Shown here: one piece after another, positions 1 through 64,000 of the stretch
Position numbering within the stretch: position 1 is the first letter of the stretch
Layout of the letters: every line of letters starts with the position of its first letter
DNA from: a virus
Strand: one strand, 5' to 3'
Length of the DNA: 64,000 nucleotides
IMG/VR virus record: IMGVR_UViG_3300008116_000054
Span: 1-64,000 of that record
Notes under the pieces: model-generated
Told to the model about the DNA's origin: nothing
Seen by the model: the letters and a program-made list of their open reading frames with translations, nothing else
Databases searched by the model: none
Program-made: the position numbers and the translations under genes

Positions 1-240
1 ATCAAGGATGGTATTGAAGTTTGTCGGTTTGAAAATAAGGCTACAGCTTCAAAAGAGTTAGGGATATGTCAGTCAAACATATCTTCCGTCTTAGCGGGCA
101 GAAGAAAGTCTGCTGGCGGTTATGTCTTCAAATATATTTCCGAATCTAATGATCCTCAAACCGGAGGTCCAACATATGTCTCAAGCTCAGCCCAGCACAG
201 TGACGAAGAAGGCCGCACTCCAGAAAGCGATCAAGGATGA
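1..240 (+). CDS. HNH-type homing endonuclease, C-terminal fragment (NUMOD1-like tail)
   Basis: Only the 3' end of this gene is in the window; frame 1 is open from base 1 to the TGA at 238-240. The visible 79 residues begin with a NUMOD1-like DNA-binding motif of the kind found at the C-terminus of HNH and GIY-YIG homing endonucleases: a V..F.....A...LGI..SNIS.VL.G.RKSAGGY pattern in residues 6-47. The tail overlaps the first 65 bases of the next gene, which has its own Shine-Dalgarno at 163-167, so the endonuclease gene sits directly on the start of the VWA gene. The nuclease domain itself lies outside the window, so its class is inferred from the tail. Confidence 0.6.
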   Translation: MKDGIEVCRFENKATASKELGICQSNISSVLAGRRKSAGGYVFKYISESNDPQTGGPTYVSSSAQHSDEEGRTPESDQG

Positions 241-1972
241 TGTGCCGGCGGACGTGATGCAGCAGTGCCTCAATACGGCTTTGTACGAGCTGACGCGACA
301 GCATCCGTTTGTAGGGTCTACGCTTCAGATCATGAATATTATGTACTCGTACATGGTGCCGACTGCCGGTGTGACGTTCAATGCAGACATGAAACGCTAT
401 GAGATGTACATCAACCCGTCGTTCTTTTGTCGGTCCCTAAGCGACAAACAGCGCGTCGCCGTCTTGATCCACGAGATGTATCACATCCTCAACAAGCACC
501 TCATCCGTGTTCCGTTCATGTCCGTGTCAGATCACAAGCGCATGCTACTCAACTTTGCAGGCGATCTTTCGATCAATCAGACAATCCAGAACCTTCCGCG
601 CGGCTGCAGCCAATGCCCTCCTGTCGAACTTCAGAAACAAGGTGAAGCCTGCGAGAACCCTCAGTGCCCCGGCATGTGCCTCGACGTGTCCGACTACTAC
701 GACACGAGCGAGAGCACCGGCAAGAAAACGCCGTGGCCCAAGAACAAGCCCATGGAGTACTACTTCGAGAAGCTCATGGAACACTACGACGAGCCCGAGG
801 AAGATCCAGACAACAAGAGCATCCTCGTGTCCGTCGCGACCACCGACAACCTCGACGTCGTGCCCAGTGGATCAAAGCGCGGCAAGACCCTGACGTTCAA
901 CGCAGACGGCGAGCAGACCATCGACGGCAGGACCTTAGGTGTCGGCCAGAACATCCTCGTCAAGGATCAGACCGATCTCAAGGACAACGGCATATACGTC
1001 GTGTCAGATCCGGGGTCGCAGACCTCGCCGGTCGTGTTGACTCGTCTCGAGGCCCACGACGGCCACGACGACGCCGGCATCGTGAAGCGCGGCGACGGTG
1101 CGGTCCCCCGCTACGGCACCGCGAACAAGGGCAAGGCCTGGGCCATCCAGGGCGAGGCCGGCAAGAAGCTCGACGTCGACGTCGACGACATGGAGTGGGT
1201 GCCCGCAAAAGGCAAGAGCAGCGGCAAGGGCAAGGGGCTCCCACGCCAGTTCGACGTGCACGACTGGCACGCCAACGCCGAGGAGAGCGAGATCCTAGAC
1301 GCGACCGAGGAGCTGGTCAAGCGGGCCATGGTGAAGCAAGGCCTAAGCTACGACGATCTCCCCGGCTCGGTCAAAGAGCTTCTAGACTCGATCAAGACGA
1401 GGCGCGCCGAGCTCAACTACCGCGCGCTGATACTGTCCGCCATCAAGCGGTCGGCCTCCGGCCACGATCGCGCCCACACGTGGTCCAGAAGATCCCGCAG
1501 GTACGGCAATATGTCGCCGGGCACCCGCGAAGGCGAGCTCCCTAAGCTGAGCCTCTTCCTCGACACGTCGGGCTCGATCTCGATCGAGGAGCTGAACGTC
1601 TTCCTAGACATCGTCGACCAGTTCCTGAAGGTCGGCTCCAGGAAGTGCGAGATCAACCTCTTCAGCGACGTCAACTACCACACGGCAAAGTACAAGCTCG
1701 GAGACCGGTCTACGCAGGAGCAGATCAAGAAAGCCGTGAGCATGGGCGGCACGCACCTCGGCTCGTCACTCAAGCGCATACTCGAGACAAGCCCGGACCT
1801 CTCGCTGATAATAACGGACGGCTGCTACTCCGACGTCGATATCGAAGCCTCGATGAGGCCCGGTCAGAAGTTCCCACAGACCCTGTGGATCATATCCGAA
1901 GGCGGGCACGCCGACCACCCGCTCGCGAGGATCGGTAGCACCATCAAGATCCCTAAGAAAGGCTTAACATGA
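176..1972 (+). CDS. DUF2201-like metallopeptidase / VWA-domain protein
   Basis: 598 residues from the ATG at 176, chosen because GGAGG lies at 163-167; an upstream ATG at 122 has no such site. Residues 99-103 are HEMYH, a zincin HExxH motif, followed by a cysteine-rich stretch (residues 143-168). The C-terminal part is a VWA-like domain with a DTSGS MIDAS motif at 463-467 and an ITDG strand further on. This pairing of a metallopeptidase-like half and a VWA-like half is typical of the DUF2201 family, which in bacteria is usually found beside a MoxR-type AAA ATPase; none is visible here. Residues of about 214-345 form an extra domain unlike the rest. Its role in the phage is unknown; a chaperone or protease function is possible. 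Confidence 0.82.
   Translation: MSQAQPSTVTKKAALQKAIKDDVPADVMQQCLNTALYELTRQHPFVGSTLQIMNIMYSYMVPTAGVTFNADMKRYEMYINPSFFCRSLSDKQRVAVLIHEMYHILNKHLIRVPFMSVSDHKRMLLNFAGDLSINQTIQNLPRGCSQCPPVELQKQGEACENPQCPGMCLDVSDYYDTSESTGKKTPWPKNKPMEYYFEKLMEHYDEPEEDPDNKSILVSVATTDNLDVVPSGSKRGKTLTFNADGEQTIDGRTLGVGQNILVKDQTDLKDNGIYVVSDPGSQTSPVVLTRLEAHDGHDDAGIVKRGDGAVPRYGTANKGKAWAIQGEAGKKLDVDVDDMEWVPAKGKSSGKGKGLPRQFDVHDWHANAEESEILDATEELVKRAMVKQGLSYDDLPGSVKELLDSIKTRRAELNYRALILSAIKRSASGHDRAHTWSRRSRRYGNMSPGTREGELPKLSLFLDTSGSISIEELNVFLDIVDQFLKVGSRKCEINLFSDVNYHTAKYKLGDRSTQEQIKKAVSMGGTHLGSSLKRILETSPDLSLIITDGCYSDVDIEASMRPGQKFPQTLWIISEGGHADHPLARIGSTIKIPKKGLT
815..1210 (+). other. Phage tail-surface type domain inserted in the VWA protein
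   Basis: Residues of about 214-345 of the VWA protein match a module common in phage tail-fibre and tail-surface proteins: an ATT.NLD strand, then QTIDG, then a VLVKDQTD...NGIYVV core, then L.R....D and a GKAW.IQ strand. The module is more GC-rich and Asp/Gly-rich than the flanks. It separates the metallopeptidase half from the VWA half. Assignment is from memory of the motif. Confidence 0.6.
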
Positions 1973-2043
1973 CCAGACTAAAAGAGAAGATCAAGCTCGT
2001 TGTGTACAAGATATGCCAGATCCTTTACAGAACGTTTCCGTGA
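1969..2043 (+). CDS. Small ORF, 24 aa
   Basis: ATG at 1969 overlaps the TGA of the VWA gene (ATGA) and the frame ends at 2041-2043, just before the deformylase ribosome site. The peptide is basic and partly hydrophobic (MTRLKEKIKLVVYKICQIL start). The translational coupling supports it, but at 24 residues it could be a chance frame. Confidence 0.35.
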   Translation: MTRLKEKIKLVVYKICQILYRTFP

Positions 2044-2051
2044 GGTGAGAC

Positions 2052-2570
2052 GTGATTCTCAAGATAAGAAAATGGCCAGACCCTATGCTACGAACGCGCT
2101 GCCTAGCGGTGTCGGTGTTCGACGACGACCTCGAGCGGCTCGCTCGGGACATGATCGAGACGATGCGGGCCGAGGGCGGCATCGGCCTTTCGGCCAACCA
2201 GGTCGGCGACTCCAGGAGGGTGGCGGTCACCGAGGTCCCTAGGCTACTCGGCGACATGTCGGAGCCCTACCACAACATCCCGATCGTGCTCGTCAACCCG
2301 ATCCTGCTGGAGGCAGAGGTCGACGTCATGTCCCGCGAGGGGTGCCTGTCGCTGCCGGACGTCATCGACGTCGTCAAGCGCTTCGACCAGGTCACGGTGC
2401 GATACCAGAACCTGTCCGGCGAGCACAAAGAGATCAGAGCCACAGGGCTGATGGCCGCGTGCCTCCAGCACGAGATCGACCACCTCGACGGCAAGACCCT
2501 GGTCGAGAAGGCCTCAAGGATCAAGAAAGACATGATAATGAGAAGACTCAAGAAGACGAGAAACGCATGA
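2052..2570 (+). CDS. def: Peptide deformylase
   Basis: 172 residues. Deformylase removes the formyl group from the N-terminal methionine of nascent proteins in the cytoplasm, using a metal ion. All three family motifs are present: GIGLSANQVG at 43-52, EGCLS at 96-100 (metal-binding cysteine) and QHEIDH at 139-144 (two metal-binding histidines and the catalytic glutamate). Length is typical. Start is GTG at 2052 behind GAGGTGA at 2042-2048. Phage deformylases are usually thought to keep protein maturation going late in infection. Next gene overlaps its stop as ATGA. Confidence 0.95.
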   Translation: MILKIRKWPDPMLRTRCLAVSVFDDDLERLARDMIETMRAEGGIGLSANQVGDSRRVAVTEVPRLLGDMSEPYHNIPIVLVNPILLEAEVDVMSREGCLSLPDVIDVVKRFDQVTVRYQNLSGEHKEIRATGLMAACLQHEIDHLDGKTLVEKASRIKKDMIMRRLKKTRNA

Positions 2571-2713
2571 ACGAGATCCGCAGCCTCGGGTCCTACAGGA
2601 CCGTGCTACTCGCAGCATCCACGCTCATCCAGCTCAAGATCGTGTCTCGCCAGACGATGTACGACCTTCAGACAAGGATGATCGATTCCTTCTCTCCGAC
2701 AGAGGTAAGCTGA
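2567..2713 (+). CDS. Small protein of unknown function, 48 aa
   Basis: ATG at 2567 overlaps the deformylase stop; the TGA at 2711-2713 overlaps the next ATG. The protein contains a short hydrophobic helix (TVLLAASTLIQLKIV) and a C-terminal RMIDSFSPTEVS. It shares a helix-rich, LIQLKI-type pattern with the protein encoded next (LFKLKIADANLIRRLQI), so the two may be diverged duplicates. No family recognised. Confidence 0.55.
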   Translation: MNEIRSLGSYRTVLLAASTLIQLKIVSRQTMYDLQTRMIDSFSPTEVS

Positions 2714-2853
2714 TGATCAGCGAGGACGTGCTCATCGGTGCGTCTAGGGTTCTCTTCAAGCTCAAGATCGCCGACGCAAACCTCATACGTAGGCTTCAGA
2801 TCAGGCAGATTAAACTCTTGATACAAGAGATAAAAAGCATACAGACCATCTAG
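2713..2853 (+). CDS. Small helical protein of unknown function, 46 aa
   Basis: Start ATG 2713 within TGATG, stop TAG 2851-2853. Predicted to be one or two amphipathic helices rich in Ile, Leu, Lys and Arg. The tight stop-start coupling on its 5' side is the main support. It ends the first small operon; an AT-rich stretch (2867-2882) that could hold a promoter follows. Confidence 0.5.
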   Translation: MISEDVLIGASRVLFKLKIADANLIRRLQIRQIKLLIQEIKSIQTI

Positions 2854-2905
2854 AGCACACTCTTGGGGTAAAATATTATAGCACCGATCTTGCCCGAGGG
2901 ATAAA

Positions 2906-3418
2906 ATGAGCGATCTAGACGAAAGAATATGGGACTTGGTAGAGGAACTCGTTAAGTCTAAGTGCGTCCGCTGCGGTACCGAAGTTTCCGGCGGATCTAA
3001 GGGCTCGCGCTGCAAGTCGTGCATGGACAAGCTCACAAGACTGCGCCACACTGCTGGTACAAAAGAGCGTGCCTGGCGTAAGGCCGACGACGCCACCCGA
3101 CGCCAGAAGGGCAAGAACGGCACCGCACCTGGGACCTCCAAAGGAAACGGAGACTGGAGCGACATATCCGATCGCCACCAGAGGGCCGAGAAGAAGAACG
3201 GACAGAAACTTTCGCCGGACCGCAAGGACAACTCAGAGGGCTACAGCTGCAAGAACACTAGAGCCATTCCTGAGCACCTAAACAGAGGCCGCCACAACGC
3301 CGACGAGAAGAAGATCAAGGAATGGAAGAAGCGCCTGAAGAAGGCCGAGATCACCGAAGACGAGCTCGCAGCTCTGCTGTATGTAAGGTTTGAAGAAAAC
3401 TCAAGCAACGGAGATTAA
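2906..3418 (+). CDS. Zinc-ribbon HNH-like endonuclease
   Basis: 170 residues. N-terminal CVRCG...CKSC zinc ribbon at about residues 20-39, a very basic middle, and a C-terminal S.DR.DNS.GY...N...IP..LNRGRHN pattern at about 103-131. That pattern resembles the second half of a class of phage HNH nucleases (SLDRIDNSKGY...N). The usual His-Asn-His core is not complete by eye, so it may be a DNA-binding protein only. SD is GAGG at 2897-2900, ATG 2906. Unlike the other HNH genes here it has base composition like its neighbours, and may be a resident gene. Confidence 0.6.
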   Translation: MSDLDERIWDLVEELVKSKCVRCGTEVSGGSKGSRCKSCMDKLTRLRHTAGTKERAWRKADDATRRQKGKNGTAPGTSKGNGDWSDISDRHQRAEKKNGQKLSPDRKDNSEGYSCKNTRAIPEHLNRGRHNADEKKIKEWKKRLKKAEITEDELAALLYVRFEENSSNGD

Positions 3419-3419
3419 C

Positions 3420-3704
3420 ATGGAGTACGCAGGAGTCGCTTCTCTGATAGTGCTGACTATGTGCATCGGTGTTTCGGCCTACGTCGCCGGATATCTTATC
3501 GCAAGCATACGCGCCAGGAAGCAGATCGCCAAGATGTACGACGTCGCCATGAAGGAGATCGAGAAGACCCACCGCACGTACCTCGAGTACATCGCAGGCT
3601 CCGCAAAAGACTTCACCGTAGCGGGCTCGTCTGCCAAGAAGCATAAACGCTCCAACCTTAAGATCATCCGATCCGATAAAGATCAAGAAACTCCTCCAAA
3701 ATAA
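3420..3704 (+). CDS. Small membrane-anchored protein, 94 aa
   Basis: Start at ATG 3420 behind GGAG (3410-3413); an in-frame ATG at 3390 lies inside the previous gene and lacks a ribosome site. Residues of about 4-27 form one hydrophobic segment (VASLIVLTMCIGVSAYVAGYL), then a basic helical tail ends in a lysine-rich stretch. Probably an inner-membrane protein with a cytoplasmic tail. Function unknown. Confidence 0.65.
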   Translation: MEYAGVASLIVLTMCIGVSAYVAGYLIASIRARKQIAKMYDVAMKEIEKTHRTYLEYIAGSAKDFTVAGSSAKKHKRSNLKIIRSDKDQETPPK

Positions 3705-3718
3705 TCGAGGGACACATC

Positions 3719-3997
3719 GTGAAGTACGACAACAAAGCCATGCTCGGCATGGCCACCGAGTTCCTATTCTCCAAGAAGTACGGTATATGGATCCGCAAGA
3801 TCGCCACCAAGGAAGCGAGATGTTTCTCGATCTTCAACGAGCGCGACGAAGTTCTCTATCCTGACCTTGAGTTCTGCACGATGCCTAGTGTCGTGTACCG
3901 AAACGAAGATTTCAAACGAAGCACGAGGATGACGCTCGATCAAGCGTTTCAGGTCGCGCATCTCTACGTCGAAAAGATCAACAGCAAAGGAGAGTGA
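3719..3997 (+). CDS. Hypothetical protein, 92 aa
   Basis: GTG start at 3719 with CGAGGGA at 3706-3712. Soluble, mixed alpha/beta composition, with a central CFSIFNERDEVLYP strand-turn-strand region. No family recognised. Lies in a head-to-tail run of small genes (2906-5155) with short spacers and probably shares their transcript. Confidence 0.6.
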   Translation: MKYDNKAMLGMATEFLFSKKYGIWIRKIATKEARCFSIFNERDEVLYPDLEFCTMPSVVYRNEDFKRSTRMTLDQAFQVAHLYVEKINSKGE

Positions 3998-3998
3998 T

Positions 3999-4283
3999 AT
4001 GTCACCGTTGCACGCTCAGCTTATTCTTCTGGACCGTCGGCGCGAAGAGATCAAGCGATTCTTCGACGACTACAAGACCGCTGTCGAGGCTTTGGTCAAG
4101 GAGTACGGCGTCAACCACGCTTTTCAGGACGATCAGGGCATCGTCTACCAGCTCGTCGAGCTAGATGGCAAGTGGGTGAACTTCGAGCGCTACGGCGTGG
4201 AGCGCACCAAGCGCCCAGGTGAGGCTCGCGGGTCGCTGTCGGTCAAGAAGGCCAAGGAGCTTGGCTTCAGCGTGCCGGAGTGA
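3999..4283 (+). CDS. Hypothetical protein, 94 aa
   Basis: ATG at 3999, one base after the previous stop; AAAGGAGAG at 3987-3993 is the ribosome site. The first half is a charged helix (LDRRREEIKRFFDDYKTAVEALVKEYG), the second half has GIVYQLVELDGKWVNFERYG beta strands and a basic tail with KKAKELG. Could be a small nucleic-acid or protein-binding factor; no family recognised. Confidence 0.65.
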   Translation: MSPLHAQLILLDRRREEIKRFFDDYKTAVEALVKEYGVNHAFQDDQGIVYQLVELDGKWVNFERYGVERTKRPGEARGSLSVKKAKELGFSVPE

Positions 4284-4286
4284 ATC

Positions 4287-4727
4287 ATGGAAATTAAAAA
4301 GATTCTATCTACTTGGAGTCAGATGGACTGCGTTAAGTTTGCGGTATGGTGCGCTAAGAGGGTACAGCATATAAACACTGACCCTAGGGTCGCAGCAGCT
4401 ATACAAGCAGCAGAGAAGTGGATACTAGATCCTAGCGAGGCTGCTTATGCTGCTAATGCTGCTAATGCTGCTAATGCTGCTTATGCTGCTTATGCTGATG
4501 CTTATGCTGCTGCTGCTGCTTATGCTGCTGCTGATGCTGCTGCTGATGCTGCTGATGATGCTGCTGCTGATGATGCTGTTGCTGATGCTGCTTATGCTGC
4601 TTATGCTTATGCTGATGCTGCTGCTGCTGCTTATGCTGCTTATGCTGCAAAATATGACCTCACACCTTACGATCTACTCAACATCTATCTCAGCGAGATG
4701 ATCATCGACGCGACTGTTAGTGTGTAA
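4287..4727 (+). CDS. Alanine-rich Imm5-like helical repeat protein
   Basis: 146 residues. The N-terminus (CVKFAVWCAKRVQHINTDPR, about 12-31) matches the start of phage and bacterial proteins related to the Imm5 immunity fold, and is followed by about 70 residues made almost only of Ala with Tyr, Asp and Asn spacers (AAYAANAANAA, AADAADD). The tail (YDLTPYDLLNIYLSEM) is ordinary. Nearly every alanine in the repeat uses GCT, unlike the GCC/GCG usage of neighbours, so the DNA is a near-microsatellite. Function in phage unknown; an immunity or anti-host role is only a family-level guess. Confidence 0.7.
   Translation: MEIKKILSTWSQMDCVKFAVWCAKRVQHINTDPRVAAAIQAAEKWILDPSEAAYAANAANAANAAYAAYADAYAAAAAYAAADAAADAADDAAADDAVADAAYAAYAYADAAAAAYAAYAAKYDLTPYDLLNIYLSEMIIDATVSV
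4440..4646 (+). repeat. GCT/GAT/TAT codon microsatellite
   Basis: About 207 bases of GCT codons interrupted by TAT, GAT, AAT and one GTT, with short perfect runs of 9 to 15 bases. It is in frame with the Imm5-like gene. Such a tract is prone to slippage; changes of 3n keep the frame, any other change would truncate the protein. Confidence 0.85.
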
Positions 4728-4759
4728 ACGACACCGCGAACCCTAGATAAGGCAAGACC

Positions 4760-5155
4760 ATGAATCCCAACTTATCAGAGATCTGTTGGATAGTCAACAA
4801 GCGAAACATCTGGGCCTCCAGAAGAGGAAAGATACGCAGCAAGATCTACTATTACGAGACCTTAAAGGGGTGGAGCCCCTGGTCAAGCAGGATCAGACTC
4901 CTCAAGGAGCAGTTTCGCGCCGTCAACTCCGAGAAGGAAGCGCTCAATGTCTACACCAAAAGACTGAGACAGCTCCTAAAGCTAGAGAACGCCCGCCTGA
5001 TCAGCGACAAGAATGCAGGCTACGACTTGATAGTGGTGGCCCTCAAAGACAGGCACTTTCTGATGATCAACAAACATGACATCACTCTGATGGCCGAGAC
5101 GCACGAGGCCGATATCGCGATCCAAGCGCTGATAAGCGGCGATATCACTGCCTGA
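4760..5155 (+). CDS. Hypothetical protein, 131 aa
   Basis: ATG 4760. Basic, tryptophan-containing N-terminal half (KIYYYETLKGWSPWSSRIR) and an alpha/beta second half (YDLIVVALKDRHFLMINKHD). The spacing and codon use are those of its neighbours. No family recognised. It ends the first long operon; 140 non-coding bases follow. Confidence 0.6.
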   Translation: MNPNLSEICWIVNKRNIWASRRGKIRSKIYYYETLKGWSPWSSRIRLLKEQFRAVNSEKEALNVYTKRLRQLLKLENARLISDKNAGYDLIVVALKDRHFLMINKHDITLMAETHEADIAIQALISGDITA

Positions 5156-5295
5156 CTCTCGGTCAATCCCGATCCTATTCGATGATGCAGCCTATACGTC
5201 ATAATGACCAATATAGTGATCATAAGCGTGCATTTTGTCCATCGCAATGGACAAAATAGCGATCGTGTCACTTTCACCCGATCCACGGAGGAGCC
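5156..5295 (+). promoter_or_regulatory. Non-coding leader with a perfect inverted repeat
   Basis: The only sizeable gap in the early region. It holds AT-rich candidates (for example TATAGT near 5211-5216), and an 11-bp perfect inverted repeat with a 4-base loop at 5232-5242 / 5247-5257 (ATTTTGTCCAT and its complement). No T-run follows the stem, so it is more likely an operator or a leader hairpin than a terminator. A ribosome site (GGAGGAG) lies at 5287-5293. Confidence 0.4.
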
Positions 5296-6042
5296 ATGGT
5301 TGCCTTGTTCGCCGACGAGACATACGACAGTCTAGACCCAATATCGCAGATGGTCGAGCCGTTCCAGTGCCCGGTGTTAGACGAGCTCTCTAAACTCGAC
5401 CAGTCGTTCGTCCTGACCAGAGACCAGGTAAGACCCTTCATGACCAAGATGTGTAAATCCGGCTCATTCTACTTAGGCCTAGACAAGCTGATAGCACACG
5501 TGATGTACGGTCGAAACGAGATCTTCGAGGAAGATAGTACGACAATTTGCTCTGCCTACAGGTCCATGTTCAACAGATCCCTGAAGGTCGATCTCAGCGA
5601 CGGATGCTTCTCGTACAACACGAACAAAGGCGCAGTGGTCAAAGAGTCCGACATCTTGATCTCCAAGCTCGACACAAGCGAGTCCAAGATCATCGACTAC
5701 GTCTTAGAAAAAGCGTGCGATAACATATACACACCGTCTGAGCTGGACACAGAAGATATTCAGCGATTATCAGACCTTGCAGATCTCCTGGACGTACCGT
5801 GCGAGCGACGCCGCAAGGGCCAAAAGTACTGGCGAGATCTTATCTGTGGGGCCCTAGAGACCAAGATCAGGTCGAACCAGTGGCGCATCCGATCCTCGGA
5901 AGCGATGTTCGACGTGGCGAGCCTGGTGTCGCAGGTCGCGTCCGGCAGCGGGTCGAACTACCATCTCGCCAAGATAAATCTCATACACATCAAAGCCATA
6001 GCCAGAAGCAACAAACCCATATACAAGATATCGAGGTTGTGA
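5296..6042 (+). CDS. Hypothetical protein, 248 aa
   Basis: ATG 5296 with a strong GGAGGAG. Predicted mostly helical and acidic; a central DILISKLDTSESKIIDYVLE helix pair and a C-terminal basic end. No motif recognised. First gene after the 5156-5295 regulatory gap, and followed at once by another unknown gene at 6044, so the two may act together. Confidence 0.65.
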   Translation: MVALFADETYDSLDPISQMVEPFQCPVLDELSKLDQSFVLTRDQVRPFMTKMCKSGSFYLGLDKLIAHVMYGRNEIFEEDSTTICSAYRSMFNRSLKVDLSDGCFSYNTNKGAVVKESDILISKLDTSESKIIDYVLEKACDNIYTPSELDTEDIQRLSDLADLLDVPCERRRKGQKYWRDLICGALETKIRSNQWRIRSSEAMFDVASLVSQVASGSGSNYHLAKINLIHIKAIARSNKPIYKISRL

Positions 6043-6043
6043 C

Positions 6044-6547
6044 ATGGTATCGTCTATGATCGAGGCAATCAGGTACGTAGAGAGCCAAACGCTCGAGCAG
6101 GAAAATATCGCGACCATCATCTTCCACGAATACTTCGGCGATCTGCGCTTGTCTCACTCTTACACGCCGTGGCTCAAAGAGTTCAGCGAGGTCGACGACG
6201 GGTCCCTCTACGTGAAGGTGATCTACGATCATTTCGCCTCCAACTCCGAGGTCAAGACATCTATGTACGATCTGGTCAAGTTCTTCGTGGAGCTGGCCGG
6301 AGATCGCATCCTCATGAGATGGATGGACCTCAAGAGAAGCTCAAGCAAGACAAAGAAGGTCAAGGAACAGAAACAGGCGTTCAAGAACCTCCTGAGACGC
6401 GATAACGTGTTCAGGATCGCGACATCGGACGAGAGGCTCTCCGAGCTCATACTGCGCGCCGGTCTGATCGATCCTGACAAGCTCAACGAAGAGACCATAA
6501 ACGTAGTCTTCGGCAAGATCGCCGCCTTCGAGGCGAAGAAGACATGA
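6044..6547 (+). CDS. Hypothetical protein, 167 aa
   Basis: ATG 6044, one base after the previous stop. All-helical in appearance, with a lysine-rich linker (SSSKTKKVKEQKQAFKNLL) in the middle. The TGA at 6545-6547 overlaps the ATG of the HNH gene. Before that HNH gene arrived, this stop may have overlapped the start of the sigma-like gene, since CATGAC occurs at both edges of the HNH gene. Confidence 0.6.
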   Translation: MVSSMIEAIRYVESQTLEQENIATIIFHEYFGDLRLSHSYTPWLKEFSEVDDGSLYVKVIYDHFASNSEVKTSMYDLVKFFVELAGDRILMRWMDLKRSSSKTKKVKEQKQAFKNLLRRDNVFRIATSDERLSELILRAGLIDPDKLNEETINVVFGKIAAFEAKKT

Positions 6548-7116
6548 CCAGGTGCCTCTACTGCGACCGGGTCGAGTCGTCGAGATGGTACAAGAACAAG
6601 ACCCAGTGCGCCGGATGCAACAAGAAAGAGTGGTACGCCAAGAACAAAGAAAAAGCCAAGCAAAGCTCTGCGGAGTGGCATGCAAAAAACAGCGACAGGG
6701 TCGCAGAGACCAAGGCGAGATGGTTCCAGAGAAACAAGCAGGACCTCTACGAGAAGCGGCGCCAGAAGCTCGAGTCGGACCTAAGCTTCAAGATCTCCTG
6801 CAACCTCAGGAGCAGGCTCGCCAACGCGATCAGAAACCGATCCAAAGACGGATCTGCCGTAGCCGATCTTGGGTGCTCGATCGAGGAGCTCAGGTCTCAT
6901 CTAGAGAAACTGTGGGAACCAGGCATGTCCTGGGAGAACTACGGCAAAGGCAAAGACAGATGGAACATAGACCACGCCGTGCCGCTGTGCAGCTTCGATC
7001 TCTCGGTGCATGAGCAGCTCAGGCAAGCGTGTCACTACACGAACCTTCGACCGTTGTGGGAAAAAGACAACCTCTTAAAGGTGAAGCATGACAAAGATAA
7101 AAAGAACTCTAACTGA
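6544..7116 (+). CDS. Free-standing HNH homing endonuclease
   Basis: 190 residues. N-terminal CxxC...CxxC zinc ribbon (C4, C7, C22, C25), a basic coiled linker, then the phage HNH block: SAV.DLGCSIEELR.HLE at about 104-120, PGMSWENYG at about 126-134, WNIDHAVPL (catalytic region) at about 140-148 and HYTNLRPLW at about 163-171. Same family as the genes at 30895 and 43236. Its stop lies 29 bases inside the sigma-like gene and that gene's ribosome site (AAAGGTGAAG) is inside its coding sequence, so translation of the two is coupled. Probably mobile rather than needed by the phage. Confidence 0.9.
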   Translation: MTRCLYCDRVESSRWYKNKTQCAGCNKKEWYAKNKEKAKQSSAEWHAKNSDRVAETKARWFQRNKQDLYEKRRQKLESDLSFKISCNLRSRLANAIRNRSKDGSAVADLGCSIEELRSHLEKLWEPGMSWENYGKGKDRWNIDHAVPLCSFDLSVHEQLRQACHYTNLRPLWEKDNLLKVKHDKDKKNSN

Positions 7117-7474
7117 CGAAGACATCAAGAAGTACATGCCGATGGTCGACTCGTACATACGAAAGTCGGTGCTCAAAAACTGGAACGAGGCCTCGCTCTC
7201 ACCCCACAAGCAGGACGTGGCCCTCGGCAACACCGGTATGAGCATACGCGACATCCGCCAGTACCTCCTCATGGAGGTCTGCGTCGCGCTCAGCAACTAC
7301 AACCCAGACTACCGCACCGAGGACGGTCGCTCGGTGAAAGAGTCCACCTTCATATTCACGCACATCTACAACCGCGGCGGTCAGATCTTAAAGAAACTCA
7401 CGAAGCGCCGCTACGGGTACGGCGTCTGGACCTCCCAGATCGAGCAAGCCGTAGGCGACCTAAGCGATGAATAA
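7088..7474 (+). CDS. Putative phage sigma factor (region-2-like, gp55-type)
   Basis: 128 residues. A central DIRQYLLMEVCVALSNYNP helix followed by ESTFIFTHIYNR resembles sigma-70 region 2 (the helix that contacts the RNA polymerase clamp and the -10 element), as in T4 late sigma gp55. The C-terminus is short and there is no region-4-like helix-turn-helix. GTATAATA/TATAAATA boxes upstream of late genes in this window fit a T4-style late sigma. Start ATG 7088 overlaps the HNH gene. Assignment is by pattern, not by alignment. Confidence 0.45.
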   Translation: MTKIKRTLTDEDIKKYMPMVDSYIRKSVLKNWNEASLSPHKQDVALGNTGMSIRDIRQYLLMEVCVALSNYNPDYRTEDGRSVKESTFIFTHIYNRGGQILKKLTKRRYGYGVWTSQIEQAVGDLSDE

Positions 7475-7613
7475 AGCTTGCGCAGTGTGCGGCCTTAGCT
7501 TTATCGCAAAGCAGTCTAACTACAAGACATGCTCAGAGCTGTGTAGGATGCAGCGCTATAAGCAGAGTATGCGTAGTTTTTACGAAAACATAAAGAAGGG
7601 AGGAAGACTGTGA
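7467..7613 (+). CDS. Small zinc-finger protein, 48 aa
   Basis: ATG 7467 overlaps the end of the sigma-like gene by 8 bases; stop TGA 7611-7613 overlaps the next GTG. Four cysteines in a CAVCG...KTCSELC layout (residues 5, 8, 22, 26) form a likely zinc knuckle, followed by a basic helix. A small nucleic-acid-binding or adaptor protein; no family named. Confidence 0.65.
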   Translation: MNKACAVCGLSFIAKQSNYKTCSELCRMQRYKQSMRSFYENIKKGGRL

Positions 7614-7825
7614 AGGTCATAGTGCTCTTTATAGCGATAAATCTGCCCAAGAGACCCGACGACGAGGCCAAGTATCGTGTCGCGGTGGTCGATCTCAAGA
7701 CGCTTAAGAAATCGCTGATACTCAGCAACGACCACGCGATGAGAGGTGTGGACGTAGGCGACTGCCTGATCCTCGTGCCGAAAGACGGCAACGACAGGAT
7801 GAAGATCGTGGGTCGATGCAACTAG
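7610..7825 (+). CDS. Hypothetical protein, 71 aa
   Basis: GTG start at 7610 overlapping the previous TGA; GGGAGGAAG at 7598-7606 is a strong ribosome site. Beta-rich, with KVIVLFIAINL, YRVAVVDLKT and DCLILVPKDG strands. No family recognised. Confidence 0.6.
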   Translation: MKVIVLFIAINLPKRPDDEAKYRVAVVDLKTLKKSLILSNDHAMRGVDVGDCLILVPKDGNDRMKIVGRCN

Positions 7826-7837
7826 ACGAGGTTAGAG

Positions 7838-8347
7838 ATGCTGCTGAGAAAGAAGACCGCAGAGGCAAAAGCATGGCACAGACTGATGTGCATGTCGCTC
7901 GGAATCGCTCCTGCAGAGGTCGTGGTCGTCGACCGCTGGCCGAGCTGGTGCAAGCGAAGCCTCGACACGACCGGGGTAATATTCTTCGACAAGGAGCTGA
8001 TCGTTGTAAAACTGGGTCCCCATACGACGGATCGCGAGCTTGTAAAGACAGTCGCGCACGAGACGTACCACCTCTACCAGGTCCGCAGCGGGGCCATACG
8101 CCGCACCAGCTCCGGGTGGACCTACAAGAACAAGAAGCTGAGCAGCATAAACAAGATGCCCTGGAGCCGAAGGCCGCACGAGAGAGCGGCCATAAGATAC
8201 TCAAACAAGATCGCAGACTCACTTGATGGAGCACAGCATGACAAGCGAATCCCTGGTGTCAAAGGTGAACCTGATCGCGAACCGACTGAACCACAAGCTC
8301 TACGTGCAGCCGTCGGAGGACAACGGGGCCAACGTCTTTCACAGTGA
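7838..8347 (+). CDS. Zincin-type metallopeptidase-like protein
   Basis: 169 residues. HETYH at 74-78 is a zincin HExxH motif, preceded by TDRELVKTVA and followed by a PHERAA segment that could supply the third zinc ligand. SprT-like or related fold is likely; substrate unknown. The last 40 or so residues (after ADSLDGA) lie over the next gene in another frame and look unlike natural protein. In the +1 frame a TGA occurs at that point (8224), so the true protein may end near 8226 and a one-base indel, real or an assembly error, may have extended it. Confidence 0.65.
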   Translation: MLLRKKTAEAKAWHRLMCMSLGIAPAEVVVVDRWPSWCKRSLDTTGVIFFDKELIVVKLGPHTTDRELVKTVAHETYHLYQVRSGAIRRTSSGWTYKNKKLSSINKMPWSRRPHERAAIRYSNKIADSLDGAQHDKRIPGVKGEPDREPTEPQALRAAVGGQRGQRLSQ

Positions 8348-8456
8348 GTACGGCTACGTGCTCACGCTGTACGCCGAAGACGCAGGAAACGAGCTCTCGT
8401 ACATCCGAGAGGCGCTGACCTTCATAAGCGAGAAACACGGCAACAACGCCATCTAA
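8238..8456 (+). CDS. Hypothetical protein, 72 aa
   Basis: ATG 8238 with GGAG at 8228-8231. Overlaps the preceding zincin frame by 110 bases, which is unusual here. Alpha/beta, with a YGYVLTLYAED strand and a helical tail. The regular ribosome site and composition favour it over the overlapping zincin tail. No family recognised. Confidence 0.6.
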   Translation: MTSESLVSKVNLIANRLNHKLYVQPSEDNGANVFHSEYGYVLTLYAEDAGNELSYIREALTFISEKHGNNAI

Positions 8457-8467
8457 CAGAGGCAAAC

Positions 8468-8710
8468 ATGACACTCAGAGACATCGGCAAGGTCCAGGAA
8501 ATGCTCAGCGAGATCATCCCGGCGATCAAGGACCACATCGAGCGAGACGACATCGACAGCATGATGCTGATAATCAACGGCAAGAACGACAGCGGTATAC
8601 ATCAGTACAAGTTCATCCCTGCGGGCACCAACTACCTCGAGTGGATCGGCATACTCGAGTTCCTGAAGCAGGAGATGATGATGCGGGCCGACGACGAACT
8701 ATACGAGTGA
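8468..8710 (+). CDS. Hypothetical protein, 80 aa
   Basis: ATG 8468 after AGAGGC at 8459-8464. Helix, strand (MMLIINGKND), strand, helix order, acidic. No family recognised; part of a run of small genes leading to the dCMP hydroxymethylase-like gene. Confidence 0.6.
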   Translation: MTLRDIGKVQEMLSEIIPAIKDHIERDDIDSMMLIINGKNDSGIHQYKFIPAGTNYLEWIGILEFLKQEMMMRADDELYE

Positions 8711-8720
8711 GGATAAAGCG

Positions 8721-8948
8721 ATGTCTGACTCTGAGAGCAAGATCAACATCCCGTACTCGCCGGGCTACACCTGGTACCTGGACGAGCTGGACCGCGACAC
8801 CGGCCACGGCAGCTCCCCCATGGACCAGTACTTCTCCAAGTACTGGAAAGAAGGCGACGCCGAGGTCTGCAAGCACGAGTGGGTGAACGTCTCCTTCAAC
8901 TTTGTTAAAGAAGCCTGCAAGCACTGCGGGATCGACAGGAAGGAGTGA
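8721..8948 (+). CDS. Small zinc-binding protein, 75 aa
   Basis: ATG 8721 with GAGGAT upstream. The last 28 residues hold CKHEW...CKHCG, a C-x-H / C-x-x-C arrangement seen in many small phage zinc proteins. The first half (PYSPGYTWYLDELDRDTG) is acidic. Role unknown. Confidence 0.65.
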   Translation: MSDSESKINIPYSPGYTWYLDELDRDTGHGSSPMDQYFSKYWKEGDAEVCKHEWVNVSFNFVKEACKHCGIDRKE

Positions 8949-8951
8949 GCG

Positions 8952-9722
8952 ATGAAGATCTACGGCAACATCCATGAAGCGTACCTAGGCACCATAGAAG
9001 ACGTGCTCGAGAACCCAGACTTCGTGTGTGCCCCGCGCGGGCAGAAGATCCTCGAGAAGACCGACTACACGTTCAGGGTCACGTCTCCTGTCTCAGAGCC
9101 CGTCGTCACCAGAGACCCAGAGCGCAACCGAGTGATCGCCGAGTACACGGCAAAAGAGATGGATCTGTACGATTCCTGCTCTAACTCGGTCGAGGACTTC
9201 GCCAAGGCTTCTAAGTTCTGGGAGAAGATCGCTAACCCAGACGGGACGATCAACTCTGCTTACGGGTACCTGATCTGGAAGAACGCCAGTCAAGGCAACG
9301 CACTCTACGAGTTCGGCGATCCGTATGACGGGAAGTTTCCGCTGTTCAGCGAAGCGCACCGTACTCCCTGGGAATGGGCCAAGCAGGCCCTCATCGCCGA
9401 CAAAGACACGCGGCAAGCCGTTATGGCATTCGCTCTACCTGAGCACCGCTGGGTGGGCAACAAGGACCAGGTCTGCACGCTCCACGGCAACTGGCTTATT
9501 CGCGAAGATCGCCTGAGTTTATCGATAGTTATGAGGAGTAACGATTTGTCCAAGGGGTTGGTGTATGACCTGTCGTGGTTCGTCGGCCTGATGGATCGAC
9601 TGGTTCAAGAGCTCAAACCAACGTACCCTAACTTAACCAAAGGCACCTACACCCACACTGCGCACTCCATGCACATCTACGAGCGCGATCTTCCTCAGAT
9701 GAAGAAGATGCTTGGCATTTAG
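8952..9722 (+). CDS. dCMP hydroxymethylase-like enzyme (thymidylate synthase family)
   Basis: 256 residues, thymidylate synthase fold. C175 (QVCTLHGNW) is the expected nucleophile; R195-S196-N197-D198 matches the RS.D phosphate/substrate motif; THTAHSMHIYE at 234-244 matches the HxY substrate loop. Thymidylate synthases have Asn eight residues after that Asp (Asn177 in E. coli); here the residue is D206. Asp at this place is the known signature of T4-type dCMP hydroxymethylase, which makes 5-hydroxymethyl-dCMP with methylene-tetrahydrofolate. A dCMP deaminase is encoded at 15793. The gene's 3' end is the left copy of a 34-bp direct repeat: an HNH gene was inserted there, changing the end from ...MLGWP to ...MLGI. 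Confidence 0.8.
   Translation: MKIYGNIHEAYLGTIEDVLENPDFVCAPRGQKILEKTDYTFRVTSPVSEPVVTRDPERNRVIAEYTAKEMDLYDSCSNSVEDFAKASKFWEKIANPDGTINSAYGYLIWKNASQGNALYEFGDPYDGKFPLFSEAHRTPWEWAKQALIADKDTRQAVMAFALPEHRWVGNKDQVCTLHGNWLIREDRLSLSIVMRSNDLSKGLVYDLSWFVGLMDRLVQELKPTYPNLTKGTYTHTAHSMHIYERDLPQMKKMLGI
9682..9715 (+). repeat. 34-bp direct repeat, left copy
   Basis: Identical to 10604-10637. It encodes the last residues of the hydroxymethylase-like protein (RDLPQMKKMLG region). Flanking bases differ on both sides. The 922-base distance between copies contains the HNH gene and its control region. Confidence 0.95.
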
Positions 9723-9735
9723 GTCTAATGATCTG

Positions 9736-9781
9736 ATATAATATCATTAGATCTCATGGAGAAAATCTAATGATATTATAT
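9736..9781 (+). promoter_or_regulatory. 17-bp hairpin over the HNH start, with a late-type promoter box in its 5' arm
   Basis: Arms 9736-9752 and 9765-9781 are perfect reverse complements (17 bp), with a 12-base loop that contains the Shine-Dalgarno GGAG (9758-9761). The start codon ATG (9770-9772) is inside the 3' arm. The 5' arm holds TATAATAT (9737-9744); a transcript begun about 6 bases after it would lack the 5' arm and leave the start codon free. A third copy of the arm core (TCTAATGAT, 9724-9732) could pair with the middle segment 9743-9751 instead. This is the design of the hairpin that restricts T4 I-TevI to late transcripts. Confidence 0.7.
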
Positions 9782-10624
9782 GAAAAGACAGTAGAAGTAA
9801 AAGGATATGATGTCAAGGAAGCTAGAGCTTATGACAAGATATGTGTTAAATGCGATGAATGCGACAAAGAATACGAAAAGATAAGTCGCGATCTTCCTGC
9901 CTGGAACGGAAGATGCGCGTCGTGTATAGGTAAGATTCGCGGCAAGATGATGGGCGATAAGTTCGGTAAGACCCAGAAGGTAAAGGGCAAATGCGCCTCA
10001 TGCGGAGATCCGGTAAGAACTTCATTAAAATACTGCAGCAAAGATTCGTGCCAGATCCTCAAGGCTGAGCGTATGTCAGCTAGATCTAGAGGCTCTTCTA
10101 ATCCTGCTTGGACCGGTAAGCATGTATGCGAATGCGGCAAAAAGAAATCACATGGCGCAAAGATGTGCAGATCATGCTCCTTTAGTTCAGGCCTACGTAG
10201 CAGTGTCAAAAACGGCAGGTTCATAAGCAACGATAGGGATTTTTATTTAGAATGCGTCAAGGCTAGAAAGATGCTCTCTGGCATTATGGCCAATGTATGT
10301 AAGTCAGGCGGCATCACTAAGAATAAAAATAAAACCACAGAGATGCTCGGATACTCTTGGAAAGAGTTTAAAGAGCACATAGAGGCCCAGTTCAATGAAG
10401 ACATGTCTTGGAGCAACTATGGACGTGAAGGTTGGTCGATAGACCATATCCTGCCTGTTGACTGGTTTATAAAAAACAAAGTATTTGATGTAAAAATAGT
10501 GAACAGTCTTAGAAACTTACGCCCTTTGAATCATAAAGTCAACATGCGTAAAAGCAATCAAATTGAGATTGAAGATCCTTGGCTGCTGTACGAAGAGCTT
10601 AAAAGCGCGATCTTCCTCAGATGA
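9770..10624 (+). CDS. HNH homing endonuclease inserted at the end of the hydroxymethylase-like gene
   Basis: 284 residues. Several zinc-ribbon pairs in order: CVKCDECD (about 25-32), CASC, CASCGD, a C..DSC, then CECGKKK and CRSC; followed by a helical region and an HNH block (DMSWSNYG at about 222-229, GWSIDHILP at about 232-240, NLRPLNHKVNM near 262-272). The final codons and stop lie inside the right copy of the 34-bp repeat. AT-richer than its neighbours. It carries its own late-type promoter box and start-codon hairpin, so it behaves as a self-contained cassette. Confidence 0.9.
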   Translation: MILYEKTVEVKGYDVKEARAYDKICVKCDECDKEYEKISRDLPAWNGRCASCIGKIRGKMMGDKFGKTQKVKGKCASCGDPVRTSLKYCSKDSCQILKAERMSARSRGSSNPAWTGKHVCECGKKKSHGAKMCRSCSFSSGLRSSVKNGRFISNDRDFYLECVKARKMLSGIMANVCKSGGITKNKNKTTEMLGYSWKEFKEHIEAQFNEDMSWSNYGREGWSIDHILPVDWFIKNKVFDVKIVNSLRNLRPLNHKVNMRKSNQIEIEDPWLLYEELKSAIFLR

Positions 10625-10637
10625 AGAAGATGCTTGG
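10604..10637 (+). repeat. 34-bp direct repeat, right copy
   Basis: Identical to 9682-9715. Continuing in the hydroxymethylase frame past this copy gives MLGWP then TGA (10645-10647), which is presumably the ancestral end of that gene. Recombination between copies would remove the cassette cleanly. Confidence 0.95.
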
Positions 10638-10667
10638 TTGGCCTTGAGCAAAGTTAAATAAAGCGAG

Positions 10668-10703
10668 TATAACCATCCTTTAGGTGCTTTTACTAAAGGA
10701 TGG
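10668..10703 (+). promoter_or_regulatory. Late-type box plus hairpin masking the ribosome site of the ClpP-like gene
   Basis: TATAACCA at 10668-10675 follows AG, like the other late-type boxes. Arms 10673-10683 and 10693-10703 are perfect 11-bp reverse complements (CCATCCTTTAG) with a 9-base loop. The 3' arm includes AAGGATGG, continuous with the Shine-Dalgarno GGAG (10702-10705) for the ATG at 10711. A start near 10682 would remove almost the whole 5' arm and unmask the site. Confidence 0.6.
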
Positions 10704-10710
10704 AGAAGTC

Positions 10711-11481
10711 ATGAAGAAATTAAGATTGTTTGTAATGCTTGTGGCCAGTCTTGTGGCTTCTTCGGCGCTTGCCGATAAGCACAAGGGACCGACGTACCTC
10801 AAGGTGCCTAGCGGAGAAAGAACCGTAGCCGTCATCGGTGCGATAGGCGGCAACGCTATAGATCTGGCTCACAAGATCGAGCGTCTTTCGGCAAAGTCTA
10901 AGGACCCGATCTACGTGATCATCAACTCGCCCGGTGGATCCGTCTTCGCGGGATATCAGCTGACTCAAGCGCTTGATATCGCAAGAGCAAGAGACGTTCC
11001 GGTGATCTGCGCCGTAGGCACGATGGCGGCTTCCATGGCCTTCCAGCTTCTGCCGCACTGCACCGAGCGGTACGCCATGCCGAACTCGCTGCTTCTGTTT
11101 CACCCGTCGAGGGTGTTCGTGATGCAGGCAGTTATCACCGCAGACATGGCAGAGATCCTGGCCAGAGAGATGCGCAAGATCGACCGCAGAGGACTGGACG
11201 AGATCTCTGTGATGATCGCAGGAAGAAGGTTCGATGCCCTAAGCGAAAACGGAAAGAAGTGGTTTAAGCTCCATTTCGACCAGGAGACCATGTGGATCGC
11301 CTCCGATCTCGTTTCCGAAACGAACGATGGGTGGCTCAAGATCGTCGACGTGATCGATGCACCAGACGGGATCTTCAGCGAAGAAGTCAGCAGACAGAGC
11401 ATCAAGGCAAGCAAAGAGAAGCAGGCAGAGCTGGATCTTAAGGAAAGACCCGACAAAGCTGACTACATCATAATCAACTGA
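10711..11481 (+). CDS. Secreted ClpP-like serine protease
   Basis: 256 residues from ATG 10711 (GGAG at 10702). Residues 1-21 are a Sec signal peptide (basic MKKLR, hydrophobic core, ASSALA then D). The mature part has the ClpP/SppA crotonase-like fold: INSPGGSVFAGYQL at 71-84, TMAASMAFQL at 104-113 with the nucleophile S108, and LLLFHPSR at 127-134 with the catalytic H131. ClpP is normally cytoplasmic and works with an unfoldase; an exported version cannot use ATP there, so it may cut periplasmic or membrane peptides, as SppA does. Role in envelope remodelling, lysis or superinfection exclusion is inference. Confidence 0.85.
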   Translation: MKKLRLFVMLVASLVASSALADKHKGPTYLKVPSGERTVAVIGAIGGNAIDLAHKIERLSAKSKDPIYVIINSPGGSVFAGYQLTQALDIARARDVPVICAVGTMAASMAFQLLPHCTERYAMPNSLLLFHPSRVFVMQAVITADMAEILAREMRKIDRRGLDEISVMIAGRRFDALSENGKKWFKLHFDQETMWIASDLVSETNDGWLKIVDVIDAPDGIFSEEVSRQSIKASKEKQAELDLKERPDKADYIIIN

Positions 11482-11494
11482 CAAGAGGCTGCAC

Positions 11495-12001
11495 GTGGGC
11501 ACAGACGTACATTTCTTCCTGGAGAAACGCACGAACAAAGGTCCATGGCAGCTCGAGGACGGCAAGAAAAGCCCAGAAAGCGATCACTACGGCTCGGTCA
11601 TCTCCCTCGAAGGAAGATCTTACGTCTTCTTCGGTCTCCTTTCCGGCGTAAGATCCTACCACAGCCCCATATATCCAGCAAGAGGCATACCTGAAGGCAC
11701 GTGCGAGTTCGTGAGCGAGCTGTGGGCCGACTCCCACGAGTGCGGCTTCCACAGCTCGTCGTGGCTGACGCCTAAGGAGCTTAAGCGCGTGCTCGACCGA
11801 TACTTCAAGATCGTCAAAAAAGATCCCGAGTGGTCTGACACCGTACCGCTTGACATCGGCCCCTTCGACCAACCCTGGAGGATCGACTACTCGGCCATCG
11901 ACTACGTCAACAAGCTCATCGACTGGGAGAAGGCAGAGAACCTTCTTCTGGGCTGCAGCAACAAGACCGAGTTCAGGTTCGTGTTCTGGTTCGACTCCTA
12001 G
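11495..12001 (+). CDS. Conserved phage protein of the MG(C/T)D(I/V)H type, 168 aa
   Basis: GTG start at 11495. N-terminus MGTDVHFFLEKR, an R.Y.FFGLLSGVR segment and ECGFHSSSWLTPKEL follow the pattern of a protein family common in phages (MGCDIH...; HS.SWL..EL) whose function is unknown. Length normal for the family. Lies directly after the exported protease, but no functional link is visible. Confidence 0.65.
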   Translation: MGTDVHFFLEKRTNKGPWQLEDGKKSPESDHYGSVISLEGRSYVFFGLLSGVRSYHSPIYPARGIPEGTCEFVSELWADSHECGFHSSSWLTPKELKRVLDRYFKIVKKDPEWSDTVPLDIGPFDQPWRIDYSAIDYVNKLIDWEKAENLLLGCSNKTEFRFVFWFDS

Positions 12002-12079
12002 ATCCACCACATCTCCGTATCAAGACATCAACGTTTTGTATATAACGTTAGACCAATCGCAAACGATCAAGAGGTCAAG

Positions 12080-12460
12080 ATGAACGACTCGTCAGAACGC
12101 ACTTTTGTACCTCAGGTAGAGAGCATGGACCTACGAGGTCTGTACGACAAGACCTTCATCGTCGCCGTGTCTACCGGTGCCAGGGACGACGGCAGGCTGT
12201 TGGCCAAGACCATACACGGCCCATACGACTTCGACGAGATGATCGGCGAAGTCAGCAGGATGTGGATAGAGGACCAGAACAACGCGAAGGTCTACGTCCT
12301 AGACAAGAACCCCAAGAACAAGCCGAAGTGGCTAGACAGCAACACGATCGACTACATACAGATCCGCTGCGCTGACATCGTGATGGACCGTATCCTCTCT
12401 AAAGAGCAGGAGTACACATGCGAGGCGGGTCTACTTGATCAAGAGAAGGAGTGGACATGA
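12080..12460 (+). CDS. Hypothetical protein, 126 aa
   Basis: ATG 12080 after AAGAGG. The 78-base gap before it contains TATATAAC between two AACGTT palindromes (12031-12050), a possible promoter or operator. Alpha/beta protein with KTFIVAVSTGARDDGRLL and AKVYVLDKNPKN strands. No family recognised. Its stop overlaps the next ATG. Confidence 0.6.
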   Translation: MNDSSERTFVPQVESMDLRGLYDKTFIVAVSTGARDDGRLLAKTIHGPYDFDEMIGEVSRMWIEDQNNAKVYVLDKNPKNKPKWLDSNTIDYIQIRCADIVMDRILSKEQEYTCEAGLLDQEKEWT

Positions 12461-13263
12461 ACCGAGAGTACGTAGAGGGCATCCCGTGCAAAGGCGGACA
12501 AGACGACGGAGACTCGCTTCTGTGGGGTGCGCTGATGTACGCCTCAGGCGAAGACGTCTCTAGCGGCATCTTGGGCTGCGAGGGCAAGGACGGTGCTTTC
12601 TTCAGGTCTCCGCTCAAGCGAGAGCAGGCCGACAAAGGCATGCGCCATATCAACTCGTTCAGCCGAGACATGGCCACCGGCCTCAGCCTTGCGGCAGTAA
12701 AAGCGAACACGACCCAGTTCGGCTCCAGCGTTCTTGGCGCTTACCATCGCTGGGTCCAGCACACGCTCGACAACGGCTGCAAAGCCTGCAACGACGACAC
12801 GGACGGTCGCTGCGTCATGACGCCCGGCGTCTACTGGATGGCCATCGAGGCAGGCGTGCGGATCGTGCCGCTCGTCTACAGACTCACCAAGTTCCTACAC
12901 GTCCCGTACGTGTACGTCTCTGCGAGATTCAACCCGCTGGGATACACGCTTCACCTGGTGGGTGTGACGCTCTTGTCGCTTGTGATCGCTAGAAGAGGCC
13001 GGTCGAAGATCTCGTGGCTCGCAAAGAAAGCAGCCAAGAAGCTCACTTCTCGTCAGCCCGAGAACGCCTTCTTTGCATGGCTTGCCGGAGACGACGCGAG
13101 GGCCTCTGCGCTACTTGCCATCGTAAAAGGCCACATCGCCGTCAGCGGTCAGGGCAGCATGCGGCAGTGGGCGTGGGAGCGCGAGGACGCAGAGCATGCA
13201 TGGAAAGACTCGTGCGGCCACGACGTGGCTTTCATGGAAAACCTTCTCAAGAGCGATCTATGA
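12457..13263 (+). CDS. Conserved phage protein of unknown function, 268 aa
   Basis: ATG 12457 chosen over the GTG at 12451 because AAGGAG is at 12446-12451. The DGDSLLWGALMYASGE start, FFRSPL segment and SFSRDMATGLSLAAV segment match a phage family I recognise by pattern but whose function is unknown. A hydrophobic stretch (about 167-184, GYTLHLVGVTLLSLVIARR) may be a membrane segment. A CKACNDDTDGRC region could bind metal. Confidence 0.6.
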   Translation: MNREYVEGIPCKGGQDDGDSLLWGALMYASGEDVSSGILGCEGKDGAFFRSPLKREQADKGMRHINSFSRDMATGLSLAAVKANTTQFGSSVLGAYHRWVQHTLDNGCKACNDDTDGRCVMTPGVYWMAIEAGVRIVPLVYRLTKFLHVPYVYVSARFNPLGYTLHLVGVTLLSLVIARRGRSKISWLAKKAAKKLTSRQPENAFFAWLAGDDARASALLAIVKGHIAVSGQGSMRQWAWEREDAEHAWKDSCGHDVAFMENLLKSDL

Positions 13264-13520
13264 GACCTACAGGAATGTTCAAGCACGTCAACAACAAAGA
13301 CGTCGCGCTGAAGGTCTTGAAGTGCTTCTACGCGAAAGAGAAGCGACTCCTGAAGATGAAGGTGGAGTGGTGGAACATCGGCGAACGCCACAGACCATGG
13401 CCGATGGACATCACTCAGAGCGTGAGAATCCCGGTAGACGACTGGATCGCTTACTGGAAACCCTACGAGTACAAGGAGCCGAGCGATGATGGTGCCGGCG
13501 ATAAAGTGCCTGAAGTGTAA
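13260..13520 (+). CDS. Hypothetical protein, 86 aa
   Basis: ATG 13260 overlaps the previous TGA (ATGA). Basic, with KVEWWNIGERHRPWP and DDWIAYWKPYEY aromatic segments. No family recognised. The last 35 bases overlap the next gene. Confidence 0.55.
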   Translation: MRPTGMFKHVNNKDVALKVLKCFYAKEKRLLKMKVEWWNIGERHRPWPMDITQSVRIPVDDWIAYWKPYEYKEPSDDGAGDKVPEV

Positions 13521-13683
13521 CGACATAGTGTGGTCTCGGCATCGCCACGACTGTCGCTGGTGCAAGTGTAAGTCGTGCTTCATCGACGGCGGGGGAGACT
13601 ACGCGAGATACGGCGTCTCTGGCAGCGAGTACGAGATGCTTGATATAGAGGTCGAAAATGGCAACATGGATAATGGAAGATGA
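13486..13683 (+). CDS. Small zinc-binding protein (DUF7695-like), 65 aa
   Basis: ATG 13486 with AAGGAG at 13474-13479. The pattern IKCLKCNDIVWSRHRHD..WCKC..C.IDGG.DYARYG matches a widespread small phage/bacterial family (DUF7695 as I recall it): C8, C11, H-x-H, C25, C27, then a DGG-DY motif. Probably a zinc protein; function unknown. Confidence 0.75.
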   Translation: MMVPAIKCLKCNDIVWSRHRHDCRWCKCKSCFIDGGGDYARYGVSGSEYEMLDIEVENGNMDNGR

Positions 13684-13879
13684 GGAAGAAGATCTTGAGG
13701 CTCTGGAGCTCTTCAAGGAAGCTCGCCGACAGATCGACGACGATGTCCCGCGAGGAGACCGCCAGGAGTGGCTTCTGTCTAGGATACAGTCGGACACTAG
13801 GCAGGCCCAAAGATGGTTCGTCGCGCACATGATCATGTTCGAGCTTGAACGTAATCTGGACTACGGAGATCAACAGTGA
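13658..13879 (+). CDS. Hypothetical acidic helical protein, 73 aa
   Basis: ATG 13658 overlaps the end of the previous gene by 26 bases; stop overlaps the next GTG. An EDEEEDLEALELFKEARRQ helix and a second long helix make it likely to be a small helical hairpin. No family recognised. Confidence 0.55.
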   Translation: MATWIMEDEEEDLEALELFKEARRQIDDDVPRGDRQEWLLSRIQSDTRQAQRWFVAHMIMFELERNLDYGDQQ

Positions 13880-14649
13880 GAATCGTAATGGCACTCATGC
13901 TCATCGCCGGATCGGCACGCGCCGAGAACTTCAAGGAACCCGCCTGTCTCGCCAAGGCGGTAGACTTCTGGTACGACGTCTACACGAAGTACGACGAGGA
14001 CAAGGGCATCGTCTTCGAGAAAGAGACGCTCGAGATCATGGAGATCGTGGATCTTCCAGATGACGACAAGAAGAGGACAGAACTCGTTAAGGCCATAAAG
14101 GCAAAGTACGAGAAAAAAGGCGTCAAGATCCGCGTCCAGAAGGGCGTGAAATCGATGTTCGAGGAAGGGATCACGCGCTACAAGACCCACAAGAAGATGG
14201 TCGTCAAGAACATAAAGGCCAAAGGCATCCCGCTCGAGATCAAGGTCTTGCCGCACGTCGAGTCCGGATACAATCCCAAGGCACGGTCCAAGGTCGGTGC
14301 AGTGGGCATGTGGCAGGTCATGCCCGGTACCGCAAAGATGTACGGCTTTGACCCCAAGAAGCTCAAAGATCCCGAGTACAACACCAAGGTCGGCATCCAC
14401 GTCCTCGTAGAGAAATACAGAGTGCTGAAGTCTTGGCCGCTTGCCATAACGGCATACAACCACGGCCTAAGGGGCGTGCAGCGAGCGGTAGAGGAGACGG
14501 GCAGCCGCGACATATGTACCATCATAGAGCAGTATGACGGCCCACGGTTCGGCGTCGCCAGCAGAAACTTCTACGCCAACTTTCTCACCGTGCTCAAGAT
14601 CCTAAGAGAACGAGGACTCATCGATGAGCGAAAGAACAAAGCTAAATAG
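13876..14649 (+). CDS. Secreted lytic transglycosylase (SLT family)
   Basis: 257 residues from GTG 13876, overlapping the previous stop. Residues 1-16 form a short signal peptide (hydrophobic MRIVMALMLIAG, then SARA and E). The SLT domain has the catalytic E129 in HVESGYNP, then GAVGMWQVMPGTAKMYG (141-157) and AITAYNHGL near 196-204. These enzymes cleave the MurNAc-GlcNAc bond of peptidoglycan to a 1,6-anhydro end. A signal peptide on a phage murein hydrolase suggests export by the host Sec system, so it could serve lysis without a classic holin, or local wall remodelling. An alternative is a virion-borne enzyme, but the early-type location argues against that. Confidence 0.88.
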   Translation: MRIVMALMLIAGSARAENFKEPACLAKAVDFWYDVYTKYDEDKGIVFEKETLEIMEIVDLPDDDKKRTELVKAIKAKYEKKGVKIRVQKGVKSMFEEGITRYKTHKKMVVKNIKAKGIPLEIKVLPHVESGYNPKARSKVGAVGMWQVMPGTAKMYGFDPKKLKDPEYNTKVGIHVLVEKYRVLKSWPLAITAYNHGLRGVQRAVEETGSRDICTIIEQYDGPRFGVASRNFYANFLTVLKILRERGLIDERKNKAK

Positions 14650-15199
14650 ACTGCCTGTTCTAGACCACGGCTACGTGTCGCTGATGTCGTGCTCGCCGTC
14701 CTACAGCGACCATCTAGAGATAAGATCCTCGATGTTCAGGAACAGGCTCACGTCGCAGGCCATAGACATGATATACGTCCACCTACAGGTAAAGTGCCCG
14801 TACTTCATCCTTATCCCGATGGTGTCGTCCGGCATACGGTGCACGTCGTCCGTGAGCCAGGCCAGCGACGCTTTCTGCCCCACCGTGGACATGATCGCGT
14901 CAGGGTCTACTGCTAACGATCGCGACATCTCGGAGTCGATGAAGATGACGGTCGAGTCGCTGATGCTTAATCAGAAATCTTACGTACACGACGGCTGCAA
15001 CGCTTTTGTGGCGTCCGTCACTACGCCTGTTTCCGCTTACTGGGAAGGCGTGATGTACGCGAGCATGGGCGAGTGGTCCAGGTTCATGTTTGCCAAGGAC
15101 CTTCATCCGATAGTCAAGCAATATCAAAGAGCCGTGCACGACGCGGTCTCGATAGAATACAAGAATCTTGAAGACATAAAGAGGTTCATACAGAGATGA
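14624..15199 (+). CDS. Hypothetical protein, 191 aa
   Basis: ATG 14624, overlapping the transglycosylase by 26 bases. Mixed fold; a C-terminal half with YWEGVMYASMGEWSRFMFAKD followed by two helices. No catalytic signature recognised. Its stop overlaps the next ATG. Confidence 0.6.
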   Translation: MSERTKLNRLPVLDHGYVSLMSCSPSYSDHLEIRSSMFRNRLTSQAIDMIYVHLQVKCPYFILIPMVSSGIRCTSSVSQASDAFCPTVDMIASGSTANDRDISESMKMTVESLMLNQKSYVHDGCNAFVASVTTPVSAYWEGVMYASMGEWSRFMFAKDLHPIVKQYQRAVHDAVSIEYKNLEDIKRFIQR

Positions 15200-15396
15200 G
15201 AAGAAAGAAGGAAGAACCGAAGAAAGACGAAGTCGAGTCTACGTACTACGAAGACATATCGTACGTGTGCCCTAAGCGAGGCAAAGTAACAGAGCGCGTC
15301 AAGGTCAAGAGACTCAAGACACAGAAAGCGCCTGATAAAACTTCAGCTTACGAACTAGAGATCTTAAAGACGGAATCATCAGATGAACTATCTTGA
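15196..15396 (+). CDS. Hypothetical protein, 66 aa
   Basis: ATG 15196 (ATGA overlap). Lysine-rich start, then YYEDISYVCPKRGKVTERVKVKR, a strand-turn-strand region with a single cysteine, as in half a zinc ribbon. A small conserved-looking phage protein without known function. Confidence 0.6.
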   Translation: MRRKKEEPKKDEVESTYYEDISYVCPKRGKVTERVKVKRLKTQKAPDKTSAYELEILKTESSDELS

Positions 15397-15796
15397 GGAG
15401 ATGTTCGAGAGGTACGGGATAGACTGGGTCGACATCCAGTTCCTCAACGCTAGGGATTTTGACTTCGTGCGACGGTGCGTGATGTTCGGCATCCCAAACA
15501 CAAACACCACGGGCTTCAGCAAAGGCGACTACGTCGTAAGAAGACTGAAGCAATCTAACTCTATAGAAAAGAACGCCTTAGGCATAAACGTGCGCTACAA
15601 GGTCGAGTCGGTCATGTTCAACATGATACTCGCCAGACGGGTGAGGGGGCGCAACAAGTACGGGGTCCTAAGGTCTATAAACTCGCTATCGTACATCGCC
15701 ATAGAGATGGACCAGCATTATCTGGATTCTCTGATAATCGGCAGGGAATTCTTCGACGAGTATCCTGCGCAAAGAAAACCCAAGGAAAAGAAATGA
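15383..15796 (+). CDS. Hypothetical protein, 137 aa
   Basis: ATG 15383 overlapping the previous gene by 14 bases. KGDYVVRRLKQ and YKVESVMFNMILARRVRGR suggest a small beta-barrel or SH3-like fold, and the C-terminus is basic. The stop overlaps the dCMP deaminase start, so the two are translationally coupled. No family recognised. Confidence 0.6.
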   Translation: MNYLEEMFERYGIDWVDIQFLNARDFDFVRRCVMFGIPNTNTTGFSKGDYVVRRLKQSNSIEKNALGINVRYKVESVMFNMILARRVRGRNKYGVLRSINSLSYIAIEMDQHYLDSLIIGREFFDEYPAQRKPKEKK

Positions 15797-16245
15797 AGCC
15801 TTCTAAGATAGAGACCTACATGATGATGGCCGAAGCTGCCTCTCAGAGATCACACGACTCAGAGACAAAGGTGGGATCCGTCCTGATCAAAGAATCGACG
15901 GGTGCAATACTTGCGACCGGCTGCAACGGCTTCGTACGAGGGGCAGACGACGACTCTCTTCCGAGCACTCGTCCAGACAAGTACGACTACATCGTTCACA
16001 GTGAGATGAACCTGATCGCCAACTGCGCCCGCCACGGCATCTCGATGGAGAACTGCTTCGTTGTGTGCACGATGACGCCGTGCAAGGTGTGCATGAGGCT
16101 TCTGTGGCAGAGCGGCGTGACGCGCGTAGTGGCTAAGACAAGGTACCGGGACTTCGACGACATACTCGCCATGAGGGACCTAAAGATCGATATCCGAAAC
16201 GAGGGTCAATACATAGACCTCATATACAAGGTGAAGCATGATTGA
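15793..16245 (+). CDS. Deoxycytidylate (dCMP) deaminase
   Basis: 150 residues. Cytidine deaminase fold with the zinc and catalytic motifs HSEMN (H69, E71) and PCKVC (C97, C100), spaced as in dCMP deaminases. The enzyme converts dCMP to dUMP, feeding dTMP synthesis. In T4-like phages it belongs to the dNTP-synthesising complex. It competes for dCMP with the hydroxymethylase-like enzyme at 8952. Start ATG 15793 overlaps the previous stop. Confidence 0.93.
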   Translation: MKPSKIETYMMMAEAASQRSHDSETKVGSVLIKESTGAILATGCNGFVRGADDDSLPSTRPDKYDYIVHSEMNLIANCARHGISMENCFVVCTMTPCKVCMRLLWQSGVTRVVAKTRYRDFDDILAMRDLKIDIRNEGQYIDLIYKVKHD

Positions 16246-16507
16246 TACCATTATGATAGACATATGCGGCAGGATTCTGGTCATCGCCATGAACCCGGTG
16301 TACGTCTGCAGACCCGAGATATCGGACAGCAGATGCCACGCAAAGATCACGTGCGACACCGGAAGATCCAACTTCGACCGAGACAGCGGGACAATAAGCC
16401 CGTATATAGAGTCCATAGAGCTTGTGTGCAGTGAAAAAACACCGTCCGGTCAAGTTTCGTTCAGCCACGGCGGGGAGCTGTGGATGAGCCTCACGTGCAG
16501 GAGATGA
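16238..16507 (+). CDS. Hypothetical protein, 89 aa
   Basis: ATG 16238, overlapping the deaminase by 8 bases, with AAGGTGAAG upstream. Beta-rich and cysteine-containing (C10, C24, C33, C39). It has an MNPVYVCRPEI start segment. No family recognised. Confidence 0.55.
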   Translation: MIDTIMIDICGRILVIAMNPVYVCRPEISDSRCHAKITCDTGRSNFDRDSGTISPYIESIELVCSEKTPSGQVSFSHGGELWMSLTCRR

Positions 16508-16511
16508 TCAT

Positions 16512-16838
16512 ATGTCCTTGTCTCTGATGTTTTTCAAAGGCTGGTTCGTCATACAGAGCGCGACCCCGTCTGCTGCGGGTATCGAGTATCTTCTGCTCGA
16601 GCCCAGAAGAAACGTATACGTGACCGTGTCTCTTCCGGGCGACAGGGCTCTCGGGCTCGTGAGCACAGGCGAGATCTACGGCGAGAACCAGCAGGTGAAG
16701 ATCCAGGTCTGGGCAAGGTGCGATCAGAATCAGACCGAAACAAGAGTATTTATCTGCGACGCCGAACCAGACAAGCTCAGGGAGCTGCCGTGCAGACCCA
16801 ACGAGGGAATTTGGATCAACGGCGTTCAGTACTGCTGA
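16512..16838 (+). CDS. Hypothetical protein, 108 aa
   Basis: ATG 16512, four bases after the previous stop. Beta-strand rich with a RNVYVTVSLPGD strand pair and QQVKIQVWARCDQ. No family recognised. Composition and spacing match the operon. Confidence 0.6.
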   Translation: MSLSLMFFKGWFVIQSATPSAAGIEYLLLEPRRNVYVTVSLPGDRALGLVSTGEIYGENQQVKIQVWARCDQNQTETRVFICDAEPDKLRELPCRPNEGIWINGVQYC

Positions 16839-16845
16839 GGCTAAC

Positions 16846-17028
16846 ATGAAGACTTACAGACTCTCACCACGAATAGTGATCACGTACGCGCATTACCTTT
16901 TGACGCCTTCGATCGACATATGGCGACCCAGACACATAAAGTCCGCGTGCGGGTGCAAGATCTTCACCGCAGGCCCGTTCATGCTAGAGATCGTAAGCAA
17001 AAAATGCCTCCTTAACCAAGGAGAATAA
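16846..17028 (+). CDS. Hypothetical protein, 60 aa
   Basis: ATG 16846 with TGAGGC at 16838-16843. Basic, with two adjacent cysteines (CGCK). No family recognised; support is spacing and ribosome site only. Confidence 0.5.
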   Translation: MKTYRLSPRIVITYAHYLLTPSIDIWRPRHIKSACGCKIFTAGPFMLEIVSKKCLLNQGE

Positions 17029-17029
17029 G

Positions 17030-17455
17030 ATGAGCACAGTGAACGTAGTGAACGTAGTGTTCGTAGGCTCGAACCCCAGCTCGTCTAGTCCAGACTCCTC
17101 TCCTTTCCACGTCTCAGTCAGATCAAGAAAAACGCTCGAAAGCTGGATCGAGAACTTAAACGCCAACTTCACGTTCATCAACGTCTGCGACGACAAGACC
17201 GAAGGAAACAAACCTTTGTCCGTAGCTCAGATAAGAGAGGCCAGAGACTCCCTTATCGCAAAGCTCGCGCAGCATCCAGACGCCAAGATGGTCTCGCTGG
17301 GCAAGACCGCAGCCAGAGCTTTAGCAGAAGCAGGCGTAAGCGTCTTTCTGGCACTTCCGCATCCCAGCGGGATGAACCGAAAGCTCAACGATCCTGATAC
17401 TGTGCGCAACACCAAGGAATCACTGACGAAATATATAAACGAGGGTATAATATGA
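17030..17455 (+). CDS. Uracil-DNA glycosylase superfamily protein
   Basis: 141 residues. Two superfamily motifs: FVGSNPS at 11-17 (G-x-NP, the active-site loop) and HPSGMNR at 111-117 (the minor-groove HPSx-type loop), separated by the usual MVSLGKTAARALAEAG strand-helix near 87-102. Shorter than full UDGs, near the small phage versions. It may excise uracil or another damaged or modified base, or act on host DNA. ATG 17030 has AAGGAG upstream. Confidence 0.75.
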   Translation: MSTVNVVNVVFVGSNPSSSSPDSSPFHVSVRSRKTLESWIENLNANFTFINVCDDKTEGNKPLSVAQIREARDSLIAKLAQHPDAKMVSLGKTAARALAEAGVSVFLALPHPSGMNRKLNDPDTVRNTKESLTKYINEGII

Positions 17456-17601
17456 TCACAGGCGCAACATGTACCTGCAAGTTCATGTATATACCGGGCT
17501 CTCCGTCTTTGCAGAGATGTCGGACCTGGTTGAGGCTGAAAAAGGGGATGGAGATCGACCGGCGTCCCCACCACAACATCCACAACGCCGAAAGGCAATA
17601 A
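17452..17601 (+). CDS. Small basic protein, 49 aa
   Basis: ATG 17452 overlaps the previous TGA as ATGA, with GAGGG upstream. Three cysteines (C7, C9, C23) and many Arg/Lys/His residues (KKGMEIDRRPHHNIHN). Could bind nucleic acid or a metal. No family recognised. Confidence 0.45.
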   Translation: MITGATCTCKFMYIPGSPSLQRCRTWLRLKKGMEIDRRPHHNIHNAERQ

Positions 17602-17612
17602 AAGGAGCATCT

Positions 17613-17915
17613 ATGACCCTGTCTACAGTAACCTCAGTCGTATCCGTCAAGTTCACGAAGAAGTCCGCCAACGACAAGTACCCAACCGTAACGCTCGCTC
17701 GTCTGACCGAGAAGTTCGGCAAGGTCTCAGTCAAGAACGGATACGTAACACTGTTCATCTCCAGCAAGAGCAACATCAACACGACCTACCAAGTCAAGTT
17801 CCGCCAGAACCGCACAGGATCAGGCCCTACGCTGATCGCCACCGAATGGCCGCAGGGTCTGCGTAAGCCGAGCGTAGGCCGATCGATCGAGTTCGTGGTA
17901 AAGAACGTGATCTAA
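17613..17915 (+). CDS. Hypothetical beta-rich protein, 100 aa
   Basis: ATG 17613 chosen for its AAAGGAG at 17601-17607; a longer frame from 17469 runs through the preceding gene. Alternating polar/hydrophobic strands (VSVKNGYVTLFISSKSN) suggest a small beta-barrel. No cysteine. Unknown function. Confidence 0.65.
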   Translation: MTLSTVTSVVSVKFTKKSANDKYPTVTLARLTEKFGKVSVKNGYVTLFISSKSNINTTYQVKFRQNRTGSGPTLIATEWPQGLRKPSVGRSIEFVVKNVI

Positions 17916-17933
17916 CGTAAAAGGAGTTTCGTC

Positions 17934-18422
17934 GTGAACATCTTCTTCACATCAAACGATCCGGTAGAATGTGCTAGAGCGCTGGACGACAAGCGCCTGG
18001 TAAAGATGCCGATCGAGTCCGTGCAGATGCTGTCGTCCGCGATCGCCCGCCACGGCGGAACTCCCGTGTATCGAGTCGCCTGGACCAAGCATCCTTGCAC
18101 GCTCTGGTCCGGCGACTCCCTCGAGAACTTCGAGTGGCACCTCGAGCACCTAAAGGCGATGAACGATGAGTTTGTGCACAGGTACAAGAAAGATCACGCG
18201 TCGTTTCTTGCAGGCTACGCATCGCTTAAGGCTCAGGTGCACATACTCCCGAGCCTGGGACTTCAGCAGTTTCCCAACTGCTCGCTAAGAAAGGACATAA
18301 GCGATGTCATCGAAGCTTACCGACTCGGCTTCCACATCAAGTGGGCAAACGACAAGCGAGAGCCAAAGTGGACAAACCGTGGCCACCCAGCTTGGTTCTC
18401 TGCAGTCGTCGCTGCTGTATGA
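17934..18422 (+). CDS. Pyrimidine-dimer-glycosylase-like conserved phage protein, 162 aa
   Basis: GTG 17934 with AAAGGAG at 17920-17926. N-terminus MNIFFTSNDPVECARALDDK, then RLVKMPIESVQMLSSA, TKHPCTLWS and NFEWHLEHLKAMNDEFVHRY follow a phage family (DKH.VKM..E..Q...) often placed near the endonuclease V/pyrimidine dimer glycosylase group. Assignment to a DNA-repair function is uncertain. Confidence 0.55.
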   Translation: MNIFFTSNDPVECARALDDKRLVKMPIESVQMLSSAIARHGGTPVYRVAWTKHPCTLWSGDSLENFEWHLEHLKAMNDEFVHRYKKDHASFLAGYASLKAQVHILPSLGLQQFPNCSLRKDISDVIEAYRLGFHIKWANDKREPKWTNRGHPAWFSAVVAAV

Positions 18423-18426
18423 GTTC

Positions 18427-18621
18427 ATGGAACTTCTCCGTGTACTCAAGCTTCAGGACATGCCTGACAATCACATAAACGGCTACGAGATCGCCTGCTT
18501 CAACGGCTACAGCGTAAAGGTCACGTGCTGCGGCATGCTGGAGCCTTCAGACAACGAAGACATCTGCTGCGGCGTGTTTGTCCTTAGATGGCAAGGATGT
18601 GGATCATGCGCGAAAAGATAA
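18427..18621 (+). CDS. Hypothetical cysteine-rich protein, 64 aa
   Basis: Several starts are possible: ATG 18427 has a weak ribosome site, while ATG 18304 has AAGGA but would overlap the previous gene by 118 bases. Seven cysteines (CCG, CCG, GCGSC patterns) suggest metal binding. No family recognised. Confidence 0.45.
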   Translation: MELLRVLKLQDMPDNHINGYEIACFNGYSVKVTCCGMLEPSDNEDICCGVFVLRWQGCGSCAKR

Positions 18622-18797
18622 TCAACAAGATAAACATGCTCAGCTCTGAGGCTTGGGCGATATCAGAGAAGATCGAGGTTCTGAAGGGCGAGATCTCAAG
18701 CTTCGAGACGAGACTCTCGCAGATCACGGGGGCTATTCAGGCTCTAGACGAGATCTTAAAAGAAGAGGGCGCAGAAGACGCCCTCCCGGTCGATTAG
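18606..18797 (+). CDS. Coiled-coil protein, 63 aa
   Basis: Start taken as ATG 18606 because AAGGA is at 18593-18597; ATG 18588 and 18597 are alternatives. Heptad-like pattern throughout (INKINMLSSEAWAISEKI...), with an acidic end. Last gene of the plus-strand block; its TAG (18795-18797) overlaps the stop of the opposing gene. Confidence 0.55.
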   Translation: MREKIINKINMLSSEAWAISEKIEVLKGEISSFETRLSQITGAIQALDEILKEEGAEDALPVD

Positions 18798-19084
18798 ACC
18801 AGACGAAGAGCGATGTAGAGGTCGCCTATCACTGCAGCAGCAGGAGCGGTTCCGTCTGCTACGCAGACATCGAACAGAGCGCCGCCGGTTGCGCCAGCCT
18901 TGATGCGAACCAAGAAATCACCGACCTTGAGGGCGCCGAAGTCTACGGTCGTAGAGGTGCTGGTCGCTACAACGCAGAGAACGACTGCGTGCGAGCCGAA
19001 GGCAGAGACCATCTCGTTCTTGGCAACGCGGTTTGCGAGGGCAACTTCCAGGATTCTTTTTGTCTTAGAGGACATGAGTGACAT
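18794..19084 (-). CDS. Small virion-type protein, 96 aa
   Basis: ATG at 19084 with GGAG nine bases upstream; a longer frame from 19117 lacks a ribosome site. N-terminal KTKRILEVALANRVAKNEM helix, then a beta-rich body ending AAAVIGDLYIALRLV, a layout shared by small phage structural or adaptor proteins. First gene of the minus-strand block at the convergence point; it is the last in its transcript. Confidence 0.6.
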   Translation of the reverse strand: MSLMSSKTKRILEVALANRVAKNEMVSAFGSHAVVLCVVATSTSTTVDFGALKVGDFLVRIKAGATGGALFDVCVADGTAPAAAVIGDLYIALRLV

Positions 19085-19153
19085 AGTGTATCTCCATGAT
19101 TCTTCAGGGCGCGGCATTATTACCGCGTCACTATATGCTTATATTATCATCTG

Positions 19154-19573
19154 CTACAGCTTCAAGACGTAGATCTCGTACAAGAATTTTGCAAACCCTG
19201 CCAACGCTGCAACCACGGCGGCAATCTTAGCAATGAGAATCATCATCGTTTTACGCTGCGTGTATGAACTTTCAAGCGGCTGCAATCTTTGATCTAATCT
19301 TAGACTGATGTTCTTGAGCTCGCTGATGCTCATCTCGTTTATGTCTGTGCGACGCATGTGCTCGACCAGGGAGTCGGTGTTCTTCTCTAGGATGCGGCCT
19401 ATGCGTGCGATCTCTACGTTCATCTGACGGTCTGTGGCTATGTGCTCGTGAAAGTCCCTAGAGAACTGGCCAGTAGCCTCCTCTAGGCTAGAGACGCGAC
19501 GGCTAGTGTCTTGAACGATGTCCTTGACAAACTCGATGTCTTTACTGATCAAATCGATCTTATCGTCGCGCAT
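19154..19573 (-). CDS. Coiled-coil protein with C-terminal membrane anchor (XhlA/holin-like)
   Basis: 139 residues. A long coiled coil (about 1-105, with a DSLVEHMRRTDINE segment), then KTMMILIAKIAAVVAALAGFA as one transmembrane helix near the C-terminus. This order resembles XhlA-type lysis helpers and membrane-anchored tail-associated proteins. It lies downstream of the adhesin gene. A lysis role is possible but not shown; no separate holin is recognised in the window. Confidence 0.55.
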   Translation of the reverse strand: MRDDKIDLISKDIEFVKDIVQDTSRRVSSLEEATGQFSRDFHEHIATDRQMNVEIARIGRILEKNTDSLVEHMRRTDINEMSISELKNISLRLDQRLQPLESSYTQRKTMMILIAKIAAVVAALAGFAKFLYEIYVLKL

Positions 19574-19610
19574 ATAGGCCCTCTCACTCGGAGTCTACAT
19601 CCATTATATC

Positions 19611-22600
19611 CTAATCGACGTCTATGTTCCAGTTGTTAGCGTTCATTATGAACGATGCCGGAACCGTGACGAAGTTGTTGTTGGCGTCTTCTACGATGAC
19701 CTTGTGCACAGCGAAAATCTCAGCGTTTTTGGCTCTGAAGGTCCCCAGCATCTGAGAGAAGTCCGTGATCGAGACGACGACACGCTTGGCCGACGTGGTT
19801 GATTTGTAGATGATGTGGACCTTTGCCCAGTTACGCGGCTTAGACAGCGTAGGGTTTGACACAACCTGAGGCAGAGTCTTGATCTTGTCTATGGAGCTCT
19901 CGACCACTACGGCCTGGTTTACGGCAACCGGAGTGCTCGGGACCTCGACGACGTCGTTTCTGGTTCTCTGGGTCTTGGTCGCGTATATGGACTTGTTGCC
20001 TTTGGCGTCTTTTACTATGACGTTGAAGTAGTAGGTCTCGCCTGAGTTTAGCCCGCTCACCGTAGCGTACGTGAGAGACGAGTACGCGCTCACGATGGTC
20101 CCGTTTGCCTCCGCGCTCACCACGGTCGAGATGTTGTTCAGCGAAGATATCCTGACCTGGTACTGAAGGTTAGGCGGCGACGAGGCGTTGTCTACGGCAG
20201 GGTTCCAGCTGAGTATCATCCCTGTCAGGCCTACGTTGCTTGCGGTTATTACGCCGGATCCGCCCGGAACAGGAGCTTCGATGTCCTCGAGCGTCGTGGC
20301 CTGAACCGTGCTGTAGCAAGACCTGTTACCGGCAGAGTCTCTGATCATCACGTTGAAGTAGTACGTCTCGTCTGAGTCTAGGCCCGTTACGGTCTGTACC
20401 GCTATGTCTCTTGAGAAAGGTCTCGCAAGCGTGCCGTTGGCGTCGATGTCTGCGATGGTGGAGATGTTGTTGAGCTTGGAGTAGTATACGCCGTACATCA
20501 GGAAGCCTGCGTCCGTTACGTTGTCGGTTCCCTTTGTCCAAGATACGGTCACGGTGCTAGGCGTAACGAGACTTGCACCCAGTACGCCGGATCCGCCCGG
20601 AGAAGGTACGGACGTGTCGGAGACCGTTGTCACTTTTGCTGTAGAGTACGCTGCCTTGTTTCCGGCCTCGTCCCTTGCTAGGACATTGAAGTAGTACGTG
20701 TAAGACGGAGTAAGATCCGAGATCTCAAGCTCCAGAACGTCTGCCGCCCAGTCCATTATCTTGGTGCCGTTCGTCTCTGTCTGGTTGACGGTGGTCATGT
20801 TGTTGGACATAGATCTGTACACAGCGTACATCATGTCCTGCTCTTCTGTTACGTTGTCTACGGCCTTGAACCATCTCAGCGTCACGCTGCTGGTGGTGGT
20901 GTCGTTCGGCAGTATGGTTCCGGAGTTGTCTGGAACCGGTGCCGTGACGTCTGGAAGCATAGACACGTTAGACATCGAGTACGCAGACTTGTTGCCCTGC
21001 TCGTCTCGCGCGATGACGTTGAAGTAGTACGTCGTGCCCGGTGTCAGGTCCGTCATAGGATACGGGCTCGCGTAGAGATCGTAGTCCATCACCAGCGTAC
21101 CGTTCGTCTCTGCACCGGCTACGGTTGAGATGTTGGGAGAAGTGCTATAATATAGCGCGTACTCGAGATCCTCGAAGTATGTCGCCTCGTCTGATGCTCT
21201 TGCCCAGCTGACGACAGTTTCTTGAAGAGTGGTTCCGGTGAAGCTGATGAGACCAGAGTTTCCAGGAGTCGGTCCTTGTGCGTCGACCAGCGTCGTTGCG
21301 TTGGCCATCGAGTATACGGCCCTGTTTCCGAAAGCGTCCATGACCAGCACGTTGAAGTAGTACTGAGTGTTCGGCAGAAGGCCTTCTACAGACACGGTGT
21401 TTATGTCGGTCGTGAAAGCTCTGACAACCGTACCGTTCCTGAAGGTGGCGACCGTTCCTATGTTGTTGGACGTCGACCTTCTGACCTCGTACCTTAGACC
21501 AGACTGAGCGGTGTGGTTGTCGACCGCTTTTGTCCACGAAAGTACGAGACTTGATTTAGTAACGTAGCTTACTGATATTGTTCCAGAAGATCCCGGAACC
21601 GGTGGCGTGATGTCTGCCTGAGTCATGGCGCTGGAAGGAACGTAAGCTGACTTGTTGCCGGTCGCGTCGCGTACGACAACGTTGAAGAAGTAAGACGTAG
21701 CAGGAACTAGACCGGATGCTGTGAAGCTGGTCGTGTTGGCGGTGTAGTTCATGACGACAACGCCGTTCGTCTCTGCGTCTGCCACGGTCGAGATGTTGTT
21801 GGAAGTAGATCTGTAGAGAGCGTACTGAAGGCTGGCTGTCGCAGTGATGTTGTCAGAGGCTGCTGCCCAAGACACGTTGATGCTCGATACGGTGATGCCA
21901 GACGTAGACACATTGCCCGAACCACCAGGAGTTGGTGCTTGGGCGTCGGTTGCGGTCGTTGCGTTCACCGACGAGTACAGCGACTTGTTGCCCGACGAGT
22001 CCGACACGATCACGTTGAAGTAGTACGTGGTCGCCGGCGTAAGTCCGGTAACGTTGAAGGTCTCTATGTTTATGCCGGTTCCTATCAGTGTACCGTTGGT
22101 CTCTGTCTGGTTGATCGACGTAAGAACGTTGCTGGTGGATCTGTAGACCTTGTAGACCAGCGCGGTAGAGATGTCGTAGTTGTCGCTCGACCTGTTCCAG
22201 CTTAGCGTGAGCGAGATGTCGGCAAGGTTCGTGACGGCGATGCTGGTCGGCGAGCCGAGGACCGGTACGGTCGTATCTGCCTGCGTGGTCGCGTTGGTCA
22301 TCGAGTACGCTGCCTTGTTTCCGGCCACGTCGCGCACCATAACGTTGAAGTAGTACTGTGTGTCTTTTGTGAGACTGCCGACCATCTTGTACGTGGTGTC
22401 GGCAGTGAAGTCCATCACCTTGGTTCCGTTAGACTCCATGTTGGCGACGGTCGAGATGTTGTTGGAGCTTGACAGATACACAGCATACTCTAGCGCAGAA
22501 GCAGCAACAAGGTTGTCTGTAGCTGCGGTCCACGAGAGATCGATGCGACGCTCGGACATCGGCGTTGCGGCTATCGTTCCCGAGTTGCCTGGAACAGGCG

Positions 22601-25166
22601 AACCGGAGTCGCCCAAGGTAGACTCGCTAGCTGAAGTGTAGACTGCTTTGTTTCCGTACTGATCCTTGACTATCACGTTGAAGTAGTACTGCGTGTTGTA
22701 CGACAAACCCGTCGCCGAGTAGGTGGTGGTGTTCGCGGTGTAGCCCATTATAAGCGTACCGTTCGTCTCCGCGTTTGCCACGGTCGAGATGTTGTTGGAT
22801 GTCGAGCGGTACACAGCGTACGTCACGTTGCTGCCGGTAGAGTAGTTGTCTGTCGCTGCTGTCCACGAAACCTCGATCTCGGTCTCTGACACTGCTACGG
22901 CAGATATTATGCCAGAGTTTCCAGGAACAGGCGCCGAAGTGTCTGCGATCGTCTTCTGGCTTATCGCAGAGTAGGCGACCTTGTTGCCGTACTCGTCTTT
23001 GGCCACCACGTTGAAGTAGTAGGTCGTGTCTGGCACAAGGCCGGTAAGCTGGTAGGTTCTAGGAGTGTTCGCGTAGTCTCTGATCAGCGTGCCGTTCGTC
23101 TCTGCGTCTGCTACGGTAGAGATGTTGTCGGAGGTCGAGTAGTAGACCGCGTAGGATATGTTCAGCGATGTGCTGTAGTTGTCTGTCGCGGCGGTCCACG
23201 ACACGGAGATCTGCGTGAGATTTAAAGCAGAGACCGACAGGACGCCCGGCGAAGGAGCGGATGTGTCTGCCTGAGTAGAGGTGCTGGACGAAACGTACGC
23301 GGCCTTTACTGCGAACTCGTCCTGGGCCACCACGTTGAAGTAGTATGTCGTATCTGGCACAAGGTCGTTTATGGTGTGGCTGCTTATGTCTGCCGTAAAA
23401 TTGAGCGCTCGCGTACCGTTGGCCGCGGCGTTGGCAGCGGTGCCGATGTTGTTGGATGTAGAGTAGTAGACCGCGTAGGATATGAGGTCGCCTGTGCTGT
23501 AGTTGTCGGTGGCTTTCTGCCAGTTTACTGTCACAGACGATACGCCGACGTTCGAGAAACTGAGGGCACCAGATCCGCCTGGAACAGGAGCGGTTGTGTC
23601 TGCCTGAGCGCCGGTGTTCCTGGTCGTGTACAGCGTCTTGTTTCCTGCGGCGTCTTTTACGGCCACGTTTATGTGGTACTGACGACCTGGGTAGAGGTTC
23701 GTTATGGTGTACGAGCTTACGTCGGCCGTGTAAGCCATGGCGATCGTGCCGTTTGCCTCAAAGTCTTCTACGGTCGAAACGTTGGCGAGGGTCGAGTAGC
23801 GCACCTCGTACTGAAGGCCAGAAGGAAGACTGATGTTGTCGATGGCTTTTTCCCAGGACACGGAGATCGACGTCATGGTTGATGCTGTGACGGTTATGGT
23901 CTTGCTCGAGATCACGAGCGGACTGTACACGTCAGAAGCGGTCAGAGCAACCGAGTACGAGTAGATGTTTCCGGCGTTCGACGAAGGGACGTCGCTGCTG
24001 TAAGGTGCGGTCACGACCATGCTCGAAAGGTTCGAAGCGAGCGCGACCGAGTAGCCGAAGTATGTCGCAAGATCTGCATCAGAAGGAACGATCCTCTGCG
24101 CCTGAGACCATGTGCCTGATGATCTTCTGAAAACGTAGGCCGAACCAGACTCCGCCGATGCGACCGTGTCGCCTTCCCACACGCCTACTAGGACCGTGTC
24201 GCCGTCGAAGGACGTGGACACTGCGTGCGCCATGTACTCGGCAGTAGAGCCAGAAGAGGACTTAAGGAGACCTCCCTCTACCGACCACGTGGTCGACGTG
24301 CGCTTCAGCACACAGAGCGCAGAGAGATTTGCGGTGTTGCTGTCGTCGGCCGACGAGGCTCCGACGGCCAGAGTGGTGCCGTCAGATGACATCGACACCG
24401 AGTAGCCAAAGTAGTTTCCTGAAGAAGCCTGAACCGCCGTTATCTTCTGCTGCTGAGCCCATGTCCCAGAGGACCTGAGATAAACATACACAGCGCCCTG
24501 AGGGTTTGAGCCCGTGAACTCGCCTATCGCTCCCACCGCTATGTAGTTTCCGTCGTACGACATCGATATAGAGTGACCGAAGACGTCGCCGAAAGATGAG
24601 TCGGATCCGTTCAGTTTCTGAGCGTAAGCATACGAGGTGCCGTTGTGCACGTACGTGTAGACCGTGCCCGAGTCTGGGTTTACGCCGGACTTGTCGCCCC
24701 TGGTCGCGCCGACAGCGATAATGTCGCCTGTGCCAGATACGGCAACGCTGATGCCGAAGTTGTCGTCTGCGCCTTCGTCAGGATTAGAGATTGCCTGCAC
24801 GAGCGACCATGTTCCGCCTGAGAGCTTGTAGACGTAAGCCGCGCCTTGGTCCGCAGCGGCGCCGTCGACAGACATAACACCTACGACCAGCGTGGTTCCG
24901 TCGTATGACAGAGCGACCGCGTAGTCTAGGTAATCGTCGTTGCTGCTGCTTGGGGTGATTATGGACGCGCTCTGGGACCATGCTCCACCAGACTTGGTGA
25001 GTATCCTTACTGCGCCGTTTGCTTGGTTTGAGGAACTTGAAACGTACGATACGGCCGCAGCCATCGTGTTTCCGTCTGCAGATATCGCGACCGAGCTTCC
25101 GTAATGGTTTCCGCCGACAGAGTTTGAAGCCGATATCTTCTCGAGGTAGGTGGCCGTGAAGCTCAT
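19611..25166 (-). CDS. Giant adhesin / tail fibre: beta-propeller plus 12 fibronectin-III domains
   Basis: 1851 residues. Residues 1 to about 405 hold seven FG-GAP-like repeats (pattern Y.GYSVSMS.DGTTLAVGA...G.VYVY), consistent with one seven-bladed propeller. Then 12 FN3 domains of about 110 residues each, every one starting with a P.PG.SG linker and containing ISVSW..ATDN, AVY.STSNNIST and TTYYFNV..KD..GNK. A final domain of about 135 residues has no recognised fold. Probably a virion receptor-binding or attachment protein; the propeller may be the tip or the base. A terminator lies between it and the upstream tail-fibre gene. Confidence 0.85.
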   Translation of the reverse strand: MSFTATYLEKISASNSVGGNHYGSSVAISADGNTMAAAVSYVSSSSNQANGAVRILTKSGGAWSQSASIITPSSSNDDYLDYAVALSYDGTTLVVGVMSVDGAAADQGAAYVYKLSGGTWSLVQAISNPDEGADDNFGISVAVSGTGDIIAVGATRGDKSGVNPDSGTVYTYVHNGTSYAYAQKLNGSDSSFGDVFGHSISMSYDGNYIAVGAIGEFTGSNPQGAVYVYLRSSGTWAQQQKITAVQASSGNYFGYSVSMSSDGTTLAVGASSADDSNTANLSALCVLKRTSTTWSVEGGLLKSSSGSTAEYMAHAVSTSFDGDTVLVGVWEGDTVASAESGSAYVFRRSSGTWSQAQRIVPSDADLATYFGYSVALASNLSSMVVTAPYSSDVPSSNAGNIYSYSVALTASDVYSPLVISSKTITVTASTMTSISVSWEKAIDNISLPSGLQYEVRYSTLANVSTVEDFEANGTIAMAYTADVSSYTITNLYPGRQYHINVAVKDAAGNKTLYTTRNTGAQADTTAPVPGGSGALSFSNVGVSSVTVNWQKATDNYSTGDLISYAVYYSTSNNIGTAANAAANGTRALNFTADISSHTINDLVPDTTYYFNVVAQDEFAVKAAYVSSSTSTQADTSAPSPGVLSVSALNLTQISVSWTAATDNYSTSLNISYAVYYSTSDNISTVADAETNGTLIRDYANTPRTYQLTGLVPDTTYYFNVVAKDEYGNKVAYSAISQKTIADTSAPVPGNSGIISAVAVSETEIEVSWTAATDNYSTGSNVTYAVYRSTSNNISTVANAETNGTLIMGYTANTTTYSATGLSYNTQYYFNVIVKDQYGNKAVYTSASESTLGDSGSPVPGNSGTIAATPMSERRIDLSWTAATDNLVAASALEYAVYLSSSNNISTVANMESNGTKVMDFTADTTYKMVGSLTKDTQYYFNVMVRDVAGNKAAYSMTNATTQADTTVPVLGSPTSIAVTNLADISLTLSWNRSSDNYDISTALVYKVYRSTSNVLTSINQTETNGTLIGTGINIETFNVTGLTPATTYYFNVIVSDSSGNKSLYSSVNATTATDAQAPTPGGSGNVSTSGITVSSINVSWAAASDNITATASLQYALYRSTSNNISTVADAETNGVVVMNYTANTTSFTASGLVPATSYFFNVVVRDATGNKSAYVPSSAMTQADITPPVPGSSGTISVSYVTKSSLVLSWTKAVDNHTAQSGLRYEVRRSTSNNIGTVATFRNGTVVRAFTTDINTVSVEGLLPNTQYYFNVLVMDAFGNRAVYSMANATTLVDAQGPTPGNSGLISFTGTTLQETVVSWARASDEATYFEDLEYALYYSTSPNISTVAGAETNGTLVMDYDLYASPYPMTDLTPGTTYYFNVIARDEQGNKSAYSMSNVSMLPDVTAPVPDNSGTILPNDTTTSSVTLRWFKAVDNVTEEQDMMYAVYRSMSNNMTTVNQTETNGTKIMDWAADVLELEISDLTPSYTYYFNVLARDEAGNKAAYSTAKVTTVSDTSVPSPGGSGVLGASLVTPSTVTVSWTKGTDNVTDAGFLMYGVYYSKLNNISTIADIDANGTLARPFSRDIAVQTVTGLDSDETYYFNVMIRDSAGNRSCYSTVQATTLEDIEAPVPGGSGVITASNVGLTGMILSWNPAVDNASSPPNLQYQVRISSLNNISTVVSAEANGTIVSAYSSLTYATVSGLNSGETYYFNVIVKDAKGNKSIYATKTQRTRNDVVEVPSTPVAVNQAVVVESSIDKIKTLPQVVSNPTLSKPRNWAKVHIIYKSTTSAKRVVVSITDFSQMLGTFRAKNAEIFAVHKVIVEDANNNFVTVPASFIMNANNWNIDVD
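19960..23920 (-). repeat. Twelve tandem FN3-coding repeats
   Basis: About 330 bases per unit. The units keep the motifs STSNNIST, ETNGT and YYFNV but differ at many silent and coding positions, so they are old duplications. FN3 repeats in phage proteins are known to be exchanged between phages. Confidence 0.85.
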
Positions 25167-25260
25167 CTCAGGTTCCTTTTATTTATAAGCCATGGAACTG
25201 GCAGATGCAACAATCCACGGCGTATAGTTCTGTTTAACGCGTGCGGTCTTTAAACTGGTG

Positions 25261-25293
25261 TAAAAATGGGGCACCCCGCGCAGGGGTACCCCA
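25261..25293 (-). terminator. Rho-independent terminator after the repeat tail fibre
   Basis: Read on the minus strand: an 11-bp GC-rich stem with one mismatch (TGGGGTACCCC / GGGGTGCCCCA), a 5-base loop, then TTTTTA. It separates the 25301-28513 fibre gene from the adhesin gene. Confidence 0.85.
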
Positions 25294-25300
25294 CTAAGGG

Positions 25301-28300
25301 TTACGAGTAGCGGTACATCACGCGAACGACGTCGCCTGCGACCAGCTCTTCTTCTTCACCTACGACAAGGCTTCCTGCGAAGGTGATGCGAGTTACGCCA
25401 CCTACAACCGATACTGTGTAGTCGTCACCTGCGTGAGCGACCAGACGATCAACGGTCATCAGGATGGATTTCTCGATCGCCTGATGAGAGAGGTTGATGT
25501 ATCCGTTGGTGATGTTTGTCGAGCTGAGGACGAACTTCTCTTTCTCGTGTACGATCGCTTCGAGTGCGTCGATCGCGCTCTGGAGAGCGGCGTCGGCGGT
25601 CGAGCGGGTCGAAGCTTCGGCTGCAACTTCTGAATCGGTGTATGCTTTAGCATCTTTGAGTGCTTTAGCAACCGAACCAGCGACGTTGTCTGCACCTTCG
25701 AGGACGTCTAAACGGCCATCAAGAGCGTTGTCAGCAGCGATACGGGCAGATTCTTCGGCGGTGACTTCTGAATCGGTGTAAGCCTTAGCATCTTTGAGTG
25801 CCTTAGCAACCGAGCCAGCGACAGTGTCTGCGCCTTCGAGGATGTCTAAGCGGCCGTCGAGGGCGTCGATGTTGCTCTGAAGCACGCCGTCAGCAGCGAT
25901 GCGGGCGGTCTCTTCTGCGGAGACTTCCTGATCGGTGTAGGCTTTGGCATCTTTGAGCGCTTTGGCTACGGAGCCAACGACGTTGTCTGCGCCTTCGAGG
26001 ACATCAAGTCTTCCGTCGAGGGCGTTATCTGCAGCGATACGAGCAGATTCTTCTGCGTCGATGTTGCCTTGCAGCGTGCCGTCTGCCGCGATGCGAGCAG
26101 ATTCTTCAGCAGAAACCTCAGAGTCGGTGTATGCTTTGGCATCTTTCAATGCTTTGGCTACAGAACCAACTACTGTATCAGCGCCTTCGAGGACGTCAAG
26201 TCTTCCATCGAGTGCGTTATCGGCGGCGATGCGAGCAGATTCTTCAGCGGAGACAGCGGCGATACGTGCAGAGGTCTCTACGTCGGTGTAGTCTTTGGCG
26301 TCTTTGAGTGCCTTAGCAACGGAACCAACTACTGTATCAGCGCCTTCGAGGACGTCTAAGCGACCGTCGAGAGCGTTGTCGGCGGCGATACGTGCGGATT
26401 CTTCTGCGGAGACTGCAGCGATACGAGCAGATTCTTCTGCGTCGATGTCACCCTGAAGGGCATTGTCGGCAGCGATTCGTGCGGACTCTTCTGCGGTGAC
26501 TTCCTGGTCAGTGTAAGCTTTGGCGTCTTTCAAGGCCTTAGCTACGGAACCGACTACGGTATCAGCGCCTTCGAGGACGTCTAAGCGACCATCGAGGGCA
26601 TTGTCAGCCGCGATACGAGCAGATTCTTCGGCGTCGATGTCACCCTGAAGGGCATTGTCGGCAGCGATACGGGCGGACTGCTCGCTGGCGATGTTGTTTG
26701 CAACGGTGACTGCAAAGTTCTCGTCTTCGTTGATGGCGTCAGCGAGTTCTTTGAGTGTGTCGAGCAGAGCAGGAGCACCGTTTACTAGAGCTGAAACTTC
26801 AGAGTCAGTGTAAGCCTTAGCATCTTTCAGTGCTTTGGCTACGGAACCGACTACGGTGTCTGCACCTTCAAGGACGTCGAGGCGGCCATCAAGAGCGTTG
26901 TCGGCAGCGATACGTGCGGACTCTTCTGCAGAGACAGCTGCGATACGTGCGGATTCTTCTGCGGAAACCTCAGAGTCGGTGTAGTCTTTGGCATCTTTGA
27001 GGGCTTTGGCTACGGAACCTGCTACGGTATCGGCACCTTCAAGGATGTCTAAGCGGCCATCGAGGGCATTGTCAGCAGCGATGCGGGCGCTTTCTTCTGC
27101 GTCTACTTCCTGGTCTGTGTAAGCCTTAGCATCCTTGAGGGCCTTAGCTACGGAACCAACTACAGTATCGGCACCTTCAAGGGTGTCAAGACGACCGTCG
27201 AGGGCGTTATCGGCTGCGATACGAGCAGATTCTTCAGCAGAGACTGCAGCGATGCGGTCGCTGATCTCTTGGTCGAGGTCGCCGCGGAGGTCGAGGGTGT
27301 AGCCGTCCAAGGAGTCGATCTGACCCTGAAGGTCGGTGTCGATGGCGTCTGCGTATGCTTTGGCATCTTTCAGTGCTTTGGCGATAGAGCCAACTACCGT
27401 GTCGGCACCTTCGATGATGTCGAGGCGGCCGTCGAGGGAGTTATCAGCTGCGATACGGGCAGATTCTTCAGCAGAGACTGCAGCGATACGGGCGGACTCT
27501 TCTGCGGAAACCTCAGAGTCGGTGTAGTCTTTGGCATCTTTCAAGGCCTTAGCTACGGAGCCGGCTACGGTATCAGCGCCTTCGAGGATGTCAAGTCTTC
27601 CGTCGAGGGCGTTGTCGGCTGCGATACGGGCAGATTCTTCGGCAGTGACTTCTTGATCGGTGTAGTCTTTGGCATCTTTCAATGCCTTAGCTACGGAACC
27701 AGCAGTACTGTCGTTGCCTTCGAGGATGTCTAGGCGTCCGTCAAGGGCGTTGTCTGCGGCGATACGAGCGCTTTGCTCGGCGTCGTCGGCTGCGACACGT
27801 GCAGATTCTTCGGCAGAGACCTCAGAGTCGGTATAAGCCTTAGCGTCTTTCAGCGCTTTGGCTACAGAACCTACTACAGTATCAGCACCTTCAAGGATGT
27901 CTAAGCGACCGTCAAGGGCGTTGTCAGCGGCGATACGGGCTGATTCTTCTGCGTCGAGGTCTAAGCCGCTTGCGTTTTGAAGGGCGGTGATGTCGCCGCT
28001 TAGTCCTGCGATCTGGTTAGCAATCGAAGTTGCGAAGCTCTCGTCGTCGCCGATAGCTGCAGCCAGCTCGTTCAGCGTGTCGAGGAGGCCTGGGGCTCCA
28101 TCAACGAGGTCTGAGATCTTTTGGTCAGCGTAGGCTTTGGCATCTTTAAGCGCTTTGGCTACGGAACCAGAAGTACTGTCGTTGCCTTCGAGGACGTCTA
28201 AGCGACCATCAAGTGCATTGTCGGCTGCGATACGGGCAGATTCTTCTGCGGCGATCGCTGCTGCACGAGCAGATTCTTCGGCGTTGATCTCGTCGTCTAC

Positions 28301-28513
28301 GTACTTCTTGCGAACGAGGTCGTTCTGTGCGCTTGGGTCAACAGACAACTTAGGAGCGATGCTGAACTGCCACTCGTTGCTGCTGTTGAAATGAAAAAGG
28401 GTACGGTCTGAACCGTCAGTGTTCTTTACTCTAAACCCCTGACCGTTCAACAGTTGAAGCTTAAGGCCGTCTATGGCATTATCTTCAATAAACTTCTTTT
28501 TAATTTGTGACAT
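25301..28513 (-). CDS. Tail fibre with 14 tandem coiled-coil repeats
   Basis: 1070 residues from ATG 28513 (GGGAG upstream; a GTG at 28543 is less likely). N-terminal about 75 residues (EDNAIDGLKLQLLNGQGFR..., SSNEWQFSIAPKLS) resemble phage fibre proteins that present a decorated core. The body is 14 copies of a roughly 45-65 residue unit with AEESARIAADNALDGRLD, LEGADT and GSVAKALKDAKAYTD, forming a long triple coiled coil. The C-terminus (about 85 residues, ending VAGDVVRVMYRYS) is a beta domain like that of the next protein. Probably a long virion fibre; the tip domain would bind the receptor. Confidence 0.85.
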   Translation of the reverse strand: MSQIKKKFIEDNAIDGLKLQLLNGQGFRVKNTDGSDRTLFHFNSSNEWQFSIAPKLSVDPSAQNDLVRKKYVDDEINAEESARAAAIAAEESARIAADNALDGRLDVLEGNDSTSGSVAKALKDAKAYADQKISDLVDGAPGLLDTLNELAAAIGDDESFATSIANQIAGLSGDITALQNASGLDLDAEESARIAADNALDGRLDILEGADTVVGSVAKALKDAKAYTDSEVSAEESARVAADDAEQSARIAADNALDGRLDILEGNDSTAGSVAKALKDAKDYTDQEVTAEESARIAADNALDGRLDILEGADTVAGSVAKALKDAKDYTDSEVSAEESARIAAVSAEESARIAADNSLDGRLDIIEGADTVVGSIAKALKDAKAYADAIDTDLQGQIDSLDGYTLDLRGDLDQEISDRIAAVSAEESARIAADNALDGRLDTLEGADTVVGSVAKALKDAKAYTDQEVDAEESARIAADNALDGRLDILEGADTVAGSVAKALKDAKDYTDSEVSAEESARIAAVSAEESARIAADNALDGRLDVLEGADTVVGSVAKALKDAKAYTDSEVSALVNGAPALLDTLKELADAINEDENFAVTVANNIASEQSARIAADNALQGDIDAEESARIAADNALDGRLDVLEGADTVVGSVAKALKDAKAYTDQEVTAEESARIAADNALQGDIDAEESARIAAVSAEESARIAADNALDGRLDVLEGADTVVGSVAKALKDAKDYTDVETSARIAAVSAEESARIAADNALDGRLDVLEGADTVVGSVAKALKDAKAYTDSEVSAEESARIAADGTLQGNIDAEESARIAADNALDGRLDVLEGADNVVGSVAKALKDAKAYTDQEVSAEETARIAADGVLQSNIDALDGRLDILEGADTVAGSVAKALKDAKAYTDSEVTAEESARIAADNALDGRLDVLEGADNVAGSVAKALKDAKAYTDSEVAAEASTRSTADAALQSAIDALEAIVHEKEKFVLSSTNITNGYINLSHQAIEKSILMTVDRLVAHAGDDYTVSVVGGVTRITFAGSLVVGEEEELVAGDVVRVMYRYS
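25600..28310 (-). repeat. Tandem repeat array in the fibre gene
   Basis: Fourteen units recognisable by the AKALKDAKAYTD-coding block. Synonymous positions vary between units, which limits recombination between them, but adjacent units remain similar enough for unequal exchange that would change fibre length. Confidence 0.85.
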
Positions 28514-28542
28514 ATCGGAGACTCTCCCAGTGAGGTTGTGCA

Positions 28543-28944
28543 CTAGGAGTATTCTATCACGAGACTATCGCCTTCCTCTAAAAGACCGTCTAATCCCATT
28601 CCGCCCCATGTTATGGTCGCGGGAGATACTACTGTGAAATCTTGAGCGTAGATCTGGGCTGGTCCGCCCTGAGGAAAAATCTTAGTTCTTGAAGGGTACT
28701 GGATCATCTTTGAAACTGTTAGAGTTTTTGTAAGAAGATTTGCTGCAGTAACGACAACAGTCTCTGAGAAAGACGTATCGTTCAAGCGTATGATCCCGCC
28801 TGTTCTAGCGATGTTTATTGAGTTGGTGTTTACATTGATCCACAGCTGGTTCTCAGCAGGAGAAGATGGATCTGTTGTGCGGATCTGTAGGGCCTTCTCA
28901 GACACGCCGTCTTCTTGCTTTGTTAAATGTACTTTCCTAGTCAT
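28543..28944 (-). CDS. Fibre-associated virion protein, 133 aa
   Basis: Begins MTRKVHLTKQEDG and has an RTTDPSSPAENQLWINVNT segment typical of fibre-linked proteins. Its last 75 residues (ETVVVTAANL..., ITWGGMGLDGLLEEGDSLVIEYS) follow the same strand order as the C-terminus of the 1070-aa fibre. Likely a homologous tip or connector domain. A TATAAATA box lies about 105 bases upstream inside the previous gene. Confidence 0.65.
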   Translation of the reverse strand: MTRKVHLTKQEDGVSEKALQIRTTDPSSPAENQLWINVNTNSINIARTGGIIRLNDTSFSETVVVTAANLLTKTLTVSKMIQYPSRTKIFPQGGPAQIYAQDFTVVSPATITWGGMGLDGLLEEGDSLVIEYS

Positions 28945-29657
28945 GATATGACCAACCCGCCAGTGCTAAAGTATCTCCAAGCGGTACCGTCGTAGAAAGC
29001 CGGCTGACTGGTTTCGCCGTCTTTAACGAAGACCCACGGTAACGTATTATTTATACTCACAGGGCTCGTAGGTAAGCTGTTCTTCTCGTACACTGACATA
29101 TAACTAAGCGAACCTGAGTCCTGCTGCTGAACAGTGCTGAAAAGTACGTCGTCCTGCTGGTTGACGATCTTGAACGCTGGAAACGGTGTTGAAGCCGTTT
29201 CGGTGTAGAACTCGCCAGCGTCGGTTACGCCCAGACCAAACATATACCCGCTGTCGCTTGCCACGAAGATCTTGCTTATGTCTACGCCTTCGGAGCTGGG
29301 TGGACTTACCATGATCAGCTCTCCGTCGGAGTTCACCTCTATAGATGCTATGGAGTCGTCTGGCCTGGTGAACTGCCAGTACGTCACTATGCCTGACTCT
29401 TCTTCGTCCATGAGCCTAGTGTAGAGCTCGCCTTCGTCGGTCGCCTTAACCTCCCAGCGCCCTACGGGACTAGACAGTATCACCGAGGTCGGTGAGGCGC
29501 CGATCCTTAGGACGATGTCTCCGTCCTGGTTCAGAAGGTTAGACGCCTGCGTCAGGAACGCGAGCTTCTTTAACGCGTCTAGCACGTTCAATGAACCAAG
29601 ACCGCTTCCGGATACCGGAATAGACTCAGCGGTCGGTGTAAAGAACGTGTTAAACAT
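28941..29657 (-). CDS. Virion/tail protein of unknown function, 238 aa
   Basis: Stop and start overlap both neighbours by 4 and 1 bases. Beta-rich with repeated ...F.ASDSGYMFGLGVTDAGEFYTET-type strands and a C-terminal PAFYDGTAWRYFST segment, commonly found at the end of phage tail proteins. Context (between fibre genes) suggests a baseplate or fibre component. Confidence 0.6.
   Translation of the reverse strand: MFNTFFTPTAESIPVSGSGLGSLNVLDALKKLAFLTQASNLLNQDGDIVLRIGASPTSVILSSPVGRWEVKATDEGELYTRLMDEEESGIVTYWQFTRPDDSIASIEVNSDGELIMVSPPSSEGVDISKIFVASDSGYMFGLGVTDAGEFYTETASTPFPAFKIVNQQDDVLFSTVQQQDSGSLSYMSVYEKNSLPTSPVSINNTLPWVFVKDGETSQPAFYDGTAWRYFSTGGLVIS
29048..29055 (-). promoter_or_regulatory. 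T4-like late promoter box TATAAATA
   Basis: TATAAATA preceded by G on the minus strand, internal to the 238-aa gene and about 105 bases upstream of the 28543-28944 gene. Identical to the T4 late consensus. Promoter activity is not shown. Confidence 0.45.
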
Positions 29658-30406
29658 TAACCGACCTCCCAGATCCTAGCTTCAGCACTTCCTGAGTGGT
29701 TGTGCACGAGCCATATGCTCATCTGAGCGGTGGCAGGGATATAGATCATCTGGTTTATGAAGATCGGCATGCCGTTGACGACAGTCACAGCGTTGCTGAA
29801 TCCCATGTACATGTTCTTGTCTATGGGCATGATGAAGAGGCCCTTGCGAGTGGCAAGCGCGGTAGCGCCGCCTTTAGCCTCTATGGGGCTGTTGCCTACG
29901 CTTATAGCCTGCCCCTGAGCGTTGCCCTGCAGCGAGTCTGATACCCTTGCCTCGTTGAACGTGGTGAAGGTAAGGTTGTCTACGTTTACCGCCATGCTCT
30001 TAGCCTGGCCCGGTGCAGATCTCACGAACTTCAGGATATTGCCCGCTTCGTCGACGGGTATGGTCCTGCGAGCAACGGTCGGCTCTTCCTCGTAGGTCCA
30101 GCGATCGATCTCCTGGATGGGGATCGACGGCCTAGGCTGCTCCGGCGCACTTATGGTCGAGCTGGTTCCGTAGGAAGAGAAATCTATGCGCATGTTGGGG
30201 TTTGGCCCCTGAGGCCCGATGGCAATCTGCGTCTCGGACAGTATCGCCTTTATCTCGCCGACTATGGACGGAAGACTCGGGTTAAGCACGACCACGAACT
30301 GCTTGATCTTGAACGGTGAGGTCGCAGCAACGGTCACAACGCCGTCCGATGTTCCGGTGGCGGTAAAGAACTGCGATGGCACCTCTTTCCAGAATTTCTC
30401 TAGCAT
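29657..30406 (-). CDS. Virion protein of unknown function, 249 aa
   Basis: ATG 30406 (MLEKFWKEVPSQFF) chosen because the longer frame from 30556 covers the previous gene. Beta-rich: repeated small-residue strands with PFKIKQFVVVLNP and a C-terminal MIYIPATAQMSIWLVHNHSG. Likely tail or fibre attachment. No family recognised. Confidence 0.6.
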   Translation of the reverse strand: MLEKFWKEVPSQFFTATGTSDGVVTVAATSPFKIKQFVVVLNPSLPSIVGEIKAILSETQIAIGPQGPNPNMRIDFSSYGTSSTISAPEQPRPSIPIQEIDRWTYEEEPTVARRTIPVDEAGNILKFVRSAPGQAKSMAVNVDNLTFTTFNEARVSDSLQGNAQGQAISVGNSPIEAKGGATALATRKGLFIMPIDKNMYMGFSNAVTVVNGMPIFINQMIYIPATAQMSIWLVHNHSGSAEARIWEVG

Positions 30407-30407
30407 A

Positions 30408-30902
30408 TCAGTATCCGAACTCTTCCTCTGGTTGTTTGACTTGAGCTTGCTGTGCTTGCTCGATTCTTCTATGGTTGTACTCAAGCAGCATGGCGATCTC
30501 GCTGTCGGACGGCTGACGCATAGACACATGGCGCATAAGATCTGCAGCCTCTGCATCTGTGAGAGTCTTGTGCAGCTCTGCCTTGGAAGCGTACTTTGCC
30601 TTTATAGACTCCAGTTCCTCAGAAGTCATGTCTTTCATGGTCTTGACGGGGTTTTCCTTGGAGCGCTTCTTGTCTGCTTTTGCCTGGGCGGACGCCTGCT
30701 GGCTAGCGGTACCCTGCAGAGCAGAAGTGTACTCGCGGACGCCTTTGTTCTGCCCTACGTGCTCCAGCTCTTCGCCGGTCCTGGTCTGCTTGCGCTTGAT
30801 GTTGTCTACAGGGTTGTAGAGACCCATGTCCTTGGGGCCGTAGTTGGATTTAACAAGAGACCATTGGCCATTTGGCGATGTGATTATTTTTTCATTAGAC
30901 AT
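30408..30902 (-). CDS. Virion-associated protein with NGQW motif, 164 aa
   Basis: Starts MSNEKIITSPNGQWSLVKSNYG. The NGQW(S/A)LxK motif recurs in two other proteins nearby (31521 and 32517). The rest is charged and helical, with a Gln/Ala-rich end. Its ATG (30902) is overlapped by the end of the HNH gene at 30895. Confidence 0.6.
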   Translation of the reverse strand: MSNEKIITSPNGQWSLVKSNYGPKDMGLYNPVDNIKRKQTRTGEELEHVGQNKGVREYTSALQGTASQQASAQAKADKKRSKENPVKTMKDMTSEELESIKAKYASKAELHKTLTDAEAADLMRHVSMRQPSDSEIAMLLEYNHRRIEQAQQAQVKQPEEEFGY

Positions 30903-31476
30903 ATTTATTACTCTTTATAAGATTGTCTTTCGCCCACATTGGTTGCAAATTAGTATAATGACATGCTTTTCTTAGTTGATCTGAATCGGTTAGATCAAAT
31001 TTACTTAATGGAACTATATGATCTATGTGCCAGCCAGTTAGCGACCAATTTTCCCATGTCATGCCAGGTTGAAATTTAGACTCCAAATAAGTCTTTAATT
31101 CCTCAATTGTACACCCAACATCTCTAACAGCAGAGCCTGATTTAGCTTTGTTCTTTATGGCGCTATTTAATCTTTTTCTTAACAATTTAGTCAACTTATA
31201 TTGTATATCAGAGCGCCTTCTTTCAAGAGATCTTAACCTACATGCCTCTTGGTGTTTGAGCTTATTTTCTAAATAATACTGTTTGTTTTTAAGTAAATGA
31301 TTTTCTCTATTTGCTTTATAATGCTCTTTTGCATATTCTGATCTTTTGTCTTTGTTCGCAGCATGATATGCTTTTTGATATTCAGAAAAACAAGCTTTAC
31401 ATTTAGTTAAACTATAACTATAGAAACAATCTATAGATTTTGTATTTTTACAATTGTTGCAAACAATTACCTGCAT
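30895..31476 (-). CDS. Free-standing HNH homing endonuclease
   Basis: 193 residues. Zinc ribbon CNNCKNTKS...CKACF (C6, C9, C31, C34 approximately), a lysine-rich linker and the HNH block: SAVRDVGCTIEELKTYLE, PGMTWENW, WHIDHIVPL and HYTNLQPMW. Strongly AT-rich compared with the flanking genes, a sign of recent arrival. It stops 8 bases inside the next gene. A TATAAATA box 46 bases upstream of its ATG and AAGGA give it its own expression. Confidence 0.92.
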   Translation of the reverse strand: MQVIVCNNCKNTKSIDCFYSYSLTKCKACFSEYQKAYHAANKDKRSEYAKEHYKANRENHLLKNKQYYLENKLKHQEACRLRSLERRRSDIQYKLTKLLRKRLNSAIKNKAKSGSAVRDVGCTIEELKTYLESKFQPGMTWENWSLTGWHIDHIVPLSKFDLTDSDQLRKACHYTNLQPMWAKDNLIKSNKYV

Positions 31477-31520
31477 ATTTAGAAATCCTTAAGCCACTAT
31501 TAGCTCTTAATAAGACAATA

Positions 31521-31841
31521 TTATTTATATCTTAATTTAGACTTACCCAACGACCACTGGCCGTTTGTCTCTACCTTGAGGACCTCGTCGTCTTTCTTGA
31601 TCGGCTGACATGAGCCCTTCTCGTAAGGCTTCTTACCTGGGGTGGGCTCGTAGCCTTCCCAGCAGCGCTCTTTCTTGGCCATCATCTCTTTAAGTTCTTT
31701 TAGCTGACGCTTGGCTTCGTCGATCTGCTCTTTTTTAGAGCCAGAACGAAGTACGCCGACCAGTCGCTTATGCTCTTCGATAAGCTCCGGCTTTGCCTTG
31801 TAAAGGGCCATCAACTCTTCCTTAACGGTCAGCATCGCCAT
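31521..31841 (-). CDS. Virion-associated protein with C-terminal NGQW motif, 106 aa
   Basis: Helical first half (VKEELMALYKAKPELIEEHKR), then CWEGYEPTPGKKPYEKGSC, a motif I recognise from structural-region proteins of several large phages, then TNGQWSLGKSKLRYK at the very end. The NGQW motif is C-terminal here and N-terminal in the two related proteins. Confidence 0.6.
   Translation of the reverse strand: MAMLTVKEELMALYKAKPELIEEHKRLVGVLRSGSKKEQIDEAKRQLKELKEMMAKKERCWEGYEPTPGKKPYEKGSCQPIKKDDEVLKVETNGQWSLGKSKLRYK
31522..31529 (-). promoter_or_regulatory. T4-like late promoter box TATAAATA
   Basis: TATAAATA on the minus strand inside the last codons of the 106-aa gene, about 46 bases upstream of the HNH start. 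Spacing leaves a leader with the ribosome site AAGGA intact. Confidence 0.5.
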
Positions 31842-32506
31842 CTCCTAAGTGCTAGAGCTTTGCGGGTCGGTCTACCTTTTTTGTCCTTCATCGGCCCCGG
31901 CATGCCGGACATCCTGGCGCAGAAAGATCTCCTGCGCTTGGCCCGCTTGCCCTTTGGGTTCTTCTCTGAGACCGCGGTCTGAAGCTTTGATCCTGGATTC
32001 TCGCGGCGGTAAGCCTTTACTCCAGCAGCGGTCATGCCGCCTTTGGGGCTCTTGTGCTCTGCCTTAAGGCCTTTGTCCAGTATCTCCTCGTAACCTTGAG
32101 ACCTTATATATTCTACAGCGGACTTTTCTAAGACTTCTGAAACGTCAGGACCGAACTCTAGATCCACGGTACCGTCTGAGTAAGCTATTATGTTTATTGA
32201 AGAATCGTCTAAGGACTTGTTCATGGGTCTGTCTTTGGCGTGGTCCCCGCCGCCTGTGAGGTACCGATCGCTTAGCTGCCCAGCGTCCTGTATGTTACCC
32301 GAGCCGATCAGAAAGTTTACGTGAGAGACCATCGCCGCGTGATCGGGATGATCTTTTGGTATGGTGTCTTTCCATTTGGTGCCCATCTGCTGCAGCTGGC
32401 CTTGGCTCAAGCTCTTCCACTGAGAAGGAGTAGGCTTGCGGACGTTAGGCTGGTCGCTCCTAAGCATCGCTTTCAGTAGATCCGCTATCTTTTCGACTTC
32501 TGACAT
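31829..32506 (-). CDS. Virion-region protein with DUF6321-like C-terminus, 225 aa
   Basis: ATG 32506 with AAGGACAG upstream. Helical N-terminal half. The last 70 residues follow the phage pattern KGGMTAAG..AYRRENPGS...KRAKRRRSFCARMSGM.GPMKD.KGRPTRKALALRRW (DUF6321-like as I recall it), very basic. Possibly DNA-binding or an internal head protein. Function unknown. Confidence 0.65.
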   Translation of the reverse strand: MSEVEKIADLLKAMLRSDQPNVRKPTPSQWKSLSQGQLQQMGTKWKDTIPKDHPDHAAMVSHVNFLIGSGNIQDAGQLSDRYLTGGGDHAKDRPMNKSLDDSSINIIAYSDGTVDLEFGPDVSEVLEKSAVEYIRSQGYEEILDKGLKAEHKSPKGGMTAAGVKAYRRENPGSKLQTAVSEKNPKGKRAKRRRSFCARMSGMPGPMKDKKGRPTRKALALRRWRC

Positions 32507-32516
32507 GTTGCTGTCC

Positions 32517-32867
32517 TTACTTCTTCGCGGCTTTCTCGCCCTGGATGTAGTGCGCGACGTCTGACAACTGCTTGGCCGCTTCTGTGATCTTGGCATCAAC
32601 CCAGTCCGGAGCATCTTCCTCAGGAGACATCGCTTCTCTTATTTCTTTGATATGGTGCATGATCGCCTCGAGCTGTGAGAAGAGCATCTTCGAGTCGTGG
32701 TCTTCTTCCTTTGCCATAGCAGCGGTGCAGACAGCATGCGGGCTCTCTACTTTACCTTCTGCCTTGACGTCTTCTACGCAGCGATCCCATTTTTCTTTGT
32801 TTACGCCCTTTGGTGCCGCTTTTACCAGCGCCCACTGGCCGTTGTCTGACTTGATAAGCTTTTCCAT
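32517..32867 (-). CDS. Virion-region protein with N-terminal NGQW motif, 116 aa
   Basis: ATG 32867 with AGGTGAG upstream. Starts MEKLIKSDNGQWALVKAAPKG, then a KWDRCVEDVKAEGKVESPHAVCTAAM segment and DWVDAKITEAAKQLSDVAHYI, both patterns seen in phage structural-region proteins. Third member of the NGQW group. Confidence 0.6.
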   Translation of the reverse strand: MEKLIKSDNGQWALVKAAPKGVNKEKWDRCVEDVKAEGKVESPHAVCTAAMAKEEDHDSKMLFSQLEAIMHHIKEIREAMSPEEDAPDWVDAKITEAAKQLSDVAHYIQGEKAAKK

Positions 32868-32868
32868 A

Positions 32869-33729
32869 TCACTCACCTTTAGATCTGTTCTTGAGGTTCT
32901 CAACTTTTGATTTGAGCTCTTCCTCTAGATATTTAAGTCTCATCTCTTTCTCGCGCTTGGCGTGGTCGTGCTCCAGGTCTGCCATGCGCTTTGCGTGGTC
33001 GAGCTTTAAGTCGCTCTCGCTGCGGCTGTGATCCATCTTGTGGTCATGCTTCTCCTGCTCGCGCGCCTGCTCAAGATCCATCTGCTGCGCGGCTGGGTCT
33101 TGCACCGGTGTGTGGCCGTGGACGATGTGGGCAATCTCTGCTGGAGAGTACCCTTCCTGCTCTAGGAGCTGGGCGAGTTCCTCTTCACCGAGTAGGTCTG
33201 AACCGGCATCTTGGTCCACTTCGGACCCGCCACTATCCTGAGCGACGCCAGCACCATCCTGAACAGCATCGCCTTGGAGCTGCTGTCCATCATCGCTTCC
33301 TCCCGATACCAGACCATCTTGTCCTCCTAGTTGGCTGGCGTCCACCGCATCTGACGCGTCGTCCACGTCTGGGCCCTTTATGCCAGCCTGCGTAGGTTGG
33401 TCTTGATCTTCCTGAGGCTGCTGATCTTCGTCTTGATCTTCCATGGGCATGAAAGCTTGCTCGTGGCTTATCATCGCCTTTATCATCTCCCACCGCTCGT
33501 GGATGGATTTCTTCATCGGCTTCATGAGCGGTTCTTTGCCAGGGCCTCTCGTGATGGATCCGTCTGGGTTCTTGATCTCGTGCATCTCAGCTTTAGACAT
33601 CTTCACGTCGTCGATGTCTTTGGCGTAAACTTTGCCGTCGATGCCTTCGAGCTGGTATCTGAAGCCGTCTTCGCACTTCTCGATGTCTGAGATATTGTGC
33701 CATTTCTTTTTATGCAGTGCTTTCGGCAT
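32869..33729 (-). CDS. Acidic Gln/Asp-rich and coiled-coil virion-region protein, 286 aa
   Basis: Basic N-terminal domain (about 75 residues), a low-complexity Asp/Gln/Gly middle (about 95-180, DQDEDQQPQEDQDQP type), then a His/Asp/Lys-rich coiled coil to the end. An internal motif LLEQEGYSPAEIAHIVHGH is repeated in spirit in the 453-aa protein upstream (LIQEGYHPREAAHLVSKG). Possibly a scaffold or internal head protein. Confidence 0.55.
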   Translation of the reverse strand: MPKALHKKKWHNISDIEKCEDGFRYQLEGIDGKVYAKDIDDVKMSKAEMHEIKNPDGSITRGPGKEPLMKPMKKSIHERWEMIKAMISHEQAFMPMEDQDEDQQPQEDQDQPTQAGIKGPDVDDASDAVDASQLGGQDGLVSGGSDDGQQLQGDAVQDGAGVAQDSGGSEVDQDAGSDLLGEEELAQLLEQEGYSPAEIAHIVHGHTPVQDPAAQQMDLEQAREQEKHDHKMDHSRSESDLKLDHAKRMADLEHDHAKREKEMRLKYLEEELKSKVENLKNRSKGE

Positions 33730-33747
33730 ACGTCGATCCTTGGTGTT

Positions 33748-34563
33748 TCAGATATGGTCGATCAGGAACTTCTTTAAATAGTAGTTTTTAGCCGCATCGG
33801 TCTCTTCTTGAATCTGCTGTTGCAGTTGCTGCAGTCTGGCTGCTAGAAACTGCGGGCCGGGAAGGCCCACATTTTGCCCGGTCCCGTCTAGTGATATCCC
33901 TACCGAACTGTATGGAAACAGTAGATGCCCTATCGTGCTCAAAACCATGTACGCTGCCATCTTCTCTATCAAGCCCGATATCATCGCTGGGACTTTGTTT
34001 GGCTCGAATCCAGCGCGATATTTAACAAGCACCGCACCAGGAAAGTTCCAGATCCCCATGGCGATCAAAGCCATGAACTGCGCGCCCGCGAAAGAAGACA
34101 GAACAAAACCAGACGTAGGCGTTCCTAAAACAGGAACTAAACGAATCGCACCTTCTTGACCGTTGACGTACACGAATTCCAAAGGAAATTCTACCAGCGG
34201 AGGAAGCGGGGTTCCGTTGCCGAAGCTGAGCTGGACCGACTGCACGTCGAGTATGGGCGAGTTGTTCAGTTTAACCCAGGCGTACTGCTGCGTCCAGATC
34301 TCGCGATCGTAGTCGTGTCTCTCCTCGAAGTGCACAGGAGTTATGAACATATTGAGGGTGTGCTCTAGGCTCGAGATCGCTTTAATGATGTACTTATCGA
34401 GCGTGTCGTCTGACAAGGTCTGCCCGGTGAGCGCAGACTTCAGCGGTATGCCGAACAGACTAGTATCCGGAAGCGACAGGTAGCGGGTCACACTCCCTGG
34501 TTCTTTCTCTTCGCCCTCCATGAACGGAAACGGAGGATTGTTCGGCGAGTTGCTGATTGCCAT
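33748..34563 (-). CDS. Putative neck / head-completion protein, 271 aa
   Basis: Beta-rich with a hydrophobic helix pair (GLIEKMAAYMVLSTIGHLLFPYSS, about 200-223) and a C-terminal coiled coil (FLAARLQQLQQQIQEETD). The SVGISLDGTGQNVGLPG loop before the coiled coil recalls connector-type proteins of large myophages. Position between head and tail genes supports neck or adaptor function, but no named family is certain. Confidence 0.5.
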   Translation of the reverse strand: MAISNSPNNPPFPFMEGEEKEPGSVTRYLSLPDTSLFGIPLKSALTGQTLSDDTLDKYIIKAISSLEHTLNMFITPVHFEERHDYDREIWTQQYAWVKLNNSPILDVQSVQLSFGNGTPLPPLVEFPLEFVYVNGQEGAIRLVPVLGTPTSGFVLSSFAGAQFMALIAMGIWNFPGAVLVKYRAGFEPNKVPAMISGLIEKMAAYMVLSTIGHLLFPYSSVGISLDGTGQNVGLPGPQFLAARLQQLQQQIQEETDAAKNYYLKKFLIDHI

Positions 34564-34566
34564 GTC

Positions 34567-35928
34567 TTACCCCTTCTTCTCTGCCATCTTGGCTGCGTCT
34601 ATGCGGGACATTCGCTCGACCTGCTCTGGCGAGGCTCGGCGTCTTATGACTGCTTTCGCTGGCTCAGCCGGCGCTGCGGGTTTCGGCTCTGCCGACACTG
34701 CTACGGGCGCTGCGGGTGCTTGCTGTGCCTGCTTTGCGCGAACCTGAGGAGCAAGCTGGCTCTCGATGAACTTCTTGTGGGCACCGGCAAACTGCATCGC
34801 AGGATCTTTTGTCGTAGCGTACTGCATGCCGCCTTCCTCGTCCTGCTTTAGGCCCATGTGCTCGGCCACCGCGCGACCGGTCATCGGTGCAGATTCGAAC
34901 TCCTCGCCAGACGCAGACTCGACCGGCATGCCGCCGTGAACGAGATGCGCCTTGATCTCGTCGACGTGTTGACGACGAGCGGCCTCAGATTCCTTGAACT
35001 GCTTTCCGGCCTGGTTTACGTCGACTATCGAGGCGTCGTGCTCTGGGTTCTTGGAGCGCCAGTCGGTTTTCCAGGCTTGGACCGCTTTGTGTCGCTCCAT
35101 GGGAGATTTTCCCTTGAGCTCGTCCGAAGCAAGGAAATCTGAGAACTCTTTGTCGAACTTTGCCGATCTGCCCTGGTGAGCTGCCTTCATCTGCGCCGAA
35201 GCGTGCTTGATGGGATTCTTCTCTGGCTCGAGGTATTTTGCCGTCTTGGTGTGGTAGTTGTCGAGCCACTGTCTGGCGACGTCGCGCATCTCGCCCATCA
35301 TCTTGTCTGACATCATGGTTGGCTTTACACCGCTGGTCAGAGCACGCATGAAGTCGCGAGGCTCGCCGCGGCCGCCTAGTCCCTTAGACACAAGATGCGC
35401 TGCCTCGCGAGGATGGTATCCCTCCTGGATCAGCTTGTTCATCTCGGCCATCTCCTGAGGAGTGTGGTTCTTGCTCATCTCCCACTCGCGAGACGATGAC
35501 TTCTTGCTGTCTTTGCGCAGGTCTTCTGCGATCACCTGACGAAGCGCGCTAAGTGCACCATACAGGCCCTCTAGCTCGCGCGCCTTAGCGAGCTTCAAGT
35601 TAGGCTTTGGCTTGTTCTTTGCGGTCTTGATGTCCGCTAAAGCCTGATGCTGCTCATGTGTGAGCTTCTTTGCATTGTTGTCGTTCCACCACGAGTGAAG
35701 AACCTGATGAACCTCGTCTGGCATGACGGTCTTTTTTCCTTGGCGCTCAAGGGCGCGCTCGATGAGCACGTTCCTGTCCTCGCCCTCGACCTTTGACATG
35801 CCTCCAAGTTCCTTGAAGATGTGCATTATCAAGGGCCACCGCTTTCCTTTGCCCTGCTTCTCTGCGATGTCTTTTGCTCGCTCCCACTTCTTCTCTTGGG
35901 CTTGAGTCTCTACGACACCTTTTGGCAT
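34567..35928 (-). CDS. Large helical virion-region protein, 453 aa
   Basis: Begins MPKGVVETQAQEKKWERAKD, then KQGKGKRWPLIMHIFKELGG, a KW.AK....G..W..I..I.K..GG pattern seen in phage structural-region proteins. Mostly helical and charged, with an LIQEGYHPREAAHLVSKG motif and a Pro/Ala-rich linker before a basic C-terminus. Could be an internal, tape-like or inner-head protein. Function unknown. Confidence 0.55.
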   Translation of the reverse strand: MPKGVVETQAQEKKWERAKDIAEKQGKGKRWPLIMHIFKELGGMSKVEGEDRNVLIERALERQGKKTVMPDEVHQVLHSWWNDNNAKKLTHEQHQALADIKTAKNKPKPNLKLAKARELEGLYGALSALRQVIAEDLRKDSKKSSSREWEMSKNHTPQEMAEMNKLIQEGYHPREAAHLVSKGLGGRGEPRDFMRALTSGVKPTMMSDKMMGEMRDVARQWLDNYHTKTAKYLEPEKNPIKHASAQMKAAHQGRSAKFDKEFSDFLASDELKGKSPMERHKAVQAWKTDWRSKNPEHDASIVDVNQAGKQFKESEAARRQHVDEIKAHLVHGGMPVESASGEEFESAPMTGRAVAEHMGLKQDEEGGMQYATTKDPAMQFAGAHKKFIESQLAPQVRAKQAQQAPAAPVAVSAEPKPAAPAEPAKAVIRRRASPEQVERMSRIDAAKMAEKKG

Positions 35929-35929
35929 A

Positions 35930-37003
35930 TCATTTACCTCCGAGCAACGCGCGTGCGGCGGGTGAAAGCTTGGACATATCGACGTCGCCGGACGGAGTCA
36001 CGGCTGAACCGGCGGATCTGCGAACGACAGGCGCCTGGGCTGGAGCCGGTTGCGCTGGTGCTGGAACCGGTTGTGCTGGCGCCGGTGTTTTTTCACCGTG
36101 GACCGGTGCGCCGAACGTACGGCCTCTTCCCTCGAGCTGACCAGAGCCGTGAAGATCTTCTTGGTGCTGAAGATGGCGTCCGACATGCTCAGAGTCCATA
36201 TACGCGTCTCTTTGAGAGACATACTGAGAGTCTCGCTCAGGAGAGCGGCTCTTGCTAGACTCGTTGTAGTGAGACATTATAGGGTGATGGTCGAACGGAT
36301 GGTTGAAATTTCCGTCGTGAATCTCTGACACGTCTTCTATGGGAATGTGTTTTCCGTTGATCTTGGTCCGCTCCATCGGGTATGCGCCGGTGTGGCCTGT
36401 CTTGAGCGTCTCGCCTGCGTACGCCTCGTGAGGGTTGCCCTGAAGGAAGGACCAGTCGTTTCCTTTAGGCTTGAAGGAGAAGCCTTCTGTGTCGTTGACG
36501 AACTGGTGCGGTTTTTTCTTGCCGCGAGTGACCGGGTTGTCTTTGGCGTACTCAGGATCGCGTGCTATGCGCTGCGCGAAAGTCTCGGACTTAGAGGAAT
36601 GCGTTCGCTCCCACGGCTTTATGTCTACAGCGTCGGCGTGAAGTTTTCCGCCAGAGTGAGGCTGAAGCTTGTGCACCATGTCCAGTAGTTTAAAGAACTG
36701 CTCGGCGTGCTTGTTTGCCATGCCCTGATTTTCGCCCTGCAGCGCAGCTTTGTAGCGAGACGCGTGGTGCCCGAGCGCTTCGCGTATCATCGCTGGCTCG
36801 AGCTCTGGGTCCATCTGCGAACCCAGATCCCGGATCGCGGCGTTCGCGTGAGATCCGGCGCTCTTGTTCGTCGCCATCTTCTCGAGCGACTCGAGAACAT
36901 GATCCGCTATGACTTCGTCTGCGGCCGTCTTTATCAGATACCGTAAATCGTTGTCGTCTGTTTTCCTGAGCAGAAGCTCGCGAAACGAAGCAAGAGTGCG
37001 CAT
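35930..37003 (-). CDS. Virion-region protein with Pro/Ala-rich tail, 357 aa
   Basis: Helical first third (LRYLIKTAADEVIADHVLESLEK), a His-rich middle and a PAPAQPVPAPAQPAPAQAP linker near the end. Its last residues (MSKLSPAARALLGGK) resemble a short binding peptide. Shares the Pro/Ala linker style with the 453-aa protein next to it. No family recognised. Confidence 0.55.
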   Translation of the reverse strand: MRTLASFRELLLRKTDDNDLRYLIKTAADEVIADHVLESLEKMATNKSAGSHANAAIRDLGSQMDPELEPAMIREALGHHASRYKAALQGENQGMANKHAEQFFKLLDMVHKLQPHSGGKLHADAVDIKPWERTHSSKSETFAQRIARDPEYAKDNPVTRGKKKPHQFVNDTEGFSFKPKGNDWSFLQGNPHEAYAGETLKTGHTGAYPMERTKINGKHIPIEDVSEIHDGNFNHPFDHHPIMSHYNESSKSRSPERDSQYVSQRDAYMDSEHVGRHLQHQEDLHGSGQLEGRGRTFGAPVHGEKTPAPAQPVPAPAQPAPAQAPVVRRSAGSAVTPSGDVDMSKLSPAARALLGGK

Positions 37004-37004
37004 G

Positions 37005-37316
37005 TTATGCCCTGTCTACTTCTATGCCTAGTTGGATAAAGCAGTTGCCGCTGACCGTAAGGGTGACGGTGTCTTTCGTGTCGGAGTTCAATCCGCGACC
37101 GCTGTTGAAGATCAGGACCTCTGTGTCCGCCATCGTCGCCGAAAGAACAGAGTCGAACGAGACCGTAAGGCTCGCGATGGCAGACCGCACGCGAACGGCG
37201 CAGTACTTTGGAACCTCGAAGGTGGTCGATCCACCGCCGGACTTGATCTCTTGCCAAACCAGCCCAACGTCTGCGATCCTGCTCGCTCCGGTTGGTAAAT
37301 TTATAGCGCGTGCCAT
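37005..37316 (-). CDS. Small beta-rich virion protein, 103 aa
   Basis: ATG 37316 with AAGGAGAG. Beta-strand rich, with VPKYCAVRVRSAIASLTVSF and DTVTLTVSGNCFIQLGIE. Similar in size and style to the proteins at 37434 and 42734, suggesting decoration or adaptor proteins. It has its own promoter box just upstream. Confidence 0.55.
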   Translation of the reverse strand: MARAINLPTGASRIADVGLVWQEIKSGGGSTTFEVPKYCAVRVRSAIASLTVSFDSVLSATMADTEVLIFNSGRGLNSDTKDTVTLTVSGNCFIQLGIEVDRA

Positions 37317-37342
37317 CTAGGCTCTCCTTATCAAAGCTATAT

Positions 37343-37350
37343 CAATTATA
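37343..37350 (-). promoter_or_regulatory. Late-type promoter box TATAATTG
   Basis: GTATAATTG on the minus strand, about 27 bases before the start of the 103-aa gene, directly after a terminator. Variant of the GTATAATA box. Confidence 0.5.
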
Positions 37351-37384
37351 CTATCAACCGAAGTTAATGACATCGGTAAAAAGC

Positions 37385-37412
37385 AAAAAGGTCCGACCTA
37401 AAGGCCGAACCC
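37385..37412 (-). terminator. Rho-independent terminator after the 122-aa virion gene
   Basis: On the minus strand: a 9-bp stem (GGTTCGGCC / GGTCGGACC with two G-U pairs), loop TTTA, then TTTTTGCTTTTT. Located between the 37434-37802 and 37005-37316 genes. Confidence 0.85.
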
Positions 37413-37433
37413 AAAAGGAGGATCTCACTGCGT

Positions 37434-37802
37434 TCACTCGCCTACGCTTATGTCCAGCGATGAGATGGTAGGTATGGCGGTGGCGAGCGCGGGTCTGCCT
37501 AAGGTGAAGGTCGCGCCGTCGTAGTCGATAAGGGTTATCAGGTCCAGCTGAAACTCGTCGTCCGCCGACAGCGAGAAGAATACATCGGCCTCTGGCTGGG
37601 CGTCTTCTACGTGAAAAGTCAAGATCTTGCGCTGCTTGTTTGCAGCAGACGCGTAGTGGACGAGCACGCGGTCGACGTTGAAGTCGTCCGACCAGTACGG
37701 GTCGCCGGAAACGGGCGATAGTCCAAAAAGTGTAGTCTTGTCCAGGGTCACGACCACGGAACCGCCTTTTGATGCCGATGCTGATAAGGTAACGAGCGCC
37801 AT
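37434..37802 (-). CDS. Small beta-rich virion protein, 122 aa
   Basis: ATG 37802 (MALVTLSASASKGG) with GAGGATC upstream; a longer frame runs into the divergent promoter region. Beta-rich with DVFFSLSADDEFQLDLITL. GTATAAGA lies about 32 bases upstream on the minus strand. Probably a decoration or tail-tube-type protein; unproven. Confidence 0.55.
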   Translation of the reverse strand: MALVTLSASASKGGSVVVTLDKTTLFGLSPVSGDPYWSDDFNVDRVLVHYASAANKQRKILTFHVEDAQPEADVFFSLSADDEFQLDLITLIDYDGATFTLGRPALATAIPTISSLDISVGE

Positions 37803-37887
37803 ACGATCCTCACGTTGCGTTACTACGATCTTATACTTTGTACAAACACGATGTGCACAAACGACGCACATCACCAGGAGACGATGA
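37803..37887 (+). promoter_or_regulatory. Divergent promoter region
   Basis: Separates the minus-strand virion gene from the plus-strand glycosyltransferase. Minus strand: GTATAAGA near 37835-37828. Plus strand: TATACT at 37832-37837 without a clear -35 box. A 7-bp inverted repeat (GATGTGC / GCACATC, 37850-37856 and 37866-37872) precedes the ribosome site AGGAG (37876-37880). Confidence 0.4.
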
Positions 37888-38808
37888 ATGTTCGCCAACA
37901 AGACCGTATACGCACTAAACAGCGCCGCGGTGGGCGATCTCGTGGCGGCCGCACCGACGCTGAAGTACACCATAGACAACTACCACGCCAAGACACCGTA
38001 CCTGGTGGGGATATACGACGACTTCAAGGACCTGTTTCCGTTCGTGCCGGCGGACAGGTTCGTGGCCATAACGCCAGACTATCCCAGCGATTACTCGGTC
38101 CGCTTCCTGAACCCGCCCAGAGACAAAAGCAACGTCTGCAAGATTACGCCGTCCAGGATGAAGCTCGCGCACTACGGGTCGATAAACTTAATGGCCAAGG
38201 TCCTGAACGACGTCGAGCTGCAGTACGTGCCGCTGGAGCCGGTGGACGTCTCGCGCTACGGCGTAGACTTCGATAAAGCAGTAGTCATAATAACGACTTA
38301 CCGCGACAGACAGCGGAGCATCTTGCCGGACGAGATCCTCAAGATCTCGCAGTACGTCGCCTCGAAGGGACTGACGCCGGTGTACGTCGGAAAAACCGGT
38401 GCGATAAGCATATGGAAGAAGAACCTGGCCATATCGGACTTCGAGTATCCAGGATTCGGCGTTGACCTACGGAATCAGACCACGTTCCGCGAGCTGGCCT
38501 CGGTGATGGCAAGGTCGAAAGCCGTCGTCGGCATGGACAGCGGGCCCATACACATCGCCTTCACGACCCAGACCCCGGTGGTGTGCGGATTTACGACGGT
38601 TCGGCCTGAGTATCGCGTACCGTTCAGGGGCAACGCAAAGACAATAGCGGTGGTGCCGAACATTCACTGTAACTTCTGCGAGTCAGACTGGAACCTTAAC
38701 TTCTGGAACTTCAACAACTGCCCGAGGAAGATGGATCTTGCGGAGTGTGTGACCAAGATGACCGCTGCGAGGTTCATAGACGGACTAGACTCGCTTGGGA
38801 TATACTGA
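37888..38808 (+). CDS. GT9-type (ADP-heptosyltransferase-like) glycosyltransferase
   Basis: 306 residues. GT-B fold of the glycosyltransferase 9 family: N-terminal AVGDLVAAAPTLKYTI (sugar-transferase start), LTPVYVGKTG strand, then TTFRELASVMARSKAVVGMDSGPIHIAFTTQTPVVCGF, the family's donor-binding core with a D-SGP-H signature (about 210-245). Bacterial members add heptose to LPS. It is the only plus-strand gene in the late region, set between divergent and convergent neighbours, as expected of an acquired single-gene unit. The acceptor could be host LPS, a virion protein or, given the hydroxymethylase-like enzyme, modified DNA. Confidence 0.8.
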   Translation: MFANKTVYALNSAAVGDLVAAAPTLKYTIDNYHAKTPYLVGIYDDFKDLFPFVPADRFVAITPDYPSDYSVRFLNPPRDKSNVCKITPSRMKLAHYGSINLMAKVLNDVELQYVPLEPVDVSRYGVDFDKAVVIITTYRDRQRSILPDEILKISQYVASKGLTPVYVGKTGAISIWKKNLAISDFEYPGFGVDLRNQTTFRELASVMARSKAVVGMDSGPIHIAFTTQTPVVCGFTTVRPEYRVPFRGNAKTIAVVPNIHCNFCESDWNLNFWNFNNCPRKMDLAECVTKMTAARFIDGLDSLGIY

Positions 38809-38848
38809 GCGAAGGTATGCGAGTACTTCGTCGGAGGTGCTTTTTAAA

Positions 38849-40390
38849 TTAAACACAATACATAACATACTTTGCCTGACCTGCGTCATATAGCCTTGTC
38901 CATCCAAGTTCTTCTGCGTGTTGTTTCTCTGACAGCAGCCTGTCGTCCATATTTGCGCGACAACGCAGTCTATTAAACGTATTATGATTGTCTGTCCACT
39001 GCCATCCTAAGGTCACAGACATCAAATTAAAACCTACAGCCTTTAAGCTGGAACCGTCAGCGTAGCGCAGATCTACAAACGACTGAATGAATCGTGGTTT
39101 AGATAACGTTTCTATACGCTTCAGAAGACGAGACAATCCGCCCTGAATCTGAAAACCAATCTTTGTTGCGACTCTGACCAAGTCTATGCCATCCTTGTGA
39201 CGACGATACGTTATAACCATCATTGGTTCTGAGTTAAGGACCAAAGCAATAGCAGTCGAGCATCTTGCTGAGCCCATAAGATGGTTGCTTTGCATAAAGG
39301 CAGCGGCATCGTCGACCGAGATGCTTTTAACTTCAAGTTTTCTAGCTCCTATCTTTTTGCTTAAACCCAATACATTGGCGACCATAGAACAGACTATGTC
39401 AGGAGTATTCTTTATTTCGTCCTGGCGAAACTGAAGTAGACGCACGTTGTTTTCTTTATATGTATATGCCTTTTTAATGTGGTATTGTTTGTCGCGCATC
39501 GAGTGTGAATATAGTCCGTCTACATCTACATATATAGTTTTATTGTCGTGCTTCAATATGATATCTGGCCTATATCTAATACCTTTTTCCAGCATCTCTG
39601 GGACGCCAAGATTGTAAGCCTCTGCATCTAACCCGCTGTTCTTAAACATGTTTATTGACAGAAGCTCCAAAGAAGAACGATGTTTATGATAATTATCCAA
39701 CCAGTCTTGCGCAGCGTCCCATCCAAGCTCTCTAGCGACATTGCGAAGCGAAGTAGGCCTTACTCCTTTTTCTTTACAGGAATCGACGACTATCCTGCCA
39801 TCTGGAAAAGATTGAATTCCCTTTTCTCTTAGAGTTTGAGATATAGAACTTGCAACCTTCATTGCTACGTCTTTGTTGAGCATAGCATTTTCTACACCGT
39901 AGCGTTCTAAGTTTGTCATAGACATCTTTGCGAACACTTCTTTATTTTGACTTGGAGCAGAAGTTCCGTAGCGGTCAATATTGGTAGACTTGATCTTATC
40001 CTTGATATCAGGGCTGCATGCAGGAGCTGCTCCGCCGTATTTGAGCTGATTAGTGGACTTTCTTTTGTTTTTGGTCTGTTGAGACTTGGAGGCTTCGACT
40101 GCCCTTTTTAAGATCTCTGGTCTGTTAGGATCAGACTTCATAGATTGTCTTACTTTTTCAACAATATCTTCTCTGTACATTGGATTGTTTTCAGAAAAGA
40201 ACTCTGATTTGTAGCAGCCACAAGACTGAGACTTACCGTGAAGAATAGTGTTGGGCGTCTTTATCAATCGCTCTGTTCCACAGTCACACCTACAGATCCA
40301 TCCAACCTGGCGACCGTCGTCTCCAAGTTTCTTTTCTACGAAAGTCCATCTATTGTATTTATCGTTTGCTTTTGCTGTAAGTCTAGACAT
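38849..40390 (-). CDS. Vsr-like homing endonuclease with zinc and NxxRYG repeats
   Basis: 513 residues. N-terminal zinc motif CRCDCG...SCGC (about 33-58), then repeats of (T/S)N..RYG...A (about 134-170), then a Vsr-like PD-(D/E)XK nuclease: YRPDIILK, VDVDGLYSH, LLQFRQDEI (about 270-325), and a C-terminal domain with GARKLEV, F...NHLMGSA and VDLRYADGSSLKAVGF. Same family as the gene at 53235 and as endonucleases reported with split inteins. AT-rich, own promoter box (TATAATAA, 40413-40406). It sits between the glycosyltransferase and the major capsid gene. Confidence 0.85.
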   Translation of the reverse strand: MSRLTAKANDKYNRWTFVEKKLGDDGRQVGWICRCDCGTERLIKTPNTILHGKSQSCGCYKSEFFSENNPMYREDIVEKVRQSMKSDPNRPEILKRAVEASKSQQTKNKRKSTNQLKYGGAAPACSPDIKDKIKSTNIDRYGTSAPSQNKEVFAKMSMTNLERYGVENAMLNKDVAMKVASSISQTLREKGIQSFPDGRIVVDSCKEKGVRPTSLRNVARELGWDAAQDWLDNYHKHRSSLELLSINMFKNSGLDAEAYNLGVPEMLEKGIRYRPDIILKHDNKTIYVDVDGLYSHSMRDKQYHIKKAYTYKENNVRLLQFRQDEIKNTPDIVCSMVANVLGLSKKIGARKLEVKSISVDDAAAFMQSNHLMGSARCSTAIALVLNSEPMMVITYRRHKDGIDLVRVATKIGFQIQGGLSRLLKRIETLSKPRFIQSFVDLRYADGSSLKAVGFNLMSVTLGWQWTDNHNTFNRLRCRANMDDRLLSEKQHAEELGWTRLYDAGQAKYVMYCV

Positions 40391-40405
40391 ATCTCACCTC
40401 TGGTA

Positions 40406-40413
40406 TTATTATA
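40406..40413 (-). promoter_or_regulatory. Late-type promoter box TATAATAA
   Basis: GTATAATAA on the minus strand; a start about 6 bases downstream begins right at the ribosome site GAGGTGAG of the Vsr-like gene. Confidence 0.5.
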
Positions 40414-40482
40414 CACAGAAGATGAATTAAGCAGTGGGAGAAATGGAGATCTTATATGGCACGCTGTTCGTATACTGATAAA

Positions 40483-40510
40483 GAAAAAGGGTACCGTATA
40501 AACGGTACCC
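40483..40510 (-). terminator. Rho-independent terminator after the major capsid gene
   Basis: Minus strand: perfect 9-bp stem GGGTACCGT / ACGGTACCC with a 4-base loop, then TTTTTCTTT. Thirty bases after the capsid stop codon. Confidence 0.9.
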
Positions 40511-40541
40511 TAAAGATCATTTAGTCAACAATCTTAAGAAC

Positions 40542-41996
40542 TTATTTGCCAACGTTTCTCATGACGCCTTGGAAGCGAGGAGCATACACGAAAAGCGCTC
40601 CGTACATCAAGAGCAAGAATTCCAAAGCAGTAGTGACTACCGCTAGGTTCATCTTAGCCAATGGGGCAAGTTGCTTAAACTTCATCGACTCAGCGCCGAG
40701 ATCCAGCAAGAATGCTTCGCCGAGGCCTGGACGCTTACGACCAGCATCAACGATAGCCGAGATGCCTACGCGGTAGTTACCGATGAACTGAGCCGTGCTA
40801 GCAGCGGCGCCGTTAGCCGAGCGGTACAGCTTGTAGTACTTGGCGGTAGACGGAACCGAGCCGGTGATGGCGATGGTCACGCGTTGGCCAGCCGTTGGGC
40901 TGACAGCCGATGCAGTCAACACTGGAGCAGACTCACCGAAGTCGTTGACGAGGGTCAACGCGTAGTTGTAAGCACCAGCGGCGAGATCAGATCCTGAACC
41001 AGCAGCAGTACCAGCGATGCTGAGGCCTGCGATGCTTGGTGCGCTTGCGTTTACTGCGCTCGAGCGAACCTGCTGACGAGGACGGAGGAAGAGGTTCGGC
41101 TTGAGGTCGATCGCGCCCGCCGTGGTCGTAACCTTAGAAACGTCGTAACCTACGGTCTGACCGGAGAGACCTGGCTCGCTACGGAACTGAGGATAGAACT
41201 GGCGTACGAAGGTCGAGATCGCGAGCGGCTCGGCGTGGAACTGGGTCGGTGCACCGAAGTTCTCGAGTGCTTTTACTGCGAGGTCTTCTACGTCGTCCTG
41301 CGCGAAGCTTGCGCCGGCGAGGTCTTTGACGATCGAGGTCGACTCAGCGCCCCAGCCTTCAAAGTCTTTAGAGATGAACTGGCTGTCGCGGTCACCTTTC
41401 AGGATCTGCTGGAGAAGGCCGGACATCGCGATGCTGTTTACTGGAAGATCGGCGGTTGCACCGGTCTGGTCGCCGTTGGCGTCGGTGAAGTGTGCGTGGC
41501 CCCAGTAGAGTTCGCGCTCGACGTTCTTCAGAAGGTCCATCGTTCCTTCTTTTGCCTGCTGAGCAACTACGTCGCCTACGGAGGTGCGAACGAGTGTCAT
41601 CTGGTGCGAGACCTTACGACGCTTGCTGAAGAAAGCGATCCGTTGGCCGTCGCGTACGTATGTTGAATCTTCTTCTTGTCCGCTGCCGCCTTCGCCGATG
41701 TACGGAGAAGCGTCGGAGCCGTAGCCTACCAAGCGGTTGTACTGCTCGAACAGGTTGTAGGCTTTGTCGATGCTGAGGGCAGGCCACAGCTTCAGGTTCT
41801 TCATGTCGAAGGTCACTACTTTGAGAGTAGATTCCAGCGATTCAGTTTGGATAACGCCACCGTAGGTGAGGTCGGTCGGACGACCAGCGTAGCCGTAGCC
41901 AGCGCTGAGGGCCTTGTTGAGGTTCTCGATCTCAGCCTGGGAGACGAGACCCTGCTCCAAGCCTTGCATAATCTGATTCATTGCGTCTTGATACAT
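40542..41996 (-). CDS. Major capsid protein
   Basis: 484 residues, HK97-type head protein by position, size and content. Residues 27-54 (KALSAGYG, PTDLT, GGVIQTESLE) form a motif also found at the C-terminus of the prohead protease. The core includes LKLWPALSIDKAYNLFEQYNR and ISTFVRQFYPQF. An inserted Ig/FN3-like domain (about 318-430, AGAYNYALTLVNDFGESAP) probably faces outward. The N-terminal 50 or so residues are a likely delta domain removed by the protease. Strong terminator follows. Confidence 0.85.
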   Translation of the reverse strand: MYQDAMNQIMQGLEQGLVSQAEIENLNKALSAGYGYAGRPTDLTYGGVIQTESLESTLKVVTFDMKNLKLWPALSIDKAYNLFEQYNRLVGYGSDASPYIGEGGSGQEEDSTYVRDGQRIAFFSKRRKVSHQMTLVRTSVGDVVAQQAKEGTMDLLKNVERELYWGHAHFTDANGDQTGATADLPVNSIAMSGLLQQILKGDRDSQFISKDFEGWGAESTSIVKDLAGASFAQDDVEDLAVKALENFGAPTQFHAEPLAISTFVRQFYPQFRSEPGLSGQTVGYDVSKVTTTAGAIDLKPNLFLRPRQQVRSSAVNASAPSIAGLSIAGTAAGSGSDLAAGAYNYALTLVNDFGESAPVLTASAVSPTAGQRVTIAITGSVPSTAKYYKLYRSANGAAASTAQFIGNYRVGISAIVDAGRKRPGLGEAFLLDLGAESMKFKQLAPLAKMNLAVVTTALEFLLLMYGALFVYAPRFQGVMRNVGK

Positions 41997-42014
41997 CTCT
42001 CATATCTCCCTTAG

Positions 42015-42713
42015 TTACTTGATGCCGTACTTGTTAGCGATGTCTTGAAGCTCGCCGGCTCCGCCGATCTCAGCCTTCAGGACGTCCTCGATAGAAACTT
42101 CTTTTCCAGATTTCTTGAGTGTGATCAGTTCGTTCAGGACCTGGGCCTTGTTGAGCGGCTCTTCTTCTACTGCACCTTTAGCCAAGGCTTGAACGTGCTT
42201 GTAGGTTGCGCCGCGAGCAGGAACAGGCGCTTCCGCCAGCTGCTTTACCGCGCTAAGAAGCTCAGAGATCTGACTTTGGATAGGAGCGATCTTGGCGTCG
42301 ATCGACTTGGAAAGCTCGTCCTTGTCTTCTTTCTTGTCTTCTTTGTCGTCCTTGTCGTCCTTGTCTTCTTTCTTGCCCATGTATTTGTCGCACTCAGCCT
42401 TGCACATCTCGCGCTTCTTCATAGCTTCTTTGTAAGCGTGCTCGGCTTTTTCGCACTCTTCTTCTGCTTTAGAATAAGCTTTTTCAGCTTTCTTGGCTTC
42501 GTCTTCGTGCTCTTCTTCGTCTTCGTGCTCTTCTTCTTTTTCGTCTTCGTCTTCTGCTTTTGCTGCAACTTCTTCAGTGCGCATGTCGCCGTCTGCGTCG
42601 TGGCCCATCTCGATCTCTTCTGCTGCGAAGCGATCGCTCTTCTTAAGGGCCTCGATCTCAGCCAGCGTCTCGTCGATCAGATCGGTGAGACTTTTAGCGA
42701 GATTGTTTTCCAT
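42015..42713 (-). CDS. Prohead scaffold / core protein
   Basis: 232 residues. Very acidic and lysine-rich coiled coil (EDEDEKEEEHEDEEEHEDEA, about 54-73) between an N-terminal helix and a C-terminal IEDVLKAEIGGAGELQDIANKYG. High charge, helix content and position between protease and capsid genes are typical of scaffold proteins. It is probably degraded by the prohead protease. Confidence 0.75.
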   Translation of the reverse strand: MENNLAKSLTDLIDETLAEIEALKKSDRFAAEEIEMGHDADGDMRTEEVAAKAEDEDEKEEEHEDEEEHEDEAKKAEKAYSKAEEECEKAEHAYKEAMKKREMCKAECDKYMGKKEDKDDKDDKEDKKEDKDELSKSIDAKIAPIQSQISELLSAVKQLAEAPVPARGATYKHVQALAKGAVEEEPLNKAQVLNELITLKKSGKEVSIEDVLKAEIGGAGELQDIANKYGIK

Positions 42714-42733
42714 CGGTTTGTTCCTCTTTAACC

Positions 42734-43117
42734 TTATTGGCCCATCATCTTCATATCTGGGTGACCAGCAAGACGAGCGAGTTCGGTCGTCGTGTCACCG
42801 GCTTCGAGGACTACGTCGTTAGTGAAGCGGGTGCAGCAAGCGAGTACTGCAAGGTCTGAGGCGTTCACAAAGATGGCTGCGATGCTGTTTTCGCCGGCTG
42901 CACCTTTGATCTTGATCGTCCCTGGGTTGCCGATGCCGATACCTAGGAAAGGAGATGTTGTGTCGTTGATGCCGCCCATCGGGGACTGGATCGACGCGTC
43001 TGTGTAGCTGATGGTCAAACCAGCTGCTGTAACTGAGGTAGCATTTCGAGTAGCCGCAACGCCTACTGCGTCGAGGTTTCTCTTAATTTTGTCGAGTACT
43101 TGAACTGGATTGCTCAT
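42734..43117 (-). CDS. Small virion protein (decoration-like), 127 aa
   Basis: ATG 43117 with AAAGGAG. Helical start (VQVLDKIKRNLDAVG), then beta-rich (GTIKIKGAAGENSIAAIFVN) and a short C-terminal helix. Directly upstream of the scaffold and capsid genes. Head decoration or minor capsid role is inferred from position. Confidence 0.55.
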   Translation of the reverse strand: MSNPVQVLDKIKRNLDAVGVAATRNATSVTAAGLTISYTDASIQSPMGGINDTTSPFLGIGIGNPGTIKIKGAAGENSIAAIFVNASDLAVLACCTRFTNDVVLEAGDTTTELARLAGHPDMKMMGQ

Positions 43118-43203
43118 TTTTCACTCCTTTAAGTGAATGCATTTAAACATTCGTAATTTACTATATCACGCTGCTGTAGTTAAGCAGCAAACCTATAACC
43201 TCA

Positions 43204-43211
43204 AGATTATA
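43204..43211 (-). promoter_or_regulatory. Late-type promoter box TATAATCT
   Basis: GTATAATCT on the minus strand, about 87 bases upstream of the 127-aa gene and downstream of the HNH gene, so it would drive the decoration-scaffold-capsid unit. An inverted repeat GCTGCT/AGCAGC (43171-43189) lies in the leader. Confidence 0.5.
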
Positions 43212-43235
43212 CTATCGCTAGTAGTATGCTTTATT

Positions 43236-43880
43236 TTAAATTAGTCTGTCTTTCTTGGAAAGATTGTCAAACTCCCACAGCGGTTGTAAGTTTTTATAAT
43301 TGCAGGCTTTGTTGAATTCGTCAGGATTCGACAGGTCGAACGAGCTCAATGGAATGATGTGGTCTATGTTCCATTTTCCATCGCCTTTGCCCCAGTTGTC
43401 CCACGACATACCAGGCTGGAACATCTCGGCCAGGTGCGACTTGAGCTCCTCTATCGAGCAGCCAAGCGAGGACACCGCCGATCCGGTCTTGGCGCAGTTT
43501 TTTATCGCGGAGTTTAAGCGAGACCTTATCACCTTCAACATCCTGAAGTTTAGATCATTTTCATAGCGGTCTTTATAGTACTGCTTGCCGTTCTTCTCGT
43601 ACCAGGCGCGATTCAGCCCTTTTATTGTATCTTTGTTCTCTGATCTCCACTTGGCATGTTTGGCCAGCAGCATATCTTTGTTGTCTTTGTAGTAGTCTGA
43701 TCTTATCTTGCGCTTCTCTTCTTCGGTCATCGGCGTCGGTATGTCGCCCTTGCTGTAGTTTTGCTTATAGAAAGCCCTATTGCACTGCTTGCAGGAAGGG
43801 CGCTTTCCGTCGGATCTTTTGTTGTCTCCTGCAAAACTATCTAAACTCTTAGACTCTTTACACTTACTGCACGTCTTCAT
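43236..43880 (-). CDS. Free-standing HNH homing endonuclease
   Basis: 214 residues. Zinc ribbon CSKCKESKS...CKQC, YYKDN-type linkers, then SAVSSLGCSIEELKSHL, PGMSWDNWG, WNIDHIIPL and NYKNLQPLW. Close relative of the genes at 6544 and 30895. Placed between the prohead protease and the decoration/scaffold/capsid genes. Confidence 0.92.
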   Translation of the reverse strand: MKTCSKCKESKSLDSFAGDNKRSDGKRPSCKQCNRAFYKQNYSKGDIPTPMTEEEKRKIRSDYYKDNKDMLLAKHAKWRSENKDTIKGLNRAWYEKNGKQYYKDRYENDLNFRMLKVIRSRLNSAIKNCAKTGSAVSSLGCSIEELKSHLAEMFQPGMSWDNWGKGDGKWNIDHIIPLSSFDLSNPDEFNKACNYKNLQPLWEFDNLSKKDRLI

Positions 43881-43887
43881 GCTATGA

Positions 43888-44775
43888 TCACTTGTGCGAT
43901 ATAAAGAACTTTGCCAATGTGTCGAACGGCAGACTCTTGCCGCAGGATCGGCATTTCACTTGGTATTTCATGTACGGCTGCTCTTTTCCGCAAGCCGGGC
44001 AGTCGATATACTTGAAAGTCCTTGATCCTTCTACGCTCTCGGTCTGAAACACTCCGCCCCCGGTGAGGCTGGTGGGCGATCCTGCTCCGCCGTAACCAGC
44101 GGTTAGGGCTTTATCTAATCTACTGTTTTTTTTTAAGCCATCAACTATGTCGTGGATCTTCTCGATGTTGCCGCGGATCTTGGCGATCGAGGACCTCTGG
44201 GAAAGGTCGATAAGGGCCGGGACGTTGACTGTAGCATACGGCGCGTAGGATTTGATCAGGTCGATCTCGTCGAGCGTTGGGGCAGACTTAGCGAGGTCTA
44301 GGCCTTCGACTAGGGTGGCGTTGTTTGCCGGCGTAAACGTAAGCGCTAGCCCCCTGATCTTTGTCCTGGCCAGTATACGTTCGTCCTTCTTGCCGCGTTC
44401 GACGATGCCGCCTTCGACCGAGCATTTCATCTTAAGCGGAGAATCAGTTCTGAACTGGTGCTTGATTATAGCGGCAGCGGCTTTGGCAGAGCGATGGTCT
44501 TCGTCGTCGAAGAGTAGACCTTCTGTGTAGATATACGGTGCCTTTATCTTGTTCCAGTAGTATCTGTGACGATCGGTATCGCAGTCTTCTAAACCAAAGA
44601 TCTTCTTTACACCAGTAATACGACCGATTACATCAGGTAACTTATTAGAATGGTTATCATTTATTATGCCACGACCAGCTTCAAGTTCTGAAATATCAGC
44701 GCCTCCAACATCAAGGATCTCGCCTTGTGTATCTCGTAGCTGGGATCCAGCAACTGCATCAAATTTTGTGGCCAC
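43888..44775 (-). CDS. Prohead protease with C-terminal cleavage-like motif and zinc ribbon
   Basis: 295 residues, GTG start 44775. Caudovirus prohead protease fold: H42 in NDNHSNKLPDVIG, and S119 in MKCSVEGGIV as the nucleophile, at the spacing of this family. After a helical linker, residues 222-249 (KALTAGYGGAG, PTSLT, GGVFQTESVE) match the N-terminal region of the major capsid protein, and residues 259-282 form a zinc ribbon (CPACGKE...CRSCGK). The protease matures the prohead by cutting capsid and scaffold. The extra C-terminal region is unusual. Confidence 0.85.
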   Translation of the reverse strand: MATKFDAVAGSQLRDTQGEILDVGGADISELEAGRGIINDNHSNKLPDVIGRITGVKKIFGLEDCDTDRHRYYWNKIKAPYIYTEGLLFDDEDHRSAKAAAAIIKHQFRTDSPLKMKCSVEGGIVERGKKDERILARTKIRGLALTFTPANNATLVEGLDLAKSAPTLDEIDLIKSYAPYATVNVPALIDLSQRSSIAKIRGNIEKIHDIVDGLKKNSRLDKALTAGYGGAGSPTSLTGGGVFQTESVEGSRTFKYIDCPACGKEQPYMKYQVKCRSCGKSLPFDTLAKFFISHK

Positions 44776-44797
44776 TATAGATCTCCCTACCTTACTA

Positions 44798-44805
44798 TCT
44801 TTATA
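44798..44805 (-). promoter_or_regulatory. Possible late-type box TATAAAGA
   Basis: CTATAAAGA on the minus strand at the end of the HNH gene, about 23 bases before the prohead protease GTG. Leaves the ribosome site GGTAGGGAG in the leader. Confidence 0.35.
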
Positions 44806-45583
44806 GATTGTACCACTTAGGTTTATCTATCCACTCTCGCCCCAGAAGTTTTTGGCATATGTCTTCTCCCTCTGGGGTTTTAAAATCATTCTTAGTCCTG
44901 TTATCGATCGCCCACATCGGCCTCAAGTTTGTGTAATGCTGTAACTTTATTAGCTCTTCTTCGTTCTGCGCTTGAGAGCAAGGACATATATGATCGATGT
45001 CCCAGCCATCTGGTCCACGTTTGCCTTTATTTTTCCAACTCATGCCAGGCTGCCACAGCGACTCTATGTGCTTAAGCACTTCGTCTATAGGCATACCAAG
45101 CATATCCGCGGATTTTTGAGTTTTCTTATATTGCTTGCCTATAGCCATGCCGATGCACGTCCGCAGCGATCTTTTGTAATAGACATGATTCCTAGAGACC
45201 GGTCTACAACACGACGATATGCCGCCGCACTTAAAGGATGACTCGTTGAAGCTTTTCTCGCTGCCGCAAACTTCGCAGCGACAATTGTACGTGCGACCAG
45301 AATAAGAGAAAACCACCCATGAACCGTTAGCAAGACCGACTACAGTAGAGCCGCGGGTTGAGTTGTGTCGTTCTATTGTTTCTCTTATTTTTAAGCAGCC
45401 GCAAGATTTAGACTTGCCGTATCGCAGGCAGGCATAGCTTGTTTCGTGTTCTTTTCCGCAGTCGCATAAGCATTTAAAGCGTCTATTTTGACGATCGGTA
45501 CTTGTTTCTTCTACGACAACCAGTTGACCAAATCTAGTGCCAGCTTCTATCTCTACGTAGTTCCAAGCTTTCCTCATATACAC
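44801..45583 (-). CDS. Free-standing HNH homing endonuclease with CDCG domain
   Basis: 260 residues. N-terminal zinc motif FKCLCDCGKEHE...SKSCGC (about 37-64), as found with AP2-type mobile genes, a second Cys cluster, then an HNH block PGMSWKNKG, GWDIDHICPCSQAQNEEEL and HYTNLRPMW. Its last 60 residues closely match the HNH gene at 54977. Own promoter box TATAATAA upstream. Sits directly upstream of the prohead protease. Confidence 0.9.
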   Translation of the reverse strand: MYMRKAWNYVEIEAGTRFGQLVVVEETSTDRQNRRFKCLCDCGKEHETSYACLRYGKSKSCGCLKIRETIERHNSTRGSTVVGLANGSWVVFSYSGRTYNCRCEVCGSEKSFNESSFKCGGISSCCRPVSRNHVYYKRSLRTCIGMAIGKQYKKTQKSADMLGMPIDEVLKHIESLWQPGMSWKNKGKRGPDGWDIDHICPCSQAQNEEELIKLQHYTNLRPMWAIDNRTKNDFKTPEGEDICQKLLGREWIDKPKWYNL

Positions 45584-45615
45584 CTCAATAATAAAAATAG
45601 CCTAAATAGGCATCT

Positions 45616-45623
45616 TTATTATA
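45616..45623 (-). promoter_or_regulatory. Late-type promoter box TATAATAA
   Basis: GTATAATAAAG on the minus strand, about 33 bases before the HNH start at 45583, with GAGGTG in the leader. Confidence 0.5.
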
Positions 45624-45650
45624 CCATATCAAAGCCTTACGCTGACACTG

Positions 45651-46064
45651 CTACTCGCAGTATATGCTGTCGTCGCTTATCGATGAGTCCTCTATGACGC
45701 TCTCGTCGTTGAACAATGACTTCAGCTCTGCCACGCTGGTCTTGTCTTGAAGCTTAGCGATTGATTTCTCTGATGTTTTCTTGACGGTGTCTACGGAGAT
45801 CTGCAGGAGCGCGGCGATGTCGAGGTCGGACGAGGGTGAGTCGTACATGAAGTGGGCCTCGTACTTGAACCAGCAGTATCCTGAAAGTTGGTGCGCGATG
45901 GCCCAGGGGCAGCCCGGCATCCTTGCCTCTTCGTCTTCTGTGGGTTCACGACCAAGTGCCTTTATGGTCTTCAGCCTAAGCACGGCCAAAGGGCACCACG
46001 TGTCCGGCAGCGCCTTAAGCTGCCTCGGGCATCTGGCCTTGAATCTTTTGTCCAGATCACCCAC
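45651..46064 (-). CDS. Possible sigma-region-4-like regulator, 137 aa
   Basis: GTG 46064. N-terminal half has a CP..WCPLAVLRLK, then MPGCPWAIAHQL and YCWFKY, possibly zinc binding. The C-terminal part SDLDIAALLQISVDTVKKTSE (about 88-108) resembles the helix-turn-helix of sigma region 4.2. T4 uses a separate sigma4-like co-activator (gp33) with gp55, so this could be the partner of the region-2-like protein at 7088. That is inference. Its start is preceded by an HNH gene whose own first codons copy it. Confidence 0.45.
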   Translation of the reverse strand: MGDLDKRFKARCPRQLKALPDTWCPLAVLRLKTIKALGREPTEDEEARMPGCPWAIAHQLSGYCWFKYEAHFMYDSPSSDLDIAALLQISVDTVKKTSEKSIAKLQDKTSVAELKSLFNDESVIEDSSISDDSIYCE

Positions 46065-46065
46065 T

Positions 46066-46716
46066 TTAAGTTCCCTCTCTTTTGTTTTCTTGTGAGGTTT
46101 TTAATAAGTGGTCGTTTTCCCAAATAGGCTGAGTATTCTTATAGTTATGCAAATCTAAATTACTATAATCTGTACTTAATGGAATTATATGATCTATGTG
46201 CCATCCATTTATACCATAGTTTTCCCAAGTCATGCCGGGTAAGAATTTAGATTCTAAGTATTTTATATAAAAATCCATAGAGCAACCTAAGTATTCAACA
46301 ATAGACATAGACTTATTGCTTTTTAATGCTCTTTTGAGTCTACTTTTAATATTTTCACGAATCTTTGAGGGTGTGTGAGTTTTCTTTCTATTGTTTTGAT
46401 ATTTTATTTTCTTAGTTCTTCTATTTTCTTTCGAGCAGGTTTCACACAATACACGCCTAGATCCTTTTAGAGCAACGTTTCCGCATGCACATTTTTTAGG
46501 CACTTTAGGTCTAAGGACCTTAAGTTCTTTATATTTATTTGATTTTGCTTCCGATATTTTGCGAACTCTATCTGGATCATTTGCTCTACGAATTTGTTCG
46601 TTTATTTTCCAATCTTGTTTTCTTTTATCTTTATAGCAATTGCTACACAGCCTATATCTTTTATGAGATACAGGCTGTCCGCATGTGCATTGCTGATTAA
46701 ATTCTAGATCGCCCAC
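46066..46716 (-). CDS. Free-standing HNH homing endonuclease
   Basis: 216 residues, GTG 46716. Zinc ribbons CTCGQ...CSNC and CACGN...CETC, then SIVEYLGCSMDFYIKYLE, PGMTWENYG, WHIDHIIPL and NYKNTQPIW. AT-rich. Its first codons, GTGGGCGATCTAGA, copy the start of the downstream gene (GTGGGTGATCTGGA at 46064), and both are preceded by similar purine-rich sequence. The stop is one base from the next start codon. Confidence 0.92.
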   Translation of the reverse strand: MGDLEFNQQCTCGQPVSHKRYRLCSNCYKDKRKQDWKINEQIRRANDPDRVRKISEAKSNKYKELKVLRPKVPKKCACGNVALKGSRRVLCETCSKENRRTKKIKYQNNRKKTHTPSKIRENIKSRLKRALKSNKSMSIVEYLGCSMDFYIKYLESKFLPGMTWENYGINGWHIDHIIPLSTDYSNLDLHNYKNTQPIWENDHLLKTSQENKREGT

Positions 46717-46756
46717 TGAATCCTCACTTTACGTCTGCTTTTTTGCGCAGTCAGCA

Positions 46757-46764
46757 AAGTTATA
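46757..46764 (-). promoter_or_regulatory. Possible late-type box TATAACTT
   Basis: GTATAACTT on the minus strand, about 41 bases before the HNH gene at 46716 and just after the zinc-ribbon gene stop. Confidence 0.35.
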
Positions 46765-46765
46765 C

Positions 46766-46930
46766 TCACGAAAGGTCTATCGGACCCCCGCAGCACGGGC
46801 ACTCCAGCGTCTTTGTTCCTGTTTTCCATATTGTTATCTGCTGATGGCGGCAGGATCGGCATTCGAGAAAACCGACGCACCATATGCGTCGGTAGTCGTC
46901 TAGGTTGAAGAGGTTCTCTTCGTCAGACAT
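46766..46930 (-). CDS. Small zinc-ribbon protein, 54 aa
   Basis: Read from sequence: ATG 46930, TGA 46768-46766. Cysteines at CVGFLECRSC and CPCCGG form a typical two-knuckle zinc ribbon (C-x2-C and C-x2-C). MSDEENLFNLDDY is the acidic start. The ribosome site is weak. Could bind DNA, RNA polymerase or another protein. Confidence 0.65.
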   Translation of the reverse strand: MSDEENLFNLDDYRRIWCVGFLECRSCRHQQITIWKTGTKTLECPCCGGPIDLS

Positions 46931-46942
46931 CTTTGAAGCCTA

Positions 46943-47146
46943 TCAGGGAAAGAGCTGGTGGCACTTCATCTCGATCAGCGGCAGGGCTTCTGCACCCATG
47001 GTCTGAACGTGCATGTCTACGCAGCGGTCGCGGTAGACGTGGCGGTCTAATCGGTTAAGGACCTCGTCTCCTAGCAGGAACCCGACCACCAGGGCCAGGA
47101 TCGTCGCCGACGCGTATCGCAGTAAAACTTTTAGATCTACTTTCAT
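46943..47146 (-). CDS. Small membrane protein, 67 aa
   Basis: ATG 47146 within TGATG overlapping the previous stop. One hydrophobic helix (ATILALVVGFLLGDEVL, about 14-30), then a basic, two-cysteine tail (C42, C62). N-in membrane anchor likely. Could be a spanin or inhibitor-type protein; no family recognised. Confidence 0.6.
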   Translation of the reverse strand: MKVDLKVLLRYASATILALVVGFLLGDEVLNRLDRHVYRDRCVDMHVQTMGAEALPLIEMKCHQLFP

Positions 47147-47730
47147 CACTGTGCCTCTGCTTGCTGGGTTGTTGCCTTAGGTGCCGACCTGACACCGATA
47201 AGCTCTACGATGTGGCGTGATCCGTTGATGCTCGTCTCGACCGTGTGGCCGACGGACTTGCCCAGGAAACCGTCCACGATGTCCTTGTTAGAGATCTCGC
47301 TCAGCGCGGTCTTTGACCTGAAGATGCCTCTGTCTTCGGGCTCGTCGGGCGTCGTCGACGTGATGATGACGATGTCCTCAGGAGAGGACACGACCGTGGC
47401 GGCTTCCAGTCCGCGAGCGGTGTCGTCTCGGTCCGACGCCGACTGCCAGTCCTCGAGCTTGAACCTGTCTGCCTCTTTTGCTAGTAGGGTCTTGTCTACG
47501 TTCAGCGTAGAGACGATCGCGTTTAGCTTGTACTGGGTGTCGTTCAGCGCCCCGTAGAAGCGGGTAAGATCGTCCTGCATCGGGCGGAGCTGCTCCATCA
47601 GCTGCTTCATCAGCGCCTGATTTACTCTGATGGCCAAGGAAAGGTTCGTGGCCTCTTTCTCGAGGGCTTCGAGTCTCTCCGAGGTGCTCACTACTCGTTT
47701 CTTGTTCTTGTGGTCCATAATTCTCATCAT
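47146..47730 (-). CDS. Coiled-coil protein with GreA-C-like end, 194 aa
   Basis: Residues of about 18-95 form a long coiled coil. The end DIVDGFLGKSVGHTVETSINGSRHIVELIGV resembles the C-terminal (FKBP-like) domain of GreA/GreB (LLGK.VGD.V...G....EI..I). The coiled-coil-plus-FKBP-like order is that of Gre factors, which enter the RNA polymerase secondary channel. The match is weak and a structural role is equally possible. Confidence 0.45.
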   Translation of the reverse strand: MMRIMDHKNKKRVVSTSERLEALEKEATNLSLAIRVNQALMKQLMEQLRPMQDDLTRFYGALNDTQYKLNAIVSTLNVDKTLLAKEADRFKLEDWQSASDRDDTARGLEAATVVSSPEDIVIITSTTPDEPEDRGIFRSKTALSEISNKDIVDGFLGKSVGHTVETSINGSRHIVELIGVRSAPKATTQQAEAQ

Positions 47731-47749
47731 GCCTCCCGGTTTATGTTGA

Positions 47750-48568
47750 TCAAGCTCGCTTCTCGCGGACTCGGTCTGCTAGTGCCTTAAGTATGGCGAT
47801 GTCTTCTGTAGACAGCTGAGGAACGGATCTGCCGGTACCCAGCAGCTGGGCCAGCTCTACGTTCAAGAACTCTCTGATCTTGTTCTCGATGATCTCGTAC
47901 TCGTTGCCCTTGCGCTTGATGATCCTTGACGACAGGATATCGTTGATCGCGTTGGCTTGCTGCAGCTTGAGCTGCTCTGGCGTTAGCTTGGATGTAGTGT
48001 CTATCTTCACGACGTTTGACTCTGGAAGTTTTTCCTGTGCCTGTGCCATATCTTCTACCTTCTCGGGTGTTGACGTCTTGGCTTCATTGAGTATCGGGGC
48101 GATGTCTTGCTTAGTCAGTTTTACGAAACCGTACTTATAGGCAAGCGCATCGTAGAGCTGAATGGCAGAATCAAAGTCTGTTCGCGTCAGGGGCTCGTTG
48201 TTGTCGACGCACCTTTTCCAGTGCGCCTCGATGTTGTCATCGTACATCAGGATGCGGGTGACGTCGTTCTGCTGCTCGATCTCGCGAAGGATCTCTAGAT
48301 CGTCGTCTGAGAGTAGCGGATTTCGCCGGTATACGTAAGGCCACACGCACTCACCGTAGTGCGATCTGTCTAGTACGACATCTTGCCCAGACAATGACAC
48401 TAGGGTATCGATCATATCGTCAAGATATGATGGCCCAGTGTAGCCTGGCTGGTAGTATTTTTTATCAGGAGCGGAGAAATGAATGTAGCGGTAGCCTTGG
48501 GCCTCATATGCTTTCGCAAGCGTACTCTTGCCCGAACGATCGATGCCTTCGATTATGATCAGAGCCAT
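47750..48568 (-). CDS. Deoxynucleoside/nucleotide monophosphate kinase-like protein
   Basis: 272 residues from ATG 48568 (GGAGG five bases upstream; ATG 48580 is an alternative). Walker A GIDRSGKST at 8-16, then a DVVLDRSHYGECVW substrate/Asp-Arg region near 63-76, as in thymidylate-kinase-fold enzymes. The first 160 residues are the kinase; the rest is a helical extension with no recognised domain. Likely supplies dNDPs or dTDP during replication. Confidence 0.75.
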   Translation of the reverse strand: MALIIIEGIDRSGKSTLAKAYEAQGYRYIHFSAPDKKYYQPGYTGPSYLDDMIDTLVSLSGQDVVLDRSHYGECVWPYVYRRNPLLSDDDLEILREIEQQNDVTRILMYDDNIEAHWKRCVDNNEPLTRTDFDSAIQLYDALAYKYGFVKLTKQDIAPILNEAKTSTPEKVEDMAQAQEKLPESNVVKIDTTSKLTPEQLKLQQANAINDILSSRIIKRKGNEYEIIENKIREFLNVELAQLLGTGRSVPQLSTEDIAILKALADRVREKRA

Positions 48569-48585
48569 ATAGACCTCCATGCATC

Positions 48586-48593
48586 ATATTATA
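48586..48593 (-). promoter_or_regulatory. Late-type promoter box TATAATAT
   Basis: GTATAATATGATGC on the minus strand, about 18 bases before ATG 48568; the leader keeps GGAGG. Confidence 0.5.
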
Positions 48594-48619
48594 CACATGG
48601 GATCTATATGTTTGAGATG

Positions 48620-50539
48620 TCACTCTTTTTCGGCTTCTGCGGCGGCGTTTATCGGGTTGCGCATGACCTGGCCTTCTACGCTTCCAGCTCGAGTTGCGCC
48701 GTACTGCTTAGCGGATTCCTGAAGCTGCTGTACAGGAGACTCTTGCTTGCTGTGCCGAACCGCTGCCTGAGCATCTGCTTGTTTTTGTTTTTCCGCTTGG
48801 CCGTCAGCTGCCTGTTGTTGGGATTCTAACTGTTGCTGCTGCATTTCCATCTGTTGCTGCTGTTGATCTTTTGCTTCTTTATGGGCCTGCTTTGTCATAA
48901 GCAGATTTTGAAATTGAAGGAACATAGGATCGCCTGGTAGATATTTTAATTCATTTCTATTTGTTGCTCCAGTATCACCCAGAAAGAACTCACGTTGCTC
49001 TCCCTTGGTCATCATCTTGTCTACAAGAGTCCAGAACGACTGATTAAGAGGAAGATCTGCAATTGGATGACTAAGGGGTTTTTTGTCTTCATTTTTCAGA
49101 AGATCGTTCATAGAAGCAAAAACTGTCTGCTGCGCTTGTCTGAGCGATATATCTGTCTGAGGTGTATCGTCCGTGTAGCCTACGAACTTGAACTTATAGC
49201 GCTCTGCCAGCGTTTTGTCCAGCGCAGGAACGACATCTTGGTTTATCAGGTCCTCGATGAAGAACAGTATCGGCAGCAGACCACGCTCGCGAGAGTACGT
49301 GATCTTGAACTGGCCTGACTCTTTGGCCTGAGAGGCCGCGCGACCGTTCGCCGTGGTAAGGTAGTCGAGGCCGACCTCGATGGGGTCGATCTGGAACTGC
49401 GCGCATATGCTTCGCATGATGTGGGAGTTGAAGTTGATGTACTCCATCTCCTTGGCCGAACCAGACATCGGTATCCACTGCACGTCGTCTAGGCCGGCGA
49501 CTATAGGCGTCCGCCAAGCATTGTTGGATCCTGATATAGTGTTGTAGAACTGACGACGGAAAGATGCAAGAGTGTTCTGAGTAACCGTGCCCTTAAGGTG
49601 TAGTATTCCTCGTGCAGCGTAGCCATGGGTGAAGTAGTTCGCATTGTATGATTCCACGTTAAGGTGGTTCGTGATCATTATCACCGACTGCTCGACCATG
49701 GATATGGCGTAACCGTTCGAGTCTGCAAAGTTCTTGGGATTGAACAGCTTGAAGATCATGTCCTCGTCGCCGAAGACGTTGAGGACTCGGTTGTCGACCG
49801 ACTGCTGGACGTACTTGAAGTACTCGATCTCGGGCGTGTTTACGTGGCCGCGGTTAGACGAGTCGTTGTCGGATCTTTTCTTGTGATACAGGTCTACGGC
49901 GACCTTGGCCTGGCCCTCTACCGTGGCTCGGTTGATGTTGGGGTTTACCTTGTAGACCGTCTCCGCGGGCAGGGGACGGAACCTGTGAAGGCCGCCTTTC
50001 CTGGTCAGGACCTTCTCGCACGCGATGTGGCCGAAGCAGAGCGCGTCCCACACGATGAGCTTGACGAACTCGCCGAAGAGCATCTCCTCGCCGCGAGGCG
50101 TTCCGTCTATGCGACCGCAGTGGTAGACGAAGTCTTCCAGCATGCGGATGTTGTCGATGTCTTCCTGAGACATGGCCGAGTGGTCTGTCTTGACGAACTT
50201 GTATCCCATGTCGAAGCGCTTGTGCTGGGGGCGAGAGAACCTCAGGACCGTATCGCAGCGGATCTGAAGGATCGTGTTCACGAGCCAGTCGCGCATCGAT
50301 ATCTCGCGCAGGGTTCTGTTAGATATGCGAGAGACCCTGCTCTTTGAGAGAAAGTAGTTGTGGACCGCGTGGTCGTAGAACGGGTCGGTCAGTATGGCCT
50401 TGGCGCCTACGAGCTCGCCGGTGCCCGGCTGACTTTGGGATTTGTCTGGCGCGTCGTCTGCGTCGACTTTTGTTAAGTCCTCTATGTCCTTGCGAATCGA
50501 GTCGGTAACCGCTTTCTTGATATCTTCAATCCAAGACAT
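48620..50539 (-). CDS. Portal protein
   Basis: 639 residues, phage portal family by size, context and content: LREISMRDWLVNTILQIRCD near the start, a central FADSNGYAISMVEQSV and FHSHIMRSICAQF-type helix, PIEVGLDY, and SQAKESGQFKITYSRERGLLP. A Gln-rich coiled C-terminus (about 545-600, QQQQQMEMQQQQLESQQQ) probably forms the portal crown. The dodecameric portal is the DNA entry vertex and docking site of the terminase. Own late-type promoter just upstream. Confidence 0.9.
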   Translation of the reverse strand: MSWIEDIKKAVTDSIRKDIEDLTKVDADDAPDKSQSQPGTGELVGAKAILTDPFYDHAVHNYFLSKSRVSRISNRTLREISMRDWLVNTILQIRCDTVLRFSRPQHKRFDMGYKFVKTDHSAMSQEDIDNIRMLEDFVYHCGRIDGTPRGEEMLFGEFVKLIVWDALCFGHIACEKVLTRKGGLHRFRPLPAETVYKVNPNINRATVEGQAKVAVDLYHKKRSDNDSSNRGHVNTPEIEYFKYVQQSVDNRVLNVFGDEDMIFKLFNPKNFADSNGYAISMVEQSVIMITNHLNVESYNANYFTHGYAARGILHLKGTVTQNTLASFRRQFYNTISGSNNAWRTPIVAGLDDVQWIPMSGSAKEMEYINFNSHIMRSICAQFQIDPIEVGLDYLTTANGRAASQAKESGQFKITYSRERGLLPILFFIEDLINQDVVPALDKTLAERYKFKFVGYTDDTPQTDISLRQAQQTVFASMNDLLKNEDKKPLSHPIADLPLNQSFWTLVDKMMTKGEQREFFLGDTGATNRNELKYLPGDPMFLQFQNLLMTKQAHKEAKDQQQQQMEMQQQQLESQQQAADGQAEKQKQADAQAAVRHSKQESPVQQLQESAKQYGATRAGSVEGQVMRNPINAAAEAEKE

Positions 50540-50566
50540 AAAGTCTCCAATAATATGCGCTTTTAT

Positions 50567-50574
50567 TTATTATA
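50567..50574 (-). promoter_or_regulatory. Late-type promoter box TATAATAA
   Basis: GTATAATAAATAAAAG on the minus strand in the 39-base gap between terminase and portal genes; leader of about 21 bases with GGAG. Confidence 0.55.
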
Positions 50575-50578
50575 CTTA

Positions 50579-53242
50579 TCAAAACGTCCAAAGAAATCCA
50601 CCGTCTACAGACTTATCGTCTTCCTCGTCATCGATCTCAGACAGCCTTCCTATTTTACCAAGCTTATCGGCATTAACCTCTGGATTAAACGGCAGGTTGT
50701 TGAGTTTCGCGTACTCTTCTGGAGTGGGCGCCTTGAAGAAATTTCCATTGTTATCAACCAGTTTTGCCATATCGACGTCCAAACCGGCAGATGAAAGCAC
50801 GATCTGGTTCTTGCCGAAAAGGTTCGTCAGCGGGTATCGTAAAGCATCCAGCCAGTGATCGTGCTCGCTGTCTGGAGTGTCTGATATCTGGCCAGCGGCA
50901 TCGGTTTTGTAGTGGTAGAGCTGGAACTCCCTTATCAGAGCCTGACATGTCTCCTGAGCAATGAAAAGCTTAGACTCGGCAGTGCCTGGAATCTTGAGCC
51001 ACTTCTTTATGATCTGTATGCCGGTGTTGATGTTTCCCTTGTCTGTGTTTGTCGAAGTCGGAAGGCCAAGCTTCCTCATCTCTACTGCGTCACCAGGATC
51101 CGCTTGGTCAGGAAAGTAGAGTTGGATACGGTATGGCTGATGCCACTTGTTCTTGATGTGGTGCATCCACGTGGGCCTTGATATATACGTCATGCCGTCG
51201 CATCTTACGACGTATATGTTCTCTTTTGCGTCCACGAAAAATACCACGAGCGTGTGCGGGTTTGACCATCCCCAGTCGATGCCGGCGTACGCTGGAAGAC
51301 CCATGTTGTGACAGTTGCCGCTCAGCGATATTACTCCGTTGCGGCGAACAAATAACCTAGACGAGGGCATCGTTACACAATAGACCATTCCATCGTAGTC
51401 TACTTCACCTATGTTTCCTTGTGTTTTATTAGAATATTCGCTCTTGTTGGTTCCGTTGTTGATGTAGTACGAACGATCTGCTGGCTTGTTGTTTGTCTTA
51501 AAGTGAAAATTAACTCTAAAACGTCTTAGGTACTCAGTCCCTGTGTTCTTGTGCGTTTTGCCTTGATTACCCTGCATTGAAAGAGAACTCTTATATCCCA
51601 ATCTAAAGCATAGCTCTTGAACATCGTTGGCAAGCTGCTCAGAGCCTGTTGAATAATAAGGCTGTTGCCTTGATCCGTCGAACATGTACGAGCCGTCCCC
51701 GAAGCATAGCCACTCCAAAAGGATCGATAGCTGCCTGCGGGAAGCTTGTTCAAGTATGTTCCTAGATATCAACTTGTTGACGGCAAACTTTAAAGGCTTT
51801 AAGTAATTATATAGTTCTTTGTTGTATACGGACCAGTTTGTCGTATAGTCAACCTGATCCCGAGCATCAGACTCTCTGTGAAGCTTGTTGGGCCAAGCTA
51901 TCGATGCCATAAGCCGCTCAACCTTGTCAGAGGCGTCTCTGCTCTTAGACTGAGAAACCTCTACCTTGTTGTGCCCCCACTCGTCGTTTGCTCTTGTCGA
52001 ACTCATAGAGCCTTCGCTCAGCCAAAGCCCCATGAAGGCCATAAACTGATCGCCGGTCATGAAGCTTATAGGAGATTTTATGTCCATGTTGTTTGCTGTA
52101 GAGCCGGAAAGCCAGGTAGCCGGTATGTAAAAATCGTTCAGCTCGTCAAGAGAGTCTGCTCGCTGCTTCAAAAGCTTTATCTCTTGCTTCTTTCTGAAGT
52201 TTCTACCGTGAAGGTACTCGACATCGTGGTTGGGAGTAACCAGAAGGTCGAGATGGTGCTTGCCTCCGCCTATCTCATTGTAAAGGTTTACCATCTTTCC
52301 CTTATAGTGATACGAGATGTGCTCTATCGGTTTCTGGTAGTTTAACACACCACCGTTGTCTAGGGTGGCTAGAGTGTCATACTCAGTAAGATCTTTAAAA
52401 AGCTTAAAGCCGTTGTTCGTCAAAACCTCAGTGTCGTCACTGAAGCATTTCTTGACGAATATATCGTGGTTGCACTCGCCAGGAAACTCTTTTCCGGTCA
52501 GCGACAACCACATCTGGTTCCAGGTCTTGACGTGCATGCGCTCGTCGAACTCTTTGTAGATGATCCCCTCGACCGACGGCTTTAGATTCATCAGCTGGGA
52601 CATCGCCCAGTCAGGACCCTCTGACAAGACCTTCTGCGCGAGCTCGTCTATAGACTTGAGCATCGGCGATTCTGAGACTTGATTCTTGGCGTCGCCGAGG
52701 CATATAGGAGCGAGTGGGCATTTCCCGCAGCCTATGTACATCTCGTATCTCTCGTACTCTTTCTTCCTCTGCTCGCCGAGCTTCTCGAACTCTGACGGAG
52801 ATCTCACGTCGAACGACTGCTGATCGATGTAGTATTCTTGGCGCTGCGTTCCAGATCGTGAGTCTGGGCATCGCTCGGTGAACTCAAATGCGGTCCAGCG
52901 ACGAACATGTCTGCCCTGCTTCTCGGCGTTCTCGATGGCTTGGTTCATGAGACCGTATCGCGACTTTCTGGTCGATATGCCCACGCGCAGCGGCTTACGG
53001 CCGCGCTTGGAGTCGAGCATACCGGAGATTTCTTTGTAGGCGCGTAGGCCCTCACCGGAGACTGTATCAATCTCGTCCACCACGACCAGCGGCACGTGTG
53101 GTCCATTGCAGTTGTGGTTGATGGTGCCGTCAGCTGTAACAAACGAATTTGACATCGGATTGGTCGGATCGTCGCTTGAACGAACCTCCAATTTCGCTAT
53201 TTGCTTTATGCCCGTGCGCTCGATTTTCGTTACCTTAGCCAT
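50579..53242 (-). CDS. Terminase large subunit, C-terminal gene, with split-intein C-half and a full intein
   Basis: 887 residues from ATG 53242 (AGAGG upstream; a TTG at 53257 is less likely). Order: residues 1-44 IntC of a split intein ending NHN; C45 begins the extein with LVVVDEID (Walker B, 52-59) and the ATPase end; C266-N643 a LAGLIDADG-type intein; C644 onward the RNase H-fold nuclease (YAGIDWGWSN, PDSEHDHWLDALRYPL). Without splicing neither ATPase nor nuclease is intact, so production of working terminase depends on trans-splicing with the 55755-58010 product. The terminase packages DNA through the portal. Extein length from this gene: about 465 residues. Confidence 0.93.
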   Translation of the reverse strand: MAKVTKIERTGIKQIAKLEVRSSDDPTNPMSNSFVTADGTINHNCNGPHVPLVVVDEIDTVSGEGLRAYKEISGMLDSKRGRKPLRVGISTRKSRYGLMNQAIENAEKQGRHVRRWTAFEFTERCPDSRSGTQRQEYYIDQQSFDVRSPSEFEKLGEQRKKEYERYEMYIGCGKCPLAPICLGDAKNQVSESPMLKSIDELAQKVLSEGPDWAMSQLMNLKPSVEGIIYKEFDERMHVKTWNQMWLSLTGKEFPGECNHDIFVKKCFSDDTEVLTNNGFKLFKDLTEYDTLATLDNGGVLNYQKPIEHISYHYKGKMVNLYNEIGGGKHHLDLLVTPNHDVEYLHGRNFRKKQEIKLLKQRADSLDELNDFYIPATWLSGSTANNMDIKSPISFMTGDQFMAFMGLWLSEGSMSSTRANDEWGHNKVEVSQSKSRDASDKVERLMASIAWPNKLHRESDARDQVDYTTNWSVYNKELYNYLKPLKFAVNKLISRNILEQASRRQLSILLEWLCFGDGSYMFDGSRQQPYYSTGSEQLANDVQELCFRLGYKSSLSMQGNQGKTHKNTGTEYLRRFRVNFHFKTNNKPADRSYYINNGTNKSEYSNKTQGNIGEVDYDGMVYCVTMPSSRLFVRRNGVISLSGNCHNMGLPAYAGIDWGWSNPHTLVVFFVDAKENIYVVRCDGMTYISRPTWMHHIKNKWHQPYRIQLYFPDQADPGDAVEMRKLGLPTSTNTDKGNINTGIQIIKKWLKIPGTAESKLFIAQETCQALIREFQLYHYKTDAAGQISDTPDSEHDHWLDALRYPLTNLFGKNQIVLSSAGLDVDMAKLVDNNGNFFKAPTPEEYAKLNNLPFNPEVNADKLGKIGRLSEIDDEEDDKSVDGGFLWTF
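51314..52447 (-). mobile_element. Intein 3 (LAGLIDADG-type) in the terminase, before the nuclease domain
   Basis: 378 residues, C266 to N643 of the C-terminal terminase protein. Block A CFSDDTEVLT, block B VTPNHDVEY (T-x-N-H), endonuclease motifs FMGLWLSEGS and LEWLCFGDGS, block F MVYCVTMPSSRLFVRRNG, and the end ISLSGN followed by C. The penultimate residue is Gly rather than the usual His. The extein junctions are KK/C and C at the +1 position. Confidence 0.9.
53111..53242 (-). mobile_element. Split intein 2, C-terminal half (IntC)
   Basis: 44 residues starting at its own ATG: MAKVTKIERTGIKQIAKLEV, then SNSFVTADGTINHN followed by C45. This is the block F and G region of an intein (..D.EV...F...G.I.HN/C). 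Length is close to known natural split-intein C-halves. Partner is 55755-56054. Confidence 0.93.
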
Positions 53243-54893
53243 CTGAACCTCTGTCAACGCTTAAGACCATCTTCGCCTGACCCGCGTCGTAGATCTTGAC
53301 CAAGCCAAGCTCTTTGGCGTACTCTTTCTGTGTCAATTTTCTCTCGTCCATGTTAGCCTTGCAGAACAGACGATTGTAGGTCTTGTCGTAGTCGGTCCAC
53401 TTCCATCCCAGCGTGGTGCCGACGTGCACGAAGCCCATGTCCTTGAGCGAGGCGACGTCGCCGTACCGCAGGTCGACGAACGTGTAGATCTTATCTATAT
53501 CGAACGTCTTTATAGCATACTTGAGCAGCTTGGAGTAACCGCCAACGACCACGGTGCTCAGCGCAGAAGCGAACCTTACTATTTTTACTTGACTGCCCTC
53601 GAACCTTAAGGAGAGCAGGACTTTTATCTGATCTACGTCCTTGAGGGCCAGATACACGGAAGCGGACGCGAACCCCATGAGATGGTTGGCCTTGAGGAAG
53701 GTCTTCGCCTCCGGTGCGGTCACTTGTCTTATATCAAGCTTCCTGGCATGGAGTTTATCTTTCACCGCGCCAGCCTTTACCGCTATCATAGAGTCGACGA
53801 TCGACCGCTTGTAGATCACCTCGTCTGCCCTGAACTGCAGGAGCCTTAAGTTAAACTCTTCTGCTTTTAGCCTTGCCTTCAGGTGGTATTTCTTGTGTAA
53901 TGTTTTGTCCGAGTGCCAGTATAGACCGTCGACGTTGACGTAGACGCGATCGGAGACCTTGAAGTCAGGTCTTATGTTGCATCCTTTTGCCGGGAACTTA
54001 TCGAACCTTGATAACATAGGATTTGAGCTCATTAGCGTTTCTATGTCGCTCATGGTAAAGTGCTCTTCGACTAGGCTGATAAAATCGCTCTCCGTAGCTG
54101 GTAGGTGCTTGGCATAGATCTTGCACACGAACGAGTAGCTTATCTTGTCTGCGAAGTTGAGCTTCCATATATCTTTGATGGATCTTCCGTCTAAGCTCTT
54201 AGCTACGCCGATCTCTTGAAGTTTTCGTAGCCTATCCGCTGGATCCGCCTTTGTCCTTTTAGATCTCTTTCTCTCGTTTAGTCTTAATCTTCTTTCGGCT
54301 CTGGTCTCTTCTTTCTTCTTCAAGGCCTCAGGGCTAAGGAAGCGGGACCTGTTCTTGTCTATCGTCTCTGGCAGGAGCAGCGGAGTGGACACGCCGTACC
54401 GCTGGAGGTTCGTGCTCGCTATGTCGTGGTATTTTTCCTTTATCCTCTGACTCATCTTTGCCCTGAAGTCGTCTGTGGTGTGGGTCGACGCACGGCTGTC
54501 CGACAGCTTCTTAGACTTTCTTCCAGGATGAGACTGACCGTAGAAAGCAACCTTGTACACCGGAGCCCACCACTCTCCGTGGTCTACGTCGATGAACTTG
54601 GCTTTCTTGTTGGAGGAAGAGTACGAGCTTGGGTCTATAAAAACTAGACCTTGATGGTTTGTATCGAGTGCGGCGATTATGTCCGCAAGCGATATCTTTC
54701 TTCTATTGGGGTGCTTTTGGCCGCATGTGACCACCTTCGTAGGCGTCGCCCACCACTCTCCGTGGTCTACGTCGATGAACTTGGCTTTCTTGTTCATGCC
54801 GCAGAAGGTTGAGACGTCTATAGACACTAGGCCGCCGTGCTTCTCCAGCAGAAGCTGCCGTATCTTGTCTGGTGATGTCCTGACGTTAGACAA
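53235..54893 (-). CDS. Vsr-like homing endonuclease in the fractured terminase gene
   Basis: About 552 residues from TTG 54893, chosen because AAGGGG is six bases upstream and a TATAATCC box lies at 54923-54916; an in-frame TTG at 54938 would lie upstream of that box. Two copies of a KKAKFIDVDHGEWWA module near the N-terminus, then a basic linker and the Vsr-like nuclease (IRPDFKVSD, VNVDGLYWHS, LLQFRADEV) and the same C-terminal domain as the 38849 gene (HARKLDI, F...NHLMGFA, VDLRYGDVASLKDMGF). Its stop lies 8 bases inside the IntC gene. The natural target is probably the uninterrupted terminase gene. Confidence 0.88.
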   Translation of the reverse strand: MSNVRTSPDKIRQLLLEKHGGLVSIDVSTFCGMNKKAKFIDVDHGEWWATPTKVVTCGQKHPNRRKISLADIIAALDTNHQGLVFIDPSSYSSSNKKAKFIDVDHGEWWAPVYKVAFYGQSHPGRKSKKLSDSRASTHTTDDFRAKMSQRIKEKYHDIASTNLQRYGVSTPLLLPETIDKNRSRFLSPEALKKKEETRAERRLRLNERKRSKRTKADPADRLRKLQEIGVAKSLDGRSIKDIWKLNFADKISYSFVCKIYAKHLPATESDFISLVEEHFTMSDIETLMSSNPMLSRFDKFPAKGCNIRPDFKVSDRVYVNVDGLYWHSDKTLHKKYHLKARLKAEEFNLRLLQFRADEVIYKRSIVDSMIAVKAGAVKDKLHARKLDIRQVTAPEAKTFLKANHLMGFASASVYLALKDVDQIKVLLSLRFEGSQVKIVRFASALSTVVVGGYSKLLKYAIKTFDIDKIYTFVDLRYGDVASLKDMGFVHVGTTLGWKWTDYDKTYNRLFCKANMDERKLTQKEYAKELGLVKIYDAGQAKMVLSVDRGSDG

Positions 54894-54915
54894 TATAATC
54901 CCCTTAGTGCCATAG

Positions 54916-54923
54916 GGATTATA
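54916..54923 (-). promoter_or_regulatory. Late-type promoter box TATAATCC
   Basis: GTATAATCCC on the minus strand; a start about 6 bases on gives a short leader with AAGGGG before TTG 54893. Would transcribe the endonuclease and the downstream IntC-terminase gene. Confidence 0.5.
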
Positions 54924-54976
54924 CCCGATATTTATCAATTAGCCTTGATTACGGTGCATTTTTTTTACAAAGCAGC

Positions 54977-55774
54977 TCATGGACCAATCCACCCCCTTCC
55001 CAGAAGCCTACTGCACGATGCTATTGCTTGCTCCGTAGCAGTGTCACGCTTTGCGAAGTTCTCGTCTTTCCACATCGGGCTAAGGTTGGTGTAGTGCTGC
55101 AGCTTTATGAGCTCTTCTTCGTTCTGAGCCTGAGAACAAGGACATATGTGGTCGATGTGCCAGCTACCAAAGTTGTCCCACGACATCCCCGGCTGGAACA
55201 AGGACTCCAGGTGTCTTCTAACTCCCTCTATGTTGAGCCCCAACAGCTTCTCGGCCTTGTCGTTCTTCTTGTAGCGCCTGTTGATCGAGTTGGTTATCCT
55301 CACCCTTATGCCGCGCACGAAAGCCGTTTCTGGATCGAATATCTTCCAGTGTGAAAAACAAAGTTTATGCTTGAAGGCATTGTTGTCGCATGAAGCATGG
55401 GAGCATTTCTTTTTAGGTTGCCTAATTCGCCACGCTTGATAATGCGTGCCACATAAGCCTTTTTTCTCAACCTTCTTTGTGCACCCAGAAATTGAGCACT
55501 CTGGGGCCTGTTTTAGTTTGTTGGCGTTGTAGTGCACAGAACAAAGCCCGTTGTGCTTTGCATTTTCTTTGCAGTCATATTCGGAGCATCTAGGTCGAGT
55601 TGCAAATCTATCTTTATCGTAATGGGACCTACACATGCCCCTGCGAAAGATAGAGGAACCACACTTGGTGCAGCCTTTATCTAGGCGGCATTCCTTGCAC
55701 GTCGTGTAGACATTCTTGTAGAGAGGCTTCTGGCAGGATTCACAGTAGTCGGCTTTACGCTTTAACTTCTGCAT
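54977..55774 (-). CDS. HNH homing endonuclease with four GxCxxHY zinc modules, in the fractured terminase gene
   Basis: 265 residues from ATG 55774, overlapping the IntN stop by 20 bases; a longer frame from 55897 lies over the IntN sequence. N-terminal CESCQK...CKECR, then four modules of the form C....C....(9-10)GxCxxHY/W (CTKCGSSIFRRGMCRSHY and so on). The HNH block is PGMSWDNFG, WHIDHICPCSQAQNEEEL and HYTNLSPMW, and the end is nearly that of the 44801 gene. Composition is less AT-rich than some other HNH genes here. Confidence 0.88.
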   Translation of the reverse strand: MQKLKRKADYCESCQKPLYKNVYTTCKECRLDKGCTKCGSSIFRRGMCRSHYDKDRFATRPRCSEYDCKENAKHNGLCSVHYNANKLKQAPECSISGCTKKVEKKGLCGTHYQAWRIRQPKKKCSHASCDNNAFKHKLCFSHWKIFDPETAFVRGIRVRITNSINRRYKKNDKAEKLLGLNIEGVRRHLESLFQPGMSWDNFGSWHIDHICPCSQAQNEEELIKLQHYTNLSPMWKDENFAKRDTATEQAIASCSRLLGRGWIGP

Positions 55775-56054
55775 GCGCTCGCGTTGAGGTGCTTTCCAAG
55801 GATGAGATCTCGTCGGCGTCGGTGAGGTGCTGAAGCTCGATCCATCCGCGCTGGGTCCAGACTTTGTGGTCGAGGGTTCCTTCGATGACTCTTCCATCTT
55901 CTAGCTCTATCCTTATGCACTCGGCGTCTTCTAGCTCGTTGCCGAGGACCTCGACGAAGCCGGTGGTGTCTTTGATAAAATCGCCTGGCTTGAAATCTGC
56001 CAATGATCTTATTGTACCATGCACATCGGTTGACGTAGCGGAGGAAACCAGGCA
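55755..56054 (-). mobile_element. Split intein 2, N-terminal half (IntN)
   Basis: 99 residues, C653 to the stop. Block A CLVSSATSTDVHGTIRSLAD, FKPGDFI, and block B EGTLDHKVWTQRGWIEL (T-x-x-H). The last dozen residues (SSLESTSTRAHAEVKA) are likely a disordered end. The preceding extein residue is A652. Fits the length of natural IntN parts. Confidence 0.93.
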
Positions 56055-58010
56055 CGCTCGCAGCGTGCACGGGAGCACTTCAAGTGTGACTTTCTCACTC
56101 TTGATGTTGAACACTGACTTCTCCATCGTCATCTTCTCTAGGATCTTGTTCTCTTCGCTGACCTTCGGTGGGTTCACTATCGGCTTTATTCGGTCTGAAA
56201 GAAGGAATTTCTGCTGATACTCGTAGCATCGTTTTGCCTGAGAAAGGATCGCGCCCACGTGCACCACATCGCGCTGATCGTGCATCAGCACTAGAAGCTC
56301 AGCTATGGCCATGCCGAGGGTGTTGTGGCTGATGAAGCCGTTCGACCAGTACGCGTGATCGACGTCTACTTCAAGATCGTAGAAGTAATGTTTGCCAAAG
56401 GCAACTGAATCTACGGTCTCGTAACACCCCCTCCTGACGAAGGAAAGGTAGTCGGCCCAATCATATTCCTCTAGGCGTTTCGCTAGATCTATGAAATAAT
56501 CGATCTTGTAACCGTAGACATAAAGCTCCTTAGCCTTCTCGCCAGATCCCCAAAGATCTTTAGAATACTTTATATCGGAGTGGGTCTTTTTTCCCGCCTC
56601 GAGACGCCAGTATCCATTCGCGATCTCATACTTGTCTTTTATAAAAGATGCAAAGGGTTTCAACAATTTAGACGGATAGCGAAACTGCTCGTTCATCTTA
56701 GCGCTGTAGATCTTGAAGGCCTCGCGCTTAGAGAACAATGGCATCAAATATTCTGGTAGAGCGGTTTTATAATCGACGCAGTGATACTCCACTACGTGGT
56801 CTTTAACAAACTTAGTTGTAGAAGGCTTGCGTCGTTTTTTGTTGATGACGGCATGAACACCGAATAAATTCAAAATCTGAGCTATTTGTTTTATGAGCTC
56901 TGGATTGGCTAACGTTATCGAGTCTTTGGAGCCATCGGTCTCCATCATTCCAGATATAAAACCAGCCAGAAAACTTGGACTATGGTTCAATGTCTTCAGC
57001 TTTTTGAAATAGCAGAGTTCGCCCTCGATAATGGAGTCGCAGTATTCTCTTAAAGCCTTGCTACAGATACCAGCTATACTGAGATTTGGCGATCTTTTGT
57101 CATATTTCACTTTTGGTTCTACGCCAAAATGTTTGACTATAGTATCTATATATATTGCTAATTGATCTTTATCTTTTGCGGCAAAAGATATGGCATTATC
57201 AAAGCGACTAACAGAACCATCTCCGGTTATGCAGCCAACAAGCCATCCTAGTTCGTAATCGTTAGAAGACGTGTCTACTAAGGCACCTAGTGACTCTAAG
57301 GACCTATAGATCAACTGGCCCGGAATAAGATTTTTCATGTAGACCCAGTCGATCTTGCCGGTCTCGGGGTCAAGGGCTTGAACACGATGCTTTAAGGAAC
57401 CAGTCAAAGACCATGCGCCATCTTTGGTAAGATGTTTGGTAGTAATGGTTACGCCATCTTTAATGCCTTCGTCAAAAGTTTCGACCACGGGTTTCCAGGA
57501 CCAGCCGGTCCAAACTAAATCGCCAACCTTAACGTTTTGTACATATTTGGTACCACTATTGGTAATGATTACAGTATCTTGCGAAACGCACTTACCGCTG
57601 CCCCTTCCTGCAACATACAGTAATTCTTGGATATTTTGCGGATTGTTGTTGTTCGTGCATATGTCGTACACGTCCCAAACTGCATGAAAAGGAGTGGTGT
57701 CTGCATACCTGGAGACCTTGCAGTCTGGCAGGTGTAGGTTGAAGAAGTACCGGATAAAGTTCTTGAGGTCTTTCTCCGTGCGGCACGGCGTTAGCAGTAT
57801 ACGCTCCAGCTGCTCTGGCGTAAACTTGGACGCGTTCTCTGAGATCTTGCGGTTTATCACCTCCTGGCGCGCAGCCTTGGTCTCCTCGATCTTCTTCTGC
57901 TTGATCTTTGGTCGGTCGATTATAGACTTATAGTGCCCGGTGCAGTAGCCTCTGGACTTCAACGGTTTGCTGCAGCCTTCTACGGTGCATGTCCTGTTCT
58001 TACTGTCCAT
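55755..58010 (-). CDS. Terminase large subunit, N-terminal gene, with Walker A intein and split-intein N-half
   Basis: 751 residues. Order: 1-30 a small zinc module (CTVEGC...GYCTGHY); helical region; Walker A LLYVAGRGSGK ending at K140; C141-N563 a LAGLIDADG intein; T564 resumes the extein (TLGMAIAELLVL); then ATPase residues to A652; C653-A751 the N-half of a split intein. The Walker A threonine of GK(T) is therefore only joined to the lysine after splicing. Start ATG at 58010, overlapping the small subunit-like gene by 11 bases. Extein from this gene: about 229 residues; total with the partner about 694. Confidence 0.93.
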   Translation of the reverse strand: MDSKNRTCTVEGCSKPLKSRGYCTGHYKSIIDRPKIKQKKIEETKAARQEVINRKISENASKFTPEQLERILLTPCRTEKDLKNFIRYFFNLHLPDCKVSRYADTTPFHAVWDVYDICTNNNNPQNIQELLYVAGRGSGKCVSQDTVIITNSGTKYVQNVKVGDLVWTGWSWKPVVETFDEGIKDGVTITTKHLTKDGAWSLTGSLKHRVQALDPETGKIDWVYMKNLIPGQLIYRSLESLGALVDTSSNDYELGWLVGCITGDGSVSRFDNAISFAAKDKDQLAIYIDTIVKHFGVEPKVKYDKRSPNLSIAGICSKALREYCDSIIEGELCYFKKLKTLNHSPSFLAGFISGMMETDGSKDSITLANPELIKQIAQILNLFGVHAVINKKRRKPSTTKFVKDHVVEYHCVDYKTALPEYLMPLFSKREAFKIYSAKMNEQFRYPSKLLKPFASFIKDKYEIANGYWRLEAGKKTHSDIKYSKDLWGSGEKAKELYVYGYKIDYFIDLAKRLEEYDWADYLSFVRRGCYETVDSVAFGKHYFYDLEVDVDHAYWSNGFISHNTLGMAIAELLVLMHDQRDVVHVGAILSQAKRCYEYQQKFLLSDRIKPIVNPPKVSEENKILEKMTMEKSVFNIKSEKVTLEVLPCTLRACLVSSATSTDVHGTIRSLADFKPGDFIKDTTGFVEVLGNELEDAECIRIELEDGRVIEGTLDHKVWTQRGWIELQHLTDADEISSLESTSTRAHAEVKA
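56322..57590 (-). mobile_element. Intein 1 (LAGLIDADG) at the terminase Walker A lysine
   Basis: 423 residues, C141 to N563. Block A CVSQDTVIITNSGT, block B SLKHRVQALD (the conserved His), LAGLIDADG motifs LGWLVGCITGDGS and LAGFISGMMETDGS, block F YFYDLEVDVDHAYWSNG and end FISHN followed by T. A complete splicing and homing intein. The site, between K and T of GxxxxGK(T), is a common intein position because the nucleotide-binding loop is highly conserved. Confidence 0.95.
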
Positions 58011-58611
58011 CGTCGTCTACCTGCACGAGCTGCTCAAGGAGCATGGCCTCTTCTGACTTTGGCAGAAGCTTCTTCGTCGACTTAGTCTTTACCACCCTCG
58101 CCTCCTGCTGCGCGTTCGGGTTGGTGAGCGAGCGGACCGAGTCGGTGACCTTGGCCAAGGTGTCGATGACCTGCTGGTACTCTTTGAAGTTCTTTATGCG
58201 CATGTTCGGCAGCGGGTTGTTCTTGGGATCGTCAAGGAACTTCCTTATCTCGTCCGCGTTCTCGACCGACGAAACGGTTATCATGTCGGTCAGGAACTCG
58301 ACCTGCTCTACGGTGGACCTGATTATCCTGGCCCTGATGCGGTCGTATATCGAGCTCGCCAGCCTTTCCTTGTCCTTCACCCATCCGCCGGCGGCAGCCG
58401 TGTACAGTATGCGCGACTTGGAGTACTGCGGAAATCGAGCGGCAAGTTCCTCGGTGCTGTAGCCGATCAGGAACAGCTCGTATATCGGTGATGCTTCTTG
58501 TTTGTCTATCGCGCCTGACGCAGTCGGCTGACGAAGGTAACGCTCGATCTCTGCGATCTGTTCACCGGTCAGCCCGTGCTTCTGCTCCGAGCTTAGCTTT
58601 TTCTTCGACAC
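58000..58611 (-). CDS. Putative terminase small subunit
   Basis: 203 residues, GTG 58611 with GGGAG upstream. N-terminal YELFLIGYSTEELAARFPQYSKSRILY (about 44-70) is a helix-turn-helix of the type used by small terminase subunits to bind pac/cos DNA; helical middle and an acidic C-terminus for large-subunit contact. Position directly upstream of and overlapping the large subunit gene supports this. No full-family match can be shown by eye. Confidence 0.6.
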   Translation of the reverse strand: MSKKKLSSEQKHGLTGEQIAEIERYLRQPTASGAIDKQEASPIYELFLIGYSTEELAARFPQYSKSRILYTAAAGGWVKDKERLASSIYDRIRARIIRSTVEQVEFLTDMITVSSVENADEIRKFLDDPKNNPLPNMRIKNFKEYQQVIDTLAKVTDSVRSLTNPNAQQEARVVKTKSTKKLLPKSEEAMLLEQLVQVDDDGQ

Positions 58612-58996
58612 GCAAGGTCTCCCACACTGGGTGCAAAGAGATGTTGTGCAGCGTCTGATTTAGACGCAGCAACCCTATCATCTTATACCTTGATATCTGC
58701 TCGTTGGATAGACCTAAAAGGATGAGAACTATGATTGAGCGCTCTAGGTCGGTGAAATTACTGAGTATATTCTGAACAAAGCCGACCTTAAGCGTTGAGG
58801 TGTAGAGGTTCACTATGTCGTCGGCGATCCTGTCTCTTATAGAGTTTCTGAAGCTTATGTCTTCGATATTACTGTATAAATCAGAGTCAGGGTTTTCTAG
58901 GTATCGCACCCAAAGATCCTGACGATCGTCCTCGTTGGTCGAAAGTCTATCGATCTTTTCCTTTATCATCATTATCTTTGGATCTTTGTTCCTCAT
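58562..58996 (-). CDS. Hypothetical protein with possible region-4-like helices, 144 aa
   Basis: Overlaps both neighbours by 50 bases. Helical; LSNFTDLERSIIVLILLGLS, NEQISRYKMIG and LRLNQTLHNIS have a vague sigma region 4 look, but the turn residues are not convincing. Function unknown. Confidence 0.55.
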   Translation of the reverse strand: MRNKDPKIMMIKEKIDRLSTNEDDRQDLWVRYLENPDSDLYSNIEDISFRNSIRDRIADDIVNLYTSTLKVGFVQNILSNFTDLERSIIVLILLGLSNEQISRYKMIGLLRLNQTLHNISLHPVWETLRVEEKAKLGAEARADR

Positions 58997-59372
58997 ACTC
59001 AGAACTCTTCTTTAACTCCATTGATGTGGCCCATCCCGGGCCACAATACGACCGCACAAACGTCGACAGCAACTGCTGAAACTCAAGGTTTCCGTTATTG
59101 CTAAGGATACGTCTTGTTCTCCACATAGCCCATACAGAGCCTAGACTCTTGAGCTCTTGATACTTATTATAAGCTTTGACCAAGGATGGGGCCGCATACA
59201 AGACGTAGTGTACGCGCTTATTGTCTGGATCTATCGATAGTTCCAGTGCTGTAATGTGCTTGTTGACGATGCTGCCGTACATGAAAAGCGTGTCTTTGGC
59301 GTTGTCGGTGAAGAGGCCGCTGTTCATAAGCCAGCGCTGCTGGTCTAGGTACTCGCTGGATACCGTGCTCAT
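58947..59372 (-). CDS. Hypothetical protein, 141 aa
   Basis: ATG 59372 overlaps the gp47-like gene's stop by 4 bases. Helical, with YLDQQRWLMNSGLFTDNAKD and NKYQELKSLGSVWAMWRTRR, and a charged C-terminal end. Translationally coupled to the gp47 gene; no family recognised. Confidence 0.6.
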   Translation of the reverse strand: MSTVSSEYLDQQRWLMNSGLFTDNAKDTLFMYGSIVNKHITALELSIDPDNKRVHYVLYAAPSLVKAYNKYQELKSLGSVWAMWRTRRILSNNGNLEFQQLLSTFVRSYCGPGWATSMELKKSSEYEEQRSKDNDDKGKDR

Positions 59373-60361
59373 CGATCCGTCCTCGTGTAGTGTCTCAGGG
59401 TTGACTTAAGGGTGTCCCTGTCGATTCCTCCAGCGTAGACCTTGTCTACGTACTGGTCGGTCATAGTCTCGATCGTAGGAGCCGATATAGAGACCCTGGA
59501 TGATCTTGCCGTGTCCGTGAACTCGGTCTTGAAGGTCACGTGGGCCACTTTCTTGAGTTCCTTGATCTCTTTGGACTCGAGCATGGCCTTGACCTCTGCC
59601 CTTGGCCCTATAAGTTTTACTATCCACATGTCTGTCGAGTTTATGTTCATAGCAGAATCTTTGCCGACCTCGAAGTCTAGGGTCCGCCACATAGGAAAGG
59701 GTGACTCTATGAACTCCTGGGACATATCGGATATGTCTAGTATGGTGAGTCCTTTGGTCTGTCCCGCATCGCCTGCAGATAGACACATAGGCGTACCTGG
59801 GTATAGAACTCTGCCAGATCCCATCGGTCCATACTCGAGAACCTGCTTCTTGTGAATATGCCCAGATGCGACAAGGTCGCAATCCAAGACATCAGTTGAG
59901 ATTCCGTCAGTAGCCGTCTTGAAGCCATAGTCTGCGCCTATGAATGTGTTGTGCGTTATCGCGACGCTGGTTGAGATCTTAGGCCAGTCTCTTGGGTCAT
60001 GGACGTAGGGGACATACGTTATGCCGTCTGCCACGGTGACGACGTCGGCCACTATCAGGTTTTTACTCTCGAAAGGCTCGAGCGCGTGATACTCGCTTGA
60101 GTTGGGTTTATGCATGTCGTGGTTGCCTAGGAGAAGCACGGTCGGGATCTTGAGCTCGAGGAGACGGTCGAGATGCCTAGAGACCGTACACATCACCTCT
60201 GCTCGGATAATGGCGTGGGTGTCGAACGTGTCGCCTAGGTTTACGATCAAGTCTGGCTTCTTGGTCTCGGCGATAAACTCCACCCACTCCAGTAGGGCCT
60301 TGCCCTCTGAAAGATGGGTGTGGCGGATATGTGGGTCGCCGATGAGCAGGATTCTAGTCAT
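59369..60361 (-). CDS. Recombination nuclease subunit, gp47 / SbcD / Mre11 family
   Basis: 330 residues. Metallophosphoesterase motifs in order: IGDPHIR (D8, H10), NLGDTFD, LGNHDMHKP, ITHNTF and SGHIHKK. Length and spacing match T4 gp47. It would work with a gp46/SbcC/Rad50-type ATPase to resect DNA ends for recombination and degrade host DNA. No gp46 gene is in the window. AAGGAAAG precedes ATG 60361. Confidence 0.93.
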   Translation of the reverse strand: MTRILLIGDPHIRHTHLSEGKALLEWVEFIAETKKPDLIVNLGDTFDTHAIIRAEVMCTVSRHLDRLLELKIPTVLLLGNHDMHKPNSSEYHALEPFESKNLIVADVVTVADGITYVPYVHDPRDWPKISTSVAITHNTFIGADYGFKTATDGISTDVLDCDLVASGHIHKKQVLEYGPMGSGRVLYPGTPMCLSAGDAGQTKGLTILDISDMSQEFIESPFPMWRTLDFEVGKDSAMNINSTDMWIVKLIGPRAEVKAMLESKEIKELKKVAHVTFKTEFTDTARSSRVSISAPTIETMTDQYVDKVYAGGIDRDTLKSTLRHYTRTDR

Positions 60362-60370
60362 ATCTTTCCT

Positions 60371-60508
60371 TCAGATCTTGAAGCTGAGATTTATCGAGTC
60401 GATGCTCTTGACTATCTTGAGTCGCTCTATGGCTCGTATGAAGCACACATACACCATGTATGCCTCAAACGAGTCTAGATCATAGTCGTCGTCAGGATCA
60501 CGCATCAT
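60371..60508 (-). CDS. Small acidic helical protein, 45 aa
   Basis: Read from sequence: ATG 60508 overlaps the previous TGA (ATGA), stop 60373-60371. MMRDPDDDYDLDSFEAYM start, then IRAIERLKIVKSIDSINL. Looks like a pair with the next small gene; both have an I.RL..V pattern. Lies between UvsX and gp47. Confidence 0.55.
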   Translation of the reverse strand: MMRDPDDDYDLDSFEAYMVYVCFIRAIERLKIVKSIDSINLSFKI

Positions 60509-60669
60509 AGACCGCGACTTCCTGCTATCGAAAGCAGTCGCTCTATCTCTGGATCCGATATAGCGATGCTTCTACTCATCTTGAGTCTGCAGAACGCGTA
60601 CACAACCCTGACAATCAGGAAACGGCCCTTTACTAATCGTCTTAGGTTGTGGTTCGCTAAGGTGTTCAT
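60505..60669 (-). CDS. Small basic helical protein, 54 aa
   Basis: Read from sequence: ATG 60669 overlaps the UvsX stop, TGA 60507-60505. MNTLANHNLRRLVKGRFLI, then VVYAFCRLKMSRS, then an acidic end. Tight coupling in a recombination operon suggests a recombination accessory factor, but no family is recognised. Confidence 0.55.
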   Translation of the reverse strand: MNTLANHNLRRLVKGRFLIVRVVYAFCRLKMSRSIAISDPEIERLLSIAGSRGL

Positions 60670-61754
60670 ACGTCGTCTTCCACAAACCCAGACGAGTCGA
60701 TCTCGACCTTGGCGTCCTGATGCTCGTAGCAGGCACTTAGGATACGGTTCTGGAGATCTTTGTCCCCTATCACCATGTTCTTGATGTTCTGCTCGCCGCG
60801 AACCGGTGCCTCGTTTGCGAAGCACCACATCTGCGGGTTCTCTCTGCCTGTGTCTGGGTTTGTAGGATGCTTGATGACACCCAATGCTTTAGCGAGCTCG
60901 AAGATCTCGCCTCCCGTGTCGATGACGCCTAGGTCGTAGTGGAACGTGAACTCTGCCTGGCGAGCAGGCGCGCCCATCCGGTTCTTCTTCACCTTTACGC
61001 GAACCTTGTGGCCTACTTGAGCCGCTGCGCCGGTTATGGTCTCGCCTGACTCGATCACGCCCTTCTTAGAGTCAACGCGTGTGATCTCAAGCATAAGATC
61101 TGCCGCGTGCTTGAGCGCGTGGCCTTCTGAGATGACGTACGGGTTGCGCAGTGCCTTCATCGGGTCCATTTGCGCCGTAACTTGTTGAATAAACAGGGTT
61201 AATAGTTTATGTTCTGCAACTACGGGGACCACGAGTTTCAACGCAGAGCCGAGGTACTGGGATCCACTACCACCCATAATTTGGTCAGTGGTCTGCTTGC
61301 GTACGTCCTTAGGATATCTGATCGACTTAATCGAATCGATCACAATGGCCTTGATCGGTGCGCCATCCTGAATCAGCTCAAGCATCTCACCGCCGATATA
61401 GTCGAAGATCTTAACCGGATCGTTTGATTTCCTTACGACAAGACGATCTGCGTCGCCGCCTAGTTTGATGAACATCTGTGAATTGAAGGAGTACTCGGCA
61501 TCAAACCAGATCGCTAAAGCCTCTTTATCAAGCCTCTGAAGCTCGATCAGCGCCATCATAGCGAGCATCGATTTTCCAGAGCTCTCTGGACCATATAAAA
61601 TATTCACTTTGCCTGGGATAAAGCCGCCTTGGCACGTGGCCCAATTTAAAGACGGAGACCAAGTAGGAATAGCCGAGGGTGTTTGAGATCTTAACTTAGA
61701 TACAGCAACGCCTATATCGCTTGTTAGTTTAGACATCCATTTGTTTGTCGACAT
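60666..61754 (-). CDS. uvsX: UvsX/RecA-like strand-exchange recombinase
   Basis: 362 residues. RecA fold: Walker A GPESSGKS (55-62), LQRLDKEALAIWFDAEYSF, Walker B AIVIDSIKSI (about 136-145), a GGSGSQYLGSALKL region, LFIQQVTAQMDP, then the GHALKHAADLMLEI substrate loop region and an acidic C-terminus. As in T4, UvsX would form filaments on ssDNA after SSB is displaced and drive recombination-dependent replication. Its ATG is overlapped by the HNH gene at 61729. Confidence 0.92.
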   Translation of the reverse strand: MSTNKWMSKLTSDIGVAVSKLRSQTPSAIPTWSPSLNWATCQGGFIPGKVNILYGPESSGKSMLAMMALIELQRLDKEALAIWFDAEYSFNSQMFIKLGGDADRLVVRKSNDPVKIFDYIGGEMLELIQDGAPIKAIVIDSIKSIRYPKDVRKQTTDQIMGGSGSQYLGSALKLVVPVVAEHKLLTLFIQQVTAQMDPMKALRNPYVISEGHALKHAADLMLEITRVDSKKGVIESGETITGAAAQVGHKVRVKVKKNRMGAPARQAEFTFHYDLGVIDTGGEIFELAKALGVIKHPTNPDTGRENPQMWCFANEAPVRGEQNIKNMVIGDKDLQNRILSACYEHQDAKVEIDSSGFVEDDV

Positions 61755-62412
61755 TTTTATGCTCCTTAAATTCTAAATATTGCTCTTTGGTGTTTAAGAT
61801 CTTCTTATTTCTTTGCGTTCTACCGTGTCTGACATGAAATTCTTTATGGCATGTTTCGCAAAGACATACCAGATTGCTTAACTCGTTCAAAAGGTGAGGA
61901 TGATTTGCATAATCGTATAGATGATGAGCATTCAATGCCACACCTCTTTTAGAGCAACAATCACAAGTATAGTCTGCTAACTCAAAACACTGCTTACGAA
62001 GTTTAATATCAAACTGCTGTTTTCTAACGGCTTCCTGCTTCCAGCCAAAGTCATCAAACTCATCTAGTGATATTCCACGAACCTTGCAACTAATCTTTAT
62101 CTTTGTTTCTTCTGAGACGCTCTGTCCCTTGTTAGGGGGAGACTTTCCTAGATTTGCTTTGCGAAGCTTTTGCTTCATATCTTCACTCATTGGCTTGCCC
62201 TTGTTGGTAGGGACTCTACCAATTGAAGCTAGACCAACCACTTTATCTCTGCATTTTTTACATGGCCTATCAGCAGAAGAGATATCACTCATCTTAGAGT
62301 AGACAATATATCCCCTATCTAAACCACATTTATCACAATAGTGTCTGTAGAGCTTTTGTCTTTTGCCGCTATTTTGAATCCTTATTTGAAAATCTGTTTT
62401 ATCCACAGACAC
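61729..62412 (-). CDS. HNH homing endonuclease with NUMOD3 motifs
   Basis: 227 residues, GTG 62412. A CDKCG...CKKC zinc ribbon, two NUMOD3-like NKG..(M/V)SE.....IR/IK motifs (about 75-120), and a C-terminal HNH core: YTCDCCSKRG, LNAHHLYDY, NLVCLCETCHKEFH. Different HNH subfamily from the other free-standing genes here. AT-rich. Stop lies 26 bases inside uvsX. Its first residues (MSVDK) recall those of UvsX (MSTNK), a possible trace of target copying. Confidence 0.92.
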   Translation of the reverse strand: MSVDKTDFQIRIQNSGKRQKLYRHYCDKCGLDRGYIVYSKMSDISSADRPCKKCRDKVVGLASIGRVPTNKGKPMSEDMKQKLRKANLGKSPPNKGQSVSEETKIKISCKVRGISLDEFDDFGWKQEAVRKQQFDIKLRKQCFELADYTCDCCSKRGVALNAHHLYDYANHPHLLNELSNLVCLCETCHKEFHVRHGRTQRNKKILNTKEQYLEFKEHKNVDKQMDV

Positions 62413-62418
62413 TACACT

Positions 62419-62892
62419 TCATCCTTTCATGCCTTCCCAAGGCGTCATGTATCCATCTTCTGACAGTTTCTTTACCGCATCGATCGCGAACCTAAATTCT
62501 TGCACCTTGTTCCTCATCAGGAGGGACATGGCTTGTGCCCTGGCGTGAACTTCCTTGGCGTGCTGAACGTCAGGGTCCAGTGCCACGTACGCCTTACGGG
62601 ACTCGACCGTGGGCTTCTCGTTTCTTTGCCTGAAGAAGTCTGGTGCTCTGTCTAGGTATGCGATCGCTTCTGCTGTATCTACTGCTGATTTTGCGTTGAG
62701 CTCTGCCTGAACCGCTTTAGCGTGCATCACTGACGTGACGTCATACGCGATGATGAACTCCCGCAGATACACGGGAGCCATCATCTTGTTGAAGCCTTGT
62801 CCGATGTCGCTGAGCTTTCTGGTGAACTCGGCGATCTTCTTTAGGTCGATCGCCTCCAGCGTAGACTCTATCGTTGCAAGGTCTACAGACAC
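62419..62892 (-). CDS. Possible UvsY-like recombination mediator, 157 aa
   Basis: All-helical. Position between SSB and UvsX, near UvsY length, and a C-terminal ALDPDVQHAKEVHARAQAMS then FRFAIDAVKKL pattern that resembles the end of T4 UvsY (V..D.DV..., ALDAIK). UvsY helps UvsX load on SSB-covered DNA. The match is by eye only. Confidence 0.45.
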   Translation of the reverse strand: MSVDLATIESTLEAIDLKKIAEFTRKLSDIGQGFNKMMAPVYLREFIIAYDVTSVMHAKAVQAELNAKSAVDTAEAIAYLDRAPDFFRQRNEKPTVESRKAYVALDPDVQHAKEVHARAQAMSLLMRNKVQEFRFAIDAVKKLSEDGYMTPWEGMKG

Positions 62893-62900
62893 GGTTCACC

Positions 62901-63950
62901 TCAGTTGTCGAGGAGTGATTCTGCGTAAGAGAAGATATCGTCGTCGGACGAAGCGCGAGCTTTGCTGGCTGGTGCCGGTGTAGGCTTTTTGGCTTGCGTT
63001 TGTGCCTGAGCTTGCGCTACGGGCTTCTTGGCTTCCCAAGGAGGAGTCTCTTCATCGTCTGCGTCGTCGAAGCGGGTCGTGATCTTCTTTGCGGCTGGAG
63101 CCTGAGCCTTCTTGATGGGTGTAGGCGCTGGAAGCTCGTCTTCCTCGACCAAGAAGCCGTCTACCGCTGCGTCTGGGTTCTGCTGGTAGATCACGGAAAG
63201 ATTTGCCATCAAGACATCTTTGAGCTCCTCGTACGACATGCGCTTGTAGAGGGTCGTAAGATCGTAGCCCAGATTGTCGTAGTTGTCTACGACGTTCTGC
63301 GGCAGAGGATCACGGTCGTCGATGTAGCTGATGCCTTTGGCAGTTTTCTCTTTGGCCTGACTCTTAGAGACCGAGTACTCGGTAGATGTGCCCTCGCCTT
63401 CTCGGCGGATCTTGAACCACACGCCAGAGTCGTCGTCCTCTGACAGGAGAGAGGTAGGATCTTGGCCGTAGTCTGTCACGTACTGCATCATCTGCTTCTT
63501 CATGGCGTCGTGCGCGGTTTTCTTGAGCTCGAGAAGACCGACCTCGCCGGCCTTGTTGCAGGCGTTGTAGACGTACGTTGCTTTTGGCTTGGTGGTCCAG
63601 ATAACGTCGCTGATGGGCTTGAGCTGGTCTCGGATCTCTTCCTTGCTTAGGCCTTGGGCCTTAAGCTCTGTCTCGATGGCTTCGCGCTTCTTCTCGAGGC
63701 GAGCGATGTACTCGGTAACAGGACAGGCATCTTCGCCGAACGATCGTGGAGAAGCGTACGGACGACGACGGCCGGACTGAGGGTCGGTCAGCCATGCTAC
63801 GACCCAGCGGCGATAAGCGTAGCCGTCTGAGTTCTCGCCGAACGGCGGCAGTACGCGGTAGACGTTGTCTCCTTGGTTTACTTCGTGGCGTTTCCAGCCT
63901 TTGCGCTCTTTGAGAGAATCGAGGTTGATCTTGAGTGGTGTCTTTGACAT
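62901..63950 (-). CDS. gp32-like single-stranded DNA-binding protein
   Basis: 349 residues. N-terminal basic arm (LKERKGWKRHEV), OB-fold core with NVYRVLPPFGENSDG near 29-43, a zinc-like C76 region, and TKPKATYVYNACNKAGEV near 119-136; a Pro/Ala/Lys-rich linker and an acidic tail DDDIFSYAESLLDN, which in gp32 binds the replication partners. First gene of the recombination operon. Promoter box TATAATAT about 42 bases upstream; ribosome site AGGAGC. Confidence 0.85.
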   Translation of the reverse strand: MSKTPLKINLDSLKERKGWKRHEVNQGDNVYRVLPPFGENSDGYAYRRWVVAWLTDPQSGRRRPYASPRSFGEDACPVTEYIARLEKKREAIETELKAQGLSKEEIRDQLKPISDVIWTTKPKATYVYNACNKAGEVGLLELKKTAHDAMKKQMMQYVTDYGQDPTSLLSEDDDSGVWFKIRREGEGTSTEYSVSKSQAKEKTAKGISYIDDRDPLPQNVVDNYDNLGYDLTTLYKRMSYEELKDVLMANLSVIYQQNPDAAVDGFLVEEDELPAPTPIKKAQAPAAKKITTRFDDADDEETPPWEAKKPVAQAQAQTQAKKPTPAPASKARASSDDDIFSYAESLLDN

Positions 63951-63991
63951 GTTAAGCTCCTAAGTTTAGTGAATAGACACAATGTCTAATG

Positions 63992-63999
63992 ATATTATA
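63992..63999 (-). promoter_or_regulatory. Late-type promoter box TATAATAT of the SSB operon
   Basis: GTATAATATCATTAGACATT on the minus strand at the window end. The 15 bases TATAATATCATTAGA are identical to those at 9737-9751 upstream of the HNH gene at 9770. Confidence 0.55.
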
Positions 64000-64000
64000 C

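Follow-up and report, generated by a model that had tools for sequence, protein, structure and literature searches.

In the phage record IMGVR_UViG_3300008116_000054, the start codon of an HNH-family endonuclease gene lies in a perfect 17-bp hairpin whose 5′ arm contains a promoter box. It is probable that this hairpin is a lock against read-through RNA, in which the predicted folds hide the start of the gene in RNA running in from the upstream gene and leave it free in RNA from the box. The lock is supported by the sequence itself, by the predicted folds, by a specific pairing found in 13 records, and by the turnover of the stems in orthologues. The window analyzed here is bases 1–64,000 of this partial record of 108,514 bases.

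The hairpin and its promoter box

The features around the start of the HNH gene are as follows.

8952..9722, plus strand: upstream gene, thymidylate synthase superfamily (Pfam PF00303 1e-10, PHROG 160 2e-32)
9724..9732, plus strand: third copy of an arm sequence, TCTAATGAT, able to pair with 9743–9751 in competition with the lock (repeat search, folding)
9734..9742, plus strand: extended −10 TGATATAAT, with an expected transcription start at about 9748–9750 (sequence)
9736..9752, plus strand: 5′ arm of the lock hairpin, with the box inside (repeat search, RNA fold)
9756..9770, plus strand: possible 4-codon minicistron, ATG GAG AAA ATC TAA (sequence)
9758..9761, plus strand: Shine–Dalgarno (SD) sequence GGAG, within the hairpin loop (sequence)
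9765..9781, plus strand: 3′ arm of the lock hairpin, with the start codon 9770–9772 inside (repeat search, RNA fold)
9770..10624, plus strand: HNH-family endonuclease gene, 284 aa (phage-protein matches)

The inverted repeat of 9736–9752 and 9765–9781 is situated between the upstream gene and the HNH gene. The two arms are perfect complements, and the SD sequence in the loop and the ATG in the stem lie exactly where an earlier sequence-only reading of the locus had placed them. Among perfect inverted repeats with a loop of up to 30, none in the whole 108.5-kb record is longer, and the next are 11 bp in length. In 3000 dinucleotide shuffles of the 130 bases around the hairpin, no 17-bp arm arose (maximum 13). 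Besides this record, the HNH gene occurs in two others, at 100% identity in each, and the same two have exact copies of the hairpin core sequence. Since the copies found are identical, without a diverged relative, there is no covariation at the HNH locus. The stop codon of the possible minicistron overlaps with the HNH start codon (TAATG), and an SD sequence of its own is not clear.

The box TATAATAT is found at 9737–9744 within the 5′ arm, with TGA before it. Seven copies exist in the window against 0.68 expected, two of which are the two arms of the HNH hairpin. The sequence-only reading was right about the position of the box in the upstream arm and went too far in calling it late-type, as the preceding TG makes it also an extended −10. 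A T4-like late box, TATAAATA, was rejected as the HNH promoter; it has three copies in the window (0.54 expected), none of them at the HNH gene. No sigma factor was found in the partial record. Two relatives have sigma70-like genes (G005 74428–75120 and G013 34740–35414), and the G005 protein is weakly similar to the sigma factor of Mx1, the nearest named relative looked at, with which 16 of 117 ORFs are shared. The upstream gene and the HNH gene lie on the same strand with a gap of 47 nt, and no terminator was predicted in 8500–11500, a range spanning both genes.

Some other promoter-like sequences were observed. On the minus strand, TATAATAT at 9773–9780 within the 3′ arm may be a divergent promoter, antisense to the upstream gene. 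The promoter region of an SSB-like gene (window 63985–63999, minus strand) shares the 15-nt TATAATATCATTAGA with 9737–9751 of the 5′ arm. Of 199 other box segments, one gave the same opening energy at the HNH start, presumably that of the SSB-like gene. A recurrent CCGAATCAAAT/CCGAATCTAAT element lies 5′ of plus-strand genes (G002 31125, 32747, 52466, and 56134, plus strand; window 141–155, plus strand) and is a possible second promoter class.

Predicted folds and the proposed mechanism

The RNA of 9736–9800 was predicted to fold with −19.0 kcal/mol (z −5.8), and the RNA from 9749 with −3.8 kcal/mol (z 0.6), that is, without notable structure. In a separate comparison of short RNAs, opening the SD sequence and the start codon would cost 12.4 kcal/mol in the read-through form versus 4.7 kcal/mol from the expected start. 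The predicted folds thus agree with the earlier proposal that read-through RNA is locked while RNA from the box is free, and the layout recurs in relatives. In RNAs ending at 9830, the opening energy is 10.1–12.8 kcal/mol for 5′ ends at 9600–9720 versus 7.6 kcal/mol for a 5′ end at 9749, so that in longer RNAs the lock adds only about 2.4–5.2 kcal/mol over the RNA starting at 9749. By prediction, the longer transcript thus forms a helix that hides the SD sequence and the start codon of the HNH gene.

With the 5′ end of such an RNA placed at 9736, the opening energy is 16.5 kcal/mol. This suggests that pairing between the 5′ arm and the third copy, which lies further upstream, makes the lock weaker. 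The reverse complement of TCTAATGAT is present at 9743–9751, and 9724–9739 repeats 9766–9781 (88% over 16 nt); altogether, 9724–9781 holds three copies of TCTAATGAT or its complement. When each fold was imposed on 9700–9800, the third-copy alternative gave −18.2 kcal/mol versus −26.8 kcal/mol for the lock, which bears out the alternative pairing that had been suspected from the sequence. The stop codon of the upstream gene is separated from the third copy by 1 nt.

The lock may operate as follows. RNA running in from the upstream gene would hold both arms, fold, and hide the HNH start codon, and little HNH protein would therefore be made from it. RNA from the box in the 5′ arm, expected to start at about 9749, would lack most of that arm and should be translatable. 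Since the first half of the hairpin lies within the gene's own promoter, probably only the RNA from that promoter would be translatable. The HNH gene would thus be expressed on the schedule of its own promoter, although it is located directly behind another gene without a predicted terminator between them. Pairing of the third copy with the 5′ arm would loosen the lock, while a ribosome ending at the upstream stop codon (9720–9722) would cover the third copy and strengthen the lock, a putative form of coupling.

Candidate locks at other genes in the record

Similar layouts were found at other genes of the record.

10673..10703, plus strand: second candidate lock, with a GTATAAC box and perfect 11-bp arms at 10673–10683 and 10693–10703 (repeat search)
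25301..28513, minus strand: tail gene preceded by a TAGAAT box, its SD sequence covered by a hairpin that two relatives retain (sequence, folding)
43888..44775, minus strand: head maturation protease gene whose start resembles a lock, costing 6.6 kcal/mol more to open in read-through than in local RNA (folding)
47750..48568, minus strand: thymidylate-kinase-like gene with a fold of −24.8 kcal/mol, the box in the loop, and the SD sequence in the 3′ arm (folding)

The arms of the second candidate lock reach the SD sequence of a ClpP-like gene starting at 10711. Among the 11 boxed genes of the record, five differ by at least 6.6 kcal/mol and six by between −0.3 and 1.1 kcal/mol. Earlier tests on this record alone were weak or mixed, giving p 0.28 with a fixed segment and p 0.007 with another choice of segment. 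In counts of perfect stems in the record, only those of at least 8 bp stood out (3 seen versus 0.22 expected).

Other observations were made in the window. Genes for HNH/homing endonucleases or endonuclease VII-like proteins are abundant on the minus strand (30895–31476, 38849–40390, 43236–43880, 44801–45583, 53235–54938, 55755–58010, and 61729–62412). The gene of the 892-aa terminase large subunit (50579–53257, minus strand) possibly carries an intein; residues 262–365 of the protein have a separate PHROG 85 match. The leaders of 42734–43117 and 62901–63950 (both minus strand) and of their G002 orthologues have hairpins just past the expected start with the SD sequence free, and a GAATG...CATTC leader hairpin is conserved in G002.

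A swap test across related records

Because of the similar layouts at other genes, related records were fetched. Twelve were obtained via the upstream gene (12 of 35 loci found), and the test set consisted of 13 records; G001 was not counted, since it is almost identical to the phage of the window. By a crude ORF-and-SD rule, 1741 genes were called, 200 of which have a TATAAT-like box 20–45 nt upstream. For each of these, two versions of the read-through RNA were folded, one carrying the 12 nt that natively run from the box to the expected start and one carrying the corresponding 12 nt from a different gene of that phage.

With its own segment, the mean opening energy of the SD sequence and start codon was 6.37 kcal/mol versus 5.60 kcal/mol after swapping (sd 0.10, z 7.6, 0/120 swaps; 200 genes in 13 records, which are related and hence not fully independent). 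When the swap was limited to the 6 nt after the box, z was 8.2 (0/30). In the 124 genes where both halves could be swapped, the first 6 nt after the box gave z 4.0 versus 2.8 for the next 6 nt. Swapping the 24 nt upstream of the box had little effect, the observed mean being reached by 5 of 40 swaps. After removal of the genes that have a TATAAT box, six pseudo-boxes gave z values from −2.1 to 1.6; by this exclusion, TAATAT fell from 4.2 to 1.6 and ATATTA from 2.1 to 1.2. TATAAT boxes 50–80 nt upstream gave z 0.75, with genes having nearer boxes still included. Genes differing by at least 7 kcal/mol numbered 31 of 200 versus a mean of 15.25 after swapping (largest 21). The enrichment of CTCC after the box is small (7/200 versus 2/200 before the box).

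The signal is clear in 6 of the 13 records and weak or absent in the rest on their own. None of 40 swaps reached the observed value in G000, G006, G007, G008, G009, and G013, while in the others it was reached by 2 (G005), 4 (G012), 7 (G011), 10 (G010), 12 (G002), and 15 (G004) of 40 swaps; G003 has only one boxed gene in this test. A duplex-energy permutation within single records, with the fixed segment, gave p 0.15 for G002, 0.81 for G003, and 0.17 for G004. It was stronger for G005 (p 0.013), G012 (0.0007), and G013 (0.0077). The control segment upstream of the box gave p 0.99 in G005. In G002 the control gave p 0.0057 while the tested segment gave 0.15, which argues against the lock reading for G002.

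These results bear on where the HNH transcript starts. If it started upstream of the hairpin, all HNH RNA would carry the structure and would be either always weakly translated or opened by upstream translation or by the fold with 9724–9732. The alternative fold is only about 8.6 kcal/mol weaker than the lock, a single nucleotide lies between the upstream stop codon and the third copy, and the transcription start near the box is a prediction from the sequence. However, there is a good extended −10 inside the 5′ arm, and the complementarity in the relatives falls mainly within the first 6 nt past the box. An upstream start is therefore considered unlikely.

Stem turnover in orthologues and the range of genes predicted to be locked

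Is the predicted lock kept in orthologous genes? The sequence-only reading had called for a search for the hairpin in relatives. This search returned only identical copies of the HNH hairpin itself and, on many other genes, the same layout built from other stems. Family X consists of short proteins of unknown function and has 11 members; seven of the nine boxed ones are predicted to be locked by 5.7–13.0 kcal/mol with differing stems; the two boxed members without a lock are those of the window record and G003. The family X members of G009 and G011, which have no recognized box, have long hairpins over the SD sequence with a compensated pair, GGCTC/GAGCC versus AGCTC/GAGCT, read by eye from the sequences. 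In family A, five of eight boxed members differ by at least 4.5 kcal/mol, and the stems in G004 and G006 are ATAAAGTCT/AGACTTTAT and ATAGGGTCT/AGATCCTAT. In families Y and Z, such a difference is seen in three of four and two of two members, respectively. Since the families were picked for the locks of their members, these counts (X, A, Y, and Z) are not unbiased.

The palindrome might instead act as a DNA operator over the promoter, for example in autorepression by the HNH protein, and the RNA hairpin would then be a by-product. The inverted repeat covers the −10 box, the three copies of TCTAATGAT or its complement are clustered in 9724–9781, and I-TevI, which represses its own gene, binds an operator overlapping its late promoter (PMC2988022). 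On the other hand, the arm sequences differ among the locked genes, which argues against a common protein site; the shared feature is the complementarity to the gene's own SD sequence. It is thus quite improbable that an operator accounts for the hairpin.

The genes predicted to be locked encode endolysin (in one relative), head maturation proteases, thymidylate kinase, dUTPase, DNA ligase, DNA polymerase, and HNH endonucleases. Given this range of functions, the device is special neither to homing endonucleases nor plainly to late genes. A lock specific to homing endonuclease genes was rejected, as most locked genes in the relatives are not endonucleases. As a separate observation, kinase and protease genes of the relatives have a TATAAT box just about 6–10 nt before the start codon, as for leaderless RNA (strand-indexed starts G004 65163, plus; G006 155193, minus; G009 37232, minus; G010 26881, minus).

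The HNH gene as part of a presumed inserted cassette

The HNH gene and its hairpin appear to lie within an insertion.

9682..9715, plus strand: first of two identical 34-bp copies in direct orientation, belonging to the 3′ end of the upstream gene (repeat search)
9716..10637, plus strand: presumed inserted cassette of 922 bp (equally 9682–10603), with the hairpin, the box, and the HNH gene (flanking repeat)
10604..10637, plus strand: second copy of the 34-bp repeat (sequence, repeat search)

The last codons and the stop codon of the HNH gene lie within the second copy of the repeat. The upstream gene now ends in LGI, while the second copy reads into LGWP and a stop codon, followed by the ClpP-like gene. 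LGWP with its stop codon is likely the original tail of the upstream gene. The GC content of the cassette is 0.414 versus 0.525 for the record (20 of 1076 same-size windows are as low). At two loci of relatives (L004 and L007), the site is empty and the upstream gene is directly followed by the ClpP-like gene. The simplest reading is that the insertion gave the upstream gene an equivalent tail and that the hairpin travels inside the insert.

An HNH domain and an empty site in relatives are what is expected of a free-standing HNH homing endonuclease, and both were found. The HNH protein has tblastn matches in 116 phage records; 2 of the 20 listed are annotated as HNH endonuclease, and the listed identities are 34–46%. 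It has no Pfam match above the cut-off and no PDB match. The upstream ORF is continuous and uninterrupted, and no group I intron or other known RNA was detected in the window by Rfam at the gathering score. The sequence-only reading had assigned the locus to the thymidylate synthase family; the superfamily is correct (PF00303), while the best solved matches of the upstream protein are CMP/dCMP hydroxymethylases (PDB 5jnh/5b6d/1b49), ahead of thymidylate synthases.

Lying close inside the presumed boundary set by the 34-bp repeat, the hairpin could be an end structure or scar of the cassette without a regulatory role, but this is very improbable, since an SD sequence in the loop, a start codon in the stem, and a box in the arm would hardly be combined in a scar and relatives show this combination at other genes too.

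A wider reading

If the read-through lock is extended from the HNH gene to these related large phages as a whole, the few nucleotides from the −10 box to the transcription start would widely encode an anti-SD strand directed at the gene's own start, and many individually promoted genes would be translatable only from the RNA of their own promoter. The chances of this seem about even. The genes concerned would be those of virion proteins, head protease, kinase, endolysin, dUTPase, ligase, DNA polymerase, and HNH endonucleases, a list to which I give the same even chance. If true, such genomes would consist of overlapping transcription units with gene-by-gene translational insulation, and the pattern would be a general means of silencing read-through RNA in compact genomes. 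Since the anti-SD strand would sit in the untranscribed promoter spacer, the lock can be read from DNA alone; it would then predict real promoters and translated RNAs in uncultured phages.

Comparison with known systems

In phage T4, a lock of this kind has been described for a handful of genes. A report of a group-wide version was not found in the literature searched, in which most subscription journals were out of reach. Nor does the available text of the phage 7-11 paper report such a lock (PMC8948821). In T4, the long transcripts of e, soc, 49, and I-TevI are translationally locked, whereas RNA from a promoter inside the structure is free in the case of e and I-TevI (PMC3014915). The present arrangement is similar in that the start would be hidden in a helix of longer upstream transcripts and the RNA of the own promoter would lack the 5′ strand. 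As with T4 gene e, an endolysin gene is among the genes predicted to be locked here (PMC3014915). In contrast to T4, the box resembles TATAAT rather than TATAAATA and often follows G or TG, and the phages are not T4-like by their capsid protein, whose best matches (about 30%) are Bacillus SPO1-type and Bacteroides phages.

The same swap test was applied to T4. I-TevII, gene 26, and e rank at the top and soc ranks eighth, and the high ranks of known locks serve as a check on the test. Overall, the 26 late-type boxes of T4 gave z 1.7 (4/60 swaps), whereas in the phages studied here the fit between the box-proximal segment and the SD sequence is detectable group-wide (z 7.6).

Similar arrangements are noted for I-TevII, I-TevIII, segB, and Aeh1 mobE (PMC2988022). 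Like Aeh1 mobE and T4 segB as described there, the HNH gene is a free-standing endonuclease gene whose ribosome-binding site would be held in an RNA hairpin, and like mobE it is an HNH gene at a nucleotide-metabolism locus. Unlike these two, it belongs to an unrelated phage, its cassette is bordered by 34 bp that exactly duplicate the end of the neighboring gene on the 3′ side, and the start codon itself is in the stem.

The sequence-only reading had invoked the logic of I-TevI in the T4 td intron. The regulatory logic, as predicted here, is indeed alike, and the neighboring gene belongs to the same protein superfamily. Kinship is a different matter. I-TevI belongs to the GIY-YIG nucleases and is encoded within the group I intron of td, while the protein studied here is an HNH endonuclease, no intron was found by Rfam, and the neighboring ORF is whole and closer to hydroxymethylases. 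The logic is what these phages have in common with T4; they differ from it in the box, in the phage group, and in breadth.

What the first reader, a model, noticed from the sequence alone, without database searches (positions are those of the whole stretch)
50579..58010. Terminase large subunit broken into two genes with three inteins, one of them split
Two minus-strand genes (55755-58010 and 50579-53242) together encode four terminase extein pieces. Two cis-splicing inteins and one split intein must act to join them: Walker A is cut by intein 1, the ATPase by the split intein, and the nuclease domain by intein 3. The motifs (block A Cys, block B His, block F, terminal HN or GN) and extein junctions are visible. 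Natural split inteins in a fractured phage gene are known, but a terminase needing one trans and two cis reactions is unusual.
Basis: partly seen in the sequence, partly recalled or inferred. Interest (0 to 1): 0.95.

Follow-up and report, generated by a model that had tools for sequence, protein, structure and literature searches.

The report
Phage packaging motor gene with three inteins
In this phage the gene for the DNA-packaging motor protein is broken into two genes and interrupted by three self-splicing inserts (two ordinary, one itself split in two), and in related phages the gap in the split insert holds quite different genes, which shows how a split intein arises and spreads.

Summary
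Confirmed. Genes 55755-58010 and 50579-53242 (minus strand) encode four pieces of one terminase large subunit (TerL), separated by a cis LAGLIDADG intein in the Walker A motif (K|T), a split intein (99 + 44 aa) just before Walker B, and a cis LAGLIDADG intein at the start of the nuclease domain. The joined exteins (694 aa) align end to end, 80% identical, with intein-free TerLs. Split TerL inteins (AceL, GOS) and a protein needing one trans and two cis reactions (Trichodesmium DnaE, from memory) have precedents, so this is a new variant, not a new kind. More interesting is the population: all three inteins come and go independently. The split intein's Cys+1 goes with it: 9/9 occupied alleles Cys, 12/12 empty alleles Leu/Val in the window's clade. 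The gap carries exchangeable passengers: HNH, Vsr-like nucleases in either orientation, a DNA-polymerase-beta-like gene plus an unknown gene, or a trypsin-like protease. In one lineage (L066/L069) an HNH gene sits inside the N-half, giving a candidate natural three-piece intein. Splicing is inferred, not shown.

The parts
57591..58010 (-). TerL extein 1 (140 aa): N-terminal C-x4-C-x9-C-x2-H zinc-finger-like motif, then ATPase N-part ending GRGSGK (Walker A, cut between K and T)
   Evidence: intein-free relatives continue K|T at this place in 49/49
56322..57590 (-). Cis intein a, 423 aa: Cys1, LAGLIDADG motifs LGWLVGCITGDGS and LAGFISGMMETDGS, ends FISHN | T+1
   Evidence: PF14528 1.4e-9 and PF14890 9.5e-6; same intein in L014, L022, L030, L032, L033, L037, L046 and, without the endonuclease, L101
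56055..56321 (-). TerL extein 2 (89 aa), ends LPCTLRA
55758..56054 (-). N-half of split intein b (99 aa): Cys1, block B GTLDH
   Evidence: dN/dS 0.15-0.20 against four relatives
54977..55897 (-). Passenger 1: HNH endonuclease with repeated C-x4-C-x9-C-x2-H fingers; likely start ATG 55774, overlapping the end of the N gene
   Evidence: phrog_5351 2.1e-7, phrog_28061 2.5e-6; orthologues in the same gap in L023, L032, L101; start codons
53235..54938 (-). Passenger 2: Vsr/Hef-like homing endonuclease (567-aa ORF, true start uncertain), nuclease motif RPDFK...NVDGLYWHS...QFRADE, C-terminal domain with GNAT-like fold; its end overlaps the start of the C gene
   Evidence: phrog_3339 1.2e-38; matches to annotated Hef-like homing endonucleases of phages; alignment A3; fold comparison, low-confidence model
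53111..53242 (-). C-half of split intein b (44 aa from ATG 53242): NSFVTADGTINHN | C+1; AGAGG ribosome-binding-like sequence inside the end of passenger 2
52448..53110 (-). TerL extein 3 (221 aa), Walker B VVVDEID 9 residues in, ends DIFVKK
51314..52447 (-). Cis intein c, 378 aa: Cys1, block B TPNH, LAGLIDADG motifs, ends SGN | C+1 (penultimate Gly instead of His)
   Evidence: PF14528 4.3e-6; same intein with the same SGN|C end in L037, L071, L076
50582..51313 (-). TerL extein 4 (244 aa): nuclease domain, AGIDWGW
   Evidence: phrog_5653 terminase large subunit 1.2e-20; PF17288 4.3e-4, below its cut-off; 80 related loci
58000..58611 (-). Upstream neighbour, probably the terminase small subunit by position (no family match)
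   Evidence: counterpart ORF in the same place in L066, L085, L141
48620..50539 (-). Downstream neighbour: portal protein
   Evidence: PF04860 9e-16, phrog_12 1.5e-35

Best explanation
This is one terminase large subunit gene that has been invaded by three mobile inteins. The inteins at sites a and c are ordinary cis-splicing class 1 inteins with LAGLIDADG homing endonucleases. The intein at site b is a naturally split class 1 intein in a 'fractured gene': the N gene ends in the 99-aa N-half, then come an HNH gene and a Vsr/Hef-like homing endonuclease gene, then the C gene starts with the 44-aa C-half. The four genes overlap or abut and are likely translated from one message. The N and C products each excise one cis intein, the split halves associate and trans-splice, and a 694-aa (79.5 kDa) TerL results. 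All three elements are mobile between related phages; the split intein brings its own Cys+1 and its passenger genes are exchangeable. Shown by sequence: anatomy, collinearity, conservation, presence/absence, coupled Cys+1, passenger exchange, recombination near the site. Inferred: splicing, order of reactions, endonuclease activity and target.
For: Collinearity with intein-free TerLs. TerL identity: phrog_5653 1.2e-20, Mx1 phage TerL 3e-50 over 81% of the query, profile match to D6E TerL 1e-7, model of the intein-free relative L024 best matches D6E TerL 3e-14 and T4 gp17 1e-10. Joined split halves: block B TLDH and terminal HN|C invariant in 11 loci; profile hits NrdJ-1 9e-6 and gp41-1 4e-5. 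Purifying selection on N-half (0.15-0.20) and C-half (0.04-0.29) where dS is not saturated. Cys+1 at site b occurs with the intein in the window's clade, 9/9 versus 0/12, and in independent pairs 6.3 to 0, p about 0.03. Cis inteins are younger than the exteins around them: window vs L022 intein a 94% aa, pS 0.52, exteins 68-88%, pS 0.78-0.87; window vs L037 intein c 91%, pS 0.71, exteins 61-85%, pS 0.86-0.97. L016 (split) and L022 (empty) are 100% identical from about 500 nt right of site b but 65% just left of it, a recombination break at the insertion.
Against: No proteomics or splicing assay. Intein c ends GN rather than HN and the split intein is distant from tested ones, so efficiency is unknown. 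Homing endonuclease targets are not identified. Four intein-free genes of another clade also have Cys+1 at site b (L047, L139-L141), so the coupling is clade-wide only.
Confidence: 0.88

Rival explanations
1. The split intein is a relic: the two TerL parts work as separate non-covalently joined subunits without trans-splicing, as in the phage Aeh1 ribonucleotide reductase 'genes in pieces'.
For: A genes-in-pieces enzyme that keeps function as two peptides after a homing endonuclease insertion is described (cited in PMC10448857). The ATPase would be cut 12 residues before Walker B.
Against: Catalytic residues of both halves are invariant across 11 divergent loci, halves are under purifying selection, and Cys+1 is kept only with the intein in this clade. 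A relic would decay.
Confidence: 0.06
2. A pseudogene or assembly/sequencing artefact that merely looks like a broken terminase.
For: Two genes and three inserts in one essential gene look degenerate.
Against: Same arrangement 99.87% identical without gaps in three other contigs of other assemblies, and partly in seven more. No stop or frameshift inside any extein or intein. No second TerL in the record.
Confidence: 0.03
3. RNA splicing (a group I or II intron) rather than protein splicing joins the parts around the nuclease genes.
For: Introns with endonuclease genes do interrupt phage terminase genes (ICP1 terL, PMC10448857).
Against: No Rfam family matches in window 47,000-64,000 at E up to 1, nor in L066 apart from two chance-level hits. 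The flanks encode intein halves in the right frames.
Confidence: 0.02

Closest known systems
Fractured genes with split inteins (Dassa et al. 2009; examples AceL NrdHF, Pseudomonas phage MIJ3 PolB)
   Same: Phage gene broken by a split intein at the usual position, with a free-standing homing endonuclease gene between the halves; Vsr-like nucleases are a typical passenger (Dassa from memory; AceL NrdHF with GIY-YIG; MIJ3 with HNH).
   Different: Here in TerL, two nuclease genes at once, plus two cis inteins in the same protein; in relatives non-nuclease passengers (polymerase-beta-like + unknown, trypsin-like protease).
AceL-TerL and GOS-TerL split inteins
   Same: Natural split inteins in phage terminase large subunits; Cys+1.
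   Different: Those are atypically split, 25/104 and 37/115 aa; this one is split 99/44. From memory they sit in a T4-type TerL at Walker B, another site; not tested here.
Trichodesmium erythraeum split DnaE (Liu & Yang 2003)
   Same: One protein made from two genes by one trans and two cis splicing reactions (my knowledge; title only seen).
   Different: Bacterial replicase, unrelated protein and inteins; there two cis inteins lie in the N gene, here one lies in each gene.
gp41-1 and NrdJ-1 split inteins
   Same: Closest solved relatives of the joined halves by profile, similar N/C proportions.
   Different: Weak similarity (E 9e-6 to 1e-4), other host proteins.
LAGLIDADG TerL inteins of cultured phages (Gordonia GMA6, Psychrobacillus Perkons)
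   Same: Cis inteins in annotated terminases that match intein c (GMA6) and intein a (Perkons).
   Different: 23-25% identity, single intein; no three-intein TerL found in 50,697 phage records by these searches.

Membership tests
Terminase large subunit | Walker A, Walker B ATPase followed by RNase H-like nuclease with catalytic Asp | tested here: met
   GRGSGKT, VVVDEID, AGIDWGW in the joined extein; fold matches D6E TerL and T4 gp17
Class 1 intein (a) | Cys1, block B T-x-x-H, terminal HN, +1 nucleophile | tested here: met
   Cys1, GSLKH, FISHN|T; S replaces T in block B
Class 1 intein (c) | Cys1, block B T-x-x-H, terminal HN, +1 nucleophile | tested here: inconclusive
   Cys1, TPNH and Asn|Cys met; penultimate residue is Gly, not His, conserved as GN in L037, L071, L076
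Split class 1 intein (b) | Two separate genes carrying complementary intein parts with all blocks | tested here: met
Split class 1 intein (b) | Protein trans-splicing activity | not testable with these tools
   needs expression or mass spectrometry
Fractured gene arrangement | Free-standing homing endonuclease gene between the intein halves | tested here: met
   HNH and Vsr/Hef-like genes at 54977-55897 and 53235-54938
Fractured gene arrangement | Endonuclease cleaves the intein-free allele and drives homing | not testable with these tools
   only indirect: horizontal spread and recombination near the site
AceL/GOS-TerL split intein family | Short N-fragment of 25-37 aa | tested here: not met
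   N-half 99 aa, C-half 44 aa; published sizes
Natural three-piece split intein (L066/L069, relatives only) | Three polypeptides together carrying one complete set of intein blocks | tested here: inconclusive
   Cys1 piece fused to HNH, middle ORF with blocks N2 and B, C-half with HHN|C; no intron found; one lineage, no activity data

The most novel reading that the evidence does not exclude
Once split, the site-b intein became an exchangeable cargo slot: its halves hold TerL function together while the gap is refilled with unrelated genes, including non-nuclease ones (DNA-polymerase-beta-like gene plus unknown gene in L009/L016, trypsin-like protease in L085), and in L066/L069 a second endonuclease insertion has broken the N-half again, making a natural three-piece split intein that needs three polypeptides to splice.
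Probability: 0.35. Interest if true: 0.8.

Novelty: new variant of a known kind. Interest (0 to 1): 0.62.

Why it matters
It gives a natural series for one gene: empty site, cis intein (another intein, L079), split intein with nuclease passengers, split intein with non-nuclease passengers, a possible healed allele (L047), and a possible three-piece intein. That makes the old question of how split inteins arise, persist after losing their nuclease and are lost directly testable with near-identical alleles (for example L016 against L022). It also gives about ten new split-intein pairs and, in L066, a natural candidate for a three-piece intein, so far known to me only as engineered constructs. 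For phage biology it means an essential motor protein can depend on three protein-splicing events.

Tried and rejected
Pfam terminase PF03237 in the record: no match, so TerL identity rests on PHROGs, Mx1 TerL and the fold. Vsr-like nuclease against PDB sequences: none; its model is of low confidence (pLDDT 65.6) and the fold search picked up only a C-terminal GNAT-like domain. Group I intron hypothesis: no Rfam match. My first statement that Cys+1 at site b is almost confined to occupied alleles was too strong: genome contigs added three empty alleles with Cys, and I restricted it to the window's clade. L066 first looked like a duplicated TerL fragment; the second piece is a spurious alignment over the C-half ORF. 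More loci of the three-piece type were sought; only L066/L084 (one contig) and L069 exist. Weak intein-like hits L104-L112 are other genes and were left aside.

Full report
What is there. On the minus strand, gene 55755-58010 (751 aa) and gene 50579-53242 (887 aa from ATG 53242) carry four terminase pieces and three inteins. In order: extein 1 (57591-58010), cis intein a (56322-57590, 423 aa), extein 2 (56055-56321), N-half of split intein b (55758-56054, 99 aa); then an HNH gene (ORF 54977-55897) and a Vsr/Hef-like homing endonuclease gene (ORF 53235-54938); then C-half of intein b (53111-53242, 44 aa), extein 3 (52448-53110), cis intein c (51314-52447, 378 aa), extein 4 (50582-51313). The portal gene follows.

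Is it one terminase. The joined 694 residues align without a break at any junction to uninterrupted TerLs from related viral contigs: L024 554/694 identical with a single 1-residue gap near the C terminus, L038 and L041 likewise collinear. The family is far from cultured phages: the best match in 50,697 phage records is Myxococcus phage Mx1 TerL, 27% over 81% of the query. A structure model of the intact relative L024 (pLDDT 75.8) has D6E TerL (3e-14) and T4 gp17 (1e-10) as its best solved matches, and the alignment profile matches D6E TerL by sequence. Site a lies between K and T of Walker A, site b 12 residues before the DE of Walker B, site c 12 residues before the catalytic Asp of the nuclease domain (AGIDWGW).

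Is it real and constrained. The 7,432-bp region is 99.87% identical without gaps in L007, L008 and L040, from other assemblies. No stop or frameshift interrupts any piece. For split intein b, relatives give an alignment of 11 joined halves in which block B T-L-D-H and the terminal H-N-C are invariant; the profile finds the solved split inteins NrdJ-1 (9e-6) and gp41-1 (4e-5). Where synonymous change is not saturated, dN/dS is 0.15-0.20 in the N-half and 0.04-0.29 in the C-half. Rfam finds no intron, and the record holds no second TerL.

Mobility. Over about 80 related loci each site is occupied or empty independently: a and c without b in L037, a and b in L030 and L032, b alone in L009, L011, L016, L023, L039, a alone in L014, L022, L033, none in L024-L028 and many others. 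The nearest relative by TerL C-part, L009 (93%), lacks inteins a and c and has different genes in the split-intein gap. Intein a of the window and L022 are 94% identical (pS 0.52) inside exteins of 68-88% (pS 0.78-0.87); intein c of the window and L037 91% (pS 0.71) inside exteins of 61-85% (pS 0.86-0.97). L016 (occupied at b) and L022 (empty at b) are 100% identical in DNA from about 500 nt right of site b, 78% next to it and about 65% just left of it: a recombination boundary at the insertion, as homing with co-conversion would leave.

The +1 residue. At sites a and c the empty alleles already have the +1 nucleophile (Thr 49/49; Cys 65/71). At site b they mostly do not: Val or Leu in 46 of 48 viral loci. 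In the window's clade all 9 occupied lineages have Cys and all 12 empty lineages Leu or Val; over the whole tree, independent pairs go 6.3 to 0 in favour of coupling, p about 0.03. Four empty alleles of another clade (L047, L139-L141) do have Cys, so this is a rule of the clade and not universal. The simplest reading is that the Cys codon arrives with the element and that splicing is under selection. Spliced TerL then differs from intein-free TerL at this residue.

Passengers. The gap between the halves holds HNH + forward Vsr-like (window), forward Vsr-like alone (L011, L030), HNH alone (L023), HNH + reversed Vsr-like (L032), reversed Vsr-like alone (L039), HNH + another nuclease (L101). Two kinds are not nucleases: in L009/L010 and L016-L021 a gene with DNA polymerase beta palm and thumb (PF14791 3.7e-12 and 1.8e-8; PF14792 7e-5 and 1.8e-5) plus an unknown gene of about 300 aa, and in L085 a trypsin-like protease (PF13365 1.7e-6). 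The polymerase-like pair stands in L071 in the structural operon downstream of TerL, so it seems to be an ordinary phage gene pair that has moved into the gap.

A possible three-piece intein. In L066 (contig 3300025687_000443), with the right part seen also in L069 (3300007538_005435), the first gene ends LPCTLKA|CLTENSKVTI... and runs in frame into an HNH endonuclease; a separate ORF (L066 6533-6952) carries the rest of the N-half (KPGD, GTLDH); the C-half (LHHN|C) starts the third gene. The break lies near residue 11, like the engineered 'S1' split (PMC3620165). No intron was found. It is one lineage without activity data.

How it probably works. The overlapping genes suggest one message: ATG 55774 of the HNH gene lies inside the end of the N gene, and the C gene starts inside the end of the Vsr-like gene behind AGAGG. 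Each precursor removes its cis intein, the halves of b associate and ligate, and an 80-kDa TerL forms. The order is unknown. The nucleases probably cut empty alleles and drive spread; this is inferred from the families and the spread pattern only.

Known or new. Split inteins in TerL (AceL 25/104, GOS 37/115; PMC11766414), fractured genes with HNH or GIY-YIG between the halves (PMC6892783, PMC7891396) and a DnaE needing one trans and two cis reactions (Trichodesmium; from memory, title) are known. Dassa et al. 2009 is not held and is cited from memory. What I found no report of in the held library is the combination in TerL, non-nuclease passengers in a split-intein gap, and a natural three-piece intein; the literature search was limited to open papers.

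Noticed in passing
L066 5045-8480; L069 1-2608: Candidate natural three-piece split intein: HNH gene inserted inside the N-half of intein b, so Cys1, the middle blocks and the C-half are on three polypeptides.
   Followed up: partly
L009 6685-8113; L016 6674-8135: Split-intein gap holds a DNA-polymerase-beta-like gene (palm and thumb) and an unknown 300-aa gene instead of a nuclease; the same pair lies downstream of TerL in L071 7380-8620.
   Followed up: partly
L085 6212-6982: Trypsin-like serine protease gene with an N-terminal hydrophobic stretch between the halves of the split TerL intein.
   Followed up: partly
L101 2857-4098: Site a holds a 139-aa mini-intein of the same family without the LAGLIDADG part, an apparent endonuclease deletion.
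   Followed up: no
L079 7158-8338: Site b holds a seemingly unrelated contiguous (cis) intein ending SLQ|C (terminal Gln instead of Asn).
   Followed up: no
L052 1249-2336: Fourth TerL intein site near extein residue 367, at AACF|, in a relative that also has intein a.
   Followed up: no
window 57921-57990: TerL extein 1 begins with a zinc-finger-like motif that matches phage HNH endonuclease families (phrog_5351 2.6e-6) and resembles the fingers of the HNH passenger; present in intein-free TerLs of this clade, absent in more distant ones.
   Followed up: partly
window 53235-54938, C-terminal third: The Vsr/Hef-like nuclease seems to carry a C-terminal GNAT-acetyltransferase-like fold (best solved matches are GNATs; model of modest confidence).
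   Followed up: no
window 44828-45178, 43248-43541, 46099-46362, 30907-31209, 6802-7080, 10319-10456: Several further HNH catalytic domains related to the passenger HNH (35-55% identity), so the phage carries many homing-type nucleases.
   Followed up: no
window 61729-62412: NUMOD3-HNH endonuclease gene directly upstream of the UvsX/RecA-like gene 60666-61754.
   Followed up: no
L139, L140, L141: Closest TerLs in bacterial genome assemblies lie in Bacteroidota MAGs (Saprospiraceae, Cytophagales, Flavobacteriaceae), a hint at the hosts; L141 has intein a.
   Followed up: no
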